From IMG/VR virus record IMGVR_UViG_3300020477_001475, positions 1 to 64,000 of that record: DNA of 64,000 bases, one strand, 5' to 3'. The translations under genes and the position numbers were made by a program. Origin of the DNA: a virus. A model generated the notes under the pieces. The model worked only from the letters and a program-made list of their open reading frames with translations, did no database searches and had not been told where the DNA came from. This document shows positions 1-64,000 of this stretch, in pieces; position 1 is the first letter of the stretch; each line of letters starts with the position of its first letter.

Positions 1-3000
1 TGGAAAATTTCATAACCAGTAACATAATTTATACCATTTGCCATTCTACTGTCACATAATGTTTCTAAAATTTCATTAGAAGGACCCATTGGTTGCATAG
101 TATAAGCTGGACCAAGTCGTAAAGCGTTTTCATTATGAACTCCGACACACAACATCTTTTGTGCATCAGTTAAATCATTTCCATCATTAGGATACCAATA
201 CCACTGCATTTCTACATCAATATGACAAAACATTCCTTGAGTACCAGGTGCACAACTCGAATATGGATTATATTTACCTTCAGTATCCATACAAAGTACA
301 TGATTACCATAATCCATAATATCTACATTAGTAACAGGTGTTATACAATTACCTGTAGGGTTGGGATTACTACCGCTAAATCTATCATCACAAGGTCCTC
401 TTACATCCACACATTGCGAATAGTCACAATTACCAATATCATATGCCGCGGCTGGATTGTAATTAGAAGCATATTTATCCGTACAATCAAAAATAACTTC
501 ACAACAACAATCTTGACATGCATTCCATGGATTTTTACCAAATGGTCCTAGAGAACCATCATAATCAGCATGATCAGGTCCTATTTGAGTATCCCATAAT
601 GCAGTATTATAATTATCACATAACCATTCTCCAGCATCATAACAAGTTGAATTTTGTTCATCTGCGATAAATTGTTTCCAAGCATCTTCATCTGTTGCAT
701 GTATATAAAAATGAGGGGTATGAATACCATTCTCTGTATCCGGTGCATAATCATTCTCAATAAGAAAATTAAATGGATTTATAAATCCACTATAGTTATT
801 TTCCCTAGCTTTAAATAGTGTATTCATCTGCAACCAAGTACTGTCCGTCATAGATGCATAAAAACACCCAGAATTTTTACAAGTTGTTCTAAATTCTGGC
901 CATGTTACATTACATTCATTAGCTAAGTCTACACCACCAAATTCATATTGATAATAATTAATACTATCCGGATTACTACAACCCACTGCATAATAACAAG
1001 AACCATCGTCTATCTTTACATCCGGATCATAATTTAAAGCTTGTATATTTTTGTATGATTCCCATAAAAATGCAGAATATGGGTATTGAATATCAGGTAT
1101 ACCTGTACCAGCAAGTGGATCATTATCTTCACCTTCAGGACTAGGATTCCCAGTATAGTGATATGGATTACCCATCCAATAAAGGGCGTCCAACATACCA
1201 CTATCCTTACAACCTATAGTTTTTGGTGTAACTTCCACATCGAATGGATATTGATTAAAATTATTATTTATACCACTAGACCACCAACCATCTGGTGAAG
1301 TATAACTTGACAAACCTTCTTCAAATGTTTCCAAAATTTCACGTATATGATTATCTTCTTGATTATTTATATGAACTCCATCCAAATCTAAATTTGATCC
1401 ATACATTACATAATAATTATATAAGTCTACCCAATCTTTTATAGGTATACCATCTATATTACCCGTTACACCTTCAATAACATACTGACTTAAAGGGTAG
1501 TTTGAATTAGTTACAGAAGTTGGTATAGAATAAATACATGAAGAATTACATACAGAAATAAAAGGTCCATAATCATCATCATTCACATTTAAATAGTTAT
1601 ACGATTGACCATTGGGTAGAGTAGTTGATTGATTATTATCAACACTACAATCTGATTGTTCATAACATATATTACCAACATCAGACCATTGTGGTATACC
1701 AGAACTACCTATATTTGACCAATATCCACCAGCATCAAACCACTTTAGAATATCACAATTAATATCGTCACTATTATCTTCAAAACAATAAATTGGTGAT
1801 TTTGGACCAATACAATGAAAATCATCATTAACATTACATAAAGCAATATCATCAAATACACCCATACATTCATCATATGTCAAATCAGAATTAAAAATTC
1901 CATCTTCCCATACTTGAAACATACCACTTTGAAAATCTGAATTACATAATGCATGTCCTTCTTGAGGGAACTGAGATGATATATTAATGCCTTTGTTTGA
2001 AGGTTTCCACAATGTACATTTATCATATTGTGCTTCAGGATTATAATTTATTGCTCTATTATCCATACACCCAAATCCAGGACAAGTTGGATCTTGACCT
2101 TCACCAAAACAAACGCCAGCCGTAACACATGTATCATCATTAAAATCTGGATTATTTTGAGAATGAATCCAATAGTGTATACCATTAATTACAGCTTGAT
2201 ATTCCCAATGAGACCAATTAGTATTAAAATCACCACTATTCCAACCATCTGGATTAGGTTGTGTCCATGGAGGTGTTCCCCAACCATCATTATCAGAATT
2301 CCAAGCACCGTCGAATGGCCAATAATAACCATCCAATTGACAATCAGTATAGATATTTGTACCCCCGTAACTACCACAAGTATCATCCCCAGACCACATA
2401 TTACCTTCAGATGGTATAAAATTACCATAAGGTAAATAATCGACACTTGGTGGTGCACCACCCCAATTTCCTTCCGCGATATCAATACAAGTATAATTAT
2501 AATCACAATCACCAAATTGATTAATAGCATGTTGTAAACACCATGGTATAACATCACAAAATTTATTGTTATTGAAATTTAATGAAATACCTGTATTAGT
2601 TCCATCCCAATTATCACACAATTTAGTATCTATTATACCTTGAAATTCATTATTTTGCAAATGTAATAATTGTAACTTTTGATTAAAATCATCATCAAAA
2701 TCTAATCCATCAGCATGACTAGCCACTAAACTTAAAAGATTACCTGGTAAAATTCCACTAAACCAATTATCATTTAAATATAACCATTCAAGTTTAGTTT
2801 GATCCCAACCCACATCATCAGGTATTTCTCCATTTATGTTATTATTTGATAAATTTAAATAATATAAATTTGACATATATTGTATAGAATTGAATACATT
2901 TTGTGATATATTAGACAAATAATTATTATCTACTATCTTCACATATTCAAGACTATTGGATAATTTATCAATAGATGTAACACCGATATCCCTAACTACC

Positions 3001-5969
3001 AATAATTTTAAATCATCCAAACCTTGAGTATCAATGGCAGATGGAGATGCATTACCATCACCGTTGCCATATAAATGTAATCTTTTTAAATTATGTAACA
3101 ATTTTATATTTTGTGAAAAATTACCACTCATTCTAATAGGACCAATTTTATTTGGATCCACACTACTACCATCAGTATATTCAGCTTCACGATTAATGAA
3201 GGTATAACCATCCAATTTAAGAACTTCTAAAGCCTTAGCCATAAAAAATCCATCAGGTGCCCAATCGTCATGATATCCATACCACCAATTACCTATGGTA
3301 TTATTAAAATTTTGACTTGGGTAACTTTGACTACGGTAAGTGGAATTATGTCCATTACCAATCCAATTATCCAAGTTAAGCATTTTGTCTGTATTTTCAT
3401 ATTCCACCAAACCATCAATCCCTGTTATATTTGGACAACCTGCACCAGAACAAGCCACCTGATCAAGTGATAATGAAAATTGAACTAATCTACCATTCCT
3501 CCACAATTGCTTACCAAAGTTTAGAATTTTTTTCATATTATGATTACGAGTCCACATATCAGGATTAGTACCAGTATTACCATAACCAGTTCTCAATGAA
3601 CTCAGCGCAATCAAATCATCTACACATCTACCTAAACCATCTGGGTGAGGATTTCCTATGAAATCATTAAAATCATTTACATACATAGCATCTTCAGGTT
3701 CATGTACGCCACCATCGGCACAAATACCGTCAGGACAATTACCCACACTCCAACAATAAGTGTTATTCATATCACAACATTCATAAGGGAATGTACCAGG
3801 ATCACCAAAATCACAACCTTGACCACTTTTATCTATAAAATAATCATCTGGATGTACCCATACATTTGTAAACCCTAATTCACATGGAATTTCACCATAT
3901 GTATCAACTTGTTCATCCAATAAGAAAATTGGATTATCTTCACAAACAGAATCATCAGAACATTCATCTCCAGGATTAATTCCACCAATACACATACCAT
4001 CTTCGAGGTTACAATAACCAGTTCCACAAAAAGCTTGTATAGAAAAACCATTACCACTAAAGTCTGCATATTCCAAATTTTCTAAATTACATATAGAAGG
4101 AGGTATAGCACCATAATAATTAGATTCAGCCACATCTAAATGTTCTAAATTTGTCAGATTACCTATACAACTAGGTATTTGACCAGTCATTTGACGATTT
4201 TTATGTAATCTTAAAAATTTTAAATTTGTTAAATCACATATACATTCTGGTATTTCTCCAGTTAAATTTGGGTTGTTACTTAAATCTAAAACTTCCAAAT
4301 TTTCTAATTGACAAATTTCTTCACCCGGGAAATTATCACCATCATAATTGGTAATGGATGAAGGTGAAATATCTATACCACTCCCTTCAACTGGGATTCC
4401 ATCATGAAATACCAAATTACATTCATAATTTTCATTTCCTTCATCACCAGCACAACGCACTTCATCCAAACAACTCGAAACACTCATAGGATCACATGTA
4501 CAATGTATGTTGTTATCATAATCACATTCATATAACATAGAGCTATTTTTCCAATACCATTCATCATGAGTCAAAACAAATTCTGGTGTATCAGGTCTAC
4601 CATCCCATAAAGACCAATGTTGTGGTTCAGCCTGATTTTTTGCATTTGTTTCTAGACATAAATCTAATTCGTCACTACCTTCGAAATCTTCACCACTTGG
4701 TTCCCACTCCATTGGATTATTTATATCCCAACCTTTTTCCGTTTCTTCATCATAAGGATCATGTCTAGGACCAGTTCTACCATTCCATACAACTTGAGTC
4801 GTCAATTCTTTATCATAAACCCAATTCCATGGCATAGCAACTTGATTTTCATCTATAACTTGAGAAGGACAATCTTCGTATCTACATCTTTTAGCTTCCA
4901 AAGGTCCAGGACAAACTATACCCAAAGTTGCATCAGGACATACACAACATCTAGACGTCATACCAAATTCTTCACCACCATATGCAGTGAATATAGGGGG
5001 TGTTTGCCATTCACAATTGCTTTTAGGTTCACCTCTAGCCCATGAATCTGAAGACCATAAATCTGCTGCATCACTATAACCTTCATCCCATGTATAAGCT
5101 TTTTTGGGTATTAGTTTGTTCCTCAGATTGTAGCCAACTGGTTCGTTTGGATAATATTCAGCCACAACTTCTAGTGGTATATCACTTTGACAATATAACC
5201 CAGGAGCACACTGATTTGAATTTTGACAATGACCATCTCCCAGACCACATCTACCCTTACCATCAATGCCTATATCAACAAACATATCATAATAATCATA
5301 ACTATATGCGGGTTTTAAGGTATCTCCTGTACCACCACTAAAACCGTAACACATATAGACATTCCAAGAGTCGTTACCTTCATAATGTCGGTGACACTTA
5401 CCACCAGTAGTGATACCAGTACCACCACCACGATAATATGATTCATAAGGATCAAATAATGGTTCATCATCTTCACCTAACCATTCACCACCATAATCTT
5501 GTAATGGACCATTAGTTACTTCCAATAATGGCTGATATCCATGAGCTCCATATCGTTCATAAACACCATGAGAATTTAAATAACCACCCGGTACAAGACG
5601 TTCATCAGTACACTGATTTGGCATACCAAATTCAGCAAAATCCCAATCGTAACCTATATTACTTGATTTATGGGGAATGTTACCTTTAAGTAAATTTAAA
5701 TTATTTGGCCATGTACACCAACCCATGGAATGACCAGAACCTTCTTCACAATCAGCATGAGTTTGACAATGATCACCATCTGTACTACTACCTAAAGTTG
5801 ATGTCCAAGTATGTTCATGTTGATTATTCCATGATTGATGTACATCATCAAATCCTTGTGCCAAATCTAAATCACCTTCATACCAGTATCCTTCCGAAGA
5901 AACTGTTTCATAACGTTGAGTTTTTTCATTCCATTGAGATATAACCTCGGTGTTTATCCATCTTTTCAT
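1..5969 (-). CDS. Giant Cys-rich LRR fibre-like virion protein (3' end beyond window)
   Basis: The frame is open from the ATG at 5969 to the window edge, about 1989 codons, so the C-terminus is missing. A GGGGAG ribosome site precedes the start. The product is secretion-free, rich in Cys, Asp, Asn, Gly and aromatic residues. Two leucine-rich-repeat blocks of the LxxLxxLxLxxNxLTGxIP type lie near residues 546-631 and 986-1093. Cys motifs of the form GCxDxxAxNYxPxA occur near residues 1298, 1640 and 1826. It lies directly downstream of baseplate genes, so a tail-fibre or adhesin role is inferred. LRRs usually mediate protein or glycan binding. The composition closely resembles the 5119-residue product at 36820-52179, suggesting a paralogous or co-assembled fibre component. 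No receptor or enzyme activity can be named. Confidence 0.8.
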   Translation of the reverse strand, partial: MKRWINTEVISQWNEKTQRYETVSSEGYWYEGDLDLAQGFDDVHQSWNNQHEHTWTSTLGSSTDGDHCQTHADCEEGSGHSMGWCTWPNNLNLLKGNIPHKSSNIGYDWDFAEFGMPNQCTDERLVPGGYLNSHGVYERYGAHGYQPLLEVTNGPLQDYGGEWLGEDDEPLFDPYESYYRGGGTGITTGGKCHRHYEGNDSWNVYMCYGFSGGTGDTLKPAYSYDYYDMFVDIGIDGKGRCGLGDGHCQNSNQCAPGLYCQSDIPLEVVAEYYPNEPVGYNLRNKLIPKKAYTWDEGYSDAADLWSSDSWARGEPKSNCEWQTPPIFTAYGGEEFGMTSRCCVCPDATLGIVCPGPLEAKRCRYEDCPSQVIDENQVAMPWNWVYDKELTTQVVWNGRTGPRHDPYDEETEKGWDINNPMEWEPSGEDFEGSDELDLCLETNAKNQAEPQHWSLWDGRPDTPEFVLTHDEWYWKNSSMLYECDYDNNIHCTCDPMSVSSCLDEVRCAGDEGNENYECNLVFHDGIPVEGSGIDISPSSITNYDGDNFPGEEICQLENLEVLDLSNNPNLTGEIPECICDLTNLKFLRLHKNRQMTGQIPSCIGNLTNLEHLDVAESNYYGAIPPSICNLENLEYADFSGNGFSIQAFCGTGYCNLEDGMCIGGINPGDECSDDSVCEDNPIFLLDEQVDTYGEIPCELGFTNVWVHPDDYFIDKSGQGCDFGDPGTFPYECCDMNNTYCWSVGNCPDGICADGGVHEPEDAMYVNDFNDFIGNPHPDGLGRCVDDLIALSSLRTGYGNTGTNPDMWTRNHNMKKILNFGKQLWRNGRLVQFSLSLDQVACSGAGCPNITGIDGLVEYENTDKMLNLDNWIGNGHNSTYRSQSYPSQNFNNTIGNWWYGYHDDWAPDGFFMAKALEVLKLDGYTFINREAEYTDGSSVDPNKIGPIRMSGNFSQNIKLLHNLKRLHLYGNGDGNASPSAIDTQGLDDLKLLVVRDIGVTSIDKLSNSLEYVKIVDNNYLSNISQNVFNSIQYMSNLYYLNLSNNNINGEIPDDVGWDQTKLEWLYLNDNWFSGILPGNLLSLVASHADGLDFDDDFNQKLQLLHLQNNEFQGIIDTKLCDNWDGTNTGISLNFNNNKFCDVIPWCLQHAINQFGDCDYNYTCIDIAEGNWGGAPPSVDYLPYGNFIPSEGNMWSGDDTCGSYGGTNIYTDCQLDGYYWPFDGAWNSDNDGWGTPPWTQPNPDGWNSGDFNTNWSHWEYQAVINGIHYWIHSQNNPDFNDDTCVTAGVCFGEGQDPTCPGFGCMDNRAINYNPEAQYDKCTLWKPSNKGINISSQFPQEGHALCNSDFQSGMFQVWEDGIFNSDLTYDECMGVFDDIALCNVNDDFHCIGPKSPIYCFEDNSDDINCDILKWFDAGGYWSNIGSSGIPQWSDVGNICYEQSDCSVDNNQSTTLPNGQSYNYLNVNDDDYGPFISVCNSSCIYSIPTSVTNSNYPLSQYVIEGVTGNIDGIPIKDWVDLYNYYVMYGSNLDLDGVHINNQEDNHIREILETFEEGLSSYTSPDGWWSSGINNNFNQYPFDVEVTPKTIGCKDSGMLDALYWMGNPYHYTGNPSPEGEDNDPLAGTGIPDIQYPYSAFLWESYKNIQALNYDPDVKIDDGSCYYAVGCSNPDSINYYQYEFGGVDLANECNVTWPEFRTTCKNSGCFYASMTDSTWLQMNTLFKARENNYSGFINPFNFLIENDYAPDTENGIHTPHFYIHATDEDAWKQFIADEQNSTCYDAGEWLCDNYNTALWDTQIGPDHADYDGSLGPFGKNPWNACQDCCCEVIFDCTDKYASNYNPAAAYDIGNCDYSQCVDVRGPCDDRFSGSNPNPTGNCITPVTNVDIMDYGNHVLCMDTEGKYNPYSSCAPGTQGMFCHIDVEMQWYWYPNDGNDLTDAQKMLCVGVHNENALRLGPAYTMQPMGPSNEILETLCDSRMANGINYVTGYEIF

Positions 5970-5986
5970 TACGGAAACTCCCCCCT

Positions 5987-6631
5987 TTAAGAGCTTTCTT
6001 GTGATATCTTAAAACCTCTCGCCATAACCAAATCACTTTTTGATATAATTTCAACTTTACATCTATTACCTAAACCAGACTTTGGAGTATAAGTGCCGTC
6101 TCCTAATACATTTCCCATCCAGAAATCACTATCATCAATTCCTTGCAAGTCGATATCGTGTGATGCATTTTCACTTACACCTAAAGGATCATAACTAGCA
6201 ACAATAAAGTACCACTCATTAAAATCTATTGGTACACGAGTATATGTGAACAAACCATCTGAATATTCATTATCTATTTGTGGTATTTCACCAGTAGCCT
6301 TCGTATCACTTCTTGATCTCCAATCTTTGCCCACTTGAGAATCTCGTATTGTTCCATCACCTTCTCTCACAACCAATCTTATAAATCTTTCTGCATTTTC
6401 GTTACCATAAAAATTTTCCCCATCAGAACCAACTGGTGCACTTTTTTCATCTTTATTAACAACAAATGTTTCTAATCTAAATCCATGTGGATCACTATTT
6501 CGTAAGGGACTCCCAAAATTAAATAAAGTTCCGGAATTAACCTTATCTAAAAATCTCACCCACATAGTTATAGTAAAACCTTGTGTTAAATATTTTGGTA
6601 GTGTCATTCCTTCATAAAAATTAGTCGCCAT
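5987..6631 (-). CDS. LamG / concanavalin-A-like virion protein
   Basis: The protein has 214 residues if started at the ATG at 6631, which has a GGGGG ribosome site 8 nt upstream. An in-frame ATG at 6649 has none. The N-terminal half (TLPKYLTQGFTITMWVRF, then GTLFNFGSP) follows the strand pattern of LamG-like jelly-roll domains, where a 'ftisfWvk' strand is diagnostic. The later WYFIVASYDP matches the 'W..va.tyd' strand. Such domains bind glycans or proteins on phage tail fibres. It overlaps the upstream gene by 11 nt and immediately precedes the giant fibre gene, so it is probably a tail-surface component. The family call is by eye and moderate. Confidence 0.7.
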   Translation of the reverse strand: MATNFYEGMTLPKYLTQGFTITMWVRFLDKVNSGTLFNFGSPLRNSDPHGFRLETFVVNKDEKSAPVGSDGENFYGNENAERFIRLVVREGDGTIRDSQVGKDWRSRSDTKATGEIPQIDNEYSDGLFTYTRVPIDFNEWYFIVASYDPLGVSENASHDIDLQGIDDSDFWMGNVLGDGTYTPKSGLGNRCKVEIISKSDLVMARGFKISQESS

Positions 6632-7502
6632 ATAATTGCCCCCAATCATCTTGAGTTATCTCAGTTTCTTTTGCCAATTCTTGTTCTCTACCTTCTTCTT
6701 GTTTAATAATTATAGCATGATTTAAATTTCTTATTTCTACATGACCACTTGATTGGTTATTATATTCAGGTCTTGTATCATCATCATCAGAAGTAGCAGT
6801 TGAATCAATATCTTTTAAATAATCATCCAATTTATTTCTTAACCATTCTAGGGATTGTACATAATCAGATTTTATATTATTTTCAGTTGCATCAGCCGAT
6901 GTACGAGTTATATAAGCACCTGGATTGGTGGGATTTAAAGATATATCATTTTGATTTAAATATGTTTCAGAAGCTCCGTTTAAAACCCAAAAATCAGATT
7001 CAGGTGGAGTTTCATCAAATGTTGGTATTTCACCAGTCAAATTAAAAAATTCAGTAAAAAAATTATCTATTCTTTCTTGCCGTGAAGTTTGTGTTGGTAA
7101 TAATTCAGTTATACTTGTATCCAAAACTTCCATAACTTTATTTGGATCTACAACACTCTGAGAAACTTGGAAATCTACAAATTGACTAACATTATCAGGA
7201 GATGATAAATGTACACCAGTTTGACTTTCCATAAATGTAGTAAATTGTTCAGTGTCACTTATACTATTAATCTGCCCTTCATCAATCTTATCAGTGAGTA
7301 TTGCCATAGCATCTTCAGAATGTGCCAATAAATCATCTTTATATAAGATTACAGAACCAGATTGACTAGTTCTACCAGTTTTAATATTACCATCTTTTAT
7401 TTCTTGTTGGATATCACTGATAGTTTCATATCCACTACCAGAATGTCTTAGAGTGGCTTTAGCTAATTTATCCGATAATATTTCGAAGTTACCTTTTGCC
7501 AT
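6621..7502 (-). CDS. Baseplate-region virion protein, unknown family
   Basis: The protein has 293 residues, is acidic, and is rich in Ser, Thr, Gln and Asp, with no membrane segment or signal peptide. I do not recognise a domain. It sits between a DNRLRE-like protein and a LamG-like protein in a tightly packed run (2 nt from its upstream neighbour), downstream of gp6, so a structural baseplate or fibre role is inferred from position only. The C-terminal third is Gln/Glu-rich and likely helical. Confidence 0.75.
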   Translation of the reverse strand: MAKGNFEILSDKLAKATLRHSGSGYETISDIQQEIKDGNIKTGRTSQSGSVILYKDDLLAHSEDAMAILTDKIDEGQINSISDTEQFTTFMESQTGVHLSSPDNVSQFVDFQVSQSVVDPNKVMEVLDTSITELLPTQTSRQERIDNFFTEFFNLTGEIPTFDETPPESDFWVLNGASETYLNQNDISLNPTNPGAYITRTSADATENNIKSDYVQSLEWLRNKLDDYLKDIDSTATSDDDDTRPEYNNQSSGHVEIRNLNHAIIIKQEEGREQELAKETEITQDDWGQLYGD

Positions 7503-7503
7503 T

Positions 7504-8625
7504 TTAACTTACCACCTTAAATTCAAAATTATCATCATCATATATTATTTCTTGACCATCTTCATATTCAACCTTCAGAGATATTTTATAAAATCTATAT
7601 GGTTGAAATGTATTTAAATCTTGTAAAAAATAATTACTTGTAGAATCACAACTCATTGAAGTATAAGCACCAAATGGTATAATAGTTTCATTAGTACTCA
7701 AATCAGTTATAGAATAAGTACCACTACCAGATTGTATATATGATCCAGTTGCAGTTTGATATGATGTAGAAAATGTTTTTGTTATATTTCTTTCTCTACA
7801 TCCTATTCTGAATTTTACAGTTTCACTTTCTTTATAACTTGGTTTTATACCTCTAACATAAACATGATTATCTGTTGCACCTGATAAATCCAATTCACCC
7901 AAATCTCCGGCACTAAATGTACTGTCATCCCACTTGATTTCCAATTTAGGAAAATATATCGTATGTGTATTTCTTGAAAAGAATTTTAAATTACCTCTAT
8001 CATTAGAATCACCTGTTTCTGAACTACCACTATATTTAATCAATAAACCATTATTTGGTATACCATTTGGATGTGCATTACTTGAACCACTCATCCACTT
8101 ATTAAATATATCAGTTATATCCATATCAACATCAGCTGATTGATATGAAAATGTTTGTGTAGCTTCGAAGCCACTACCTGTAAAATAAACACCACCACCA
8201 GATGTTGATAAACTTCCAGATTCAACATTAAAACCAGATGTTAATTCCCATTGTGACGAAGTATATCTAGCATCACCATATTCCCATGTTATACCATCAC
8301 TTGTTATCGGATAGTCTTTATATTTTCCACTACCTTCTTCCCAAGATTGTGACATAGCATTTGCAGACAATGTATACGATGTTGGTAAAGCAGAAGCTTC
8401 AGTTGAATATAATCTCAAATTACATTTTGGATTGGTTATAGTACCATCATTTATAGATTTAGATACAGCTGTAATATCAAAATAAGATAATATACGAGTA
8501 GCACCTTTGAATGTATCACCATCATATACTTTTTCCAATTCTAATATTTCATCACCACCATAATTAGCAGATGATGTTAATTCTGTTATCCAAGTATCCT
8601 TATTGGGATAAATAAATTTATGCAT
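7504..8625 (-). CDS. DNRLRE-like beta-rich tail/baseplate protein
   Basis: The protein has 373 residues. Its N-terminus (YPNKDTWITE, then ILSYFDI and CNLRLYSTEA) follows the DNRLRE/TGF-beta-propeptide-like pattern: an exposed strand, a 'L.fdl' strand and a 'L.ly....' strand, with a mid-protein W-x-D block. In phages this fold occurs in baseplate-periphery and fibre proteins. The rest is Ser/Gly/Thr-rich beta structure. Its ATG overlaps the TAA of gp6 (TAATG), giving translational coupling to the baseplate wedge gene. The family assignment is moderate and the structural role is inferred from context. Confidence 0.75.
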   Translation of the reverse strand: MHKFIYPNKDTWITELTSSANYGGDEILELEKVYDGDTFKGATRILSYFDITAVSKSINDGTITNPKCNLRLYSTEASALPTSYTLSANAMSQSWEEGSGKYKDYPITSDGITWEYGDARYTSSQWELTSGFNVESGSLSTSGGGVYFTGSGFEATQTFSYQSADVDMDITDIFNKWMSGSSNAHPNGIPNNGLLIKYSGSSETGDSNDRGNLKFFSRNTHTIYFPKLEIKWDDSTFSAGDLGELDLSGATDNHVYVRGIKPSYKESETVKFRIGCRERNITKTFSTSYQTATGSYIQSGSGTYSITDLSTNETIIPFGAYTSMSCDSTSNYFLQDLNTFQPYRFYKISLKVEYEDGQEIIYDDDNFEFKVVS

Positions 8626-10799
8626 TATTGTATCACTCCTCTTACATTGTCATAAGGGTTTTTAAGTTCAAATACCGCAGGTGATGTATCTATATGTGAT
8701 GGTAATATGACACCATTACCATTTTCAGAAACACCATTATCTGTATAAAAATCTGCAAATAGATTAGAAAAAGCCCACCCATATTCAGATGAATTTTCAC
8801 CACCAACACCATTAGTAGGTAAACCACCTGGATAAACTAAATGACTAGATAATCCCAATATATTAGCATCTTGTGTTAATTTTAATTCCTTCACAACTTT
8901 TACACCTTCCAACCCATATATTTTATTTTCTAAATCACTAGTGTAAATAATTTGATTAAATTTCATATCATCTATATTAAAATAATTAATTATTTCATCT
9001 ATAACTCTTAATTTTAATTCTGATTTATTAACATCATCGTGTGCAACAACATTAAATTTTACACCAAAATTAATAACCTTACCATCAGCAATCCTAACTT
9101 CATCAGATAATATTTTAAATTCATTTAAATAATTTGCTATATTTGTTTTAATAGAAGTTGGTGTTTGTACCAAATTTTTATTTTGATCATATGATAATAC
9201 ATAAATTTTTATATTTTTAAATGATAATAATTCGTCATTTGGTGTTTCAGGTATGTTTTCTATAAATGTTGATATTTGTTGCAACTTATCTATTTGATTT
9301 TGATTTATAGTTGGTGTATCGTTTGCACTACCATTAATAATACCAGAAAATAATGTATTAAATGCATCTGAATCCGCACTTCCACCAAAATTACCAGAAT
9401 TATCTATATCAAAAATACTCAAGTCAGCAACATCTTCAGTTGTACCAAATGTATTTCTATTAGCAAATACTTTAGCTATACTGCCGAATTTAGGAGGTAA
9501 TGATAATACTCTAGCTTCATAATCACTTTTAGTCACACATCTATCTTGTGATTTAAAAAATAATTTAGTTTTTTCTCGTATATCATCTACTGATTCCTTA
9601 TCCAACCCACCTCTAGCTGGCTGTTCATTGTCAGAAGATAATGTATTTAATACTGTAGCTTCATCTTCACCTTTAGATGCTAAATCATTTAAAACACTTT
9701 TATTGACTATCGTTGTTAAATCATTAACAGGTACATTCGATTTTATTCCACCACCAGTTCTGTATTTAATTGTAAGTGTTGTATTTGATGGTGATTCACC
9801 TAAAGATTTATATGTAACTTGACCAGAAGGATCTATAGAAGATGGTAAAGATCCTTGTATCAATGCATTTATTTCTTGGTTATCACCAAACACTTCTTCT
9901 ACATACCCACGAGTTATATCTTTTGTTATAGTACCATTACCAAATATCAAACTCGTTTTATTATCCGAATCAACATCAATAATAAATCTTTTATTCGTTG
10001 ACTTATAAGTATTTAATTGAAATGACGATGCAACTACATTACCACCATAAGGATCATTTCTTCTAACAAAATCAGATATTTTATCTTCTGCTAAATAATC
10101 AACTTCATGCCAATTCTTACCATTAGAATCAGTTACACTAATAATATTTATAACATTGGTATCAGGTAATGTTAGTTTTAAAAATTCTTGAGGAGTTGAT
10201 ACAGTAAAAGTTTTTTCTTTAGTTTTACCAGATACAGCTAAAACTTTTCTTTTAAGTTCATATGTTTCAACTAATCCTGAACTATCAGTACTCAAAACAG
10301 TAGGTGCAGAATAACCAGATCCACTAACAGAAAAATCAACTATATCTAATGTTTCAAAAAATACAGTAGAATCAGATGTAGATTGAACAGATAATCCACT
10401 ATCTAATACAAGGGTTTGATCATAATTTGGTCTAACATTAGAAACATCAGATGTAATAGCATCAACTGATTGTTTCAATACCAATTCAACTAAAGCTGGT
10501 ACAGTTGATTTAACTTTATATCCCAATGATTTGGCCAAGTTAATTATATTCCTTCTTTCTTCAGCAGTTGATAACGATGTTTCTTTAAATTGTTGATCAA
10601 TATAAAATGATAAAATATCCCCAACATAAGCAGACATTTCCATCATCATCATTCCAGGAGATGTTTCGTTAAAATCATTATATGTATCAGGAAAATAAGT
10701 TTTTGCATAATTAATTAAATCTTTCCTAAGAGAAGAAAAATCCTTACTTAAATAATTTATATTAATTTCCGATTCACTTTTATTCTTATAATTAGACAT
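8625..10799 (-). CDS. gp6: Baseplate wedge protein gp6 (J-like)
   Basis: The protein has 724 residues, against about 660 for T4 gp6. The N-terminal signature runs NYLSKDFSSLRKDLI, then DFNETSPGMMMMEMSAYVGD, then ISFYIDQQF-like residues. This is the conserved gp6 opening in T4-like phages. A central RGGLDKESVDDIREKTK segment and a following CVTKSDYEARV stretch match the baseplate J/gp47 core. gp6 dimers form the backbone of the baseplate wedge ring and hold the sheath-initiating machinery before contraction. It is preceded by gp25 with a 10-nt gap, the same neighbour relation seen in related myoviruses. Confidence in the family is high. Confidence 0.93.
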   Translation of the reverse strand: MSNYKNKSESEININYLSKDFSSLRKDLINYAKTYFPDTYNDFNETSPGMMMMEMSAYVGDILSFYIDQQFKETSLSTAEERRNIINLAKSLGYKVKSTVPALVELVLKQSVDAITSDVSNVRPNYDQTLVLDSGLSVQSTSDSTVFFETLDIVDFSVSGSGYSAPTVLSTDSSGLVETYELKRKVLAVSGKTKEKTFTVSTPQEFLKLTLPDTNVINIISVTDSNGKNWHEVDYLAEDKISDFVRRNDPYGGNVVASSFQLNTYKSTNKRFIIDVDSDNKTSLIFGNGTITKDITRGYVEEVFGDNQEINALIQGSLPSSIDPSGQVTYKSLGESPSNTTLTIKYRTGGGIKSNVPVNDLTTIVNKSVLNDLASKGEDEATVLNTLSSDNEQPARGGLDKESVDDIREKTKLFFKSQDRCVTKSDYEARVLSLPPKFGSIAKVFANRNTFGTTEDVADLSIFDIDNSGNFGGSADSDAFNTLFSGIINGSANDTPTINQNQIDKLQQISTFIENIPETPNDELLSFKNIKIYVLSYDQNKNLVQTPTSIKTNIANYLNEFKILSDEVRIADGKVINFGVKFNVVAHDDVNKSELKLRVIDEIINYFNIDDMKFNQIIYTSDLENKIYGLEGVKVVKELKLTQDANILGLSSHLVYPGGLPTNGVGGENSSEYGWAFSNLFADFYTDNGVSENGNGVILPSHIDTSPAVFELKNPYDNVRGVIQ

Positions 10800-10809
10800 T
10801 TATATTCTC

Positions 10810-11247
10810 CTAAGATATTTCAACAACAATATTGTCAGTCATTCTTGGATTTTGATTTATAAAAAATTCTATATTAACAGTCAATTTATTAGATCCTAGC
10901 ATAGGATCATTATCCGCCACATCAATTTCCAATTTAGTTATAGTAACAAATGGCAACCAAAAATTAAATGTATCTTTAATATCATTTTGTATTAAAAATT
11001 TAAGTTGATCACTTATAGGTTCAAATAAAAAAGATTTTAAATTAATACCCAAAGTTGGTTGAAAAACTCTTTCACCTCTATTGGTATTCAATAATATTTT
11101 AATATTTTGTTTAACAGCATCAACAGTTAAATCTGTAGATTTAAAATACCCATCAACTCCTTCAGATTTCCTGAATGGTAAATCTATACCAACAAATTTA
11201 TGTGTTTCACTATCTATTACATTTTTCTTATTTAATACTATTGCCAT
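10810..11247 (-). CDS. gp25: Baseplate wedge protein gp25
   Basis: The protein has 145 residues, against 132 in T4. It has the gp25/GPW layout: an N-terminal strand, an 'AVKQNIKILLNTNRGERVFQ' type helix followed by PTLGINLKSFLFEP, and two C-terminal strands. The RGERVFQPTLG segment corresponds to the conserved R-G-E-R...P.fG motif that contacts gp6/gp53-type partners and seeds sheath polymerisation. It lies immediately upstream of gp6. Its identification is strong from motif plus neighbour. Confidence 0.9.
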   Translation of the reverse strand: MAIVLNKKNVIDSETHKFVGIDLPFRKSEGVDGYFKSTDLTVDAVKQNIKILLNTNRGERVFQPTLGINLKSFLFEPISDQLKFLIQNDIKDTFNFWLPFVTITKLEIDVADNDPMLGSNKLTVNIEFFINQNPRMTDNIVVEIS

Positions 11248-11249
11248 TG

Positions 11250-11765
11250 TTATCTATCCTTAACTTCATTTTTAAAAAGTTTAACTTGAGTTTTTCTACT
11301 TCTTCCTTGTGACACAGTACCATTGGAAGCTTCATCAATAACACCATTACCAGAAACAATTAATGATCCACCTTGACCTTGATTTTTTTCAAGATTTAAA
11401 GCAGGTAAACTAGCCCCACCATCTTTAACTCTATTAATTATATTTTTTATTTTACTTTCAATTTCATTTATAAGAGTACCAACAACAGGTACATTTCTCA
11501 ACCCACTCAATATAGGTGCATATGGTCCTAATAATGTATCTTCTTTAACATCAGCAGGTAATGGTCCTGTAGTTTTTATACTTTCAACATCTAATTTACT
11601 TTCAAGTTTAGTTATTTTAAATTCTTGTTTCAATAAAAAATTAACAAACGCATTAGTCAAATCTTTAGATAATTGTTCCGCATTTTTTTTTAATTTACCA
11701 TCAAGTGGTTTACCACCACCCATTGACTTTTCAAAAGCTCCATATATATCACCTTGTAATCCCAT
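11250..11765 (-). CDS. Small virion/baseplate protein, unknown
   Basis: The protein has 171 residues, is basic and Gly/Lys-rich at the N-terminus, helical in the middle (a NAFVNFLLKQEFKITKLESK type stretch), and ends in a Gln/Arg/Lys-rich tail. No domain is recognised. It starts on the last base of the preceding stop (TAATG), 2 nt before gp25, so it is very likely co-translated with baseplate genes. A minor virion or assembly role is inferred from position only. Confidence 0.75.
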   Translation of the reverse strand: MGLQGDIYGAFEKSMGGGKPLDGKLKKNAEQLSKDLTNAFVNFLLKQEFKITKLESKLDVESIKTTGPLPADVKEDTLLGPYAPILSGLRNVPVVGTLINEIESKIKNIINRVKDGGASLPALNLEKNQGQGGSLIVSGNGVIDEASNGTVSQGRSRKTQVKLFKNEVKDR

Positions 11766-12196
11766 TATCTATTACTCGATTTTTCCAATGATTTTTTTAA
11801 AATACCACTGAAATCTTTATCAAAAAGTTTTTTAGTAGCTTCTGGTGCATTATTACCTACTATAATATCAGCGTTAGATTGATTTGTATCCATCATATTA
11901 CCATATTGTGATGACATTACATCATTCATTCTATTGGAATCATAAACACCATTACCCATCATTGGATATTCTTCTGATTCTTTATTAGATTCTATAGCTT
12001 GTTTAGTTTCATTTAATATGTCATTCAATACAGTATTGTTAGTATAATTAGTTTTTTCAACAATTTTCTTTTTAGGTAATTGTTTGCCTATAGCGTTTAC
12101 TGGTTGTTTCAATTCAGTTATAACTTCTTGAATTGACATTGCAACCTCTTCTCTAACTATTTTTCTAATCATTAATCTTAACTGTGTTTTATTCAT
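11765..12196 (-). CDS. Virion-associated small protein with Arg-rich N-terminal helix
   Basis: The protein has 143 residues. Its N-terminus (MNKTQLRLMIRKIVREEVA) forms a basic amphipathic helix of a type seen at the start of many small T4-like virion proteins. The centre is Asn/Met/Ser-rich and probably disordered. It is embedded in the baseplate gene run and coupled by TAATG to the next gene. No biochemical role can be assigned. Confidence 0.72.
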   Translation of the reverse strand: MNKTQLRLMIRKIVREEVAMSIQEVITELKQPVNAIGKQLPKKKIVEKTNYTNNTVLNDILNETKQAIESNKESEEYPMMGNGVYDSNRMNDVMSSQYGNMMDTNQSNADIIVGNNAPEATKKLFDKDFSGILKKSLEKSSNR

Positions 12197-12208
12197 GATA
12201 ACCCCCTA

Positions 12209-13417
12209 TTAACTTGGTTTACTATTTCCAGAATTATTATCTTCTATAAAATGATAATAACTCTTTATATTCTTAATTTGTGCTTTTATATTTTGTTCTA
12301 ACATAATCCAACCTGGAGATCCAGCTGCATTAATTGGTGTAGATACACCACCCACAGTACCACCAACAAACATTTGACCTATAGCATCAATCATAGATGT
12401 GAGTATATCTTCCAAAGCTTTACCTAACACCATTGGTTGTATTTCATCTTCAGCATTTTTCCCTAAATAAATATTAGAAGATTCAATTGTTGTAGTACCT
12501 TTATTATAAATATTTATATTACCACCAGATCCCATATCAATACCAGAAAAACTGGATAATATAATTTTTTCCTTTTCTGCAGAAAAAATAATTCTATTAG
12601 ATTTTATTAATATTTGAGTAAAATCTTCATCCTTAAATTTTAATTTTCTGGGATTATTCAAATCTTTATGATGTGATGCCAAATTAAAATTGTTAAAAAA
12701 TAATTCAGATAATTTACCTTTCGATGATATGGAAATTAAGCCACCATCTTTCAAACTTTCAATTGTATTAGTGTCATTCCTACCATTAGATATAAATATG
12801 TTAGGATAACCAGATCTACTCCCTATTCTAATACTATTACCAAATCTACCTTCAAATAACATATCACCTATACCAAAATTCTTTTCCGCTGGATCAGAAT
12901 CTAATTTAGATGAATATGGTTTTTGTAACCTTTTTACTGCAGGTCTCCATGTAAATTGTGGATTGATATCCAACAATTCATTCATACTAATATTTTTTTT
13001 AGATTTCTTACTACTTTCCATTTTATATAAATGATCAGGGTTAAAGTTAGGATTATTTAAAGTATTCAACGGGCCTATATAATAGTTAATACCACCAAAA
13101 TCACATAATAACACTTGATCACCTTGTGTTGGTACATCAGTTATACCTCTCAACAACGGATAATATGTTTTAGATTTCAATGCTGATATATTTTTACTTA
13201 TAGTATCATCATTATATTCATATTTAACAGCTTTAATTGCATTAATATTACGATCAGAATTACCAAAAGAATCTGAATCAGAATTTATTATAGCTTCAAC
13301 TACATGACCAGGAGTAAATTGAACATAAACTCTATCCAAATTAGCTGTAGAAGAATTAGGTCCAAAAGAATACTTGGATTCTATATTATTATCTTTTACA
13401 TTTATCCATCCACCCAT
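12209..13417 (-). CDS. OB-fold / beta-helix baseplate hub or spike-like protein
   Basis: The protein has 402 residues. The stretch YPLLRGITDVPTQGDQVLL, followed by CDFGGINYYIGPL, resembles the N-terminal OB-fold of gp5/gpV-type spike proteins, where a short 'p.vGd.Vlv' strand pair is typical. Residues 190-320 are short repeating strands (NSIRIGSRSGY, then GLISISSKGK, then IIFSAEKEKIILSS, then NINIYNKGTTTIESSNIYLG), as in a beta-helical spike. I infer a central hub/spike or tail-tip protein. No lysozyme domain is visible, unlike T4 gp5. Confidence 0.68.
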   Translation of the reverse strand: MGGWINVKDNNIESKYSFGPNSSTANLDRVYVQFTPGHVVEAIINSDSDSFGNSDRNINAIKAVKYEYNDDTISKNISALKSKTYYPLLRGITDVPTQGDQVLLCDFGGINYYIGPLNTLNNPNFNPDHLYKMESSKKSKKNISMNELLDINPQFTWRPAVKRLQKPYSSKLDSDPAEKNFGIGDMLFEGRFGNSIRIGSRSGYPNIFISNGRNDTNTIESLKDGGLISISSKGKLSELFFNNFNLASHHKDLNNPRKLKFKDEDFTQILIKSNRIIFSAEKEKIILSSFSGIDMGSGGNINIYNKGTTTIESSNIYLGKNAEDEIQPMVLGKALEDILTSMIDAIGQMFVGGTVGGVSTPINAAGSPGWIMLEQNIKAQIKNIKSYYHFIEDNNSGNSKPS

Positions 13418-13431
13418 TATATTACCCCAAA

Positions 13432-13800
13432 TTAATTTTTAAATAAATTTTGTTTATCATCAGTAGTTTTTTGTATTTCATCGGCAGCATGTTTTAAAGT
13501 ATCCATTAAATCTTTCTTTTCCTTATCGGATAAAATAAATTCACTTTCGGAATCATTAGATTTAGTTACATACCTTTGCAATACAGCTATTAATTTAACT
13601 AAATGCTCATCATTCTTAACAGATACATCCAAAAACTCTTTTATAATGGGAGCTATTTGAAGTACATCACTAGAATTTTTAATAAATGAAGATAAATCTT
13701 TTATCAACACATCTATTTGTTTTCTCTTCTTAGCTGAATTATTATATATATCTTTGGATATATCTTCCAAAGTTTTTCCATCAAAAATTATATCTGACAT
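13432..13800 (-). CDS. Small helical virion-cluster protein
   Basis: The protein has 122 residues, is almost wholly predicted helical and is Lys/Asp-rich. It ends with a charged segment (DEIQKTTDDKQNLFKN). A good GGAGG ribosome site precedes it. It is the first gene of the baseplate run after the terminator at 13862-13896, so it probably begins the late transcript. The function is not recognised. Confidence 0.75.
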   Translation of the reverse strand: MSDIIFDGKTLEDISKDIYNNSAKKRKQIDVLIKDLSSFIKNSSDVLQIAPIIKEFLDVSVKNDEHLVKLIAVLQRYVTKSNDSESEFILSDKEKKDLMDTLKHAADEIQKTTDDKQNLFKN

Positions 13801-13861
13801 TGGTTTCCTCCAAATATTTTATATCAGTTATAAATATAATAAAAAATAATTTGTAAACCAA

Positions 13862-13896
13862 AGCAATAAAAAAGGGTAGAAATAATTTCTACCCCT
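13862..13896 (-). terminator. Intrinsic terminator after gp55
   Basis: There is a perfect 9-bp stem (GGGTAGAAA / TTTCTACCC, plus-strand 13874-13882 and 13886-13894) with a 3-nt loop. On the minus strand it is followed by TTTTTTATT. It ends the gp55 transcript and separates it from the baseplate module. Confidence 0.85.
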
Positions 13897-13922
13897 TCAA
13901 ACATATTACTATAATAATTTAT

Positions 13923-14681
13923 TTATTTAAAAAAAATAGTATCCCTCGATATCATACCAGTTTTAGTAAATTCAGTATTTAATTTATTATAATGTTTTCG
14001 TAATACATTCATTATTTTAGTTATATGTGATGTATTAACCCCCGTCATTTCACGTATCAACAAATATAAACTTTTCTTATTAAAGTTTTCTATTTCATCT
14101 TTTCTATATAATAATTCCAATATAGCATATGCTATATCAACATCACGTTTCTTTTTAAATATAATAGTTATATTACGTTCAAAATATTTAATCAATTCTG
14201 CGGTAAATTCATTAATATGACATTCTTTACTATCTTGATAATTATAGTATTTACCTTTACTATGAAATGCCAAACTATCTATAGGATCATGAATTTTTAA
14301 TTTTTTATAATTGTTATTATTATGGAGTATTAAATAATTCTTAGCTACTACAGAAAAATAACTAAAAGCTTTCGAACCTTTTGTATGATCATATTTATGC
14401 ATATTCATCACCATAAAGGCAACTACTTCATGTTTTATATCTTCAAATCCATAATCGAAATAAGTAAACTTAAAAGTATTAATTATATTTTCGGCTAACT
14501 TATCAAAAGCTTTGTGAATTCTATCCCTGTATATAGTATTTCGTTTTTCGTGATTACTACTACCATTATATTCAACAATAGCTTCCTGCACTTCCATACC
14601 AAAATATATTTTACTTTTTCTTTTTCTTCCTGGTTTTTTCTTTTGTTTGTTTTCTTTTTTCACTGCTACCTTCTCTTTCAA
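13923..14681 (-). CDS. gp55: Late-transcription sigma factor, gp55-like (TTG start)
   Basis: The protein has 252 residues (T4 gp55 has 185) and is extended by a Lys/Arg-rich N-terminus. The central FEDIKHEVVAFMVMNMHKYD followed by KGSKAFSYFSVVAKNYLI is the sigma region-2-like block characteristic of gp55, which recognises the TATAAATA late-promoter box with host core RNA polymerase. The start is TTG at 14681, chosen because AAGGAG lies 7 nt upstream. The next ATG (14597) has no ribosome site. The first 71 nt overlap the 3' end of the preceding gene in another frame. Confidence 0.87.
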   Translation of the reverse strand: MKEKVAVKKENKQKKKPGRKRKSKIYFGMEVQEAIVEYNGSSNHEKRNTIYRDRIHKAFDKLAENIINTFKFTYFDYGFEDIKHEVVAFMVMNMHKYDHTKGSKAFSYFSVVAKNYLILHNNNNYKKLKIHDPIDSLAFHSKGKYYNYQDSKECHINEFTAELIKYFERNITIIFKKKRDVDIAYAILELLYRKDEIENFNKKSLYLLIREMTGVNTSHITKIMNVLRKHYNKLNTEFTKTGMISRDTIFFK

Positions 14682-14946
14682 TATATTCTCCTTCTTCCTG
14701 TTCGAATATAGAATTTAAAACCGATTGTATATTTTTTATTTCTTTAAAAATGAAACCTACTTCATCGTCAGATTCAAAGTGTCCTGTATTATCAACTATT
14801 TTTAATTTTTCAGACGCAGCATTAACAATATCATCTATATGCAAAATTATACCTTCAAATTGATTTATTCTCTTTAATGCTTGAAATAATGCAAAAGAAA
14901 TAAATCCACCATACAAAACCAATAATATAACAAATAACCACATCAT
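14611..14946 (-). CDS. Single-pass membrane protein, unknown
   Basis: The protein has 111 residues. The N-terminus is a clear transmembrane helix (WLFVILLVLYGGFISFALF), followed by a helical cytoplasmic domain and a Lys/Arg tail. The tail is encoded by DNA that also encodes the start and ribosome site of the gp55 gene. Its ATG overlaps the TAA of the HD gene (TAATG). A function is not recognised. The position between the HD hydrolase and gp55 suggests coordinated expression. Confidence 0.75.
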   Translation of the reverse strand: MMWLFVILLVLYGGFISFALFQALKRINQFEGIILHIDDIVNAASEKLKIVDNTGHFESDDEVGFIFKEIKNIQSVLNSIFEQEEGEYIEREGSSEKRKQTKEKTRKKKKK

Positions 14947-15668
14947 TACGAAAATAACTCATCAAATGTTTTTTTCATACTATCAACTTGTTTCTTATCA
15001 ACTTTAACTTGTACTTCTTCTTCTACATGTTCAATTTCTTGTTCTTGCATCCAATTTTGTTTTTCACATATAGTGGATAACCAATCACCGAAATGTACTA
15101 TTGAAGAAAGTATATGTCTGGTATCCACATAAGCTCTAAAATAAACTTCAGCTGCTTTATCAAATAACCCATCAGCACATAATATAGCTTTATAAACATG
15201 TTCATTAACACTAATATTATATTTTGAAAGTAACCATAAAGCTCTATCATGAACTGTCATGTATTCCATTTCTTTATTATGAGTATACCACTCATTGAGT
15301 TTATTTCTTCTCCAATCATCAGTTTGGTAAATATAGTATTTTTCTCTACCATTACCCAACTTACCTAAATCATGAAACATTGCAGCTAATACAACATCTG
15401 AATCTGAATGTATCACTTCCACACCATTTTCTTCATATTGTTTTTTAATCTTCAATGAATTGTTTATCACATGCAATATATGATCCAAATAACCACCTTT
15501 AAAACAATTGTGGTAATTTGGCCTACCTGATGCAGGTGCTGTTTTATATTCATCTTCAAAGTCACTATGTAACTTTAGAATATTATCTTTTTGGTCACCT
15601 TCAAAATGTTTGTCAATGATTGACATCAATTCTTTCCAGTTATTATCCATTTGTTCTTGGTTTATCAT
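14946..15668 (-). CDS. HD-domain phosphohydrolase
   Basis: The protein has 240 residues. The HD metal site is visible: His63 in YLDHILHV, His-Asp 99-100 in FHDLGKLG, and a later Asp in ILCADGLFDKA. These ligands bind the divalent metals used for phosphoester hydrolysis of nucleotides or (p)ppGpp-like substrates. The substrate is unknown. Phage HD proteins of this type often act in nucleotide metabolism or takeover. It lies directly downstream of phoH and upstream of the membrane protein and gp55. Confidence 0.85.
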   Translation of the reverse strand: MINQEQMDNNWKELMSIIDKHFEGDQKDNILKLHSDFEDEYKTAPASGRPNYHNCFKGGYLDHILHVINNSLKIKKQYEENGVEVIHSDSDVVLAAMFHDLGKLGNGREKYYIYQTDDWRRNKLNEWYTHNKEMEYMTVHDRALWLLSKYNISVNEHVYKAILCADGLFDKAAEVYFRAYVDTRHILSSIVHFGDWLSTICEKQNWMQEQEIEHVEEEVQVKVDKKQVDSMKKTFDELFS

Positions 15669-15681
15669 ATCTTATAATACC

Positions 15682-15689
15682 TATTTATA
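15682..15689 (-). promoter_or_regulatory. Candidate T4-type late promoter TATAAATA
   Basis: An exact TATAAATA on the minus strand, 14 nt before the HD-hydrolase start, matches the T4 late box that gp55 recognises. In an AT-rich genome this octamer recurs by chance, so position is the only support. Confidence 0.3.
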
Positions 15690-15733
15690 TTGATATAATA
15701 TAAGAAATAATTACTATATAAAACAAGCTTTTT

Positions 15734-16621
15734 TTATTGTTTAAATTTATAAAAAGGTAAATCTTCCATAGAATTATTATCATTAGTATATAATGAACCA
15801 TCAGCAGGTGTTTCATTACCTTCTTCATCATGTACCCATCTAGATATTGTCATTTCAGCAGGTATATCATCTATAATATTGAATGAATCATGATATCGTT
15901 TCAACAATCTCCTTACCAATGAATGTCTAACTACATCTTTTTCTTTAAACATAGCTAAACCAACACCATGAACACCAGCAAATCTTTTTATAGCATCTTC
16001 TAAACCACTTTTGTGTTTTGCTATATCAGATTGTTCCAAATCACCAGTGATAATATATTTACTATTTTCACCAATTCTTGTCACAAACATTTTGATTTGT
16101 TCAGGTGTAGCATTTTGTGCTTCATCCAAGATTACTAATTTATTGGATAATGTTATACCCCGCATAAAGGCTAATGGCATAACTTCTATAACACCACTAT
16201 CCTTCAGTATTTGTAATCTTTGTTTACCAATAATTTGTTCCATATTATAATAAAAAGACATCATCCATGGTGCAGTTTTTTCTTCTACATCACCCGGAAG
16301 AAAACCAATCTTTTCACCAGCAGCTTCTACCAATGGTTTTACTATTACAATACCATCAACAGAATTATCTTTATCACCTAAATCTCTTAAAGCTCTATGA
16401 ACTGATAAATATGTTTTACCACAACCTGCAGGACCAATACAAAATGTTATATCCTTTTTTGATATAGTATTATAGAATCTTCGTTGTGCAGGATTTTTGA
16501 ATTGTAATGTATCAAAATCTAACATTTTAATGTCTTTCAATACTTGTCTTTTATTTGATATAGAATGATTATTTAACTCGGAAAGTGAAACCTTTTTTGG
16601 TGTAGACTTACTCTTTGACAT
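15734..16621 (-). CDS. phoH: PhoH-like P-loop ATPase
   Basis: The protein has 295 residues. It has Walker A GPAGCGKT at 63-70, the PhoH block IVKPLVEAAGEKIGFLPGD, the MPLAFMRG segment, Walker B LVILDEAQN near 165-173, and the motif IITGDLEQSD. All PhoH hallmarks are present and the length is typical of phage PhoH. The family is widespread in marine phages. Its biochemical role is unsettled (RNA-linked ATPase or helicase activity has been proposed). It begins after a GGGGGTG ribosome site, downstream of the DUF4338 pair. Confidence 0.95.
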   Translation of the reverse strand: MSKSKSTPKKVSLSELNNHSISNKRQVLKDIKMLDFDTLQFKNPAQRRFYNTISKKDITFCIGPAGCGKTYLSVHRALRDLGDKDNSVDGIVIVKPLVEAAGEKIGFLPGDVEEKTAPWMMSFYYNMEQIIGKQRLQILKDSGVIEVMPLAFMRGITLSNKLVILDEAQNATPEQIKMFVTRIGENSKYIITGDLEQSDIAKHKSGLEDAIKRFAGVHGVGLAMFKEKDVVRHSLVRRLLKRYHDSFNIIDDIPAEMTISRWVHDEEGNETPADGSLYTNDNNSMEDLPFYKFKQ

Positions 16622-16691
16622 AAAACACCCCCATTTAAATAATATAATGTTATAAATAACTTGATTAATAAAAACTAATCATATATAAATA

Positions 16692-17777
16692 TCATCGACC
16701 CACTTCTTTTATAAACTTTTTTTTAGATTCTTCATAAGTCAATCCAAATAGTTTATCCCAAAAATGTAATTCTGATATTTCTCTTTTATCAGATTTTAAT
16801 TTATTAAATCTTTTTTCTGCCTTTGGTTTCCACCAATCCATCATATATTGATTATAATTTACGAACTTTTCTTGTAAAATTAAAGAATCTTGTTCAATAT
16901 CACCACATAAAAAATCATTTGTATTTTCGTAGAATGGACACCAATAAATTCCTCTCTGTATTCCATGTTCAAATTCACTTGTCTTTAATCCGCAAGTTCT
17001 ATATATCTTACCGAATGCACCCAATCTATCTTTACTCTTTTCACCAAAATATTCTTCCCATCTTTTAACTACAGGTCTGGGTAATTTAATTGGCATTTTA
17101 CCAGATGTTTTTCCCATCTTTTTAAATGTTGGTAATCTATTATATTGTGAGAAAGTTCCATATAAAGATGTAGTTGTCATCCCAACTAATTTGTCACCAT
17201 AACTGCATTCCCACACATTCCTAATTGTATCTGATGTTATAAGTAATGCCATCAGTTTACCACCAAGAAAATTAAACCCGAATGGTTGTATGGGTATTAT
17301 GGCCTGCCCACATGCAATATTATTCAACCTTTTATTTTTATATCTATCATCTCTCACCCAACCAATATATTTATCCCGTGCACCCAAGTCACCAAAATCA
17401 GAAGTTACTGTTAATGCACCAAGATACAAACCAGTTGATTCATCTTCAACCAAAAATTTAAGGTTTCTGCCGGGGTTCGACACATTTTTGAAACTTGAAG
17501 TGAATCGTATTAAGTAGCGCCAGTCATCTAATTGTTCTTTTGTTTTTACATGAATAACTTTTGGTTTTAAATTAGTAATATCCATGTTATTCCACAATTT
17601 ATTTTTTAAAGTATTTATTTTAAATTGTTCACCAATACAATCTTGTATTTCCAAATACTTTTCGTAAAATACTGCTTCCGATGAATCTTGATTTTTTTTC
17701 ATTTCTATATAATCAAGAACTTCTTGTTTTTCTTTTTCAAAATCAAATTTAGTATCAAAAAATTTATCTACCAACAT
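16692..17777 (-). CDS. DUF4338 / DruA-like protein, copy 1
   Basis: The protein has 361 residues. The core shows NPGRNLKFLVEDESTGLYLG, RDKYIGWVRDD, the FGFNFLGGKL segment, R..WE..YGDKLVGMTTTSLYG and YNRLPTFKKMGKTSGK. These match the DUF4338 pattern (loss of the strand LGxxxxxS, then RDxxIGW, then YN..W..lG.T.G) best known from DruA of the Druantia anti-phage system. The family also occurs in phages. No activity has been established that I can state. It is a tandem paralogue of the gene upstream, overlapping it by 14 nt. The family call is moderate and a defence or counter-defence role is inference. Confidence 0.72.
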   Translation of the reverse strand: MLVDKFFDTKFDFEKEKQEVLDYIEMKKNQDSSEAVFYEKYLEIQDCIGEQFKINTLKNKLWNNMDITNLKPKVIHVKTKEQLDDWRYLIRFTSSFKNVSNPGRNLKFLVEDESTGLYLGALTVTSDFGDLGARDKYIGWVRDDRYKNKRLNNIACGQAIIPIQPFGFNFLGGKLMALLITSDTIRNVWECSYGDKLVGMTTTSLYGTFSQYNRLPTFKKMGKTSGKMPIKLPRPVVKRWEEYFGEKSKDRLGAFGKIYRTCGLKTSEFEHGIQRGIYWCPFYENTNDFLCGDIEQDSLILQEKFVNYNQYMMDWWKPKAEKRFNKLKSDKREISELHFWDKLFGLTYEESKKKFIKEVGR

Positions 17778-18930
17778 CAGTTAAATACTTCTCCTTTGCT
17801 TCTTCATAAGTTATATCAAACATATCAATATAATATAATGTTTCATCTTTTATTCTATCTTGTTCCAAAAGTTTTGTATATCTTTTGATTGCTTTCTTTT
17901 TCCACCATCTGTTAATGTAATCATAATCTTCTACAAACTTTTTCTTCATAACCAGTTCACTATCATCAATTTCATTTCGTAGATATTCTAAACCATTATC
18001 ATACATGTTAGCAAAGAATACACCTCTCTTAAATCCATGTTCGTAATCTTTAGCTTTAATACCAAGATGTCTAAATATTCTATTTATTATATTTTGTTTA
18101 GGACCAGTGGCATGAATAGCTTTATCATATTCATCAAAGTGATTTTCTTTTAACCAATCACTCCAAACTTTATAAACTGAATCATCTGGTTTAATAGATA
18201 TTTTACCTGTGGATTCACCCAATGTTTTCCAGTGTGGAATACCATTGTATTGAGAATGCACACCATAAAGAGATGTAGTGGTTACACCAACTAAGATTTC
18301 ATTGTAATTTTCATACCATTTATCTCTGATAGTTGATGTTGTTACAAGTGCTGATAGTAATTTACCACCGAGAAAATTGAAACCTAATGGCTGGGTTGGA
18401 ACTATGGAAGTTCCTATACAGGTATGATTTAATTTGTGATCTACAAATTTATTATCTTTGGTCCATTTAATATAATCATCTCTAACTTTAATTGATGTTA
18501 CATCTGAACCAACTGATATTACACCAAGATATTTACCTGTAATACTATCTTTAGCGAAGAATTTAATATTTCTACCTGGGTTAGCTGTAAACTCCATAGA
18601 TGATATTAATGTTCTTAAAATAGTCCAGGTTTCATTATCATCTGTATATTCAACAATAGGATCCAATTTTTCTATTTCAGATATAGTAAGTTCTTTGTTG
18701 GTTATATCTGTTGGTTTCCATATTCGATTATACATCAATTCAGCTTTATGATGATTCTTTCTAAACTTTATTCTAATCTTTTCATCTTTATTAAATTCTT
18801 GCCATTTTTTATACAATGTTTGTTCTTGCACAGACATTGATTTTAACATATCAAGATTATCTATAAAGTTTTGTCTTTCGTCATCGAAATTGAATTCTTC
18901 TATTTCGAAAAAATTATTAATTATACTCAT
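17764..18930 (-). CDS. DUF4338 / DruA-like protein, copy 2
   Basis: The protein has 388 residues from the ATG at 18930. An ATG-ATG at 18948/18945 is in frame but lies inside a plausible -10 element. It shares with the next gene NPGRNIKFF, the RDDYIKW block, QPLGFNFLGGKLLSALVTTS, GVTTTSLYG, SQYNGIPHWKTLGESTGK, an EHGFKRGVFF stretch and the terminal TYEEAKEKYLTDVGR. The pair therefore arose by tandem duplication and has diverged widely at the N-terminus. It has no good ribosome site, and a promoter at 18936-18965 could give a nearly leaderless transcript. The role is unknown. Confidence 0.72.
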   Translation of the reverse strand: MSIINNFFEIEEFNFDDERQNFIDNLDMLKSMSVQEQTLYKKWQEFNKDEKIRIKFRKNHHKAELMYNRIWKPTDITNKELTISEIEKLDPIVEYTDDNETWTILRTLISSMEFTANPGRNIKFFAKDSITGKYLGVISVGSDVTSIKVRDDYIKWTKDNKFVDHKLNHTCIGTSIVPTQPLGFNFLGGKLLSALVTTSTIRDKWYENYNEILVGVTTTSLYGVHSQYNGIPHWKTLGESTGKISIKPDDSVYKVWSDWLKENHFDEYDKAIHATGPKQNIINRIFRHLGIKAKDYEHGFKRGVFFANMYDNGLEYLRNEIDDSELVMKKKFVEDYDYINRWWKKKAIKRYTKLLEQDRIKDETLYYIDMFDITYEEAKEKYLTDVGR

Positions 18931-18935
18931 ACCAT

Positions 18936-18965
18936 AATATAACATCATTCAGTCATAAAATACAA
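18936..18965 (-). promoter_or_regulatory. Candidate promoter of the DUF4338 pair
   Basis: On the minus strand, TTGTAT is followed after 18 bp by TATATT at 18936-18941. It resembles the early promoter set elsewhere in the window but with CTGTTG instead of ACGTTG. The predicted transcript start falls at the gene start, which would make the message nearly leaderless. Confidence 0.4.
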
Positions 18966-18974
18966 CAGTTTTTT

Positions 18975-19012
18975 TAAAAAAAAAATGCCCTCAAATAATA
19001 TGAGGGCATTTT
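18975..19012 (-). terminator. Intrinsic terminator after the 77-aa membrane gene
   Basis: There is a 9-bp stem AATGCCCTC / GAGGGCATT (18984-18992 and 19002-19010) with a 9-nt loop. It is followed on the minus strand by a run of ten T. The plus-strand side also has TTTT, so it could act weakly both ways. Confidence 0.88.
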
Positions 19013-19050
19013 ATTAATGTTATAACACCTACCAAAGTGTTAAATAACTA

Positions 19051-19284
19051 CTACTTCTTACTCCATAATCCCACAAGAACAAGAAGTGCTAACAAACCAG
19101 CGAAACCGTTCTCTCCGAATGTTGATATAATAGCAACTAAGTTACCAACAACATTCATACCCCAAACGCCTTGTCCGAATATTACTTCAGAAATAACGCC
19201 AAGAGCTGCAAAACCTGCAAGTAGTTCAACTAAACCACTCACGAATTCGCCAATTGATGAAAATGCACTTTTTAAGTTAATCAT
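19051..19284 (-). CDS. Two-helix membrane protein, possible holin-like
   Basis: The protein has 77 residues with two hydrophobic segments (GLVELLAGFAALGVISEVIFG and LLALLVLVGLW near the C-terminus) and a short basic tail SKK. A GGGGAG ribosome site precedes the ATG. It sits between an outer-membrane protein gene and a strong terminator. Size and topology resemble class II holins, but no lysis gene is adjacent, so holin is only one option. A small inner-membrane effector is another. Confidence 0.68.
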   Translation of the reverse strand: MINLKSAFSSIGEFVSGLVELLAGFAALGVISEVIFGQGVWGMNVVGNLVAIISTFGENGFAGLLALLVLVGLWSKK

Positions 19285-19314
19285 GATTTTCTCCCCTATT
19301 GTATTTGGTTAATA

Positions 19315-20079
19315 TTAAAAAGAATAACTGACTCTAATAAGTTTGTCACCTTCTACTGATAATTCAGTAGAAAGAAAACATTTATCAGAACATTTATACC
19401 TAAGCCCATATAAAAATTCATCATCAGAATTATAGCCTAATAAAAGACTAGCACCTTTAGCAAATTCTGGAGTTACGATACTTCGTAACCAGAAAGCACC
19501 ATCAGCATCTTCTGATAAATCATATTCTAGAGATGTTACAACTGGGAATCCGACTATATCCACAGTACTTGAAACATCTACAAACAAGGCTTCTTCACCA
19601 TCTACGGAGAGACCAAAATTTTGATCCCATAGACTATACGACAGCCTAGCTGCCCAATATTCGTCATTTCCATAAAAGGTCTGTATTCCTACACCATAAA
19701 CGGATGTACTAATTCCAACACCATCACCTACCGTGTGCTCTCGTGGCACTGAAACAAATGCATTTGATGCTGGTCTATGTAATCCCCATGCATTACCATA
19801 AGGTAAAGCTTGGCTACCAAATGTTGCAGTAACTTTTTCTGTAACAGCCCAGTTATACTTGGCTTCTTCAACAGTTACTAAACCATTTGATAGGTTTGTA
19901 CTCAATTCCCAATTATCTCCTAACAACACAATTCCGGTGTAGGGTGTGGTGAATGATACAGCATCACCAAAAGTTATATCAGATGAAAATTCACCAGATA
20001 CTTTTGTTGTGCTATTGCCAAACATCATCGCCGACAGAATTGCAACAGAGACCATTAGGTTTCTTGTAATCGTATTCAT
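19315..20079 (-). CDS. Phage-encoded outer-membrane beta-barrel (porin-like)
   Basis: The protein has 254 residues. It has an N-terminal signal peptide (basic MNTITRN, hydrophobic core VSVAILSAMMF, processing near residues 20-28). Alternating amphipathic strands follow throughout, and a C-terminal aromatic VSYSF fits the BAM-recognised terminal Phe of outer-membrane proteins. The predicted route is Sec export and insertion in the host outer membrane, so the product would alter the infected cell surface (superinfection exclusion, uptake or receptor masking are inferences). The DNA is visibly richer in GC than neighbouring genes, suggesting acquisition. Two Cys near residue 230 are unusual for porins. 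Confidence 0.75.
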   Translation of the reverse strand: MNTITRNLMVSVAILSAMMFGNSTTKVSGEFSSDITFGDAVSFTTPYTGIVLLGDNWELSTNLSNGLVTVEEAKYNWAVTEKVTATFGSQALPYGNAWGLHRPASNAFVSVPREHTVGDGVGISTSVYGVGIQTFYGNDEYWAARLSYSLWDQNFGLSVDGEEALFVDVSSTVDIVGFPVVTSLEYDLSEDADGAFWLRSIVTPEFAKGASLLLGYNSDDEFLYGLRYKCSDKCFLSTELSVEGDKLIRVSYSF

Positions 20080-20115
20080 ACTAATCTCCTATATTATATT
20101 ACGATTGTTTTGTTT

Positions 20116-20121
20116 ATTATA
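20116..20121 (-). promoter_or_regulatory. Candidate -10 box of the outer-membrane protein gene
   Basis: There is an exact TATAAT on the minus strand, about 37 nt before the gene start. The nearest TTGCAA lies only 14 bp upstream, so a consensus -35 is not clear. The 20122-20268 interval otherwise holds no gene. Confidence 0.35.
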
Positions 20122-20268
20122 GCCCAATGTGTATATTGCAAGGCACACACTTTGGATATAAATCTTTTTTGGTAGGTTTTCTTGAAACATTATAACCATT
20201 TATTAAATATAATCACATCACACATTCACTATATAAATATAACTATTTTCTAAAAGCATACACTTTTT

Positions 20269-20424
20269 TTACCAATTGGATATAAATTCATTATCCAATT
20301 TATTTTCATCTAACATATTTATCACTTCTTCAACTAATCTAAAATCATCTTCTTCTAAAGATTGTTTCAATAACATTTTAATGTTTTCTATGTATTCTTT
20401 ACTATAAACTACATTATCTTCCAT
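20269..20424 (-). CDS. 51-aa acidic small protein
   Basis: This is a complete short frame, ATG at 20424 to TAA at 20269. The product is acidic and helical (MEDNVVYSKEYIENIK..., ending FISNW). It is in the same orientation and codon style as the adjacent 140-aa gene, 26 nt away. There is no known family. A regulatory or hitchhiking phage peptide is possible. Confidence 0.6.
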   Translation of the reverse strand: MEDNVVYSKEYIENIKMLLKQSLEEDDFRLVEEVINMLDENKLDNEFISNW

Positions 20425-20450
20425 ACAAACCTTTTCATATTAAATAGAAG

Positions 20451-20873
20451 TTATGAATTACCAACTATTGTAGGTGTAAAACAATCTTTATATTTTTCCA
20501 ATAATCTTTCAAATTCCTTCAAATCTTCTTCCTGACCATTTAAAAATAATAAAGCATCAACTACATCAAACTTTCTATTATTTATTATTATATCATTAAT
20601 ATAATTATTATTAACAAATTCGTCTTGTAATTCATCAATGACATCCGATGCCAAAGATTCCGGTAAATCTTTATCAGAAGTATTTAAATTTGTCATATCA
20701 TCCATATCATCAAAAACAACATCATCTAACGTCTTATTAATTTTATTAATATTTTTAATTAATTGTAATAATAAATACCTATTCTTAACTATATCTTCTT
20801 CTATAAATTTAAATTTTTGTTCTATAGCTTTTATTATATTTTTCATTGAAGTGCTTTGTTTTTGATCATTCAT
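20451..20873 (-). CDS. Acidic helical protein, unknown
   Basis: The protein has 140 residues, is Asp/Asn/Lys-rich and probably helical, with no recognised domain. It contains two DD clusters (DDVVFDDMDDMTN). A GAGGT ribosome site and a TATAAATA box 27 nt upstream of the start support it as an expressed gene. The function is unknown. Confidence 0.7.
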   Translation of the reverse strand: MNDQKQSTSMKNIIKAIEQKFKFIEEDIVKNRYLLLQLIKNINKINKTLDDVVFDDMDDMTNLNTSDKDLPESLASDVIDELQDEFVNNNYINDIIINNRKFDVVDALLFLNGQEEDLKEFERLLEKYKDCFTPTIVGNS

Positions 20874-20899
20874 ATTAATTACCTCATATATTATTGTTA

Positions 20900-20907
20900 T
20901 ATTTATA
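20900..20907 (-). promoter_or_regulatory. Candidate T4-type late promoter TATAAATA
   Basis: An exact TATAAATA on the minus strand lies 27 nt before the 140-aa gene. It leaves a leader of about 20 nt containing GAGGT. This is compatible with gp55-dependent late transcription, though the octamer is common in AT-rich DNA. Confidence 0.35.
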
Positions 20908-20939
20908 AATATAAATTTAATACACTAAAATTCATTATA

Positions 20940-21536
20940 TTATACACCAACTTCAACTTCCCATTCACCAGAATCAACTAATGCTTCAGCTTTCTTCCAT
21001 TTTAATGTCTTAGTTTCTTTGCCATTTGTTATTTCAACTTTTTCATTACGACCATATTTTTTACCAGTAGTAATAGGCTGTTGTTTATACATTCTATCAA
21101 ACATTGTTATACCATCGAGGTGATCTATTTCATGTTGTATACATACTGATTCAAGTAATTGTAATTCATCCTTATCTTTATTACCCATAAGTTCATTAGG
21201 ACCAAACATAACAGTACCTAAATTATCTGTTTTAATAGTTACCCATTTAGATCTTTTAGTTCTAATTTGTCTATTAGGAAAAGATAAACAACCTTCTACT
21301 GTATAAATATATCTGTTATCCAAATTAAGTATTTCTGGATTTATTAAAACTAAAGGTTCCGTAACATTAACAACACAAACTCTTTTATTAATACCAATTT
21401 GATTTGCAGCTAAACCAATACCATTTTTGGAATTAGATAATTCTTCAAGTAATTTAACACCTATCTCTTCACCCTCTTCTACCGAAGATACTGGTTCACA
21501 TATTTCCTTTAACTTATCCAATTCTTTTACAATCAT
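20940..21536 (-). CDS. def: Peptide deformylase
   Basis: The protein has 198 residues. All three PDF motifs are intact: GIGLAANQIG (39-48), EGCLSFP (81-87, Cys metal ligand at 83) and QHEIDHLDG (His 135 and 139, catalytic Glu 136). The enzyme removes the N-formyl group from nascent proteins at the ribosome exit using a bound metal. Marine T4-like phages carry def often, presumably to keep up with phage protein synthesis. A C-terminal extension of about 45 residues is longer than in minimal phage deformylases. Its ATGA overlaps the thioredoxin stop, so the two are translationally coupled. Confidence 0.96.
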   Translation of the reverse strand: MIVKELDKLKEICEPVSSVEEGEEIGVKLLEELSNSKNGIGLAANQIGINKRVCVVNVTEPLVLINPEILNLDNRYIYTVEGCLSFPNRQIRTKRSKWVTIKTDNLGTVMFGPNELMGNKDKDELQLLESVCIQHEIDHLDGITMFDRMYKQQPITTGKKYGRNEKVEITNGKETKTLKWKKAEALVDSGEWEVEVGV

Positions 21537-21925
21537 ATTTTAAATTTTTCCTTTATTATTTCTTCCAATTGTTCTTCTGTTGGTGCACCTGGCATCATAG
21601 CAGGTTTATCATCTACAGGTAAAAATAACAATGTTGGTACACTCATAATACCCAATTCCACAGCAATCTTTTGTTCATCTTCTATATTCATTTTATAAAA
21701 TGCTATTTTATCTTTATATTTTTCTGCAAGTTTATCTATTACTGGTGATAATACTTTACAAGGACCACACCAAGTTGCATGAAAATCTACAACAGCGGGT
21801 ATCTTACCTAAAAACTTTGGTTCTTCCACATCAATATCCATAACCTTTTTCGTAAAGTTTTCTGTATTTAAATCTTCTACTTTAACAGGTAATTCAGATG
21901 CAGGCATTTTTACAACTATAGCCAT
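21533..21925 (-). CDS. trx: Thioredoxin
   Basis: The protein has 130 residues. The active site WCGPCK lies at 52-57 (Cys 53 and 56), preceded by the VDFHATW strand, with the cis-proline segment SVPTLLF. It carries an N-terminal extension of about 20 residues relative to a minimal thioredoxin. It acts as a dithiol reductant in the cytoplasm, for example for ribonucleotide reductase or for thiol folding. The latter is notable given the Cys-rich giant proteins in this window. It is coupled to def by ATGA. Confidence 0.95.
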   Translation of the reverse strand: MAIVVKMPASELPVKVEDLNTENFTKKVMDIDVEEPKFLGKIPAVVDFHATWCGPCKVLSPVIDKLAEKYKDKIAFYKMNIEDEQKIAVELGIMSVPTLLFLPVDDKPAMMPGAPTEEQLEEIIKEKFKI

Positions 21926-21927
21926 AA

Positions 21928-22125
21928 TTATTTATCCTCATTATCAAACAAGTTTAATTGCTTGTCGTTTATTTTATTTATATGTCTATCCAAATCAGTA
22001 TATAAAACTATTGATTTTTCTTCAAAGTAATTTAATATAGCTTTCGATATGTGTTCACGAGCTGCTTGACTCGACAAATTATGATCTGGATAATTTGATA
22101 ATACATAACTTATTTCTTCTATCAT
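21928..22125 (-). CDS. 65-aa hypothetical protein
   Basis: This is a small helical protein (HISKAILNYFEEKS, then LYTDLDRHINKI) with an acidic end (LFDNEDK). Its start overlaps the preceding stop (ATGA) and its stop is 2 nt from thioredoxin, so it belongs to the same operon. No family is recognised. Confidence 0.68.
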   Translation of the reverse strand: MIEEISYVLSNYPDHNLSSQAAREHISKAILNYFEEKSIVLYTDLDRHINKINDKQLNLFDNEDK

Positions 22126-22568
22126 AATCCAACCTTCCCATTTAAGAAATCTTTTTGTTTTTGATAATCTCTTTTAAGTTTTTGTTTTTCCTTATAAGCC
22201 TTAGCTCTTTTTAAAAGTTTATCATCCTTATTAACTTTCTTTCTTTTCTTTGATGGTTTCACTTTAGTAGGTTCAAGAGTACCCTTTAAATCAGGTTGTT
22301 CTACACCTTTGTGAAATACATTTCCATCTTTATCTACAAATTCATTCATCCAATGCCATCCAGCAGGTCTACCTGTTGGTTTGTGTGTGTATGTCTTTGG
22401 CAACGAATCTGGAAATGAATTTAATAATGTTAGTGTTACACAAGTACTACAAGTAACTGATACTACATCATCAGATACAGATACATAATTACTTGAACAT
22501 TTTTTACATTGCATATAGGTTATCCCTTCTTCTTTGAATGTTATATACCAATCTTTTTGTTTTTTCAT
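22122..22568 (-). CDS. Zinc-ribbon protein
   Basis: The protein has 148 residues. CKKC (22-25) and CSTC, spaced about 17 residues apart, form a plausible zinc ribbon. They are followed by a conserved-looking segment PTGRPAGWHWMNEFVDKDG and a very basic Lys-rich C-terminus. Nucleic-acid or ribosome association is inferred from the ribbon and charge. It is the first gene behind the early promoter at 22584-22625 and heads the trx-def operon. Confidence 0.75.
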   Translation of the reverse strand: MKKQKDWYITFKEEGITYMQCKKCSSNYVSVSDDVVSVTCSTCVTLTLLNSFPDSLPKTYTHKPTGRPAGWHWMNEFVDKDGNVFHKGVEQPDLKGTLEPTKVKPSKKRKKVNKDDKLLKRAKAYKEKQKLKRDYQKQKDFLNGKVGL

Positions 22569-22583
22569 TTTTCATTACCTCAT

Positions 22584-22625
22584 ACGTTAATACTATTTAT
22601 ACATATGAGTCAACGTTTTTTTATT
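22584..22625 (-). promoter_or_regulatory. Early promoter, zinc-ribbon/trx/def operon
   Basis: On the minus strand, AAAACGTTGACT carries a -35 TTGACT (22608-22613), an 18-bp spacer and TAACGT (22584-22589). It is one of nine matching promoters in the window. The spacer also contains TATAAATA (22594-22601), so the site could serve late transcription too. Confidence 0.75.
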
Positions 22626-22881
22626 TTTTATTTTTTTTTATCCGTTTACCCAATTTGGACTCATCTATACACATTTTATTATTACCATATGTCATTTTAT
22701 TTTTAAAATATACAGAATGGCAGTGGTCAACACCACAATATTCAGGACATTGATATTTTCTATCTACTATTACTATTGTCTTGTCATAATTATAAAAATA
22801 TTTCTGTGGACCTGTTTTATCTGAAATAAATCCTATAATTGATGCCAGTACCACTAATATTATATCCGATTGTGAAATCAC
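22621..22881 (-). CDS. Cys-rich single-pass membrane protein (GTG start)
   Basis: The protein has 86 residues. The N-terminal transmembrane helix (IILVVLASIIGFIS) is followed by a domain with CPEYCGVDHCH and a later Cys, then a Lys/Arg tail. The start is GTG with GGAG 7 nt upstream. The clustered Cys/His residues could bind metal or form disulfides outside the membrane. It lies just after the terminator at 22908. The function is unknown. Confidence 0.68.
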   Translation of the reverse strand: MISQSDIILVVLASIIGFISDKTGPQKYFYNYDKTIVIVDRKYQCPEYCGVDHCHSVYFKNKMTYGNNKMCIDESKLGKRIKKNKK

Positions 22882-22907
22882 CCTTTTCTCCTCTAGAAAT
22901 AGATATA

Positions 22908-22942
22908 ATGGAGAAAAACAAAACCCTCTTATCCGAGGGTCT
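22908..22942 (-). terminator. Intrinsic terminator after hsp20 operon
   Basis: There is a 6-bp stem ACCCTC / GAGGGT (22923-22928 and 22935-22940) with a 6-nt loop, followed on the minus strand by TTTGTTTTT. It ends the hsp20/59-aa transcript. Confidence 0.8.
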
Positions 22943-22977
22943 TGTGTTCAAAAAGTGATATGTGACATATAATCTAT

Positions 22978-23157
22978 TTATAATTCTTCAAATTCAGCAT
23001 CAATTACTTCATCTAACATATAAAATATATTTTGATTATTCTTTAAAACCAAGTCACACCCATAACTAGATTTAAGATTATTAGGGTCATTAACAAGATG
23101 AGCTTTCACCTTGTTAACAACTACCCACTTTTTTCCTTGAAACTCAAGAAATTCCAT
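22978..23157 (-). CDS. 59-aa hypothetical protein downstream of hsp20
   Basis: This is a complete short frame with ATG at 23157 overlapping the hsp20 TAA (TAATG). The sequence begins MEFLEFQGKKWVVVNKVKAH and looks like a small beta barrel (KKWVVVNKV strand, then CDLVLKN) with an acidic helix at the end. Translational coupling to the chaperone supports expression. No family is recognised. Confidence 0.62.
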   Translation of the reverse strand: MEFLEFQGKKWVVVNKVKAHLVNDPNNLKSSYGCDLVLKNNQNIFYMLDEVIDAEFEEL

Positions 23158-23618
23158 TAACTTATTTTAACGAATTTCTTTTTTGGTTTTTCAGGTTCAA
23201 TCTTTGGTACTGATATAGATAACATACCATCTTTAAATGTAGCCGATACATTTTCACCATCTAAATATTCACCAAGATTAAAAGACCTTTTAAATGCAGA
23301 TTGTTTTAATTCTCGTGTAATACATTTACCACCATCAGAATCAAATCCATGTTTATCACCTGATATAATTAAAACTTGATCTTCCACTTCAACTGATACA
23401 TTCTTCTTATCCAATCCAGGAATTTCAGCTACGATACCTATTTTGTCATCGTACTCATAGACATTCACTTTTGGATAAGATCCTTTATTAAAAGATACTC
23501 CAGTTTCTTCTTGAAAAGTTGGAAATGTTTTATTTACAAGTTCATCGAATATTGCATCGAATGGGGTTAAAAATTCATCTCGGTTGAGATGCTTTGGATT
23601 TACTACTATTCTAGTCAT
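23157..23618 (-). CDS. hsp20: Small heat-shock protein (Hsp20)
   Basis: The protein has 153 residues. The alpha-crystallin domain spans about 48-140, with PKVNVYEYDDKIGIVAEIPG and LIISGDKHG strands, the ELKQSAFKRSFNLGEYLD segment, and the terminal GMLSISVPK strand that carries the A-x-x-x-n-G-v-L signature. It acts as an ATP-independent holdase. Hsp20 genes occur in many T4-like cyanophages and are thought to help scaffold and assembly proteins. The leader (23619-23690) contains hairpins. One of them holds AAAGGAGG in its loop. Confidence 0.95.
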   Translation of the reverse strand: MTRIVVNPKHLNRDEFLTPFDAIFDELVNKTFPTFQEETGVSFNKGSYPKVNVYEYDDKIGIVAEIPGLDKKNVSVEVEDQVLIISGDKHGFDSDGGKCITRELKQSAFKRSFNLGEYLDGENVSATFKDGMLSISVPKIEPEKPKKKFVKIS

Positions 23619-23662
23619 TGTTTTTTCTCCTATTATTAATTAACTATTTAGTCTAACTAATT

Positions 23663-23689
23663 GAATTATCCTCCTTTGAGCTATAATTC
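23663..23689 (-). other. Hairpin in hsp20 leader with AAAGGAGG loop
   Basis: Inverted repeats GAATTAT / ATAATTC enclose a 13-nt loop containing a near-perfect anti-anti-SD sequence with no start codon after it. The true site (AGGAG, 8 nt before ATG) lies further downstream. It could be a ribosome standby site or a thermosensor element. Confidence 0.4.
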
Positions 23690-23730
23690 AAACCTATACT
23701 ATATACTGTACAATAACTATACCAAACTAA

Positions 23731-24300
23731 TTATCCAAACACTCTTGTCATAATGTCTGACAATTTGTCAATAGGCATATAACCTTTTTTATGATTATTG
23801 ACATTCCAAGTTTGTTTGAAACAAATAGGTTGACCATTATTGATAGATTTCTTTTTGAATTGCCCTAATTTTGATGGTGAATCATCAATCAAAACATCAA
23901 CATCAACTAAATGTTTTTTATGTGTAAATATAATTTCATCAAATCCAACAAAGCCCCATCGTTGTAACCAAGCTTCCGTTGGTTCTTTACAATGTTCTCT
24001 TTGAGCTGATACTAATACTAATTCGTGACCATTCTCAATAGCCCACGCTCTTAGTTTAGGCCAATCTTCAAATGATGATTGTATTGGTGGACATTCTGGA
24101 CCAAACAAATCTAAAAAATTATCTTCAAAGACATATTTTTCAGTTTCATCTTCAGACCAAAATGGAAGCCATTGTTCCCAATCCCAAGAATGTGGTGTTA
24201 GGATTTGATCGACATATTCCGGATGATTTTCTTTAATGTGATTCGTTAGGTGTGGAATGAAATCTCGTAAGACACCATCACAATCTATTCCTATTCTCAT
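23731..24300 (-). CDS. 5'(3')-deoxyribonucleotidase-like HAD protein
   Basis: The protein has 189 residues. It has the HAD motif I D6-x-D8-G-V in MRIGIDCDGVLRDF, a Ser/Thr motif around VLVSAQ, and an acidic motif III VDVLIDDSPSKL. This arrangement matches NT5C-type deoxyribonucleotidases, which dephosphorylate dNMPs, and the related phage HADs of nucleotide metabolism. Trp-rich cap residues (SWDWEQWLPFW) are likely to form the substrate pocket. It is preceded by an early-type promoter at 24327-24365. The substrate is inferred. Confidence 0.82.
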   Translation of the reverse strand: MRIGIDCDGVLRDFIPHLTNHIKENHPEYVDQILTPHSWDWEQWLPFWSEDETEKYVFEDNFLDLFGPECPPIQSSFEDWPKLRAWAIENGHELVLVSAQREHCKEPTEAWLQRWGFVGFDEIIFTHKKHLVDVDVLIDDSPSKLGQFKKKSINNGQPICFKQTWNVNNHKKGYMPIDKLSDIMTRVFG

Positions 24301-24326
24301 ATATATTACCTTTATCTTTACAGTAA

Positions 24327-24365
24327 ACGTTACGAAAGTAATTATATATAAGTCAACGTTTTATT
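24327..24365 (-). promoter_or_regulatory. Early promoter, deoxyribonucleotidase
   Basis: AAAACGTTGACT on the minus strand: -35 TTGACT (24351-24356), 18 bp, TAACGT (24327-24332). It fits the nine-member early promoter set. Confidence 0.75.
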
Positions 24366-24780
24366 TATTTTTATCGTCTGATGGGTATATTCCCATATTT
24401 TTCAATGATTTCATTAATGATTTGAATTCTTTATGTGCTTTATTTTTTTCTCTCTTTTGGTAATATTCTTCAAATAATTCTTCAGGTGTTTTCTTTTCAA
24501 CTTTTTTAGGTTTAGATGTACGTTTAGATTCTTTATCAAATTCAGTATATATCTTGTATAGATATTTTAAATTATTTTTAATATCTTTATTTATTTTAGT
24601 TAAATCTAATTCATGAACTGGTACATCTGTTATTTGATTGGCGTCCAATAATTCTCCAATAATATCTTGTAAAAAACCTATCAATTGTAAATTATTTTCT
24701 TCCAGAGCTTCATTTTGTAAATCATCCAGAAAATCTAATAACATACTTACTACATGTTCTTCAATTATTCTATATTTCAT
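24361..24780 (-). CDS. Helical protein, unknown
   Basis: The protein has 139 residues. The N-terminal acidic helices (MLLDFLDDLQNEALEENN) are followed by a Lys/Glu-rich segment and a basic end. No domain is recognised. It sits just upstream of the 24327 promoter and shares a short intergenic space with the divergent plus-strand metalloprotease gene. Confidence 0.68.
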   Translation of the reverse strand: MKYRIIEEHVVSMLLDFLDDLQNEALEENNLQLIGFLQDIIGELLDANQITDVPVHELDLTKINKDIKNNLKYLYKIYTEFDKESKRTSKPKKVEKKTPEELFEEYYQKREKNKAHKEFKSLMKSLKNMGIYPSDDKNK

Positions 24781-24850
24781 ATCTACTCCATTTTAAAAAA
24801 ATATTTATCTTGTTACTAATAAATATAAAGTAATTTATATTTATACACAA

Positions 24851-25315
24851 ATGAGTACATATTCTACAAGAAAAAGAAGATTAAAATTAATCAATGAAAT
24901 GTTAAAATTTTATGGATTGAATACATCAGTGCAATTTACAAATAATATAGTAGATAATATCAACAGAAAAAAGTTTAAATACATGCCCAAAAAAATTATT
25001 ATAAGATATATGGGTCCACCAGATTCTATTCACAGAGAAACTATATACGCTGAATATATATTTGATACAGATACAATAAGATTAAATGAATCAGCTTTAA
25101 AAAATGATGATGAATTTTTAGTAACATTATTACATGAAATGGATCACGCTAGAATGTCAAGAAACCATGGTAATAACAAATTTAAACAAATGTATATAAC
25201 CGAAACAACAAATAAAGAAATGAGTGGTAACGACGGTTATTATTCTAATAAGTATGAATTACAAGCAGAAGAATGGGCTCATAGTGAATTATCAAGATGG
25301 CAAAATAAATTATAA
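24851..25315 (+). CDS. HExxH metalloprotease-like protein (only plus-strand gene)
   Basis: The protein has 154 residues. It has the zinc motif HEMDH (His95, Glu96, His99) in LVTLLHEMDHARMSR, and a downstream acidic ELQAEEWAHS that can supply a third ligand. This resembles SprT- or WLM-like small metallopeptidases. A basic N-terminus (STRKRRLKL) suggests nucleic-acid contact. A paralogue lies at 28950-29345. It is the only clear gene on the plus strand, divergent from 24361-24780 and convergent with 25329-26414. The substrate is unknown. The HExxH identification is firm. Confidence 0.8.
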   Translation: MSTYSTRKRRLKLINEMLKFYGLNTSVQFTNNIVDNINRKKFKYMPKKIIIRYMGPPDSIHRETIYAEYIFDTDTIRLNESALKNDDEFLVTLLHEMDHARMSRNHGNNKFKQMYITETTNKEMSGNDGYYSNKYELQAEEWAHSELSRWQNKL

Positions 25316-25328
25316 AAATTTAACTAAC

Positions 25329-26414
25329 CTATTCACATTCCATAACATTAGTCTTTTTATTGAGTGTTCTATATCCATTAGGACATGTAGAATCTGCATG
25401 ACGAAATTGTTGTTTACCATATGTAGCTCTTGAAGCTGAACGTCTTTGTTTATTATTCCTTCTAGCAACTTTTCTATTTACAGTTCTATTATAATTTCTA
25501 CCACGTCTTCTAGCAACACCACGTCTTGAAGATTTACCTAATCTTCTAACTCTGTTGATTAAATTCTGACCTTGTGATGATTGTGGGCCTAAAATATCAT
25601 TTACCATTTGAACTAAATCAACAACATTGATTACACCATCTATATTATAATCAGCTAATTCCAATTGAAGTTCTGTAGCTGGTGTACCTGATAATACATG
25701 ATTTACTACTTGTACAACATCAACAACATTGACCACACCATCTTGATTCCAATCACCCATCATAGGACCAGGAGCAGAATTATTTGTTGTACCAGGAGTA
25801 GGAGGTATAAGATCTCCATCACATCTTTCTTCACCCCAATTACCACCATCAGTTATTCTAGCATAACTACAATTATCACTATCTACAAGATGTCCATCCC
25901 AATATATTTCATCAACTAAATTACCGTCTTGGTTAAATAATTGTATACCATCACTACCACCTAACTTTGTTGGTACATGTAAATAAGTTCCATCGAAACA
26001 AGGTGGACCTATATCTTCTACACATTGCTGGGTTATACATGGTACAGGAATTGGATCATCATTTTCATCATCACCATCTACACAATCGTTAAACATCACT
26101 AACAAAAATCCATTGGCGGGTACTGATACACCAGCTGGTATATCCATAAAATCATAATCACCATCATCAGTTATATTCCATCCAGCTAAACTAACATCAT
26201 ATGCATTTGGATTATACAATTCTACCCAATCAGATGAATCACCTAATCCAGGAAACAACCTATCTTTAGATGAAAATTCATTTATATATATTACATCATT
26301 ACGTCCTCTACCTCTACCTCTACCTCTTACATTACCACGAATTGTATTTCTATTTCGTGTATTTCTATTTCGTGTTCTTCCACCCATTCTATTACGATTG
26401 TTATATGTTGCCAT
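25329..26414 (-). CDS. Lamin-tail + dockerin virion-type protein
   Basis: The protein has 361 residues. An Arg/Asn-rich N-terminus of about 38 residues precedes a lamin-tail domain (INEFSSKDRLFPGLGDSSDW, then VELYNPNAYDVSLAGWNITD). A Pro-rich linker follows, then two type I dockerin repeats: GDWNQDGVVNVVDVVQVVNH and ADYNIDGVINVVDLVQMVND. Each carries a D-x-N-x-D-G-x-x-N-x-x-D calcium loop. The C-terminus is Arg-rich and ends TCPNGYRTLNKKTNVMECE. Dockerins bind cohesins or Ca2+-dependent partners. No cohesin is visible here. It is probably a decoration or adhesion protein of the virion. It shares its C-terminal motif with the next gene. Confidence 0.78.
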   Translation of the reverse strand: MATYNNRNRMGGRTRNRNTRNRNTIRGNVRGRGRGRGRNDVIYINEFSSKDRLFPGLGDSSDWVELYNPNAYDVSLAGWNITDDGDYDFMDIPAGVSVPANGFLLVMFNDCVDGDDENDDPIPVPCITQQCVEDIGPPCFDGTYLHVPTKLGGSDGIQLFNQDGNLVDEIYWDGHLVDSDNCSYARITDGGNWGEERCDGDLIPPTPGTTNNSAPGPMMGDWNQDGVVNVVDVVQVVNHVLSGTPATELQLELADYNIDGVINVVDLVQMVNDILGPQSSQGQNLINRVRRLGKSSRRGVARRRGRNYNRTVNRKVARRNNKQRRSASRATYGKQQFRHADSTCPNGYRTLNKKTNVMECE

Positions 26415-26425
26415 TTAATTATCTC

Positions 26426-27046
26426 CTACTTACAAACCATTTTATTTTTGGTGTTGTCAAATATTCTAAATCCACTCTTACATGTAGTATCTTTAACTTC
26501 ATATGTAGTTCTCTTAGCCCTATTATTGTTTTTTAAATTTTTAGTATTACGTCGTCTATTAACCCTTCTATTATATTTCCTATTTGGATTAGAGTTGGTA
26601 ACTCTAGCTTTTCTATAACCTCCATTATTGGATCCACAAGTACAATTCATTGTATTTAATGTTTGTGTTGGAGGACAATTTACATTAGGACATTGTCTAC
26701 TAGCTCTCTTACTATTCTTCTTTCTTTTATATTTAGCATTTGTAGATTTTCTATAACTTGTATCTACAGGTCTAGTACTACTACCAGCTGCTGTATTAGT
26801 ACGTTGTGATATTACATGTGAATGACCTCTAGCATTTTGAACTACCCAATTAGTGACAGTATGAACATGACCATTTCTTGGTCCGGCATTAGTTCTACCA
26901 TTACCATTACTATCTACAGTATATGAATGTGAATGACCATTGTCGTAAGATGTACTACCAGACCTAGTTCTATCCATCGAAGTTCTTCGTATTCTATTGT
27001 AACTCCTATTGCCTGTTCTACGACGTATCTTTCTATTATTGGGCAT
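26426..27046 (-). CDS. Arg/Asn-rich protein with GHSH-type His motifs
   Basis: The protein has 206 residues and is very basic at both ends. The centre carries NGHSHSYTVDSNGNG, NGHVHTVTNWVV and GHSHVIS. Such H-x-H repeats, spaced by a short beta hairpin, coordinate iron or another metal in some phage tail-tip and needle proteins. A Cys cluster (CPNVNCPPTQ...CTC) follows. The C-terminal TCKSGFRIFDNTKNKMVCK matches the end of the upstream lamin-tail/dockerin protein. A surface or tip role is inferred. Confidence 0.7.
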   Translation of the reverse strand: MPNNRKIRRRTGNRSYNRIRRTSMDRTRSGSTSYDNGHSHSYTVDSNGNGRTNAGPRNGHVHTVTNWVVQNARGHSHVISQRTNTAAGSSTRPVDTSYRKSTNAKYKRKKNSKRASRQCPNVNCPPTQTLNTMNCTCGSNNGGYRKARVTNSNPNRKYNRRVNRRRNTKNLKNNNRAKRTTYEVKDTTCKSGFRIFDNTKNKMVCK

Positions 27047-27087
27047 ATTAGTTCTCCATTATATAAATATAAATATATCGTGTGCAT

Positions 27088-27118
27088 AAAAAAACCCTTT
27101 TTTTACAAAGGGTTTTTC
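27088..27118 (-). terminator. Intrinsic terminator after GIY-YIG-like gene
   Basis: There is an 11-bp stem AAAAACCCTTT / AAAGGGTTTTT with a 6-nt loop and T runs on both strands. It can stop transcription from the 27143-27625 gene before the Arg-rich genes, and may act in either direction. Confidence 0.8.
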
Positions 27119-27142
27119 AAGATACTTAAAATATATTATTAA

Positions 27143-27625
27143 CTAAACACCAGCCATCTTATCATTGTTAAATTCTGGACTTTCACTATCGATTAATATA
27201 TCTTCAAATGCTTTAGCTAATAATGTATCATCTATACCAAACCAAGTAAATAACCAATTATCCAATTTAGAATCAAATTCATACATTCGTTGTGCACAAG
27301 GACTATGAAATGAAGTACCACCTGGTGCCACTATTGTTTTACCTTCATTTAAGAAAACTTTTTTATGACCAGATCTTCTATCAGAAACCTGTTTACTATG
27401 ACCTATATATTTAGTAGACATTGTAATACTACCAGTTTCATCAAATAAAGGTTTATATAAAAATCTATAAACTCCAGTTTTACCACTAGCACCTATCAAT
27501 CGATCATTAACAAGAATAGGATCCGACCATTTAACCTTACCACCCATTAGAATCTTTGTACGAGCTATAGATTCATATTGATGTTGTAAAAGTTTATGAC
27601 CAGCTTCAATTAATAATTTTTCCAT
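27143..27625 (-). CDS. GIY-YIG-like nuclease-domain protein
   Basis: The protein has 160 residues. GKTGVYRFLYKP, followed 17 residues later by KYIGHSKQVSDRRSGHKKVF, fits the GIY-YIG core (G-V-Y...Y-I-G, then R..H). A Glu later in the protein could be the metal ligand. GIY-YIG enzymes cut DNA, for example as homing or defence nucleases. No DNA-binding module is added, so a small stand-alone nuclease is inferred. It is driven by the promoter at 27725-27760. Confidence 0.6.
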   Translation of the reverse strand: MEKLLIEAGHKLLQHQYESIARTKILMGGKVKWSDPILVNDRLIGASGKTGVYRFLYKPLFDETGSITMSTKYIGHSKQVSDRRSGHKKVFLNEGKTIVAPGGTSFHSPCAQRMYEFDSKLDNWLFTWFGIDDTLLAKAFEDILIDSESPEFNNDKMAGV

Positions 27626-27724
27626 TATATATACCTTTCATTTATTAAATAAGGAAAATTTCTCAATCCAAAAGAAAGAGAAAGAAAAGGGTTAATATGT
27701 ATGATGGTGATAACCATACAGTAT

Positions 27725-27760
27725 ACGTTAATACTTTCCAGCTTATCTTACAACGTTTTT
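27725..27760 (-). promoter_or_regulatory. Early promoter, GIY-YIG-like gene
   Basis: The -35 is TTGTAA (27748-27753) in AAACGTTGTAA, with a 17-bp spacer and TAACGT (27725-27730). Two TGTTACA boxes 10 bp apart lie 14 bp upstream (27768-27774, 27778-27784). Confidence 0.78.
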
Positions 27761-27767
27761 TCAAAGT

Positions 27768-27784
27768 TGTTACATATTGTTACA
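27768..27784 (+). promoter_or_regulatory. TGTTACA paired operator
   Basis: There are two exact TGTTACA boxes on one DNA face (10-bp period), 14 bp from the promoter -35. They abut the stop codon of the 27785-28360 gene. This is a candidate activator or repressor site of phage origin. Confidence 0.55.
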
Positions 27785-28360
27785 TTACAACTTAACACCA
27801 AAACCCACTTTAAATTGAAAATCTTCTTTTTCATTATAATATTCATGTTTATATAAAGCAAATACATTTACATTATCAGTAAACCATCTTTTCAATTCAC
27901 TTTTTACATTGAATATTTGATTGTCAGATAAATCACTTCTTGCACTTATGTCAACAAAATATTCAAATTTATCTTGTTTAACTTTCTTAATAAAACCGAA
28001 AGAAGCCAAAGCTGAAGATTCACCGTCATTTGTATTTTCTTTAGCTGATATACCAATATTCCAACCATCTTCACTATAAAATCCAAGATTGTAAAGACCG
28101 TAGTGAATACCTTTACTGTTTTTATCTACATAATCAACTCCACCATACATATTATTATGTAATTTGAATTTAAACTTTCCAACAAAATCTAAATATTTTT
28201 CACCATATTCTCTTTCCCAATCTCTTTTTAAAAGATAAGTGAAATCACCATCCGTTTTTTCCGCTTTAGCCATAAATTCATAATCCAATGGTTGTGTTGC
28301 ATCGTTAGGTGTTCTTACACTAAACGATAATCCTATTATTGTTGCTAATAATATATTCAT
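27785..28360 (-). CDS. Secreted beta-rich protein, possible small outer-membrane barrel
   Basis: The protein has 191 residues. The hydrophobic start (NILLATIIGLSFSV) looks like a short signal peptide. The remainder is alternating amphipathic strands with Tyr/Phe girdles (VGKFKFKL, GVDYVDK, HYGLYNLGFYSE, FEYFVDISA), ending FQFKVGFGVKL. This suits a small porin-like barrel, though the terminal Leu is less canonical than the Phe of the 19315 gene product. It is probably a second envelope-modifying protein. There is no named family. Confidence 0.6.
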   Translation of the reverse strand: MNILLATIIGLSFSVRTPNDATQPLDYEFMAKAEKTDGDFTYLLKRDWEREYGEKYLDFVGKFKFKLHNNMYGGVDYVDKNSKGIHYGLYNLGFYSEDGWNIGISAKENTNDGESSALASFGFIKKVKQDKFEYFVDISARSDLSDNQIFNVKSELKRWFTDNVNVFALYKHEYYNEKEDFQFKVGFGVKL

Positions 28361-28378
28361 TTATCATCTCCTATATAT

Positions 28379-28723
28379 CTATATCAATTGTATTAACATG
28401 ATTATAACTGCTAAAAAAATAGTAACTATAGTTTTTAATGTTAATGTTTCACCTAAATAAAAATAAGTTAATAGTGGGAAAGTAAGCATCGATGTAGCAA
28501 ATCCCATAAATCTTACAGGCCATAATGTACCAAAACCATCATAACCCCATTTGGTTGCCAACCAGAAGAAATAACTTATAGGAACTCCCATTAAACAAGA
28601 AAATATAAGTGCTACATTACCTTTAGCCCAATCCCAAACTAATTGACTATTTAATTGAAACCATATTAATACATTGTTTATTGTAAACAAAATAATAGTA
28701 AAAACTATTTCCTTGTTTATCAT
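28379..28723 (-). CDS. Four-helix membrane protein, EamA/SMR-like
   Basis: The protein has 114 residues and at least four hydrophobic helices, with a GVPISYFFWLATKWGYDGFG loop and a final TLKTIVTIFLAVIIMLIQLI. The pattern resembles half of an EamA/drug-metabolite transporter or an SMR-type dimeric transporter. The substrate is unknown. It overlaps the 71-aa gene (ATGA). Confidence 0.6.
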   Translation of the reverse strand: MINKEIVFTIILFTINNVLIWFQLNSQLVWDWAKGNVALIFSCLMGVPISYFFWLATKWGYDGFGTLWPVRFMGFATSMLTFPLLTYFYLGETLTLKTIVTIFLAVIIMLIQLI

Positions 28724-28935
28724 TTACTTCTCCTTAAATGTCTTTTTGCAGATTTAGACATCTTATTTGATTTCGCTTTCATAGGTTTGTCTGATACAGG
28801 TTGTTCTGCATCTCTAACCTTTTCCTTCCACACTGATTTTTCAACATAATGAAAACCTTCGTATGCAAGAATTTCAGCTTTATCATTGCTGACTCGTATT
28901 ACTACAGATTCATCTTGATTTGCCATACATTTCAT
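28720..28935 (-). CDS. 71-aa basic protein
   Basis: This is a short soluble protein with a beta-like first half (ESVVIRVSNDKAEILAYEGF) and a Lys/Arg-rich tail ending RHLRRSK. The start at 28935 is chosen because GGGGGAT lies about 9 nt upstream. A second in-frame ATG is three codons on. Its stop overlaps the membrane-protein start. The function is not recognised. Confidence 0.65.
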   Translation of the reverse strand: MKCMANQDESVVIRVSNDKAEILAYEGFHYVEKSVWKEKVRDAEQPVSDKPMKAKSNKMSKSAKRHLRRSK

Positions 28936-28949
28936 AACTTATATCCCCC

Positions 28950-29345
28950 TTATTTAAATTTATTATACCATTGCTTCCAATTCTTTTGACCAAATTCTTC
29001 AGCTTCTATTTCATATTTATTATCTTTATATTGATGTTTATCATTAGCTATCTGGTAATTCATTTCCATTTCATACATATGTTTAAATTTCTTCCAACCA
29101 TATTTCTTTGCATCCATAGCATGCCTTATTTCATGTAATATTGTTATCAAGAAATCTTTCATTTGCCGTGATTTAATAGATTTATATTTTGACGATAAAT
29201 CAAGTATACCTCTATCAACATCATAGTGAGCATAATCATTCATCATCTTATATCTAATTCTAATATTACCCACTTTGTAGTATTTTAACAAAGTGGATAT
29301 GATATTATCTTTTTCTACTTGTGATATGAATTCGTTAACTAACAT
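28950..29345 (-). CDS. HExxH metalloprotease-like protein, paralogue
   Basis: The protein has 131 residues. It has HEIRH (His71, Glu72, His75) in DFLITILHEIRHAMDAKK, then EIEAEEFGQKNWKQW. This is the same architecture as the plus-strand protein at 24851 (HEMDH, then ELQAEEW). It is therefore a duplicated small zinc metallopeptidase. The substrate is unknown. It could process phage or host proteins, or serve as an inhibitor or binding module if inactive. Confidence 0.78.
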   Translation of the reverse strand: MLVNEFISQVEKDNIISTLLKYYKVGNIRIRYKMMNDYAHYDVDRGILDLSSKYKSIKSRQMKDFLITILHEIRHAMDAKKYGWKKFKHMYEMEMNYQIANDKHQYKDNKYEIEAEEFGQKNWKQWYNKFK

Positions 29346-29405
29346 AAACCTTAAAAAGATCCTCCTCGAAGTTGCCTCCTGTCAATTGAAATATCGGCGT
29401 AACCA

Positions 29406-29876
29406 TTAAGTTGTTTTGTTGGTGTCATAGATACTACTCCAACACTTACCGCATAATTGGCCAGCACCTTCTACATAATAACGCCTATTATAAATATTAT
29501 CATTTTTATTATATTCCGATTCTTTATTACATGATACACAATTATCTTTTTCAAGTTTATCATAATGTAAACCAGTATTGCCGTTTTGCCCTATCACATC
29601 CATTCTACTATCTTTATTATCAGTATCAACCCACTTGACATGTTCAACGCCATCAATATTTTCCATTACTCTTCGTCGCATATAATGTTCTGCAGATACA
29701 TCTTCATCTATATCGGGTGTAGGTATATCATCTTCAACACCAAAGGAATCAATATCATTCATAAGTAATGATATATCATCCATGGTGCCTTCAATTGCAT
29801 ATTCATCCATACCATCTCTATCAGCCAACGAATCTCTAATTGTTTCTAATCTATACAACAATTTCTTAATAGTCAT
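29406..29876 (-). CDS. Acidic zinc-finger-like protein
   Basis: The protein has 156 residues. The acidic helical N-terminal half is followed by a C-terminal C-x-x-C (CVSCNKESE) and CGKCWSS, a plausible zinc-binding pair spaced about 30 residues. No family is recognised. It lies 4 nt from the lytic transglycosylase, so the two are probably in one operon. Confidence 0.68.
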   Translation of the reverse strand: MTIKKLLYRLETIRDSLADRDGMDEYAIEGTMDDISLLMNDIDSFGVEDDIPTPDIDEDVSAEHYMRRRVMENIDGVEHVKWVDTDNKDSRMDVIGQNGNTGLHYDKLEKDNCVSCNKESEYNKNDNIYNRRYYVEGAGQLCGKCWSSIYDTNKTT

Positions 29877-29879
29877 AAG

Positions 29880-30509
29880 TTACACTCCAATATCATTCTT
29901 ACTCAAATAAGCAGTTATCTTATTAACATACTTTGAACTATATATGTAGTCTTCTTTATACTTTCGTGTATATGTAGGTCCTTCATTATAAGCTACTAAC
30001 GCACTTTCCACATCAGGAAACTCTTTCAATAATTTAGATAAGTACATAATACCTACAGTTACATTGACATAAGGATCATACATTTCGGAATGTGGTGTAT
30101 TGAATTCTTTTGCACATATAGAACGAATTTGCATTAATCCATGTGCCTTAGCGTGGCTTCGTGCCTTATAATTCCAAGCACTTTCGATGGAAATAACTGA
30201 TTTAACTAAATTATAATTAACATCGTATTCTTTACACAAACCATTTATATAAATTAATAGATGTTTAATTTTAGATAAACTCATACCAGTCCTATACGTA
30301 GACCGTATCTGTTTAGCTTCCGTTATATAATACTGATCTTGATCTTGATCTTGATCAATATAATACCCAATCATATTATAACTTTCGGGTGATGATGTTA
30401 TTTCATCCTTTTCACCTACTATTATACCTACTTTAAAGAATATAATTGCCATACTAAAATATAGACAATACTTGATATACTTTACAAACGGTTTAATATA
30501 ATGTTTCAT
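29880..30509 (-). CDS. Membrane-anchored lytic transglycosylase (SLT)
   Basis: The protein has 209 residues. The N-terminal anchor (YCLYFSMAIIFFKVGIIVG) and a DQDQDQDQ linker from a GATCTT repeat precede an SLT domain. Visible SLT motifs are SVISIESAW (catalytic Glu109), GLMQI (124-128), the MYDPYVNVTVGIMYLSKLL segment and ALVAYNEGP. The enzyme cleaves peptidoglycan glycan strands with 1,6-anhydro product formation. A membrane-anchored form may act during DNA entry, envelope remodelling or lysis. Its expression with early-type genes suggests something other than classic lysis. Confidence 0.9.
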   Translation of the reverse strand: MKHYIKPFVKYIKYCLYFSMAIIFFKVGIIVGEKDEITSSPESYNMIGYYIDQDQDQDQYYITEAKQIRSTYRTGMSLSKIKHLLIYINGLCKEYDVNYNLVKSVISIESAWNYKARSHAKAHGLMQIRSICAKEFNTPHSEMYDPYVNVTVGIMYLSKLLKEFPDVESALVAYNEGPTYTRKYKEDYIYSSKYVNKITAYLSKNDIGV

Positions 30510-30561
30510 TATTTGTTCCTTTTTATTGTTATTGTTATTATTAAAATGTTAAACTAACGAA

Positions 30562-30876
30562 TTATTGATACAACCACCCACCATGTGGACCAGCTTGTTT
30601 ATAAGTATCTGAATCGTATATAGAACCACGAACCGGTTTCTTTGTTTTTAATTGTGGTGCTTTCCAAGAAGCTGGTTTAAAGATAAAACCAGTATCCTTC
30701 TCAACGAAACAATAAACTGATGTATCTTTTACTATCTTATCGAACCTACGACCTTTATTAATCTTGACATCTTCAGGCTTTTCAACCAAATGTGTTAATC
30801 CTGTTTTTTTATAATATTCAAGAGAATTAACTCTTATTGTTTCAACGAATTTATTTATTGCTTCTGAATAATTCAT
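30562..30876 (-). CDS. Conserved phage hypothetical (PASWKAP family)
   Basis: The protein has 104 residues. YCFVEKDTGFIFKPASWKAP followed by RGSIYDSD and GPHGGWLYQ is a sequence I associate with a widespread but uncharacterised small phage protein family. The first 45 residues are helical. The function is unknown. It overlaps the next gene by one base. Confidence 0.72.
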   Translation of the reverse strand: MNYSEAINKFVETIRVNSLEYYKKTGLTHLVEKPEDVKINKGRRFDKIVKDTSVYCFVEKDTGFIFKPASWKAPQLKTKKPVRGSIYDSDTYKQAGPHGGWLYQ

Positions 30877-31190
30877 TATATAGTCTCCATATTTTCAATC
30901 ATATAATTGTGATTAATAACATATTGAAGTCTTTCCATTCCCCAATCAACGAAACTAGTTTCCCATACTAAATCACCATTTAAAAAAAGTGGTGTTAAAA
31001 AACCCATTAAATTATTACTATCTTCAATACTCATATTATTCCACCAATCATCATCAGTATCTAATAAATGAACACCCATCATTTCATCTGCTTCACCAGC
31101 TGTTTCAGGTGCTTCTGATATATCTTGTGGGAATACTAAACCTTCGTTGGTAACTGTAGAACCAACACTATTTAATTCAATAAAATTCAT
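30876..31190 (-). CDS. Acidic hypothetical, 104 aa
   Basis: This is a strongly acidic protein rich in Met, Trp, Asp and Glu (DTDDDWWNNMSIEDSNNLM). No domain is recognised. It is part of a block of small acidic early-type proteins (31207, 31528, 31835) that may be DNA-mimic or inhibitor proteins. That reading is only compositional. Confidence 0.6.
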   Translation of the reverse strand: MNFIELNSVGSTVTNEGLVFPQDISEAPETAGEADEMMGVHLLDTDDDWWNNMSIEDSNNLMGFLTPLFLNGDLVWETSFVDWGMERLQYVINHNYMIENMETI

Positions 31191-31206
31191 ATTTTTTTCC
31201 TTTTCT

Positions 31207-31407
31207 TTAATTACTTAAAAAACCTAAAACAGGATTATTGAATCCCCATTCACCAAGTGAACTTATTTCATCAAATCCATATAATACAACTGCTGATTCA
31301 AATGTTTCATTATCTACATCTGATGTTTCAACTGCTACTAAATCATAATCCGATGGGATACTACCTTCGAAGTCATCACTTATTGGTATAAAATCTAATT
31401 TTGTCAT
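31207..31407 (-). CDS. Acidic hypothetical, 66 aa
   Basis: The protein has 66 residues and is Asp/Glu-rich (FEGSIPSDYDLVAVETSDVD), with predicted strands. It is served by the early promoter at 31458-31498, about 50 nt upstream. No known family. Confidence 0.58.
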   Translation of the reverse strand: MTKLDFIPISDDFEGSIPSDYDLVAVETSDVDNETFESAVVLYGFDEISSLGEWGFNNPVLGFLSN

Positions 31408-31457
31408 TTGTTATCCTTTTCTTTTAATTGTTTATTTTAACGACCGACCGACAGATA

Positions 31458-31498
31458 ACGTTAACACAGAAAACTCACGTATGTCAACGTTTTTTTTT
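31458..31498 (-). promoter_or_regulatory. Early promoter, acidic gene block
   Basis: A consensus -35 TTGACA (31482-31487) sits in AAAACGTTGACA, then 18 bp, then TAACGT (31458-31463). TGTAACA boxes occur at 31508-31514 and 31518-31524 in the opposite orientation to the 14-bp sites, 20 bp from the -35. Confidence 0.8.
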
Positions 31499-31507
31499 AA
31501 TTTTTTT

Positions 31508-31524
31508 TGTAACAGTTTGTAACA
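31508..31524 (+). promoter_or_regulatory. TGTAACA paired operator
   Basis: There are two TGTAACA boxes with 10-bp spacing, opposite in orientation to TGTTACA sites elsewhere, 20 bp from the promoter -35. Confidence 0.5.
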
Positions 31525-31527
31525 GAA

Positions 31528-31818
31528 TTATTCATATGCTTCTTTGTAATATCGTCTGTCATCTGGTTCAAACCCTATCAAATAATTTTCATCTTCAAAA
31601 ACTATTTCATTTGATTTTTCTCTTATTAATCCAAATTCAAATTCATTGGAATATTTAGCTCCTTTATAAATTCTTCCATTTGGTATCGGTTCTTCTACTG
31701 TTTCAAAAAATTCATTAATAAGTTCTAAACCAGAAGAATCTGTGTTAAATTCATCATTAACAATGGATGAACCGAAATATAAATCATTTGGTTCAAAATT
31801 TAATTCACTAATATTCAT
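31528..31818 (-). CDS. Acidic hypothetical, 96 aa
   Basis: The protein is acidic (SELNFEPNDLYFGSS, then EFFETVEEPIPNG) and beta-rich with a DDRRYYKEAYE end. It follows the 31835 gene by 16 nt in the same operon. Not recognised. Confidence 0.58.
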   Translation of the reverse strand: MNISELNFEPNDLYFGSSIVNDEFNTDSSGLELINEFFETVEEPIPNGRIYKGAKYSNEFEFGLIREKSNEIVFEDENYLIGFEPDDRRYYKEAYE

Positions 31819-31834
31819 TTCTTTTCCTTTTTCT

Positions 31835-32047
31835 TTAATTAATTGACATTTCAGGGGTTACTATTATTTGTTCTTTATCAATTATTGTGTTTATCGGTGT
31901 TCCATAGTAGTTAGTAACACTAAGTCTAACACAACCATTCAATCTTTCATCAAAATCACACTTATAGTTAGTATCAAAAATTACTCCTTCTTTTGTATTA
32001 CCCCATTTATCAACGAAGGTTATTTTGTCGTTTACTTTTAAAGTCAT
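31835..32047 (-). CDS. 70-aa hypothetical with SH3-like fold
   Basis: Started at the ATG at 32047 because AAGGA lies 8 nt upstream. An in-frame ATG at 32083 coincides with the predicted transcript start. The product has a beta-rich KITFVDKWGNTKEGVIFD, then VTNYYGTPINTII, resembling short SH3-like beta barrels. The function is unknown. Confidence 0.6.
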   Translation of the reverse strand: MTLKVNDKITFVDKWGNTKEGVIFDTNYKCDFDERLNGCVRLSVTNYYGTPINTIIDKEQIIVTPEMSIN

Positions 32048-32090
32048 ATTGTTTTCCTTTTCTTTTGTTTTTCCGTTAACCATACAGTAT

Positions 32091-32125
32091 ACGTTAAAGG
32101 TATTTGAGTGATCCTACAACGTTTA
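32091..32125 (-). promoter_or_regulatory. Early promoter, 31835 operon
   Basis: The -35 is TTGTAG (32114-32119), with a 17-bp spacer and TAACGT (32091-32096). TGTTACA boxes lie at 32134-32140 and 32144-32150, 14 bp upstream. Confidence 0.78.
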
Positions 32126-32133
32126 TTTTAAAT

Positions 32134-32150
32134 TGTTACATATTGTTACA
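32134..32150 (+). promoter_or_regulatory. TGTTACA paired operator
   Basis: There are two exact TGTTACA boxes with 10-bp period, 14 bp from the promoter -35, matching the sites at 27768 and 34699. Confidence 0.55.
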
Positions 32151-32154
32151 TTTG

Positions 32155-32345
32155 ATAGTCTTTTGTCAATCTTATTGACAAAAGGTTTGTTAATAGCTCC
32201 ATATGAAAAAAGCTACCTTGCGGCGTGCATCGATATGGGCTCCTTGGCAGGTTCTTTTTTAATAGCGAAAAACCAAATGAAGATGAATTAGTTTAGGTGT
32301 GGTGGCAATCAATTGCCCTGCCTATCATTGTGCTACGAAAATAAT
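32155..32345 (-). ncRNA. Possible structured RNA downstream of MoxR gene
   Basis: No ORF of note lies here. It holds a perfect 10-bp hairpin (CTTTTGTCAA / TTGACAAAAG, 32160-32169 and 32175-32184), a GGCAA..TTGCC hairpin near 32305-32325, and an AAAAAAG...CTTTTTT stem with T-rich end near 32195-32260. This reads as a processed or terminated small RNA on the minus strand. The fold is hand-drawn. Confidence 0.4.
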
Positions 32346-32380
32346 GATGGTGGCCAAATGAATGACCACCACCATCGTGG
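32343..32380 (-). terminator. Weak intrinsic terminator after MoxR gene
   Basis: There is an 8-bp stem GATGGTGG / CCACCATC (32346-32353 and 32369-32376), followed on the minus strand by ATTATTTT. The loop is 15 nt, so strength is uncertain. Confidence 0.5.
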
Positions 32381-32382
32381 GA

Positions 32383-33552
32383 CTAGTTAGTTGAGGAACC
32401 CGCTTCGCTCATTTCTTCTTCCGAGAAGAGATTTTCATCAGTGCCGTCATTTATGAACTTTTGAACAATTTGTTTCACGAACGTTCTTTCAGAATCAACC
32501 CCACCAGCGTCATCATATTGAGGATAAATACTAACTTCAGCTGCTTCTTCTAACTTGAAACCATCGAATAGTAACCCAGATAATTCAACTGTCGTTCTTG
32601 TACTAATACCAAAAGGAACTCTTGCGGTTTCAGACTTTGATTCAGATCGCGTCATCGAGGCAATCTCAGAAACATTTTTCAGAATTTCACTATCTACGTG
32701 AGGAAACATATATGTAAGAAGTTCATATTCTTCTTCTTGAGACAATACATCCATTTCAACAATTGTGAAACGATCCATAAGAGCTTTGTCCATAACCCTA
32801 GTCGATGTATATTCATTACCTATATTAGCGGTGGCCACAAACGTAACCCCTTGAGCAACTTTTACAGTCGCTTGAGTATCTTGTTCATCCAACCTTAAAT
32901 ATCTTTGACCGTAATCTAATACTGTCATTAAAATATTCCAAGCGTCAGGATGAGCCCTGGATAATTCATCTAATAGTATCACCGCGTTTGGTGTTTGAAT
33001 TGCTTTAACAAAAAGTGCTTCTGAAAAGTATGTTCCAGAAGATTTTTCGAAATGTGTATTACCAATAAGAGTAGCTCGTGGATCTTGAGTCGCACCTAAG
33101 TTGAAATAAAAGTCAGGTCGATCAAGTGAGTTAACCAAAGCTTTAGCTGCCATAGTTTTACCACAACCTGCAGGCCCGGTCATCATAATATTTTTACCAC
33201 GAACAGCTGATCTTACTAAATACTTCCACTTTAATTCTTTCATCATCAACCCTTTAGGCTTCAATGAATATGAATTATGAATGAAGTTAAGTACTTCGGC
33301 GTGATCCGTTGGGATTTCCACACCCATAGTTGCCGTTTCAACAACTGGTGCAGATTCTACATTGTCAACCCTACGCCAGTAGGTCTTACCAGTAGTACCA
33401 ACAAATCTACCTAATAGATAATTCCCTTCGAAGGCTTTCCTACGGCAATTTGTGGTGATTTCAGAAGTACGCTTAATACCATCAGTATCCCAAGCGTTAA
33501 ACCGGTTACCCGATTTCTCAATCCTTACTATTAAATTTGGTGTCTTGTTCAT
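32383..33552 (-). CDS. MoxR/CbbQ-type AAA+ ATPase
   Basis: The protein has 389 residues. It has Walker A GPAGCGKT (126-133), Walker B VILLDELSRA (191-200), sensor-1 FVATANIGNEY and the DKALMDRF arginine-finger segment. All fit the AAA_5 group (MoxR, CbbQ, GvpN), which remodel protein complexes with a VWA partner. No VWA gene is in the window. The N-terminal 110 residues are unlike the family and hold a beta-rich domain. The DNA is less AT-rich than neighbouring genes. It follows the early promoter at 33601. Confidence 0.9.
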   Translation of the reverse strand: MNKTPNLIVRIEKSGNRFNAWDTDGIKRTSEITTNCRRKAFEGNYLLGRFVGTTGKTYWRRVDNVESAPVVETATMGVEIPTDHAEVLNFIHNSYSLKPKGLMMKELKWKYLVRSAVRGKNIMMTGPAGCGKTMAAKALVNSLDRPDFYFNLGATQDPRATLIGNTHFEKSSGTYFSEALFVKAIQTPNAVILLDELSRAHPDAWNILMTVLDYGQRYLRLDEQDTQATVKVAQGVTFVATANIGNEYTSTRVMDKALMDRFTIVEMDVLSQEEEYELLTYMFPHVDSEILKNVSEIASMTRSESKSETARVPFGISTRTTVELSGLLFDGFKLEEAAEVSIYPQYDDAGGVDSERTFVKQIVQKFINDGTDENLFSEEEMSEAGSSTN

Positions 33553-33600
33553 TAAAAATCCTTTCTTAAAATGTTTAAATTATCGTCAACCATACACTAT

Positions 33601-33637
33601 ACGTTAATACATCCTGGCCGATCCTACAACGTTTTTG
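33601..33637 (-). promoter_or_regulatory. Early promoter, MoxR gene
   Basis: The -35 is TTGTAG (33624-33629), with a 17-bp spacer and TAACGT (33601-33606). TGTAACA boxes lie at 33649-33655 and 33659-33665. Confidence 0.78.
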
Positions 33638-33648
33638 TCAAATTAAAT

Positions 33649-33665
33649 TGTAACAATATGTAACA
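33649..33665 (+). promoter_or_regulatory. TGTAACA paired operator
   Basis: Two inverted-orientation boxes 10 bp apart, 19 bp from the -35. A variant pair (AGTTACA/TGTTACA) lies at 33740-33756, so this interval holds three or four related sites. Confidence 0.5.
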
Positions 33666-33739
33666 AGATTGTGGGGGAATTTTTTTCCATATTCCTGCCC
33701 CCTCTAATTTAACACTGTTTGACAATACAAAACAACGTT

Positions 33740-33756
33740 AGTTACATATTGTTACA
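33740..33756 (+). promoter_or_regulatory. Variant TGTTACA paired operator
   Basis: AGTTACA and TGTTACA are spaced 10 bp apart. They sit only 4 bp from an AACGTTG-TTTTG promoter-like element (33730-33735) whose -10 would be TAAATT. That promoter call is weak. Confidence 0.35.
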
Positions 33757-33766
33757 ATTTAATGAG

Positions 33767-33786
33767 TGTTGATAATATGTTGATAA
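33767..33786 (+). repeat. Pair of DnaA-box-like repeats
   Basis: TGTTGATAA occurs twice (33767-33775, 33778-33786), 11 bp apart. It is one mismatch from the TGTGGATAA DnaA box and identical to the inverted copies at 34809-34829. It lies beside the ncRNA terminator. Confidence 0.55.
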
Positions 33787-33797
33787 GTATTAGGCAT

Positions 33798-33832
33798 AAA
33801 AAAAAGGCGAGAGGATTAAACTCGCCTTTTTA
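33798..33832 (-). terminator. Intrinsic terminator of the structured RNA
   Basis: There is an 11-bp stem AAAAAGGCGAG / CTCGCCTTTTT with a 9-nt loop, followed on the minus strand by nine T. It is functional in both directions on paper, but the T run is longer on the minus strand. Confidence 0.88.
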
Positions 33833-33964
33833 TAGTGTTGTAGGGGAAGAAAGGACTAAAGACCCCCACAACCGAGTGATAAACGAATAGTGAGGAGAGA
33901 ACCACGAGGGACTGGAAGTATTTCGCGACCGAACTACAATCAAGTATGGTGGTTGCTCTCTTGA

Positions 33965-34036
33965 GCGGAATCGTAGAACTGCCCTACGCTCTATACACTG
34001 GTATGTGTATCGTTTCTCTCTTGAAACCTATTCCGC
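33965..34036 (-). ncRNA. tRNA-like cloverleaf B (72 nt)
   Basis: On the minus strand: acceptor GCGGAAT/ATTCCGC, 2-nt linker, arm GTTTC-AAGAGA-GAAAC, 1 nt, arm ATACAC-ATACCA-GTGTAT, 4 nt, arm CGTAG-GGCAGTT-CTACG, then the acceptor strand with zero linker and a TCA tail. These are exactly tRNA spacings. The D-loop GG and T-loop TTCRA are absent, so it should not be a functional elongator tRNA. Confidence 0.7.
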
Positions 34037-34046
34037 AATTTTTTGA

Positions 34047-34118
34047 GCGGGATTTAGGAACTGCCCCTAACCCTTTACACTGGAATGTGTAACGAATCTC
34101 TCTTGATTCTTATCCCGC
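34047..34118 (-). ncRNA. tRNA-like cloverleaf A (72 nt)
   Basis: Acceptor GCGGGAT/ATCCCGC, arm GAATC-AAGAGA-GATTC, arm TTACAC-ATTCCA-GTGTAA, arm TTAGG-GGCAGTT-CCTAA, TCA tail. The architecture and loops are identical to copy B. Differences in every stem are compensated base for base. Confidence 0.7.
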
Positions 34119-34282
34119 AAATGTATAACCTTTATTTAATTTTCCTGGCCCGCCGACGCCATACTTGTCGATGACAGATAAGTGACTCTTAATCCTAATC
34201 GGAGGAAATTAAATACTTTCTATGTCAAAAATCTTTTTCTAATTACTTCTGAAGTGACTTGCCCTCAGTCGAACCCCCATTG

Positions 34283-34372
34283 GTTACGAATTATAACCCC
34301 AGAAGCATCTCCTTAATGCCCTAACCTACTTATCAAACCGGAGAAGGCCAGTAAGTATCAAACGGGCGGTGT
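34283..34372 (-). other. 16S-rRNA 3' decoding-site-like motifs in ncRNA
   Basis: On the minus strand, ACACCGCCCGT (34362-34372) equals the start of helix 44 in 16S rRNA. AAGTAGGT lies in between, and CTGGGG...TCGTAAC ends at 34283. These are in the order found in rRNA, about 79 nt apart against about 91 in E. coli. Sequence between is otherwise unlike. It could be rRNA mimicry or chance. Confidence 0.45.
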
Positions 34373-34417
34373 TACACGATTTTTAAATTCATATCATATC
34401 CTTTTCCATTATACTAT

Positions 34418-34453
34418 AATATACGGCTGATCTGCCATACAAAACAACGTTTA
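34418..34453 (-). promoter_or_regulatory. Early-type promoter of the structured RNA
   Basis: TTGTTT (34442-34447) in AACGTTGTTT, then 18 bp, then TATATT (34418-34423). It has no TGTTACA pair, unlike five of the nine set members. A predicted start near 34411 gives the RNA its 5' end. Confidence 0.65.
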
Positions 34454-34460
34454 TTTTAAA

Positions 34461-34616
34461 TTAATCTAAATAAAATTCATTTTCTATTAGGTATTCAATC
34501 TCTGCCAATTCGGCATCTGTAGGTTCTTCCACCACCATTTCTTCTTCAGTAGGTTCAGGCGTAGAAATTAAACCCAAGTTTTCTAATTCTTGAAAATATT
34601 CTTTAACTTTTGCCAT
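34461..34616 (-). CDS. 51-aa acidic small protein
   Basis: ATG at 34616 to TAA at 34461. The product begins MAKVKEYFQELENLG, with an EPTEEEMVVEEPTD centre and an IEYLIENEF end, so it is very acidic. It is preceded by the early promoter at 34656-34692, leaving a leader of about 33 nt. The sequence has no known family. The only gene inside the 33.6-35.0 kb interval, it may be a DNA-mimic or inhibitor. Confidence 0.68.
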   Translation of the reverse strand: MAKVKEYFQELENLGLISTPEPTEEEMVVEEPTDAELAEIEYLIENEFYLD

Positions 34617-34655
34617 TCTTCAAATCCCTTTATTTATTAATTAACTTAACGATCA

Positions 34656-34692
34656 AATATACGGCGGTTCGGCCGATCCTACAACGTTTTTG
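34656..34692 (-). promoter_or_regulatory. Early promoter, 51-aa acidic gene
   Basis: The -35 is TTGTAG (34679-34684), with a 17-bp spacer and TATATT (34656-34661). TGTTACA boxes lie at 34699-34705 and 34709-34715, 14 bp upstream. Confidence 0.8.
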
Positions 34693-34698
34693 TGCGAT

Positions 34699-34715
34699 TG
34701 TTACAAATTGTTACA
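34699..34715 (+). promoter_or_regulatory. TGTTACA paired operator
   Basis: Two TGTTACA boxes 10 bp apart, with the same 14-bp offset as at 27768 and 32134. Confidence 0.55.
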
Positions 34716-34785
34716 TTTCAGGGCTCTTTTTATGGGTGTGCCACGCTCCAAATCCATGAAATTTACACGATTTTTACAAAATGTA

Positions 34786-34829
34786 TGTGGATAAGTGTGT
34801 GGATAACGTTATCAACAATGTTATCAACA
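34786..34829 (+). other. DnaA-box array, candidate replication origin
   Basis: TGTGGATAA occurs twice (34786-34794, 34798-34806), then TTATCAACA twice (34809-34817, 34821-34829). The first pair is the exact consensus DnaA box in reverse. The second pair is one base off and points the other way. Starts are about 12 bp apart. AT-rich DNA and ACCACTTTAA repeats (34938-34960) follow. The 34717-35000 interval otherwise holds no gene. Confidence 0.55.
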
Positions 34830-34937
34830 GTTGAATACGCCACCCAGAAAATTTTTTTTGCGGTGTGTATATCCTTGGTCCCTCAGTAATCTCTACTAGA
34901 CACTAAAATCACTAAAAATAATTTAATGTCTGTTATC

Positions 34938-34960
34938 TAACCACTTTAAACCACTTTAAA
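34938..34960 (+). repeat. ACCACTTTAA direct repeats
   Basis: Two direct copies and a degenerate third (ACCACCCTTC) follow the DnaA-box array. They are short iteron-like repeats that could bind an initiator, or be simple slippage. Confidence 0.4.
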
Positions 34961-35000
34961 CCACCCTTCACCATTTTATATCTTGTAAAGTGTGTATTAT

Positions 35001-35189
35001 TTAATCTTCGTTTGGTGTTTTTACCGCGAATGTCACAACCCTAATAAATTCGTCTTCGTTGACCAAATCATTCTTTATTAGGTAGTCTTCTACTTGGAAA
35101 TCGTGGAACATCAATCTATCTGATGTAAATTCAAATCGTTTTTCCTTCGCTTCGAAGAACTCGCTCTTAACCATGTAAGTGTACGTCAT
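35001..35189 (-). CDS. 62-aa hypothetical
   Basis: A beta-rich small protein (TYMVKSEFFEAKEKRFEFTSD, then YLIKNDLVNEDEF). It overlaps the upstream gene by ATGA. Not recognised. It lies at the downstream end of the small-gene early block. Confidence 0.6.
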   Translation of the reverse strand: MTYTYMVKSEFFEAKEKRFEFTSDRLMFHDFQVEDYLIKNDLVNEDEFIRVVTFAVKTPNED

Positions 35190-35398
35190 TGCTTGGTTTC
35201 TTTCTCTTTGTTATATAAATGCCGTAGTTTTCCACCCAAACTCATATCATTGGGATTATCATAAACTAATTTTTTAATTTCTCTTTCTTTATCTTGATAT
35301 TTAGCAACTAATATCTGTAACCTACTTACTTCTTTTTCTGTTGTACTTAACGCTGATATGTAATCAGCTAGTAATTCTTTGTAATTTTGTTTATCCAT
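35186..35398 (-). CDS. 70-aa coiled-coil-like hypothetical
   Basis: Heptad-like helix (LLADYISALSTTEKEVSRLQ, then ILVAKYQDKEREIKKL) and a basic end. Its start overlaps the end of the 47-aa gene upstream by 8 nt. Not recognised. Confidence 0.6.
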   Translation of the reverse strand: MDKQNYKELLADYISALSTTEKEVSRLQILVAKYQDKEREIKKLVYDNPNDMSLGGKLRHLYNKEKETKQ

Positions 35399-35534
35399 TG
35401 TAGTTTATATCCCTTGGATCATTGCCCATAATTTTCATTATATCTTCTGTTAATTGTTCTCTTAATGCTTCAGAAGATAGATTGGCTTGATTGTCTGCGT
35501 ATTCTTTTAATAGTTCCATTATATTACTTTTCAT
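35391..35534 (-). CDS. 47-aa hypothetical
   Basis: ATG at 35534 to TAA at 35391. A helical peptide beginning MKSNIMELLKEYADNQ and ending DPRDINYNG. It fills the space between two genes in the same orientation with an 8-nt overlap, so it is probably real. No known family. Confidence 0.55.
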   Translation of the reverse strand: MKSNIMELLKEYADNQANLSSEALREQLTEDIMKIMGNDPRDINYNG

Positions 35535-35537
35535 ATC

Positions 35538-35753
35538 TTAATACTCTCCATCGTCTTCTTGTTCTACACTAACTATAATATCATCCTTTAATACAGGACT
35601 ATTCATATGTACTTGAACAATAGAGCCACTTGCTTCAGACTCTGGAGGATTATTTTTATAATCTTCTACAACCTTTTTTGCATGTTTCTTTATCTCTTTA
35701 TTATGTTCATCATAAAATTCTAATATTTCATCTGGTAAATCAGCCTTAGTCAT
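35538..35753 (-). CDS. 71-aa acidic hypothetical
   Basis: A short protein with a Lys/His-rich centre (EHNKEIKKHAKKVVEDYKNN) and an acidic end (SVEQEDDGEY). It overlaps the downstream end of a 35-aa membrane peptide gene. Not recognised. Confidence 0.58.
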   Translation of the reverse strand: MTKADLPDEILEFYDEHNKEIKKHAKKVVEDYKNNPPESEASGSIVQVHMNSPVLKDDIIVSVEQEDDGEY

Positions 35754-35853
35754 TTTTAAAACTCCTTACTAACCAGACTATAGTTGCTACTGCACCCATA
35801 CTAAATAGTCCAGTCATTATTATTGTATATAATGCTATTAATATTTCTTCCAT
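35746..35853 (-). CDS. 35-aa single-pass membrane peptide
   Basis: ATG at 35853 to TAA at 35746. The peptide MEEILIALYTIIMTGLFSMG continues AVATIVWLVRSF and is one transmembrane helix. It overlaps genes on both sides by 8-16 nt. A phage inner-membrane microprotein is inferred. Confidence 0.5.
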   Translation of the reverse strand: MEEILIALYTIIMTGLFSMGAVATIVWLVRSFKND

Positions 35854-36038
35854 AATTTATTACACTCTTTCATTTCGTTTACAGTTAATTTAACTCTATT
35901 GAAATTTTTTATTTTATTTATAAGTTCTTCTACATAGTCCATTTCTTCAAGCTTACTACCAAAATTATTAGATGCCTTGTCTGTTTCTGATATTAGTTTT
36001 AATAATTTTTCTAATCTTTCTAATATACTTTCACTCAT
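35838..36038 (-). CDS. 66-aa helical protein, tandem paralogue 2
   Basis: It shares with the upstream 84-aa protein the LEKLLKLI / LEKLRKLI helix, an acidic FVDDL-like segment, and the ending EMKECNKLWKKY against EMEHCNGLWKKYK. The pair is therefore a tandem duplication. The function is unknown. Its start overlaps the preceding stop by ATGA. Confidence 0.65.
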   Translation of the reverse strand: MSESILERLEKLLKLISETDKASNNFGSKLEEMDYVEELINKIKNFNRVKLTVNEMKECNKLWKKY

Positions 36039-36289
36039 TTATATTTCTTCCATAAACCATTACAATGTTCCATTTCTAATTTTGTAATTCTATGATGTGG
36101 GTTAACTTTTAAATCTGCCCTTAAATCATCTACAAATTCTAAATCTTCTGTATGCCGAGGTGTAATATTACCTATCAATTTTCGTAATTTTTCTAACTTA
36201 GGTAGTATATTTTTTCGATAGTGAAAGTTTTCATTCATTCCATCGATTTTGTCCTTATCTTCTAATATATCAATCAATCTATTTGACAT
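36035..36289 (-). CDS. 84-aa helical protein, tandem paralogue 1
   Basis: Helical throughout, with a C-terminal HCNGLWKKYK that recurs in the next gene. A short His-rich stretch (NPHHRITKL) is present only in this copy. Not recognised. Confidence 0.65.
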   Translation of the reverse strand: MSNRLIDILEDKDKIDGMNENFHYRKNILPKLEKLRKLIGNITPRHTEDLEFVDDLRADLKVNPHHRITKLEMEHCNGLWKKYK

Positions 36290-36301
36290 TTAGTGTTTTC
36301 C

Positions 36302-36421
36302 TCATTGTGTAAATAATACATATATAATAAATAAAATTACTCCCACACATATAGTCATTGTAATTTTTTCGATAGTACTCATAATTGACCAATATGATGG
36401 AGGGGGTTGATTCTTTTTCAT
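36302..36421 (-). CDS. 39-aa single-pass membrane peptide
   Basis: ATG at 36421 to TGA at 36302. A Pro-rich start (KKNQPPPSYW) and a C-terminal transmembrane helix (ICVGVILFIIYVLF). Tail-anchored topology is likely. No known family. Confidence 0.5.
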   Translation of the reverse strand: MKKNQPPPSYWSIMSTIEKITMTICVGVILFIIYVLFTQ

Positions 36422-36424
36422 ATC

Positions 36425-36586
36425 TTATTCACCTAATTCTTTTAATCTATCCTTTAATTCTGCATTTTCCATTGATAATGCAACTAATTCCATTTGTCTA
36501 TCCACATTACTTGAAGCACTTAATATCGCAGTCAACATAAATCCCATAGGTGCTCCTACCATCATTCCAAATATAAATTCTAACAT
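36425..36586 (-). CDS. 53-aa single-pass membrane protein
   Basis: ATG at 36586 to TAA at 36425. Gly/Met-rich transmembrane helix (FIFGMMVGAPMGFMLTAILS), then a charged helix ending LKELGE. First gene behind the early promoter at 36616-36652, with a leader of about 23 nt. Possibly an inner-membrane effector. Confidence 0.6.
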   Translation of the reverse strand: MLEFIFGMMVGAPMGFMLTAILSASSNVDRQMELVALSMENAELKDRLKELGE

Positions 36587-36615
36587 ATTCTATTTTCCTG
36601 TTTTACTTGTATGTT

Positions 36616-36652
36616 AATATACAACTATTATTTTATATACTACAACGTTTTT
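36616..36652 (-). promoter_or_regulatory. Early promoter, 36.3-36.6 kb genes
   Basis: The -35 is TTGTAG (36640-36645), with an 18-bp spacer and TATATT (36616-36621). It has no TGTTACA pair. Confidence 0.7.
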
Positions 36653-36720
36653 CTTCACTTGCCATATTATAAATATGTATAGGCGTATAGATAATAAATT
36701 CGATGTGGTTGTCTACGCTA

Positions 36721-36744
36721 ATCATAAAATTTTAATTTTATGAT
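36721..36744 (-). terminator. Weak hairpin after the giant gene
   Basis: A 10-bp AT-rich stem ATCATAAAAT / ATTTTATGAT with a 4-nt loop. No clear T run follows on the minus strand, so termination is uncertain. It lies 76 nt beyond the giant gene. Confidence 0.4.
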
Positions 36745-36819
36745 CCACGAATGTTATATCTTTTATCCTAATCATATTTTTACAATGCGAGGAGGCGTTA
36801 TCCAAAATTTTTTTCTTCA

Positions 36820-39800
36820 TCAACAATTTTCAAGTGTAAGACAATCATCTTGTTCAGCTGATATATCCACCATCGATGATAATCCTCCAAAATCACCAGT
36901 AACATTTGTACCATCAGCAGAATAAAAACCTTCTTCAGTTAATCTTAATTCTTGACATGATTGAAAATCTAAATAGTGTATCGGGTAATGTGATGCCCAA
37001 TTAGGAACATGACCTCCTGGTGTATTAGAAACCCCATCACCAATAAAAGTAAATGGTGGGTTATCAGCATTCAAATCATGCATAGCAATTAAACCACCAG
37101 AATGACTTTCACCAAAATGATCATACCACATACCTTCATGGCTCGTTGTTAAATCTACGCACCCGTGAGTAAAAGGTACATCTACATATTGCTCCATACC
37201 AGCTACACCTCTCATACCCATGGTATATTTAGCTATATTAAATGCATACGCATCATCTCCACCATGATAATTTGCAAATGCCACATCTGTATCTATAGTT
37301 TTCTTTACAGTTAATGCATCAGTGAGGCTAGGATAAAATATATCATAAGTGCTTGGATTATCAGCACCAAGAAATTGATATATAGGAGTTGTGTTAGAAA
37401 ATTGTTTCATTCTAGTAATATCAGGATAATCAGGAGCCATTGTATTTACTGGTTGATAATTACCGTCACTAAATTGGGAATAATTATAAATTATATTTTC
37501 GCAATCATTATCTTCAAGTTCTTCATACGTATCACAGTTATCAGCAGTTGTTAATGTCCAGGTTCCATTTGGATAGTCCGCACCATCACTTTCACAATGT
37601 TCGTTACTGTCTGTACAATACCAATACCAATCTCCCACAGCTGTTCTATATGTATGGTATGCATCAGGATCATAATAAGTTTCCGTCCAATTACCATTTT
37701 CCGGAACTGGATCTAATTCCCGATTGGCTATAACAGCATCACATGAAGGACCTTCACCATCTATCAAGTTTTGTATTGAATAACCTCCATCAGGTCCATC
37801 TACAAAAAATCCAGGTTGTGTTAATATAGTTGCTATATTACCACATAATGCTGAATAATCAAGAAAACCTGCTCCTGCAATAGCAGATGTTGATATCATA
37901 TTTGGTTCAATTCTAAAATTTTCAACATACTCCACATCACCTTCAGCTATACCACCTATTTTACCCATCGTGACATCATATGTATTTGGATTATAATAAT
38001 TTGGTGTACCAGTTGCCATTGGTGCAGGAGGCCAGTTAGAACACATATTATTATTAAAACCAAAACCTTGATTATGAAGCCCATCACTACAATCAGTCAT
38101 ATCCCACCAACCCCAAAATTTAGAAGGGTAACCTTTCAAAGATCCCACACCAAATGCATTAACTTGATATGGGTAACCGCCTTTATTAGGAGCTATGTGC
38201 AATTCATTCATAAAATGACCTTTATAACCCCATTTATTAGGTAAAAATTTAGGTACCCATATTTTTGGATTTCTCATCATACCATATTTTGGGAATTCAG
38301 TAGCAGGTTGTTTTGTCAGCTTTATACCTATTTCAAATTTTACTTTTGTACCTTTGGGAATTATACCAGTTCCAACTAATTTATGCCAATAAGATCCATC
38401 AGTATAATCTCCACCTGGATTTAGACGACCTGCAGCGCCAGTAGGATCACCACCTGAATCATAATCCACAAAATTCATTAAATCACTCATAGGTCCACCA
38501 CCTACAGACCATTCACTATAACCCCATGCTTGTTCTCTATCACCCATTGAATCACCACTATACAAATGTAAAGTACTTGGATTATCTGATTGTATATGAG
38601 GAGTAGTACCATAATCACTTCCAGGAATATTACGTTCACCTGGTTGATTAAAACTGTGAGAAGCACCTTCGTGATGTATCCAGCCAGTATCTATATCACC
38701 CCAAGAAACTCTATATACCAATGAATGAACTCCCCTATTACCTGCACCAGACCTAATAGATTTAGATTCAGCAGACATCATTATATTATAAATGGGTACA
38801 TCTTTATCGAATACAATAGTTTTTTGAAAAAGTTTATTAAGACTACCATATCCTGAATTTGTGGAGCCCCATGGTATTTGAGTGTCCCACCAATCAGGAT
38901 CCATAGATGAAGGGTTATTATGATGTTGCATACACCCAGTATAACAATCAGGACATTCTTCTCCCCATCTATCGATGTAACCCTTACCACCTGAATATTT
39001 ATCACTTACTTCATGCATACCAGAAGTTGTAGTTCCTAAAGTTGGACAAAGTACAGGCTCACAACAGCTTCCATTATTGCATATTGAATTAGAAACGGTG
39101 AATCCAGGTTGAAGTCCTGTAAGCATTTGTGAAAAATCTTCTAGGAATTCCCAAAACCATCCAGGTTGTTGTCCTTCAGCATTACCCCATCCAACACAAT
39201 AAGAAGAACCTTGTGCAGGATCCATACCAAATGGCCATGGTTTTTGATGTACATCACCATTAGGATAACTTTCATCAGGAATATATCCTGTATCAGCACA
39301 ACCATCATCATAATAACCATTATGCCAAGTACCTATATCACTCACAGTGTTGTCATTTACATCAAAATAACCACAACAATCTGCAGAACAAAATTGAGAT
39401 TCTGAATAAGGATCCACATTACTTGTATGATATAAATTAGTATCAGTCATTCCTAATATATAACCTCTTTCACCATCAGACATTTCAAGTTCACCACTAA
39501 TAGAATTATCTATAAATGTATCTCCAACAACAACTTGACCTGCCAATGAATTATCGTGAGTACTATTAGGACAAAATCCACCACATATAGCTCTACCACC
39601 ACAAGCATTATTATATTGATAACCTTCATCAGTACTTGTTGTTGGGTGAGATTTTAATTCTTCTCGAACCGACCAACCTTGATCGATTATTTGACGACAT
39701 TGAATTTGACCTGGATAAGTATAATTACCATCAGGATCATAAGCAGGATACCATTCACTATAACAATCATGGCTTCTCGTATCTCCACAATAAGGATCAC

Positions 39801-42800
39801 AACAACTGTAAAATTCTTCTTTATTAGCGACTAAATCAATAGAATCTTGATCATTAGTAAGGTATTTACTACAACCATAACTACCATCACCAAAATAATT
39901 TATAAAACAAGCATTTAAATCATTAGGCCATTCATACTCTAAGTCTTTACATAAACTACCTTGAAATCCTTCAGTCGCAAGTGGTGAAATTCCCAAACAT
40001 TCTCCATCCGGACAATCACTATTATCAAGTGAAGGTATACATGCTACTCCATGATTAGATCCACCATGACAATAACCTGCATCTTCACCTACTGCCATAT
40101 CAAACATAGCACATTCAAATATACAACCAACATTCGATTGGTCTGTAAATTCAATTATACTATTTGGATCAGCACAACCATGTTTATTATAAATACAGTC
40201 ACTTGGTTTATGTATAGTTATGTCATCACTTTCTTCATAATTACCGTAAGGAGGTATAGCCCCAGGATCTTTACAACCCAAACAATCTTTATGATCATGA
40301 GAATAAACTTTACAACCACAATGTAAATCCAACATGTCACCAGTATCTTCAGGATAATCAGTTGTTATATTAACTTGATGTATAGGATCATATGGCCATA
40401 TTGGAATATCATGAGTTTTTAAATCCCATACAACACTTTGCCAATAAAAATTATCTTCCCAATCCAAATCACCATTAGAATCTATTGGTTTCCTACCGTG
40501 TATATTTGTATCACCAAACCTAAATCCACCATAATAATTTGAAAATAATAATGGATATAAAACATCATCATTATGATAATTGGCACTACATTCACCAGTT
40601 TTAGAATATAAAGGTTTACACTGACCACTACAATCAATATCAGGTCCACCATATATAAATTCACCTAAATCATAATTTGTAGTAAGTCTTGGGAAATTGC
40701 CTATAAATGTATCACCGTCATCCAAACAAACACCACCATTTTGATCACATGTAAAGACTTCCACAATATCACCTTCAAAATCGGCGGGTTTAGAAGTTCC
40801 TCTCCAATGCGGTGAATTTAAATGTGTTATTTCACCTATATCATTTTTTATATTTGGGCAATTACGAATTGTATAAGGACTATTACATATACCACATTCA
40901 TCCAATTCACCATATTCAGTAAATGGATCTAAATTATCAATTCCAGTATCATCAGGATAAGTATCACAGTTACAATCCATTCTACGAACACCGGAACCAC
41001 CGTCATCAGCTCCAAAACTTTCTAAAGGACCCATACCAACCACACATGTTTTTATTCTCTCTGAACTATCGTCTTGTGGTCCAGGTACACAAACTTCATT
41101 TTTATTTTCCCATAATTTAAATAACCCACCAGGATCATCTGCACCATATGGGCCTATAGGATGATGAGGATTAACATCATTTACACCATCTTCACCCCTC
41201 ATATGTTTATTATCGGGATGTGTAATTATTTTTAAAGCCTTCAAAAATGGTATGTCTAATAATGCATTGTCTAATGGTATATACTGACCATCTTCATTTT
41301 CTTCAATCGTTTCACCATAATCAGACAAGGAATCGTTACAAAATTCATCGTATCTATAAACATACCCATAATTTAAACCTGCACATTGATTTAAATCATC
41401 TAAAACATTAATCCTGGCTGTCAAAGATCCAGCTGGTACACAATTTCCATGACAATCAGTAAAATTATATTCACATTGACACGCTGATAAAGTTGGTTCA
41501 TAACAACCGACTTGATAAGGATTACTACAATCTACTTCACCCATGTCTATAAATTCACCATTTTCTTCATCATAATAACCACATACAGGATGTAGTTCAT
41601 TTCCCGTAGGCCAATCTACTGGTTCACCTTCATAATCTGGAACACACTCCCAATCTTCACCAATACATGAAGAAAGTTGTTCACATTCATCATAATCTTC
41701 ATGATTTCCTAAACCTAAACAATTACATTTTCTAACAGCATCTTCAATTAATTCATCACCAACAAAAGGACCCATCCAACCAGGATGAATTCCACCGTTA
41801 GCCCACCATACATTATTATCATCACAACATTCTGGATTTGTATGATCAAAATTAGAATCCCTAAAACAAGGATACCCTCCAAAATTCTGATTATCTTCAG
41901 TATATGCTCCACCACTAACATCATCAGGATTCTTACAAATAGAGTTCTGATTTATATAACCAGTAATAGGTGAATAACAAGCATTTATACCAGTATGATT
42001 TGAATATGGATCATCAACTTCCCAGTGATAATCCCATCCCAAACATTTTATATCACCCCAATAACCTGTACCAGTAGAAGGAAGATTATTAGAGCTATTT
42101 CCAGTTGTTGGGAAAGTACAATAGTCCATTTCACATTGTATTTCTTCAAATAAATCATACCCAGCTTCAGCAGCAATTTGTTGACATCTATTATCAAGTT
42201 GAATTCTTCCAGAATTATTACCACTATAATTCATTAAAAATTCTATATTGGGTGCATCACATGTTGTATCAAAATCATTAAATGCTTGTTTCGAAGAAAA
42301 ATCAGACCAATTACCATCATTTAAACCTATGCATGCACCACGAAGTGGGTTACATCCTGAACATTGATATTTGCCAGTTTTTTCATCAAAGCATGTAAGA
42401 TTTGTATCATTTTCACAATAACCATAATTATCAGGTTTATTATTTTGAAAATTGGTATGATCAAATTTTAAAAATTCAGCTTGGTATATCCATTCACCAC
42501 CTTCATCAATACAATCAGACTCTGAAATATCATCACTCAAACCACCTTCACCTAAGTCACAATAATTTTCAAGATTTGGACAAGGTCTTCCATCAGAATC
42601 CCATCCGTCACCCTCACCATCACGTTTCCAAGTTAATGGCATAACACCACTTCTGCCGTTATCGGTTGGTAAATTAGGAGATCCAGCTAAAGAATGTTGT
42701 CCTTTATCCGGTATATAATTCCAACAACCACAACCATTATTTCCATAAAGATCTTCATCTGATCTAGTACCACCTTCACCCGAGAAAACATATTGACTAT

Positions 42801-45800
42801 TAACACAAGCTCCACAACTACCACCATGAAAGAATCCACTACCAAATCTAAGACCAGCACAATCGTATCTATATTCACAACAATAATTTTCATTTACTGT
42901 TGTACCATTATTACTACAATTGGTATCATCGTCATCCCACTCTTCATATTCACCACTATTTGGTCCGGTGATATATCCTCTTGAAATTTCAAAATCATAA
43001 CTTTTTAGAACAACATCTTCCCAACCTTCATCCAATCTTTGAAATACCAACTTAAATCCTCTACCATAAATTGGTAATTTAGATGGAACATCCCATTGAA
43101 ATACACCGGATCCCATAGCATCAGGAGATAAACTAGTTATAAACTTATGATTAAAATGATATTCACTATCTTCATCTAAATTAAACATAGGGTCTATAGA
43201 AAGACCTAAATTTGGGTGATAAAGATAAACATCAAAATTTCCAAGCCATAATTCATCTATGGATATTGTCCATTCAACAGATTGTGTGCTACCCGGTTTA
43301 AAAATACTACAATATGATGGAACATCTATTCTACCATCATCAACCCAACCATCTATAACATATGATTCATATTCAGCTATACATTCTACTACTGGTGGAT
43401 GATTTGGTATATCATAAACACCATCTCCATCTTCATCTGATTGGCAATAGAAATTATCCACGACACCAAAATTATAATCACCCCAACAATAATAATTTTC
43501 CGCGTTTGAATCAGTACAAGCTTTTATTGGTTCGTAAACACAACATTTTAAATAATTACAATCACTGGATGTATTCCACAATCTAGCACAAGATGAAGGG
43601 TTTCCTTCACCACCATCACAATCTTCGACATTAAAAACAGGTAAAACTTGAGAGTTAGTACCAAATAAACCTCTTCTAATTGTAACATAAAATTCACCAG
43701 AGTAATTAATATCTTCTGTTGATATACTCAAAACTTCAAAAACATCTAAATCATTACTATTATTATAATTTATAAAATCAGTATCAAGTATATCACCTGG
43801 TGTATGTGTTATATAAGAACCTACACTTAAATTCCATGGTCTTTCAGTCCATTTTTTAACAGTTAAAATCAATTGATCTGCTTCACCATCTACAGTAGAT
43901 TGATTAACAACCATTATATCAGTTTCTACAGGTGGTGAACCTGCAAATAAACAATCGTGTAATAAATTATTTTCACAATCACGAGTAGCATCAGGGTCAA
44001 AATTGAGAGCTCTATCATCTTTACACCCATAATCAAATCCAAATTCACAACAAGAATTATATCCATGTGAAGTTGGGTGAGATGTATTATTACATACATC
44101 ACCAACTACAGTTTCTTGAGCATCATGATAATATTCAGGACAAGGTTTTAATCCATTTCCACCAAAATCAGAATCACAAGATATAGCAATACCATACCAC
44201 CAATGTATATTAAAACATATACCTTGACCAGAATAACCACCTTCATCACAACCATATCCATTCGATAAACATTCTACACCGTCATCTCCCACTTCTTCAT
44301 TACTATTATAACCAAATGCTTCTAAACCTAGTCCAGTTGCATTTGTCATATTCCAATCACCTGTACAAGAAAAATCACAATCTTCACAATTAAAAACAGA
44401 TAAATTATTTCTACAACCAGTACAAGATTTATTCCAGGATTTATCAGATGGTACTTTAGTATTATCATCAAAAGTTGTTTCATATGGTGCCGATGAATGT
44501 AAATTATATATACAATTCCTGGCACCAGTATCACAATTACTTCTTTTAAATGGGTTCAATCCTACACCATTGGGATCGGGATATTCATCTGGTAGTTTAA
44601 TAGAAAATCCATCACACGATTCTTTTATACAATAATTTTCATCACCATCACATTCATCATTACAATTATTATTATCATAAATCGTACCATTAATATCATC
44701 AGAACATACATAAGAAATATCACCTTCACCATTTGTATATTCACATACACCTTGTAAAGCTATACCATTTAATGCAAAACCATCTTGTGCAGGCCAACAA
44801 TAACCTGAACATAATGATTCATCACCACTACAATCTACACCGAAATTATCATAATTTCTACAATACGAATTACCTACTGTTGCTGATGCTGATGATCGAC
44901 ATTCACCACAGTCATCATACAAATTTGAATAACAAAGACAAGATATACCTTGCTCATCAGCATTGTTCACATGAGGGAAATTACATATATTACCAGCAAC
45001 ATCACAACCATCGTCTTCACAGTTACAATTTTGACAAGTACCGCCCGAATCTGTACAATGTCCACTGTATGCTATTTGTCCTTGTCTATGTAATCCAATA
45101 TTATCACATCGGAATTCTTCATATTCATGATAACCAGTTTCCCAACAACCTATCCCATCACCATCTACATCTGGATACCACTTCTTTCTATATTCACAAC
45201 TACTGTTATGATGTGTTGCATCCGAATTATAATTACACACATAATCACTATTTTCATATTCTTGACATAAACCTATACAATCATTATCAATTTCAAATTG
45301 AGTAGTATCTACATTGAATATATCTTCTTCACTATCGTATTTACAATTTATCCACTTCATACCACCAGCTAAATCATCAACTTCACATCTGGTTAAAGGT
45401 CTATCATCCATACAACCATATACTGCAGAGTTTACTGTAAATTGTTCAGATTTTTTTATTAAACAATCATCATCTTGATAACATCCCGCTGGATAATATA
45501 CAGTTATTTCATAATCACCAGGCGAATAATCTGATAACCCATAAGTAACATCATTATTTTCATCACCAAGAGTTATTTTATTGAAGTCATCACCAGATGT
45601 ATTTAAAAGAAATATAGAACCACCTGGCTGTAATTCTACACAATCACCACTACACACACTGTTATCCCATATACCATCAATAAAATTCCAACATAAGGGA
45701 GGATCAGAATCATCATCACTAACGCATCTAAACCCACCAGGCAATCCATCAAATGTATTACAATTATTGAAACCATTATCATAATAGATTCCAACAGTAC

Positions 45801-48800
45801 AATCCACTTTCTTCACAGAATAAGAAAAAGTTTCATTTGTATAATCATCATCTGGATTTGTATTACGAATACAATGATATCCACCATCATAATATGAACT
45901 TATATCTTGATATATACTGTCATTTTCACTTACATCATTTAAATAAAAATAAAAAGGATAACCTTCGTATATAGTTGGTGCTCCATTTTCATTAGCATAA
46001 CTTGGTTCTATTATATCCAAATTAACACAAGAACCAACACAACCTTCTGGGTCAACATCATCAAAATTATCTATAAAACTTGGATATGTTAATACATCAC
46101 ATTCTTCAAAAGTACAATCTACATAATTTTGACATAATTCATCACTATATTGGCCAACTAAATCGGCGTCAACCAAACTCATACAATAATTGTGATATTC
46201 CTGACATACACAAGAATTATCTTTACATATATAGTTATCCGCTTGAGCTTCTACACAAGCTTGGTGATCATTATTATCACCATAATATGGAGGTTCAACC
46301 CACCAACCACATGTATCTCCTTCAATATTATGTGGTGCAGTAGGTATTTGCCAATAATATCCATTTTCATCATAAAAAGTTTGATTAACAATTCTTAATG
46401 GCCAATTATTTGAAAAATCTGAATCATTTGGGCAAAAGAACACACCACCATCACATTGTGCATTATTCCAAACCCATATTTCAATGGCCGTAGAATCAAA
46501 ACCTAAAACATCATATGGAAATGGATCCCATGTACAAGCTCCACCATAACCATAACCATCACCATCCCAATCTAAATAGTAAGCAGTTGGTGCTGGTCCA
46601 CCACAACCACATCCATAATCTAATATTTGACTATCAATATCACCCATATCACCAAAATTTTCATCTTCCCAACACATACCCATACAATTTTCTATAGGTA
46701 CATAATCAGAATTTATAGCTAATTGAACAAGTGATGGCCAATTATCCCAATTATTTATCAATACTGTATCCCATTCATCTGGAGTATTAGAACAATCAGG
46801 ATTAAATTGATCATCCAAACACATGAATCCGAAGGTAATATCTGTCACTCCACATCCAGGAATTAAATCTTCGGCATCCATTTCATCATCAGTTACAACA
46901 TCATACCAATTGATATAATATGGTATCCAAGCATCTACACCATCTAAATAAGGTTCTACATAACAAGGCTCAGATCCACCACCAACGATATATGTTAAAA
47001 ATTGATTTTCATCTACATTGTAATAGCAATCCAATTGATATACCCAACCAGGTATATGATAAAAAATACCATCTATGTCCTTTTCACCACAAAGATAATG
47101 AACCATACCACTCGCCAAACCATCACCATCTGTATCTTCCCACCATGTGTACTGACCACAACTGTCATTACCGGGTAAATCTTGACAAGATGTTAAACAA
47201 GCACAACACATATCTGTGTCTGGATTATTACATTGTACCCAATCATCTACGACACAACAATGTTCAACTTCATATTGACCAGTAGAATCTATAGTATGAT
47301 AACAATACTCTTTCATTTGAGTCCAATTAGGATCATTTATAGGATTATCATTACCATCATAACAAGGAATACCTTTACAATCACTACAACTCGTATTCCA
47401 ATCTTGATTATTAGGTATTTTATAAACACCATCTTCTAAATTTGGATTATCCATACAAGGGTTATTATTTTTATTAAAATAAAATACATTGTTTACATCC
47501 AAGTCATTTTTATACCATACTTGATTGTTATAACTAATCGCTGTATCTGTAAAATCAATATGACTCACATCACCAGAACAATTCAATTGCATACAAACAC
47601 CACAATCATCTGATTTTAAACGGCTGTTATTACCACTACAAGTATTGGTTAAATCCACCGTACATAAATTACTGTCATCATAACCATACTCCAATGGATC
47701 ACATCCATATGTTATACCATTTATAGAACTACATTCTTTGTCTGGTGTAACTGCTAGAGTATTACACACATTATCGGTACAAGGTTCACCTGTAACATTA
47801 TCACATATCGTAGTAGGTTCATTATTACATACCCAAGTATCTTGACAATAACCTTCCAATTTACATTCTTTTCTCCAATCCCTATAAACATCATCATCAG
47901 CAAAACAATCTCCACAATAATCACGACAATCATTATCATTCATGTAATCACAATATATGCATGTATCATCGTCATCATCATAACACCTGTTTTCATCTGT
48001 ACTAATACAATAACCACCCACCACCAATGGATCAGATTCATCTAATACATTAATACAAGCATTTTCTAAACAATTTTCATCTTCACTACCAAAATAACAA
48101 TTAAATCCCCAAGGCTGATAGTTTCCATCACCTATATGTTCACATGTAACACAACCTTCATCGTCCCAATCACCCAAACATATTTCATCTCGAGGCATAC
48201 CAGATGAATAACCATCACCATCTTCATCAGAATAACAAGTTTCTACATACCCATCACCACCACATTGATCACAAGTATCACAATCAGTACCATCATTACA
48301 CACACCATTACAACCTTGTGTCGCACAACCCAAAGACAACCCATTTTCACATCCAATTGGACCTTTACATTCATATTCACCATCACCATCACCAAGATCA
48401 AAACAAGTACCATTTGGACATTCTGGACAATTTTGTACACTACCATCATCAGGTATAATATAACCATCTGGATGTATTTGTATACATGTATGTGATGCAT
48501 CTAAAATATTACCATCTTGATCTCTACAAAAACTCATACATTCATCTTCATGACCTTCTTCCACACAATTACCACAAGAATCATAATAATCAGTATCACA
48601 TTCACAATAAGCATCACCAACAATAGATTCACACATACCAGCATTTTGTGATTCACAATAAACATCACCACTTGATAAAATACCATTCAATTGGTAAACT
48701 TTATCACTAGGATCACATTGTATATTTGTACCATAACATATACCACCTAATATAAAATCATTACCACACATTGAATCTAAACTTCCATCTTCAATCAATT

Positions 48801-51800
48801 CACCAGCAATATCATAACAATACTTAACCCATGGAAAGTCACACGCTGCACCATCACCATCACAATCAGAATAAAAAGTTAATCTTGTATCAACTAAATT
48901 AGCTATACATTCATTATTATTTCCACTAAATCCAATAGGAGGTGGACAATTTTCACCTATTTGGACATCATTAGGACATGATGGTCTAAAACAATTATTA
49001 GGACTACCACATAATGCTGTAGTATTAGTACGTGGATTACATTCTATACCACCAGATTCACCACCACAAGTATATTCATTACAAATTCTATCATAACCAT
49101 CTGTATCATCCCAAACAACTGGATAACAAAATTCACCACATGTTATAGTAGAATAACTTGGATCACTACCATCATATTTAAATTTACACGAACCATCTTC
49201 TTCGGTTGCAAATGGATTATAATTACAAGCTTCTGAATTAGTACAACCCCATACTTGACAATTCCAGTAAATATTACCTTCACTACTTTGACATACTTCT
49301 GGATTAGCAACGAATCTTATATAAGATGGATTAGTATCAGAACCAGATGCACCATAACCATATTCAAAATAATTGGACCCCTCTTCTTTACTTGCGGTAA
49401 ATTGTGCCAATATATATATGTTACCGTCATCAGGATTAAAAATTCTTATAGTATATTCATTTAAACCAACACCATCATATTTAATATTCTCTGGAAAATC
49501 ATATAGAGGTTTACCTTGAGCTCCTCTAGATAAACAATATTCATCACCTTCACAATCAGTAACTTCAGGATACCATGTATTGTCATGTGTACTTAATAAA
49601 TAATGCCAATCCCAATTTTCAGCAGTTTCTTCAAATATATCATCATAATGTGGATCGGTATCATTTAACAAATATTGAAATACTAATGGTGAAATATTTT
49701 CAGTCGACCATAATCCATCCCAAATATATAAACAAGGATCATTCTGATTATTGTCACAATACACAGAACAATCAGGATTACTGTCAGGACATTCACTATT
49801 ATCATCTGAAGGTAAACATGGTTTTTCTTCACCTGTTTGGCAGAAATAACCAGCTTCAGGATATAAACTATACCAGGTTTCATCTTCAGTACCTGTTAGT
49901 TCATTTACAAGATACGGTGGTTCAATATTACCAATATAATTTATATTAAAAGGAAAATGTCTGAATGTAGGCATAATACCTTTTATTTCACAATCTTCAA
50001 CACTTGTACAAGAATGGTTTGGATTGGGTAACCCAGATTGTAATGCAAATCCTTTGAATATACCAACCACATGATTGTCATAAGGAGATATATCACCATT
50101 ATCAAAATAACCTACATCTGGTACAGGTTGTCCTAACCAATCACCACCTTCTAAAGTTTCACCTTCAATTAAATTGACATTCATATAGAATACATCACCA
50201 TTAGGACCGTGAGAATCACTTACATTATAATAAGAAGTATACCAATTAAAAGGGAAATTTTCTATACAACTACCATCATCGTCTTCACATCTAGCAGGAT
50301 ATCCACCATTGTCCGGTAATGCTGCATCAACATTTACTTCACATTCACCAGCACTCAAATAAGATAGTTTATTTCCAGAAGTAATCCATTCATTTGAAGT
50401 ACTTGCATCAAAATGAGAAAGTGATTTCCATTCATAACTTTTCCATTCCGGAGTTAACCATTTTGCATATATCCATTCCCATTCATGACCACTCCACCCA
50501 TTTGCGTGATTACAATAATCATTATAATCTCTTCTACTACTACTGGAATAACCAATACCATGATGATCTTTATGTCCTGGTCCAGCACTTCCTATGGGAT
50601 ATGGTATATTACCCCTTATATCAGTTTCTTCTCCATCAGATGCATCAAAAAATTCTCTACCATTATCTGTATGATGATAACCTCTAGCTTCACCATAATG
50701 TATTGCTGCATTTTTACGATCCCAACATATACCATATTTATTATCACACCTATCACCACCACTATTATCAAGTCTTTCATCCAAAAACCAGTAATATGTT
50801 CTAATTTCACTTTCATCATCTTCCCATTCCCATGGAGGTCCAGTAGGAGTACAATCACCACCATATAAGCAACCATCAGTATCATAATCACCCATTAAAT
50901 TACTAAAGCCAGCTGGCCAATAATTAAGATTACCACCATCTTCATAATAATGTTTATCATATTTTTGCCAATGATAACCCCAGTCACAACCCACAGGACA
51001 GCCATCGTATTCTTCAGGATTACCAGTTTGTCTAATTATAGAACCATCATCAGGATTACTTAAACAATCATTAGATAAACCCTGATAAAAAGTATCTACA
51101 CTCCAAGAAACATATTTATAACATTCTCTTTGTGGAGTTAAAGCCCACAACTCAGTTGGACCACCCATTATAAAAGTTATTCTGTTTTCTTCATTTAAAG
51201 GTGCATTACCATCCCAAGGCCATTGTGCATAATCATCTTCGTGTAAACCACCTAGTGGTAAGGTAGCTCTTGGTAAATAACCACCTTCTGCCGACAATAG
51301 TATTTCGTCGCCTTCAAACCATTCACCATCATCTGTTTCATCACAATCATCTTCATTATCAATATCAGGATAACCATCACAATATGATTCACCTCTATAC
51401 CACCAATTTTCGTCATCCATTAAATCAAATACACAAAATCCTGTAGATTCACATTCATCTTGATCAGCTGCAACTAGTGTTTCACCTGTTAAGGGATTAA
51501 CACAAATTCCCATATCTTCACAAGTACTGTCATCTTCATACAAATCTGTAAACCATTCCAACACATTATCATCATCATCGTATAATACACAATAACCATA
51601 ATCTGTATCACCACAATATGTTTCCACATCAAAAGTTTCGGTGCACCCTTCACCTGTATTTGGATCACTCCCATCACCACAAGATTCTACTATATAACAA
51701 TTATTAAAACCTTCACATTCAGCTTGGTCCATAGTATCAGTTAAAATAACTATTGGGTCACAACATTGAGAACTATTATCACATTCATGAATAGTACCAA

Positions 51801-52179
51801 AATACTCATTATTATAATTCATAACTTGCATTTCACATTCAGTGTTCCAACAAGTATTTTCAACTAATGTATTTCCAATATAAACACAATTTAAATCATT
51901 TTCATAACAACTATAAGCAGCCATTTGATAGTAAGATGTTTCGTAGGGATCATATGTTGAATAACCAGTATCATCAATTTCCCATGGTTGATGGCCACTT
52001 GCAGGTGATTGTCTAATGATAGAATTACATTCAGCTTCTTCACACAATGATGCAGGATCCGAATACCAATCAGCACAATGATAAAATGGTTGTCCACCAT
52101 CTTCTATATCAGATTGCCAACAATTCCAATGAGAATTGACTTTTGTTGAATCTGTACATCCTGTTTTCCAACTGCTCAC
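36820..52179 (-). CDS. Giant 5119-residue Cys-rich virion/adhesin protein
   Basis: A single unbroken frame of 5119 codons. No signal peptide or membrane helix is seen. The first 285 residues contain about two dozen Cys, roughly 8 percent. Recurrent motifs are GCTNSEACNYNPFATEEDGSC (near residue 980), GCKDDRALNFDPDATRDC (near 2720), GCMDDRPLTRCEV (near 2263), TSP3-like DEDGDGYSSG, DWDGDGYGYG and DVDGDGIG calcium loops, and a jelly-roll-like segment near 2960-3065 (ISIDELWLGNFDVYLYHPNL). The last 670 residues are Cys-poor and basic, as a separate attachment domain would be. A tail fibre or giant adhesin fits the neighbours (52191 and 55779 genes). The Cys motifs suggest extracellular, disulfide-bearing modules, which is unusual for a cytoplasmically assembled virion. 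Confidence 0.82.
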   Translation of the reverse strand: MSSWKTGCTDSTKVNSHWNCWQSDIEDGGQPFYHCADWYSDPASLCEEAECNSIIRQSPASGHQPWEIDDTGYSTYDPYETSYYQMAAYSCYENDLNCVYIGNTLVENTCWNTECEMQVMNYNNEYFGTIHECDNSSQCCDPIVILTDTMDQAECEGFNNCYIVESCGDGSDPNTGEGCTETFDVETYCGDTDYGYCVLYDDDDNVLEWFTDLYEDDSTCEDMGICVNPLTGETLVAADQDECESTGFCVFDLMDDENWWYRGESYCDGYPDIDNEDDCDETDDGEWFEGDEILLSAEGGYLPRATLPLGGLHEDDYAQWPWDGNAPLNEENRITFIMGGPTELWALTPQRECYKYVSWSVDTFYQGLSNDCLSNPDDGSIIRQTGNPEEYDGCPVGCDWGYHWQKYDKHYYEDGGNLNYWPAGFSNLMGDYDTDGCLYGGDCTPTGPPWEWEDDESEIRTYYWFLDERLDNSGGDRCDNKYGICWDRKNAAIHYGEARGYHHTDNGREFFDASDGEETDIRGNIPYPIGSAGPGHKDHHGIGYSSSSRRDYNDYCNHANGWSGHEWEWIYAKWLTPEWKSYEWKSLSHFDASTSNEWITSGNKLSYLSAGECEVNVDAALPDNGGYPARCEDDDGSCIENFPFNWYTSYYNVSDSHGPNGDVFYMNVNLIEGETLEGGDWLGQPVPDVGYFDNGDISPYDNHVVGIFKGFALQSGLPNPNHSCTSVEDCEIKGIMPTFRHFPFNINYIGNIEPPYLVNELTGTEDETWYSLYPEAGYFCQTGEEKPCLPSDDNSECPDSNPDCSVYCDNNQNDPCLYIWDGLWSTENISPLVFQYLLNDTDPHYDDIFEETAENWDWHYLLSTHDNTWYPEVTDCEGDEYCLSRGAQGKPLYDFPENIKYDGVGLNEYTIRIFNPDDGNIYILAQFTASKEEGSNYFEYGYGASGSDTNPSYIRFVANPEVCQSSEGNIYWNCQVWGCTNSEACNYNPFATEEDGSCKFKYDGSDPSYSTITCGEFCYPVVWDDTDGYDRICNEYTCGGESGGIECNPRTNTTALCGSPNNCFRPSCPNDVQIGENCPPPIGFSGNNNECIANLVDTRLTFYSDCDGDGAACDFPWVKYCYDIAGELIEDGSLDSMCGNDFILGGICYGTNIQCDPSDKVYQLNGILSSGDVYCESQNAGMCESIVGDAYCECDTDYYDSCGNCVEEGHEDECMSFCRDQDGNILDASHTCIQIHPDGYIIPDDGSVQNCPECPNGTCFDLGDGDGEYECKGPIGCENGLSLGCATQGCNGVCNDGTDCDTCDQCGGDGYVETCYSDEDGDGYSSGMPRDEICLGDWDDEGCVTCEHIGDGNYQPWGFNCYFGSEDENCLENACINVLDESDPLVVGGYCISTDENRCYDDDDDTCIYCDYMNDNDCRDYCGDCFADDDVYRDWRKECKLEGYCQDTWVCNNEPTTICDNVTGEPCTDNVCNTLAVTPDKECSSINGITYGCDPLEYGYDDSNLCTVDLTNTCSGNNSRLKSDDCGVCMQLNCSGDVSHIDFTDTAISYNNQVWYKNDLDVNNVFYFNKNNNPCMDNPNLEDGVYKIPNNQDWNTSCSDCKGIPCYDGNDNPINDPNWTQMKEYCYHTIDSTGQYEVEHCCVVDDWVQCNNPDTDMCCACLTSCQDLPGNDSCGQYTWWEDTDGDGLASGMVHYLCGEKDIDGIFYHIPGWVYQLDCYYNVDENQFLTYIVGGGSEPCYVEPYLDGVDAWIPYYINWYDVVTDDEMDAEDLIPGCGVTDITFGFMCLDDQFNPDCSNTPDEWDTVLINNWDNWPSLVQLAINSDYVPIENCMGMCWEDENFGDMGDIDSQILDYGCGCGGPAPTAYYLDWDGDGYGYGGACTWDPFPYDVLGFDSTAIEIWVWNNAQCDGGVFFCPNDSDFSNNWPLRIVNQTFYDENGYYWQIPTAPHNIEGDTCGWWVEPPYYGDNNDHQACVEAQADNYICKDNSCVCQEYHNYCMSLVDADLVGQYSDELCQNYVDCTFEECDVLTYPSFIDNFDDVDPEGCVGSCVNLDIIEPSYANENGAPTIYEGYPFYFYLNDVSENDSIYQDISSYYDGGYHCIRNTNPDDDYTNETFSYSVKKVDCTVGIYYDNGFNNCNTFDGLPGGFRCVSDDDSDPPLCWNFIDGIWDNSVCSGDCVELQPGGSIFLLNTSGDDFNKITLGDENNDVTYGLSDYSPGDYEITVYYPAGCYQDDDCLIKKSEQFTVNSAVYGCMDDRPLTRCEVDDLAGGMKWINCKYDSEEDIFNVDTTQFEIDNDCIGLCQEYENSDYVCNYNSDATHHNSSCEYRKKWYPDVDGDGIGCWETGYHEYEEFRCDNIGLHRQGQIAYSGHCTDSGGTCQNCNCEDDGCDVAGNICNFPHVNNADEQGISCLCYSNLYDDCGECRSSASATVGNSYCRNYDNFGVDCSGDESLCSGYCWPAQDGFALNGIALQGVCEYTNGEGDISYVCSDDINGTIYDNNNCNDECDGDENYCIKESCDGFSIKLPDEYPDPNGVGLNPFKRSNCDTGARNCIYNLHSSAPYETTFDDNTKVPSDKSWNKSCTGCRNNLSVFNCEDCDFSCTGDWNMTNATGLGLEAFGYNSNEEVGDDGVECLSNGYGCDEGGYSGQGICFNIHWWYGIAISCDSDFGGNGLKPCPEYYHDAQETVVGDVCNNTSHPTSHGYNSCCEFGFDYGCKDDRALNFDPDATRDCENNLLHDCLFAGSPPVETDIMVVNQSTVDGEADQLILTVKKWTERPWNLSVGSYITHTPGDILDTDFINYNNSNDLDVFEVLSISTEDINYSGEFYVTIRRGLFGTNSQVLPVFNVEDCDGGEGNPSSCARLWNTSSDCNYLKCCVYEPIKACTDSNAENYYCWGDYNFGVVDNFYCQSDEDGDGVYDIPNHPPVVECIAEYESYVIDGWVDDGRIDVPSYCSIFKPGSTQSVEWTISIDELWLGNFDVYLYHPNLGLSIDPMFNLDEDSEYHFNHKFITSLSPDAMGSGVFQWDVPSKLPIYGRGFKLVFQRLDEGWEDVVLKSYDFEISRGYITGPNSGEYEEWDDDDTNCSNNGTTVNENYCCEYRYDCAGLRFGSGFFHGGSCGACVNSQYVFSGEGGTRSDEDLYGNNGCGCWNYIPDKGQHSLAGSPNLPTDNGRSGVMPLTWKRDGEGDGWDSDGRPCPNLENYCDLGEGGLSDDISESDCIDEGGEWIYQAEFLKFDHTNFQNNKPDNYGYCENDTNLTCFDEKTGKYQCSGCNPLRGACIGLNDGNWSDFSSKQAFNDFDTTCDAPNIEFLMNYSGNNSGRIQLDNRCQQIAAEAGYDLFEEIQCEMDYCTFPTTGNSSNNLPSTGTGYWGDIKCLGWDYHWEVDDPYSNHTGINACYSPITGYINQNSICKNPDDVSGGAYTEDNQNFGGYPCFRDSNFDHTNPECCDDNNVWWANGGIHPGWMGPFVGDELIEDAVRKCNCLGLGNHEDYDECEQLSSCIGEDWECVPDYEGEPVDWPTGNELHPVCGYYDEENGEFIDMGEVDCSNPYQVGCYEPTLSACQCEYNFTDCHGNCVPAGSLTARINVLDDLNQCAGLNYGYVYRYDEFCNDSLSDYGETIEENEDGQYIPLDNALLDIPFLKALKIITHPDNKHMRGEDGVNDVNPHHPIGPYGADDPGGLFKLWENKNEVCVPGPQDDSSERIKTCVVGMGPLESFGADDGGSGVRRMDCNCDTYPDDTGIDNLDPFTEYGELDECGICNSPYTIRNCPNIKNDIGEITHLNSPHWRGTSKPADFEGDIVEVFTCDQNGGVCLDDGDTFIGNFPRLTTNYDLGEFIYGGPDIDCSGQCKPLYSKTGECSANYHNDDVLYPLLFSNYYGGFRFGDTNIHGRKPIDSNGDLDWEDNFYWQSVVWDLKTHDIPIWPYDPIHQVNITTDYPEDTGDMLDLHCGCKVYSHDHKDCLGCKDPGAIPPYGNYEESDDITIHKPSDCIYNKHGCADPNSIIEFTDQSNVGCIFECAMFDMAVGEDAGYCHGGSNHGVACIPSLDNSDCPDGECLGISPLATEGFQGSLCKDLEYEWPNDLNACFINYFGDGSYGCSKYLTNDQDSIDLVANKEEFYSCCDPYCGDTRSHDCYSEWYPAYDPDGNYTYPGQIQCRQIIDQGWSVREELKSHPTTSTDEGYQYNNACGGRAICGGFCPNSTHDNSLAGQVVVGDTFIDNSISGELEMSDGERGYILGMTDTNLYHTSNVDPYSESQFCSADCCGYFDVNDNTVSDIGTWHNGYYDDGCADTGYIPDESYPNGDVHQKPWPFGMDPAQGSSYCVGWGNAEGQQPGWFWEFLEDFSQMLTGLQPGFTVSNSICNNGSCCEPVLCPTLGTTTSGMHEVSDKYSGGKGYIDRWGEECPDCYTGCMQHHNNPSSMDPDWWDTQIPWGSTNSGYGSLNKLFQKTIVFDKDVPIYNIMMSAESKSIRSGAGNRGVHSLVYRVSWGDIDTGWIHHEGASHSFNQPGERNIPGSDYGTTPHIQSDNPSTLHLYSGDSMGDREQAWGYSEWSVGGGPMSDLMNFVDYDSGGDPTGAAGRLNPGGDYTDGSYWHKLVGTGIIPKGTKVKFEIGIKLTKQPATEFPKYGMMRNPKIWVPKFLPNKWGYKGHFMNELHIAPNKGGYPYQVNAFGVGSLKGYPSKFWGWWDMTDCSDGLHNQGFGFNNNMCSNWPPAPMATGTPNYYNPNTYDVTMGKIGGIAEGDVEYVENFRIEPNMISTSAIAGAGFLDYSALCGNIATILTQPGFFVDGPDGGYSIQNLIDGEGPSCDAVIANRELDPVPENGNWTETYYDPDAYHTYRTAVGDWYWYCTDSNEHCESDGADYPNGTWTLTTADNCDTYEELEDNDCENIIYNYSQFSDGNYQPVNTMAPDYPDITRMKQFSNTTPIYQFLGADNPSTYDIFYPSLTDALTVKKTIDTDVAFANYHGGDDAYAFNIAKYTMGMRGVAGMEQYVDVPFTHGCVDLTTSHEGMWYDHFGESHSGGLIAMHDLNADNPPFTFIGDGVSNTPGGHVPNWASHYPIHYLDFQSCQELRLTEEGFYSADGTNVTGDFGGLSSMVDISAEQDDCLTLENC

Positions 52180-52190
52180 TATAAGACTCC

Positions 52191-55100
52191 TTAATTACCT
52201 AAAATCATATTTACTATGCTTACTATGTCAGTTACATTAACTTGACCATCACCATTAACATCAGAACATTCTGTTAAATCATTTCCTACAGCACTTTCTA
52301 AACTTAAATCCACACCACTCAAAACAAAATTAACAATACTTACGACATCAGAAACATTAACATCACCAGTACCATTTACATCACCCGGAATACATGACAC
52401 AACATCTTCGACAGTACCACTGAATAAATATCCAAAAACATAATCTATTTTATCATTTAATTCTTGTTCTTTTTGTGTTATCCTTTCACTCTTTAACTTT
52501 ACATTCTTCTTATTAGAAAATGTTTTAACTTTAGTGTGAAGACTTCCAATTTGATCAGAAAATGAAATTATATTTGATGTTCTGTATTTAGTTGGTATTA
52601 TATTAGTAACAATAACTTCAACTACATCAGAACCTATCATTTCTTGTTCAGGTAATCCAAATGTTTCACCTAAAACTTCCAACTTAAATTTAAGAACAAT
52701 TTCATCATAACCTTGTGGTAATTCTGGTGCTTCCCATTCCAAATATGGAGATTCAGACCAAGGCAGTATATGTTCTGGTGTTCTTCTTTGTGGGTTAATA
52801 GGGTTATCTGTAATTGGATTTCCTATAAAAACCCATTCGTTACCATTCCAACGATACCATCTATATTTCAATGATTCAGTACTACCATCACATATAGAAT
52901 TAGCAGCTTGAAATGAATTACTACCATCTAACACAAATTTTCTCAATGGTTTAACCCAAAAATCTTCATTAACTATTGCTACAACTGGTGGTATTATAGA
53001 TGTAGAAACTTTAAACCCAGGTTCAAGTCTATGTACATACTCCCAACTACAACCATTTTGTTCACAATCTTCTTGATTTGTAATTGACAAATCACATTCA
53101 CAAAATTCACTATACCATTGTCCTCCTGATGAATCTTGTTCCCATTCAAATACTCTATGGTCATCGTCAATAATATTATCCGTATATGCTTCTATTTTAA
53201 ATAAGAAGTCAGTATCATAAGGTTCTTCTGAATTGTTATATGGATAACTACCACCATATCTTATCCATTCCCTACAAGATAAATTTTGCCAATCATATAT
53301 GGAATTATATCCAATAGAATATGAAGTATCATTTATATTAAAACCAGAATTAGTAATTCTTATATCAAAGGGTATTTGATATAAATCATCAATACCTTGT
53401 ACAGTACCAGGATTAGAAACTGTAAACCAACCATCTCTAGGAATTTCAAATAAGTGTCCATATTGGTCGTGTACCCTTGATACAATTCTCAATCTAACAT
53501 CAGTTATAGTTTGTGTACTATATACTTGTGCACGAAATTTTATAATATCATCTAAAATTACAGATGGAGTATCATAATCACAATCACTTGGGTTATGATA
53601 ATACCAATCAAAATCATAATTACCAGCATTAGGATCACTACAACCTGTACAAACATCCCAAAAATCTAAACAACAATTACCCTCATCATACATACATTCT
53701 AATATATCACAAGAACAGTAATCACCACCAACATTAGAATTCCCACATTCATCTACACATGACCCTCTAAATGAACAACAAATTTCATCAGTACCAGATG
53801 AAGGGAAAGTTTCATAAATATTACCACCACAATCTACCCACACAGATTCACCATCATAAATACCTGTTGGATATGGATCAAAATTAATAGCTTCTTGATT
53901 TAAACATTCAGCACATACAGTATTATCACCATCACAAATATTACAAACATCAATTTCTGAATCACAGTAACATAATGCTTCATTATCTTCATAATCATTA
54001 GTATCAATAAATTCGTAACCATCAGGACAACCACCATCTATGACAAGATTTTCATCACCTTCACATGCAATTAAAATTTGGTTATCTTGGAAATTACACC
54101 CAATACCATCACAATCATAATCCAAATAATAACATTTAGGTGTTATACAACAACCATCTAACCCGTGAGTTTCAGTACATTGAGTATTAGGTATACCTTC
54201 TTCCCAATTAGTTGTCCAAAAATTATAAATTACATTTTTATTACAATAATCGCCACTTCCACTTATCATACCATTAGCAACACCAACACAACCAAAATCA
54301 ACTGCATCTTGGTCAAGATTGTCAACACAACCCACAAATTCACAATCACCAGAATCTACTGTACAAGTTTCACAATAATTGAAAGCTCCTTGATCTGTAC
54401 AACCATAACAATAATCATCATCTTCAAAACCATTTGGAACACAACCACAATGTTCAGTGAGATATTCTTGATTTGTACAACAACATTCACAATGTTCTTC
54501 ACCATCTTGATGCCCTAAATGATTTTGACATTCACAAGGACCATCACCATTACAGATACCACATTCATCTTCTAATGCACTACCATTACATGAACCTTCA
54601 CAATCAAAATAATTTTCTTCACAATCACAATATTCATCCGCTTCACCACAATCTTCTGTAGTAGGGTATTCAGTACATTCTTCAAATCCTGGACACCAAT
54701 ATTGTAAATCGTCACAACATCCTATACCATCACCATCTGAATCATAATAACGAATATTTTCATAATATGGATTACACAAATCTGGGTTGTGATGTACTCC
54801 ATCTAAATCTTCAGCACAATCTACTACATTAACTTCATCACAATTATAATTACCATTATATATACCTTTAGCTTTAGGATTCAAACTACTAATATGATGG
54901 ACATGTTCCTCATATAAAACTTCATAATCACCAAAAGTTGGATTATCTATACCTGAAATAGCTGGACAAGGACATTTATCTATACCTTCAGGACAATCTA
55001 CACCATTAACACCATCGTCACAATAAAATAAACATCCAGAAAAGATACAACAACAATTCTCATATTCACAATCAGGACATTGAGCACCAGCATTATCTGC

Positions 55101-55775
55101 ACCAGAATCTTCATCACATTCATATGTAAGATCACATTGTAAATCGAACAAATCACTTCCATCTAGATAACAGTCCCAATTCGGATTAACAATATCTCCA
55201 GGATACTCCCAATTTTCAGTACAAGGATTTGCCATTAGCATTCCAATTGAATTACCAGAAATATCTGAACACATATCACCAAATACATCTGTATTACAAG
55301 AACAATGACCCCAAAGATTTGGATCAACAGTTTCATCTTCCCATACATAAAAATAAGCATCATGGGATAGACCATCATTACCATCGGTGTTATACCAACA
55401 ACCATATGGATGTGAGTTACCATTGCTATCATTACAAGCACCACCTTCAAATGCATTTAGTACTGGTACTGCTGTCAAATTAACACAAGGCCATTCACAA
55501 GTTTCTAATGTATCTTCTATATTTCCAGGAGTTGTTGTTTCTACTGCAATAGGTGATGTTACATTTTTAGAAGCTTCTATTGCATCTTGAAATTTTTGTA
55601 TATTAATCCGTTTTTGAATTTCTGGTTTTAATTTAGGGTTTGTTGTAATTAAAACTTTATCCTTTTCTTTTTGGGATAATTTAGTCTTTTGTTTTGGTGG
55701 AGTTTTAGGTTTAGTTGATTTCTTTGACTTGTCAACATCCACTATACCCACATTAATTTCAAAATTACCACTCAT
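52191..55775 (-). CDS. Cys-rich protein with C-terminal dockerin pair
   Basis: The protein has 1194 residues. A Lys-rich N-terminus (residues 1-60) is followed by a Cys-rich region like the giant protein (CTDQGAFNYCETC, GCSDPNAGNYDFDWY). An Ig-like segment then follows near 760-900 (SVILDDIIKFRAQVYSTQ). The C-terminal domain near 1120-1194 holds two dockerin repeats: GDVNGTGDVNVSDVVSIVNF and SDVNGDGQVNVTDIVSIVNM. Dockerin Ca2+-binding loops are intact in both. It is probably a fibre component joined to a dockerin-binding partner. It lies 11 nt upstream of the giant gene and shares its composition. Confidence 0.8.
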   Translation of the reverse strand: MSGNFEINVGIVDVDKSKKSTKPKTPPKQKTKLSQKEKDKVLITTNPKLKPEIQKRINIQKFQDAIEASKNVTSPIAVETTTPGNIEDTLETCEWPCVNLTAVPVLNAFEGGACNDSNGNSHPYGCWYNTDGNDGLSHDAYFYVWEDETVDPNLWGHCSCNTDVFGDMCSDISGNSIGMLMANPCTENWEYPGDIVNPNWDCYLDGSDLFDLQCDLTYECDEDSGADNAGAQCPDCEYENCCCIFSGCLFYCDDGVNGVDCPEGIDKCPCPAISGIDNPTFGDYEVLYEEHVHHISSLNPKAKGIYNGNYNCDEVNVVDCAEDLDGVHHNPDLCNPYYENIRYYDSDGDGIGCCDDLQYWCPGFEECTEYPTTEDCGEADEYCDCEENYFDCEGSCNGSALEDECGICNGDGPCECQNHLGHQDGEEHCECCCTNQEYLTEHCGCVPNGFEDDDYCYGCTDQGAFNYCETCTVDSGDCEFVGCVDNLDQDAVDFGCVGVANGMISGSGDYCNKNVIYNFWTTNWEEGIPNTQCTETHGLDGCCITPKCYYLDYDCDGIGCNFQDNQILIACEGDENLVIDGGCPDGYEFIDTNDYEDNEALCYCDSEIDVCNICDGDNTVCAECLNQEAINFDPYPTGIYDGESVWVDCGGNIYETFPSSGTDEICCSFRGSCVDECGNSNVGGDYCSCDILECMYDEGNCCLDFWDVCTGCSDPNAGNYDFDWYYHNPSDCDYDTPSVILDDIIKFRAQVYSTQTITDVRLRIVSRVHDQYGHLFEIPRDGWFTVSNPGTVQGIDDLYQIPFDIRITNSGFNINDTSYSIGYNSIYDWQNLSCREWIRYGGSYPYNNSEEPYDTDFLFKIEAYTDNIIDDDHRVFEWEQDSSGGQWYSEFCECDLSITNQEDCEQNGCSWEYVHRLEPGFKVSTSIIPPVVAIVNEDFWVKPLRKFVLDGSNSFQAANSICDGSTESLKYRWYRWNGNEWVFIGNPITDNPINPQRRTPEHILPWSESPYLEWEAPELPQGYDEIVLKFKLEVLGETFGLPEQEMIGSDVVEVIVTNIIPTKYRTSNIISFSDQIGSLHTKVKTFSNKKNVKLKSERITQKEQELNDKIDYVFGYLFSGTVEDVVSCIPGDVNGTGDVNVSDVVSIVNFVLSGVDLSLESAVGNDLTECSDVNGDGQVNVTDIVSIVNMILGN

Positions 55776-55778
55776 AAC

Positions 55779-56501
55779 TTAATTTTCCAACGAATAATCA
55801 TTTGGATAATTGATTATTATTCTATTATGATTTTCTGATTCAGGTGGACAATCCAAATAATCGTGACAACAATTATAATTATTCTTACATAATGAATTAC
55901 AATAACAAGTAGCACCACTTGTAATTGGTGTATAAGTTCCACAACTTTCTACACAAGTATTACCATCATCATAACCATTAAAATTATTAAAACCTGGAGT
56001 TATCCAAAAAGTTTCGGGTGTATCTTTGTAAATCCAATCACCACCATAAACATCATTTCCTCCCATTCCATCAACAATCCGTTTCCAAACTGTATCAACT
56101 CCATTATCTTGGGAACTAAATTCATAATTAACAAAATTTATTTCTACATCATCACTGTCATTCAATGATATCCAGTCACTTGGATCACTTCCCCAACTGT
56201 AATCACAACCAATATGCCCATTACAATTGTCATAAGGTAAAAATATAATTTTATACCCACCCTTTTTTATAATATAATCATCTAAAATAAGAGGATTTGG
56301 AAATGTAGATGCATTTAATACCCAACCACCCAATTGTATATTATAATTACTTCTATTATAAAGTTCAACATATCTATTCTGGGTTTCTTGTAAATCTGGA
56401 AGAATTTCTGATCCATAGTAAAATTCTGTAAGTGAAAAGTCTACATCACCACCCATCCAATTATATATTTCGTTTACAACTACATCACCTAAATTAGCCA
56501 T
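55779..56501 (-). CDS. Lamin-tail domain + somatomedin-B-like domain protein
   Basis: The protein has 240 residues. Residues 5-175 form a lamin-tail domain (VVVNEIYNWMGG, RYVELYNRSNYNIQLGGWVL, YIIKKGGYKIIFLP). Residues 183-218 form a somatomedin-B-like domain with all eight Cys (183, 187, 199, 201, 205, 211, 212, 218); the intervals 4, 12, 2, 4, 6, 1, 6 compare with 4, 10, 2, 4, 6, 1, 7 in vitronectin. SMB is chiefly a metazoan extracellular fold. Lamin-tail domains occur in bacterial surface proteins. It ends 3 nt before the dockerin gene. A virion adhesion component is inferred. Confidence 0.78.
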   Translation of the reverse strand: MANLGDVVVNEIYNWMGGDVDFSLTEFYYGSEILPDLQETQNRYVELYNRSNYNIQLGGWVLNASTFPNPLILDDYIIKKGGYKIIFLPYDNCNGHIGCDYSWGSDPSDWISLNDSDDVEINFVNYEFSSQDNGVDTVWKRIVDGMGGNDVYGGDWIYKDTPETFWITPGFNNFNGYDDGNTCVESCGTYTPITSGATCYCNSLCKNNYNCCHDYLDCPPESENHNRIIINYPNDYSLEN

Positions 56502-56937
56502 TTATAAGCTCCATTTTAGAATCTACTATGTTTTTACCATTTTTACCAACACATATCAATTCATCAAACTTTATATATTTCATATCTACATTCTTTTCCA
56601 TATCCAATTTAAATAAAAATGTCTTTTTTTCGGCTCTTGGTAATAAATTACCACCCATATTAAATGAAAGAATACGAAAGTTACCAACTAACAAGTTAAA
56701 TTTACTATCCGTCAATATACTTTTAACAGCATTTTTACTGAATACATTATCAGCCTTCTCAGAATCATATGTTCTATATAATTCCTTTTCGTTTGGGGCA
56801 TTATGTTTCCTCTGTTTAACATCCAAATTTAAATTACGCAAATTGTGTTTAAACTGAAAACCCCTCATAACTTCTGTCGAAATGTATGAAAAATCTAAAG
56901 ATATTCCTAACTTTCTTTCTACATAAAATCTTACCAT
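56494..56937 (-). CDS. Hypothetical protein upstream of giant module
   Basis: The protein has 147 residues. It is basic with a mix of strands and helices (VRFYVERKLGISLDFSYIS, then LLVGNFRILSFNMGGNLLP). No domain is recognised. It overlaps the lamin-tail gene by 8 nt, so the two are coupled. It is the first gene after the terminator at 56992-57023 and therefore probably opens the giant-protein transcript. Confidence 0.68.
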   Translation of the reverse strand: MVRFYVERKLGISLDFSYISTEVMRGFQFKHNLRNLNLDVKQRKHNAPNEKELYRTYDSEKADNVFSKNAVKSILTDSKFNLLVGNFRILSFNMGGNLLPRAEKKTFLFKLDMEKNVDMKYIKFDELICVGKNGKNIVDSKMELING

Positions 56938-56991
56938 ATTAATTTAAATCCTTATTGAAAAATAAAACAATATATACATAAATATTTAATC

Positions 56992-57023
56992 CTAAAAAAA
57001 ATACCCCTGTTGTTGGGGTATTA
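56992..57023 (-). terminator. Intrinsic terminator after 57052 gene
   Basis: A 7-bp stem ATACCCC / GGGGTAT (57001-57007, 57015-57021) with a 7-nt loop, followed on the minus strand by seven T. Confidence 0.85.
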
Positions 57024-57051
57024 TATAAAAATATTGATTTTATTTATGATA

Positions 57052-57240
57052 TTATCTTTCTATATCTGAATAATTAACATACCATATCTTTCCTAAATCA
57101 TCTTTAACTCTGAGGTCTTTATCAGGAAAACCTACTTCATCAATTTTAACCTTTTCACCTTCACGGAGCATTCCATCTACCGTAGGAATATTTCTTATTA
57201 CTATAACCCGTTCACCAATTTTAAAATTACTTTTTATCAT
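57052..57240 (-). CDS. 62-aa SH3-like hypothetical
   Basis: Started at the ATG at 57240, since GGAAGG lies 8 nt upstream. An in-frame GTG at 57249 is inside the ribosome site. Beta-rich protein (GERVIVIRNIPTVDG, GEKVKIDEVGFPDKDLRVKD) resembling a small KOW/SH3 barrel. The function is unknown. It overlaps the end of the 54-aa gene. Confidence 0.65.
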   Translation of the reverse strand: MIKSNFKIGERVIVIRNIPTVDGMLREGEKVKIDEVGFPDKDLRVKDDLGKIWYVNYSDIER

Positions 57241-57391
57241 TAGAATCACCTTCCATTTTTTCCATAGCCGATTCCAATTCTTTCAATTCTTTTTTAAAGC
57301 CATCTAATGTCCAACCATCATGATAACCTGCGTGGGCTAATTCTGTTTTCAAATACTTTATTCTTTTTTTCATCTGTTCTTTATCCATCAT
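57227..57391 (-). CDS. 54-aa helical hypothetical
   Basis: ATG-ATG at 57391/57388 to TAA at 57227. Helical, Lys/Glu-rich (KEQMKKRIKYLKTELAHAGY). Overlaps genes on both sides, which fits the compact operon style. Not recognised. Confidence 0.6.
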   Translation of the reverse strand: MMDKEQMKKRIKYLKTELAHAGYHDGWTLDGFKKELKELESAMEKMEGDSNDKK

Positions 57392-57666
57392 CTTATAGAC
57401 TTTTTAGTTCTTTTTTTGGATTTAACAGATTTTTTAATAGAATCACCTATAACATCTGGTTTTTTATTTTTTTTAGATGTTTTTGGTTTAGTTTTAACAG
57501 CTTTTGGTTTTTCTTCGACCTTTTCTGTTGAAATAGTTGTACCAACTTTATCATCATTTAATAATTCTGATATAGTTCTCGATAAAAAAGCTCTATCTTG
57601 AGATGAAAATAAATTTAACCTATAATGTTCATCTAAAACTCTTCTTATTTTTTCTTTAATTTCCAT
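57388..57666 (-). CDS. 92-aa Lys-rich protein
   Basis: Helical N-terminal half (IKEKIRRVLDEHYRLNLFSS), then a very basic Lys/Pro/Thr tail (KTKPKTSKKNKKPDV...KKSIR). Nucleic-acid binding is inferred from charge. It starts 15 nt from the HNH-like gene. Confidence 0.65.
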   Translation of the reverse strand: MEIKEKIRRVLDEHYRLNLFSSQDRAFLSRTISELLNDDKVGTTISTEKVEEKPKAVKTKPKTSKKNKKPDVIGDSIKKSVKSKKRTKKSIR

Positions 57667-57680
57667 ATGTAACTCCTATT

Positions 57681-58202
57681 TTATTTACAAAATCTTTTTG
57701 AACCAAAAAAATCACCAACATTAGTAAAATAACAATTTGGACACAATAACCTTAAATTATCATAAGTATAATTATCAGTATTACCATCTATAAAATCCAA
57801 CGATAAACATATCTTATCATCTGTTATCCTCTTTTCATTCCATTTACACAAACTACACTCTTCAACCATATAACCAGCATTTATCAATCGTGTTTTTAAT
57901 TTCGAAGATGAATAACCTTTATACTTGTTTGCTAAAATTTCATCCAAATCGTAGGAAGAATAAACAAATTTCTTTTCTATACCCTTCCCACTTTGATTTT
58001 TATGTTGTTCAAATATGTCATAATATTTAGCCCATTTTTTGTAAGTATTGTAATTAACACCTAACCATCTAGCAGCTTCAGAATTAGACCTTGTATTTTC
58101 TACAGCATCTTCGATCATCTTTTTAGTTAATACAAATCTTTTTCCTGGTATCTTGACATATTTTTTAACAGAACCCATTAATAATCTTTTTGATATACCC
58201 AT
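57681..58202 (-). CDS. HTH + degenerate HNH/zinc protein
   Basis: The protein has 173 residues. An N-terminal helix-turn-helix (NSEAARWLGVNYNTYKKWAKY) precedes a C-x-x-C (CSLCKWNEKR), then LSLDFIDGNTDNYTYDNLRL and LCPNCYF. The order matches HNH homing-type nucleases (C..C, LDHIDGN..N....L..LCPNCH), but the catalytic His in LDH is Phe and the final His is Tyr. It is therefore probably a DNA-binding protein derived from an HNH endonuclease. It overlaps the upstream gene by 25 nt. Confidence 0.75.
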   Translation of the reverse strand: MGISKRLLMGSVKKYVKIPGKRFVLTKKMIEDAVENTRSNSEAARWLGVNYNTYKKWAKYYDIFEQHKNQSGKGIEKKFVYSSYDLDEILANKYKGYSSSKLKTRLINAGYMVEECSLCKWNEKRITDDKICLSLDFIDGNTDNYTYDNLRLLCPNCYFTNVGDFFGSKRFCK

Positions 58203-58390
58203 GAATTAGGATCAATATTTACAACCTTTTGTTCACGTAAATGTGTAGCAGTTTGATTGTCTATCTTCCTATGAGGTGAATTATTATTACTCAAAGATTG
58301 TTCTACCCAAAATAATTCACTTGGTTCTATATCTTTATATCTATAAGAAAGCCAATCTATATGACCTTTTTCCTTTGGAAAATCCGGCAT
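58178..58390 (-). CDS. 70-aa hypothetical
   Basis: Polar protein (PKEKGHIDWLSYRYKDIEPS, SNNNSPHRKIDNQTATHL) with no domain recognised. It overlaps the HNH-like gene by 25 nt. The function is unknown. Confidence 0.6.
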   Translation of the reverse strand: MPDFPKEKGHIDWLSYRYKDIEPSELFWVEQSLSNNNSPHRKIDNQTATHLREQKVVNIDPNSWVYQKDY

Positions 58391-58391
58391 A

Positions 58392-58565
58392 TTATTTCCC
58401 CTTCTTGTCGTTGCAGTAACATTCAGGTACTGGTTTTGATGCTATAATTTCCAAAGAATTTGCTATTCTTTGTAAAACTTCTAATGTAATCGCATCCTTT
58501 GATTTAATTTCAACATTGGTGTAACCTTGTGCATTCACTTTAAATGGTATTTTAATATCAGACAT
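58392..58565 (-). CDS. 57-aa hypothetical with C-x-C end
   Basis: Started at the ATG at 58565 because AGGAGGA lies about 8 nt upstream. A longer in-frame start at 58625 has no such site. A beta-helix-beta peptide (SDIKIPFKVNAQGYTNVEIKS, then IANSLEIIASKPVPECYC). The function is unknown. Confidence 0.6.
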   Translation of the reverse strand: MSDIKIPFKVNAQGYTNVEIKSKDAITLEVLQRIANSLEIIASKPVPECYCNDKKGK

Positions 58566-58773
58566 TGTTTTCTTCCTCCTGTAACAATTGTTTTTTAGTT
58601 TGTTGTTTGTCTTCTTCAGGTACATCTCCTTTAGTATGTTTCCTGAGAAATTCTTCTATATCAATATTTAACCTATTCAATTCATTATAGGCTAAATCAT
58701 GAACAAATTCATCTGCATCTTTATCCAAAATAGTAGTCATCAACTTTTGAATATATGGTCCAAGTTTATTCAT
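58558..58773 (-). CDS. 71-aa helical protein
   Basis: Helical and acidic (ILDKDADEFVHDLAYNELNR) with a Gln/Glu-rich end. It carries the ribosome site of the next gene in its last codons. The function is unknown. Confidence 0.6.
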   Translation of the reverse strand: MNKLGPYIQKLMTTILDKDADEFVHDLAYNELNRLNIDIEEFLRKHTKGDVPEEDKQQTKKQLLQEEENNV

Positions 58774-58797
58774 AATATTCTCCTCATATATATATAT

Positions 58798-58941
58798 TTA
58801 CTTTTTTCGTTTTTTGGCAATTTTACGATATTCTGATTGTTTCATTTTTCTATTCTTATGTTTCTTATTACCATTTTTCCTTTTAGTTTTTTGGTAATTG
58901 TTAGAATATTCATCCAAATCATATAATTCATCATACTTCAT
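58798..58941 (-). CDS. 47-aa very basic peptide
   Basis: ATG at 58941 to TAA at 58798. MKYDELYDLDEYSNNYQ is followed by a run of Lys/Arg/Asn (KKHKNRKMKQSEYRKIAKKR). DNA- or RNA-binding is inferred from charge. Same codon style and spacing as neighbours. Confidence 0.55.
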   Translation of the reverse strand: MKYDELYDLDEYSNNYQKTKRKNGNKKHKNRKMKQSEYRKIAKKRKK

Positions 58942-58943
58942 TT

Positions 58944-60155
58944 TTAAGCAAAACGCCTCCTTTTATTAACTTTCAAATTAGATTCAATTCTATTCATCAC
59001 TCTTATATTTAAGTGAAATATATCATATTCCATTTCACCTATCTCTCCACTTTCATCAATAATTTTTTGTATGTCAAAAATAAATTGTAATTTTTCTTGT
59101 ACATTATTTTCTGTAATTTCTCTACCACTAAATCTTAAAATTATATCATTATCTTTTTTATAATCATATAACTTAATTTTTTCAGATAATAAAATCATCG
59201 TATTTGGTTGTTCATTGGAAATATATTTAGATATTAATTCTTTACTACTATTAAACAAATGATTGTGTTTAACATAAATGGTAGAAGCCCATGGTTCTAA
59301 AGCGTGTAATTTACCCAAATCACATTCATCTACAACCAATCCTATATCATATTTGGGTGGTACAGTCATATCTCTATTTTCATCCCAAACACCACTTGGC
59401 CAACACCCCCATTTCCTAACAAAGTTTCTTATGGACTTATTATATTGATTATCTATGTCTATATGACCTTCTTCTCTTTGCCGAACACTTTTGCTTGGCA
59501 TATGATAAACAGCAGTTTCAAATAATTGACAATACTTCGCACCACTCATCTTTATTCTTAAATAAAAGTCATCGTCATCCACCATATATTTCAAAAACAA
59601 TAAGTCATTTCCACCAACTTTATCATAAAGTGTTTTTTTGATCATCCATGGAAAAAACATTCTTTGTTCTACTCTACCTTTACTATCTTCAATGTTCTTT
59701 TCATGCCAATTAATAAATTTATTTTCTTTAAATTCTTCAGATCTTGTACCAAAATCAATTAAAAATTTATCAATCGATTCTGGATAACCTATATTTGGTT
59801 CAACTCTTAAAGGTGTAATGAAATCATATTCTTTCATATACTTTAACATAATTTCATCAAACTTGGGTGGTACATACATATCTGAATGCAACATACACAC
59901 AATTTCATTAGAAGCCAATTCAACCATTTTATTATAAGAATAGGCTATTCCAATATTTTCTTCATTTCTATGAATAACCATGTTTATATCTTGTGATTTC
60001 AATTCTTGTAATAATTCCCAAGTACCATCTTTAGAACCATCATCCATCATAACTATTTCATGTCTATAACCAAGATTTTTCCTAATAGAGTTGTAACACC
60101 ATTTAGTATATTTCTTAGTATTAAAATTGGATATTATGAAACTAATAGTTTTCAT
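58944..60155 (-). CDS. Family 2 glycosyltransferase
   Basis: The protein has 403 residues. The GT-A fold opens MKTISFIISNFNT. DDGSKDGT (38-45) binds the nucleotide-sugar. A second acidic motif (VDDDDFYLR) may chelate the metal. EIVCMLHSDMYVPP holds the catalytic-type Asp segment. It transfers a sugar from an activated donor. With the NDP-sugar enzymes it forms a cassette for capsule, glycan or host-surface modification. It overlaps the RmlD-like gene by ATGA. Confidence 0.9.
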   Translation of the reverse strand: MKTISFIISNFNTKKYTKWCYNSIRKNLGYRHEIVMMDDGSKDGTWELLQELKSQDINMVIHRNEENIGIAYSYNKMVELASNEIVCMLHSDMYVPPKFDEIMLKYMKEYDFITPLRVEPNIGYPESIDKFLIDFGTRSEEFKENKFINWHEKNIEDSKGRVEQRMFFPWMIKKTLYDKVGGNDLLFLKYMVDDDDFYLRIKMSGAKYCQLFETAVYHMPSKSVRQREEGHIDIDNQYNKSIRNFVRKWGCWPSGVWDENRDMTVPPKYDIGLVVDECDLGKLHALEPWASTIYVKHNHLFNSSKELISKYISNEQPNTMILLSEKIKLYDYKKDNDIILRFSGREITENNVQEKLQFIFDIQKIIDESGEIGEMEYDIFHLNIRVMNRIESNLKVNKRRRFA

Positions 60156-60883
60156 TTATTAAATTCCTTTATTTCTTCTAACTGAATTTTAATATTTGGT
60201 GTTTCTATAGTTGGTACAAGACATTTATCTATTTTCAAAGAATCATTTTTATTTATTTCAACATCTTTTCCATAAACATCCTTCATTATATTTAATAATT
60301 CATATTTAGAAATACATTCAGTTGCTGGTATATTTAAATCTTTATAGTTATCCCAATTAGACATCATATCATAGGCAACTTTAGCCCATTGTAGTGTGGT
60401 ATTACCATTCCAATAACATTCACTATAACCACCTATACTATCATCTTCAACATTCAAAAACCATTCTAATAAACTTGCTTCAGTATTTAATTCTGGTCCA
60501 ATGATAGATGTTTTTATAATTTTAGTCATCCTACCATCTTCTAAAATATATTCGGCAGCTTTTCTTTTAGAATTTCCATAATCATCATCATCTATTTCAC
60601 AATCAGTTCCTGGGTGTATTATATAACAACCTATATTTTCATCTAACCATATAGGTAAATCTACATTAACATCAAAATCATTTGTTCTTTGGTGTATAGC
60701 ACCTATACAATTTATTATATAACCACCATTTTCACTCCACCAAAAATCTGTAACGAAATCCTTAAATTCCCTTGTAGGCCACCTTAAATCTGTAGTAACT
60801 ACTTTGCAGTCACCTTTAGTAGATAGATACTTGTAAACCATATGTCCTAACATACCTTTATGTCCTAAAATTAAAACTTTCAT
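60152..60883 (-). CDS. RmlD-like NAD(P) sugar reductase
   Basis: The protein has 243 residues. GHKGMLGHMV (7-16) is the RmlD dinucleotide loop, with NCIGAIHQ and YGNSKRKAAEYIL (YxxxK, GNSK). It resembles dTDP-4-dehydrorhamnose reductase and related SDRs, which reduce a 4-keto sugar nucleotide. It lies between the glycosyltransferase and the RmlC-like gene. The substrate is inferred. Confidence 0.82.
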   Translation of the reverse strand: MKVLILGHKGMLGHMVYKYLSTKGDCKVVTTDLRWPTREFKDFVTDFWWSENGGYIINCIGAIHQRTNDFDVNVDLPIWLDENIGCYIIHPGTDCEIDDDDYGNSKRKAAEYILEDGRMTKIIKTSIIGPELNTEASLLEWFLNVEDDSIGGYSECYWNGNTTLQWAKVAYDMMSNWDNYKDLNIPATECISKYELLNIMKDVYGKDVEINKNDSLKIDKCLVPTIETPNIKIQLEEIKEFNK

Positions 60884-60887
60884 ATGA

Positions 60888-61301
60888 CTATCTCCTCTCT
60901 ATATTCCAAATGTTCCATTTATCCCATTCAAATCTAATATCATCACCCATACTATCTTCTAATGTAGATGTTGAAAAGAATAAAACTTTTGTATTATCTT
61001 GCAAATTCATAAAACCATTAGCATATCCTGGAGGTATATACAAAATTTGTGGTTTACTTGATGACAATACGAATCTATCTATTTCTTCAGTTTTCATATT
61101 AACAGCACCTATTAAAATAGCACCATTGGGAACAAAAACATACTTGCCTTCATTTTCATGTCCATGCCAAGCTCTGATAAATCCTTTTTCATGATTTTCA
61201 ACCATATAAAATCTCTTAACATTTTTAAAATCAAAATCATTAACAAATGATAATTGACCTCTATCATCTACGGCAACACCACCATTCATAACTTTTACCA
61301 T
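60888..61301 (-). CDS. RmlC/WxcM-like sugar epimerase or isomerase
   Basis: The protein has 137 residues. Cupin-like, with RAWHGHENEGKYVFVPNG and YIPPGYANGFMNLQDN. The His (WHGH) and Tyr resemble the dTDP-4-keto-6-deoxysugar 3,5-epimerase or WxcM/FdtA isomerase active site. It acts on an NDP-keto-sugar. It ends 4 nt before the RmlD-like gene and overlaps the Mpo1-like gene by 7 nt. Confidence 0.82.
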   Translation of the reverse strand: MVKVMNGGVAVDDRGQLSFVNDFDFKNVKRFYMVENHEKGFIRAWHGHENEGKYVFVPNGAILIGAVNMKTEEIDRFVLSSSKPQILYIPPGYANGFMNLQDNTKVLFFSTSTLEDSMGDDIRFEWDKWNIWNIERR

Positions 61302-61588
61302 ATTCTTAACCTCCCTAATATTATATCCTTAAACATTAACCAGTCTGACAATTTAGCATATAATGGATTTACAAATGCAGCTGGTTTATTACCTTCAAAA
61401 AAATAATGACCACTCCAAGCAAATGGGTATATTACAAATGGAATCAATGGAATTAAAAACCAATACCAATTATACAATACAAATATTGTAAATGATATTG
61501 TAACCCATTGGCCAATGAAATGTAATAACCTACACTTTGGATGTTCGTGTAATGTTAAATAGTATTTATAATATTCTTTAATTCCCAT
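61295..61588 (-). CDS. Mpo1/DUF962-like membrane protein
   Basis: The protein has 97 residues. HEHPKCRLLHFIGQWVTISF, then WSGHYFFEGNKPAAFVNPLY match the DUF962/Mpo1 pattern (conserved His and N-K-P-A). In eukaryotes Mpo1 is a dioxygenase of 2-hydroxy fatty acids; a bacterial substrate is unknown. Two hydrophobic segments support membrane association. Why it is in a sugar cassette is not clear. Confidence 0.75.
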   Translation of the reverse strand: MGIKEYYKYYLTLHEHPKCRLLHFIGQWVTISFTIFVLYNWYWFLIPLIPFVIYPFAWSGHYFFEGNKPAAFVNPLYAKLSDWLMFKDIILGRLRIW

Positions 61589-62537
61589 TTTGTTCTCCTA
61601 TATATTTAGCATTACTATAAAGGTTACTATAAGGATTTCTTATTCTATTACTTTCAAATATATCTGCTAATTCTTTGATACTATCTTCTAAACTAATATG
61701 TGGTGACCATCCAGTAGCATCTACATATTTTTTAGAACTTACATGATAATCTCTCAAATCTTCATATTTCATATCTATATATTCAATATCAACATCACCC
61801 AAAACCTTATATATAGTTTCACCCAAATCTTTTATTTCTACATTTTTATCAGAAACATTATATATACCATTCAACGATTTCATATTACTCATATTCAAAT
61901 TAGTTTGATATAAAATATCAGCTACATCTCTAACATGTATTATTGGTCTCCATTGAGATCCACCAAAAACAGTTAATTTTTCACCCCTAATTGCCTTCAA
62001 TGTAAGTATATTGATTACCAAATCTAATCTAGGTCTACTAAATCTATCACCAAATCCGTGTACTGTACCTAATCTGTATATAACAGAATTTCCTCTATCC
62101 AATAACATCTTTTCAGCTTCCAACTTTGTGGATGCATATATAGACAAAGGATTTGTAGGTGATTTTTCATTGAGGTTTCTTTTTCTATTTGCACCATAAA
62201 CAGAACAAGTACTTGTAAAAATAATTCTACCATTATAATTATCACATAACCACTTAACTGGTTCTTGATTTATATTTATCGTAGTTTCAGGATCCACAGC
62301 ACATGCCCCATCACCTACTAAAGCAGCTAACCATATAACAGTATCATAATTATTTATAATTTTACCCAATTTTTTATAATCCCTGATATCACCATATATT
62401 AAATTTATATCTTTCAAATATAAATCTTCATACACTAATGAATCATAAACATCCACATCAAACATAGTTTTTCTAAATCTATCAGTCAATGCACCACCTA
62501 TATAACCTGCACCACCAACTATTAATATTTTTTTCAT
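61578..62537 (-). CDS. NAD-dependent sugar epimerase/dehydratase
   Basis: The protein has 319 residues. GGAGYIGG (8-15), STCSVYG and YASTK (Tyr134, Lys138) form the extended-SDR site. VIYRLGTVHGFGDRFSR and RPIIHVRDVAD match the GalE/dehydratase sugar-binding end. It acts on UDP-, GDP- or dTDP-hexose. The substrate cannot be fixed. It overlaps the Mpo1-like gene by 11 nt. Confidence 0.9.
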   Translation of the reverse strand: MKKILIVGGAGYIGGALTDRFRKTMFDVDVYDSLVYEDLYLKDINLIYGDIRDYKKLGKIINNYDTVIWLAALVGDGACAVDPETTININQEPVKWLCDNYNGRIIFTSTCSVYGANRKRNLNEKSPTNPLSIYASTKLEAEKMLLDRGNSVIYRLGTVHGFGDRFSRPRLDLVINILTLKAIRGEKLTVFGGSQWRPIIHVRDVADILYQTNLNMSNMKSLNGIYNVSDKNVEIKDLGETIYKVLGDVDIEYIDMKYEDLRDYHVSSKKYVDATGWSPHISLEDSIKELADIFESNRIRNPYSNLYSNAKYIGEQNGN

Positions 62538-63101
62538 CTAATTATTCCCCTTTTTTTCAGTATATAAAATTATTCTTATAGCAGAATCCGCTGAATTACT
62601 TCTATGTGATGATGATTGTTTAATAATATTAAAATATTTTTCCACAGTTTCTTTTTGGTCTGGATTTATTTCAAATACAGCATAATCACAATTCATTTTA
62701 GATAAAGTCAAGTCTTGATTTTCACAATGATGTAACATATTCAAACACAAAGCTATATCACATTCAGGGGTATCTTCACCTCCAACCCATTCTAAAAATT
62801 CCATATCAACACCAGAAAATTCAGTTATTAATTTAGCTGTTGGTATAACAGGTGGTGTTGCATCCAAACCAATTACTTTTTTGGCTCCTTTTTTCATAAC
62901 TTGTATACCAAAATAAGCATGAAAACATCCTAAATCACATACTGTTTTATCTATCCAATCTATTCCAAGTTCGTTTATAGTTTTCCAAGATTCGTAAGAT
63001 TTAGAATAACCAATAAAATCTAATATTTCAATATCTTGGTAATACTTATCATAATCTTGAGAATCTAAATATTGTCTAAGTTGTTCTTTATTTTCAATCA
63101 T
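62538..63101 (-). CDS. SAM-dependent methyltransferase
   Basis: The protein has 187 residues. CDLGCFHAYFG (54-64) is the SAM-binding motif I, VIGLDATPP the acidic motif, and DIALCLNMLHHCEN the motif IV-like strand. Target unknown, probably a sugar or its lipid carrier given the cassette. It ends 1 nt before the epimerase. Confidence 0.82.
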   Translation of the reverse strand: MIENKEQLRQYLDSQDYDKYYQDIEILDFIGYSKSYESWKTINELGIDWIDKTVCDLGCFHAYFGIQVMKKGAKKVIGLDATPPVIPTAKLITEFSGVDMEFLEWVGGEDTPECDIALCLNMLHHCENQDLTLSKMNCDYAVFEINPDQKETVEKYFNIIKQSSSHRSNSADSAIRIILYTEKKGNN

Positions 63102-63111
63102 ATTATTTCCC

Positions 63112-63606
63112 TCATGGTACTATTGGTTCATTATCAATACTGTTATCATAAATATAAAAATCACCACGTATATGTGAATTTACCAAATTATCATCCACCC
63201 ATTTACTATAAAAATCTTTATAATTTTTTTTATATTCATCTAAATTTTCTTCTTTATAAAAATATTTTGATTTTAATCTACCCAACCACACATCAATATC
63301 ACCACATTCCACTAAAATAATAGTACAATTATTATTCAAATAATAATCTTCAAATGATTTTATTGGATTTTCTGGTGGTACAGCATCCATTATTAATTTA
63401 TCACCATTTTCAATCAGTTTAAAAATATTTTTTATACCTTTGTCAGGATCATGATAAGGATAATTTTTATCAAAACTAATAAATTTATAATCTCCATTCT
63501 TTTCTACAAATTTTTTAGAAAAATGTGTTTTCCCTGAACCGAATAAACCAGTTACAAATATTTTAGATTTAAAATTACTACTGCCCATACTTTTTAGTTT
63601 CTGCAT
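63112..63606 (-). CDS. P-loop kinase-like protein
   Basis: The protein has 164 residues from the ATG at 63606, chosen for GGAGG 5 nt upstream; a TTG 12 nt earlier is inside it. GLFGSGKTHFS is the P-loop. LIMDAVPPENP and IILVECGD are plausible Walker B and sensor segments. It may phosphorylate a sugar or nucleotide. It overlaps the upstream gene by 29 nt. Confidence 0.78.
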   Translation of the reverse strand: MQKLKSMGSSNFKSKIFVTGLFGSGKTHFSKKFVEKNGDYKFISFDKNYPYHDPDKGIKNIFKLIENGDKLIMDAVPPENPIKSFEDYYLNNNCTIILVECGDIDVWLGRLKSKYFYKEENLDEYKKNYKDFYSKWVDDNLVNSHIRGDFYIYDNSIDNEPIVP

Positions 63607-63928
63607 TAAAACCTCCAATATCTATTTTTTCTATATTTCTTTTTATTGTTGTTGATAACTTTTCATCTATACATCTTTTCAACCTAGCCCGTTCTTCAAC
63701 TAACCTAACATCCTCAACAGACGCCCAAGAACAGAATTCAGAATCATTCTTATTGTCCATTACTCTATCTTTTAATGTAAATAATTTGAAATTAACAATC
63801 GATAATCTATCAACCAATTCACCCATACTTAAAAGTTGTTCAAAACTGTTATCACAATCATAACTACCATCATAATTATCCACTGAATCCTTTATAATCA
63901 AATCTATATTTTCACTAAACTTATTCAT
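63578..63928 (-). CDS. Sugar-cassette hypothetical, 116 aa
   Basis: Acidic helical protein with MGELVDRLSIVNFKLFTLKD, similar to short proteins in glycosylation clusters that I cannot name. It overlaps a partial epimerase-type gene by ATGA. No activity is assigned. Confidence 0.65.
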   Translation of the reverse strand: MNKFSENIDLIIKDSVDNYDGSYDCDNSFEQLLSMGELVDRLSIVNFKLFTLKDRVMDNKNDSEFCSWASVEDVRLVEERARLKRCIDEKLSTTIKRNIEKIDIGGFNAETKKYGQ

Positions 63929-64000
63929 ATATTTAAATTCCTATACCAATTATGTATTTCCTCTACACCATAATATAATACAGTTTCAGCTTCAAATCCT
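63925..64000 (-). CDS. Partial C-terminus of a sugar nucleotide SDR
   Basis: Only the last 24 residues are in the window (GFEAETVLYYGVEEIHNWYR, then NLNI and TGA). The pattern G-F-x-x-x-T-x-L-x-x-G-V-x-x-x-x-x-W-Y-R is the usual end of an extended SDR epimerase or dehydratase. The N-terminus lies beyond the right edge. Confidence 0.6.
   Translation of the reverse strand, partial: GFEAETVLYYGVEEIHNWYRNLNI

What the first reader, a model, noticed from the sequence alone, without database searches (positions are those of the whole stretch)
33965..34118. Two tandem 72-nt tRNA-shaped RNAs without tRNA loop bases
On the minus strand, copies at 34047-34118 and 33965-34036 have 7-bp acceptor, 2-nt linker, arm, 1 nt, arm, 4 nt, arm with 7-nt loop, zero linker, acceptor, TCA. 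These are tRNA spacings in every position. All four stems differ between copies, yet every difference is matched on the other strand (for example GTTTC/GAAAC against GAATC/GATTC, CGTAG/CTACG against TTAGG/CCTAA). Loops stay the same: AAGAGA, AT(T/A)CCA, GGCAGTT. The D-loop GG and T-loop TTCRA are missing. This suggests an undescribed tRNA-mimic RNA, perhaps a decoy for tRNA-processing, charging or modifying enzymes, or a packing module inside the long RNA.
Basis: partly seen in the sequence, partly recalled or inferred. Interest (0 to 1): 0.85.

Follow-up and report, generated by a model that had tools for sequence, protein, structure and literature searches.

The report
Phage glycine tRNA for DNA modification
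The two tRNA-shaped RNAs are real, and they are degenerate glycine tRNAs that keep what the glycine-charging enzyme reads but lose what the ribosome needs; marine phages carry them with mom or druA genes, so they probably feed glycine to a DNA-modifying enzyme instead of to protein synthesis.

Summary
Two 72-nt cloverleaves fold as described, and about 50 distinct relatives in other phages show massive compensatory change. The middle loop is a glycine anticodon (UCC, ACC or CCC), and the acceptor end carries the bacterial GlyRS identity set: G1-C72, C2-G71, U73, C35, C36. In scans blind to these positions, 26/26 distinct copies keep C35-C36 and 27/27 keep U73, while U33, C74 and the D- and T-loop tertiary bases drift. 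Intermediate relatives are called tRNA-Gly by ARAGORN and Rfam, so the window copies are the far end of a tRNA-Gly continuum.

The RNA tracks two GNAT-fold families, Mom (phage Mu-type DNA modification) and DruA. Among 50 related virus records, all 20 with it encode Mom or DruA, 0 of 28 without either gene have it, and 2 with a gene lack it. In unrelated phages it overlaps or abuts mom. The window genome has two elements, two mom and two druA genes. Mom's known product is a glycinamide-adenine. Best explanation: a phage-encoded, non-ribosomal tRNA-Gly acting as glycine donor for Mom/DruA. tRNA-Gly origin is strongly supported; the donor role is inferred (about 0.6).

The parts
34047..34118 (-). 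Element copy 1: atypical tRNA-Gly, anticodon UCC (CAUUCCAG loop), D-loop AAGAGA, T-loop GGCAGTT
34046..34046 (-). Copy 1 discriminator base U73 (next base C74; CCA not encoded)
   Evidence: sequence; U73 invariant in 48 distinct copies
33965..34036 (-). Element copy 2: atypical tRNA-Gly, anticodon ACC (CAUACCAG loop), D-loop AAGAGA, T-loop GGCAGTT
33964..33964 (-). Copy 2 discriminator base U73
   Evidence: sequence
33798..34450 (-). Inferred transcription unit of the RNA gene: promoter-like GTATATTATAGTATAAT box near 34430 down to the terminator hairpin; no long ORF on this strand
   Evidence: sequence, ORF list; the promoter scan did not exceed chance, so the ends are inferred
33888..33960 (-). 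Second conserved RNA module of the same RNA gene (GAGA..ACC..CATACTTG ... CAGTCCCTC..GGTTCTCTCCTCAC), also present in relatives that lack the tRNA-like element
33798..33830 (-). Terminator-like hairpin GGCGAG-TTTAATCCT-CTCGCC followed by a T run
   Evidence: sequence
32383..33552 (-). AAA ATPase (MoxR/CobS-like) gene just downstream; it also neighbours the element in cultured phage HTVC008M
17764..18948 (-). DruA (DUF4338) gene 1, GNAT-like fold; DruA goes with the element in related phages
16692..17777 (-). DruA (DUF4338) gene 2. The two mom genes of this genome lie outside the window, at G000:C1 84828-85523 and 85517-86338 (minus)

Best explanation
The element is a phage-encoded, non-ribosomal glycine tRNA. 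The transcript is processed to a cloverleaf (CCA is encoded in some copies and would have to be added by the host in others) and charged with glycine by host GlyRS, whose identity bases it keeps. Having lost the canonical elbow (D-loop GG, T-loop TTCRA, U8), and in some lineages U33, it is kept out of EF-Tu and the ribosome. The glycyl-RNA then donates glycine to a GNAT-fold DNA-modifying enzyme, Mom in most phages and probably DruA in others. The known Mom product, N6-(carbamoylmethyl)adenine, could arise by glycyl transfer to adenine N6 followed by an intramolecular rearrangement. Shown here: structure, covariation, tRNA-Gly ancestry, selective retention of GlyRS identity, association with mom/druA. 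Inferred: charging, exclusion from translation, donation to Mom/DruA, the chemistry.
For: Fold and covariation. Ancestry: relatives L104-L112 are tRNA-Gly (tcc/acc) to ARAGORN, and six of these loci match RF00005 at 42-62 bits; L102, L128 and the window-type copies tested in that call gave no match. Identity: bacterial GlyRS set U73, G1-C72, C2-G71, G3-C70, C35, C36 (PMC9976931; PMC9908026); anticodon-blind scan 26/26 NCC with N34 = A/C/U; U73-blind scan 27/27 U73; N33 and N74 free. Where the element lies in the mom frame, positions 33, 36 and 73 are third codon positions, yet 33 drifts while C36 and U73 stay fixed. UCCA is encoded in 16 of 48 copies and in both cultured pelagiphages. Association: elements overlap or abut mom in phages outside the window family; 20/20 element-bearing records have mom or druA against 0/28 elements without them (Fisher 5e-12); one element per mom in tandem in L128; two elements with two mom genes in the window genome. 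G033 and G049 carry an ordinary tRNA-Gly as well. Mu product is a glycinamide (Swinton 1983 title, cited in PMC4461284). Window Mom folds like Mu Mom 8bv8 and lacks the CoA loop [RQ]xxGx[GA]. Precedent: Staphylococcus tRNA-Gly with GG18-19 replaced and weak EF-Tu binding, used for cell-wall glycine (PMC4052509).
Against: Only 1 of the 80 best Mom loci has an element within 10 kb, so Mom does not need a linked copy; those phages would have to use host Gly-tRNA. PMC7824862 assumes a glycyl-CoA donor for Mom. HTVC008M and Mosig carry the RNA with DruA but no detectable Mom, and DruA chemistry is unknown. No expression, charging or transfer data. Records are fragments of related phages, so the Fisher values overstate independence, and model R2 was trained partly on copies near druA/mom.
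Confidence: 0.6

Rival explanations
1. Cis-acting regulatory tRNA mimic: the structure in mom/druA messages is bound by Mom, DruA, GlyRS or a processing enzyme and controls expression, as tRNA-like operators do in some synthetase mRNAs.
For: In many phages the element overlaps the start or end of mom, some in the mom reading frame, or lies just upstream of druA.
Against: In the window family it is a separate RNA gene, kilobases from mom (2-5 kb in L023 and L013, about 50 kb in the window genome). Position relative to mom varies (5', 3', distant). CCA is encoded in a third of copies, and the complete charging identity set is kept.
Confidence: 0.17
2. Ordinary phage tRNA-Gly for translation of phage glycine codons that has merely drifted.
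For: Relatives are recognisable tRNA-Gly, and phages often carry tRNAs.
Against: U33 is free in part of the family, U8, D-loop GG and T-loop bases are lost while stems and GlyRS identity are held. Two genomes keep an ordinary tRNA-Gly beside it. In HTVC008M it is the only tRNA. A tRNA-cluster phage with ordinary tRNA-Gly lacks mom/druA (G036). Ordinary translation use does not predict the mom/druA link.
Confidence: 0.08
3. Decoy: an uncharged or dead-end tRNA mimic that titrates GlyRS, a tRNA-processing enzyme, or a host tRNA-targeting defence nuclease.
For: It keeps synthetase identity but loses translation features, as expected for a GlyRS sponge; isolated transcription units exist in some phages (L020).
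Against: Gives no reason for co-occurrence with mom/druA or for one copy per mom in L128. Encoded CCA ends are unnecessary for a decoy.
Confidence: 0.1
4. Structural or packing module of a larger ornamented phage RNA, with no tRNA function.
For: In the window it is part of an RNA gene of roughly 600 nt with other conserved modules.
Against: Occurs alone in L020 and inside or beside mom genes in other phages, always with glycine identity. No match to known large RNAs in Rfam.
Confidence: 0.02

Closest known systems
tRNA-Gly (Rfam RF00005; bacterial tRNA-Gly charged by U73-reading GlyRS)
   Same: Cloverleaf spacing, G1-C72, C2-G71, usually G3-C70, U73, C35-C36; continuous series of intermediates up to 62 bits with RF00005
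   Different: 5-bp D stem with 6-nt loop and no GG, A8, T-loop GGCAGTT instead of TTCRA, U33 dispensable in some lineages; window copies not found by ARAGORN or RF00005
Non-proteinogenic tRNA-Gly of Staphylococcus (glycine donors to FemXAB; PMC4052509)
   Same: Gly identity kept, GG18-19 replaced, used (there) outside translation by glycine transferases
   Different: Those are still recognisable bacterial tRNAs serving cell-wall synthesis; these are phage-encoded, far more diverged and linked to DNA-modification-type enzymes
Phage Mu mom system (Mom, Pfam PF25680; structure 8bv8)
   Same: Mom homologues of the same family and fold accompany the RNA; Mu product is a glycinamide-adenine
   Different: No tRNA partner is described for Mu mom in the papers available here; Mu relies on Com for translation, and the glycine donor has been assumed to be a CoA ester (PMC7824862)
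Druantia DruA (PF14236, DUF4338)
   Same: DruA-family genes lie directly downstream of the intermediate forms and occur in the window
   Different: Known only as a component of a bacterial anti-phage system; no RNA partner reported in what I could read

Membership tests
tRNA (RF00005) | Cloverleaf 7-2-5(4)-1-5-4-5 spacing with 7-nt T and anticodon loops | tested here: met
   (window copies have an 8-nt anticodon loop; most other copies 7)
tRNA (RF00005) | T-loop TTCRA, D-loop GG, U8 | tested here: not met
   Window type GGCAGTT / AAGAGA / A8 in all copies of that type; met in part only by intermediates L102-L112
tRNA (RF00005) | Score above Rfam gathering cut-off / ARAGORN call | tested here: not met
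   Window copies: none. Relatives L104, L105, L108-L110, L112: met
bacterial tRNA-Gly | Anticodon NCC (C35, C36) | tested here: met
   Both window copies; 26/26 in anticodon-blind scan; 48/48 distinct copies
bacterial tRNA-Gly | U73, G1-C72, C2-G71 (GlyRS identity) | tested here: met
   Both window copies; U73 27/27 in U73-blind scan; identity set from PMC9976931
bacterial tRNA-Gly | Aminoacylated with glycine in the cell | not testable with these tools
   needs charging assay
non-proteinogenic tRNA-Gly (Staphylococcus type) | Loss of G18G19 with weak EF-Tu binding | tested here: inconclusive
   Loss of GG shown by sequence; EF-Tu binding not testable
Mom DNA-modification systems | Mom-family (PF25680) gene in the same genome | tested here: met
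   Two tandem mom genes, 172 and 169 bits
Mom DNA-modification systems | N6-carbamoylmethyl-adenine in phage DNA | not testable with these tools
   needs LC-MS of phage DNA
tmRNA and large ornate RNAs (GOLLD, ROOL and others in Rfam) | Match to the family covariance model | tested here: not met
   No Rfam match at gathering, nor any such family at E<=10 in the region

The most novel reading that the evidence does not exclude
tRNA-dependent DNA modification: phages encode a dedicated glycyl-RNA, evolved from tRNA-Gly and barred from translation, as the amino-acid donor for base hypermodification by Mom and DruA enzymes. This would identify the missing donor of the Mu mom reaction and give DruA a biochemical role.
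Probability: 0.58. Interest if true: 0.95.

Novelty: new variant of a known kind. Interest (0 to 1): 0.88.

Why it matters
The Mom reaction makes a glycinamide-adenine, and the papers I could search do not establish its donor. An RNA that keeps only the glycine-charging features of a tRNA and is linked to mom makes the donor question directly testable. If right, it is a non-ribosomal use of aminoacyl-tRNA, in DNA chemistry, that I found no report of, and it ties the defence protein DruA to the same chemistry. Cultured phages carrying the RNA (HTVC008M and Mosig on Pelagibacter HTCC1062) are available. It also shows that tRNA finders overlook a family of phage tRNA-Gly.

Tried and rejected
Protein-coding origin: in several phages the element is open in the mom frame (xAxxVSREIxxNTIxxGxGQFxxxAQ), but all three frames have stops in some member and the window copies are non-coding. 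Random cloverleaf: identity-blind scans of all fetched DNA gave only about a dozen scattered non-family hits, and a stricter descriptor gave one hit in 1.17 Mb of shuffled DNA. Mobile element: position relative to mom varies, but I found no target-site evidence and did not pursue it. Genome-collection scan: L224 and L228 are real copies beside mom in a planctomycete MAG; L222, L223, L225, L226 and L227 are chance pattern matches. Pattern hits L005, L007, L009, L010 and L242 lack the fold. Exceptions to the mom link in the pattern hits: L217 has no mom in 10.9 kb; L208 has a chimeric frame with a mom C-terminus. Literature searches for Mom with tRNA or glycyl-tRNA found no paper on it; the library is open-access only, so a published report elsewhere cannot be excluded. 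BLASTN of elements against isolate phages found only ordinary tRNA-Gly or chance matches; the cultured copies were found with the covariance model.

Full report
WHAT IS THERE. Both are the minimum-free-energy and the centroid fold, alone (z -4.3 and -5.0) and within the surrounding 671 nt. ARAGORN and Rfam see nothing. The window belongs to a 108-kb virus record with a T4-like baseplate gene and a MoxR/CobS-type AAA ATPase gene just downstream of the RNA.

RELATIVES AND COVARIATION. I searched IMG/VR with loop-only DNA patterns, fetched relatives through the AAA gene, and built covariance models. Patterns that leave the stems free are a fair test of the fold: 33 of 33 occurrences of one such pattern (26 distinct) and 34 of 35 of another form all four stems; the one failure, L242, also has no mom gene. 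In a 31-sequence alignment 97.9% of pair cells are standard, with 226 double-sided changes against 63 in shuffles, and sliding the partners by 1-3 columns destroys the signal.

IT IS A tRNA-Gly. Read with a 5-bp stem, the middle arm is an anticodon arm with N34-C35-C36-A37 (U33 in the window copies): ACC, UCC or CCC, all glycine. G1-C72, C2-G71 and the next base U73 complete the bacterial glycine identity set listed in PMC9976931 (PMC9908026). Weaker relatives keep the T-loop TTCGATT and are called tRNA-Gly by ARAGORN; Rfam RF00005 scores run from 62 bits (L112, L109) through 60, 57, 50 and 42 (L104, L110, L108, L105) to no match (L102, L128 and the window types tested). Further loci (L252-L257) are tRNA-Gly(UCC) of the same unusual shape, with a 5-bp D stem and A8.

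WHICH BASES ARE HELD. Because patterns can impose what they find, I ran one scan blind to the anticodon and one blind to position 73. All 26 distinct copies of the first keep C35-C36, and all 27 of the second keep U73; position 33 takes all four bases and position 74 takes C, T or G. In phages where the element lies in the mom reading frame, positions 33, 36 and 73 are all third codon positions, yet only 33 drifts. Across 48 distinct copies 73 is always U, and 16 encode UCCA. So what GlyRS reads is held, and what the ribosome and the canonical elbow need is not.

ASSOCIATION WITH MOM AND DRUA. Outside the window family the element overlaps or abuts a mom gene (PF25680) in nearly every structured hit: at the 3' end (L002, L004, L006, L008, L207, L211, L212, L216, L218-L220, L224, L228 and others), at the 5' start (L011, L105, L107, L128), with one copy per mom in the tandem pair of L128; L217 has no mom. 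The family model gave 20 with the element, all with Mom or DruA, 2 with a gene but no element, and 0 of 28 without either gene (p 5e-12). Caveats: the records are fragments and related to each other, and R2 includes copies found beside druA. The window genome has two elements, two mom genes (84828-86338, outside the window) and two druA genes. L104, L106 and L108 lie just upstream of druA. G033 and G049 also carry an ordinary tRNA-Gly, and G036, with a tRNA cluster including ordinary tRNA-Gly, has neither gene.

CULTURED EXAMPLES. Pelagiphages Mosig EXVC030M (MT647606.1 7780-7852 minus, inside the annotated hypothetical protein Mosig_000011) and HTVC008M (KC465899.1 91140-91212 plus, its only tRNA-like hit, beside cobS) carry the RNA, with UCCA ends and a DUF4338/DruA gene but no detectable Mom. 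Mosig has T-loop GGCAGTA, close to the window type.

MECHANISM. The Mu modification is alpha-N-(purin-6-yl)glycinamide (Swinton et al. 1983, cited in PMC4461284). Mom is GNAT-fold: the window Mom model (pLDDT 89.5) matches Mu Mom 8bv8 first. In 41 of 42 Mom sequences the CoA-binding loop [RQ]xxGx[GA] is absent; in those where the region could be located an N-x-x-S segment (usually NxES) stands there. DruA is also GNAT-like, from a modest model (pLDDT 75, best Foldseek E 2e-3). Aminoacyl-tRNA transferases, and Staphylococcus tRNA-Gly with replaced GG18-19 and weak EF-Tu binding feeding FemXAB, are the precedent (PMC4052509). I infer that host GlyRS charges the element and that Mom/DruA take the glycine; N6-glycyl-adenine could rearrange to the glycinamide. 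PMC7824862 instead assumes a glycyl-CoA donor.

LIMITS. Only 1 of the 80 best Mom loci has the element within 10 kb, so a linked copy is not required. No expression, charging or transfer data exist here. The literature library is open-access only and returned nothing on Mom and tRNA.

VERDICT. The RNA is a degenerate, dedicated tRNA-Gly (about 0.93). Glycine donor to Mom/DruA DNA modification is the best explanation (about 0.6).

Noticed in passing
window 36820-52179 and 52191-55775, minus: A 5119-aa ORF followed by a 1194-aa ORF ending in a dockerin type I-like domain.
   Followed up: no
window 33888-33960 minus; L013, L014, L015, L016, L019, L022, L087: A separate conserved RNA module (GAGA..ACC, GCATACTTG, CAGTCCCTC, GGTTCTCTCCTCAC) in the intergenic RNA gene upstream of the AAA gene, present also in relatives without the tRNA-like element.
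   Followed up: partly
window 33798-33872 minus and the same place in L013-L020: Terminator-like hairpins whose loops often carry TTTAACTCCTTT or similar, complementary to the AAAGGAG ribosome-binding site of the downstream gene (an anti-Shine-Dalgarno loop).
   Followed up: no
window near 34680, 34445 and 33630, minus: Repeated promoter-like boxes (AACGTTGTAGGATCGGCC or AACGTTGTTTTGTATGGC, then GTATATT) upstream of several transcription units.
   Followed up: no
L253 218-620, L260, L261, L263, L264: Related marine phages encode a tmRNA (tags such as EYDYSPMVAVTNDEPTYAYA) about 1-2 kb from the atypical tRNA-Gly and druA.
   Followed up: no
L105 1721-1907 and 1927-2110, minus: Two sub-threshold manA RNA (RF01745) matches, 40 and 26 bits, just upstream of the element and mom gene.
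   Followed up: no
MT647606.1 7774-7869 (Pelagibacter phage Mosig): Annotated hypothetical protein Mosig_000011 covers the atypical tRNA-Gly and is probably a misannotation.
   Followed up: partly
L006, L008, L011, L128, L211, L212, L216, L218-L220, L224, L228 and others: The tRNA-like element lies inside the mom ORF in a constant reading frame, so the same bases may encode a Mom terminus and a functional RNA.
   Followed up: partly
L111 325-1230 and L112 667-1587: In these relatives a D12-class N6-adenine DNA methyltransferase gene lies downstream of the atypical tRNA-Gly (shown by Pfam for L111; L112 by sequence similarity), another DNA-modification neighbour.
   Followed up: no
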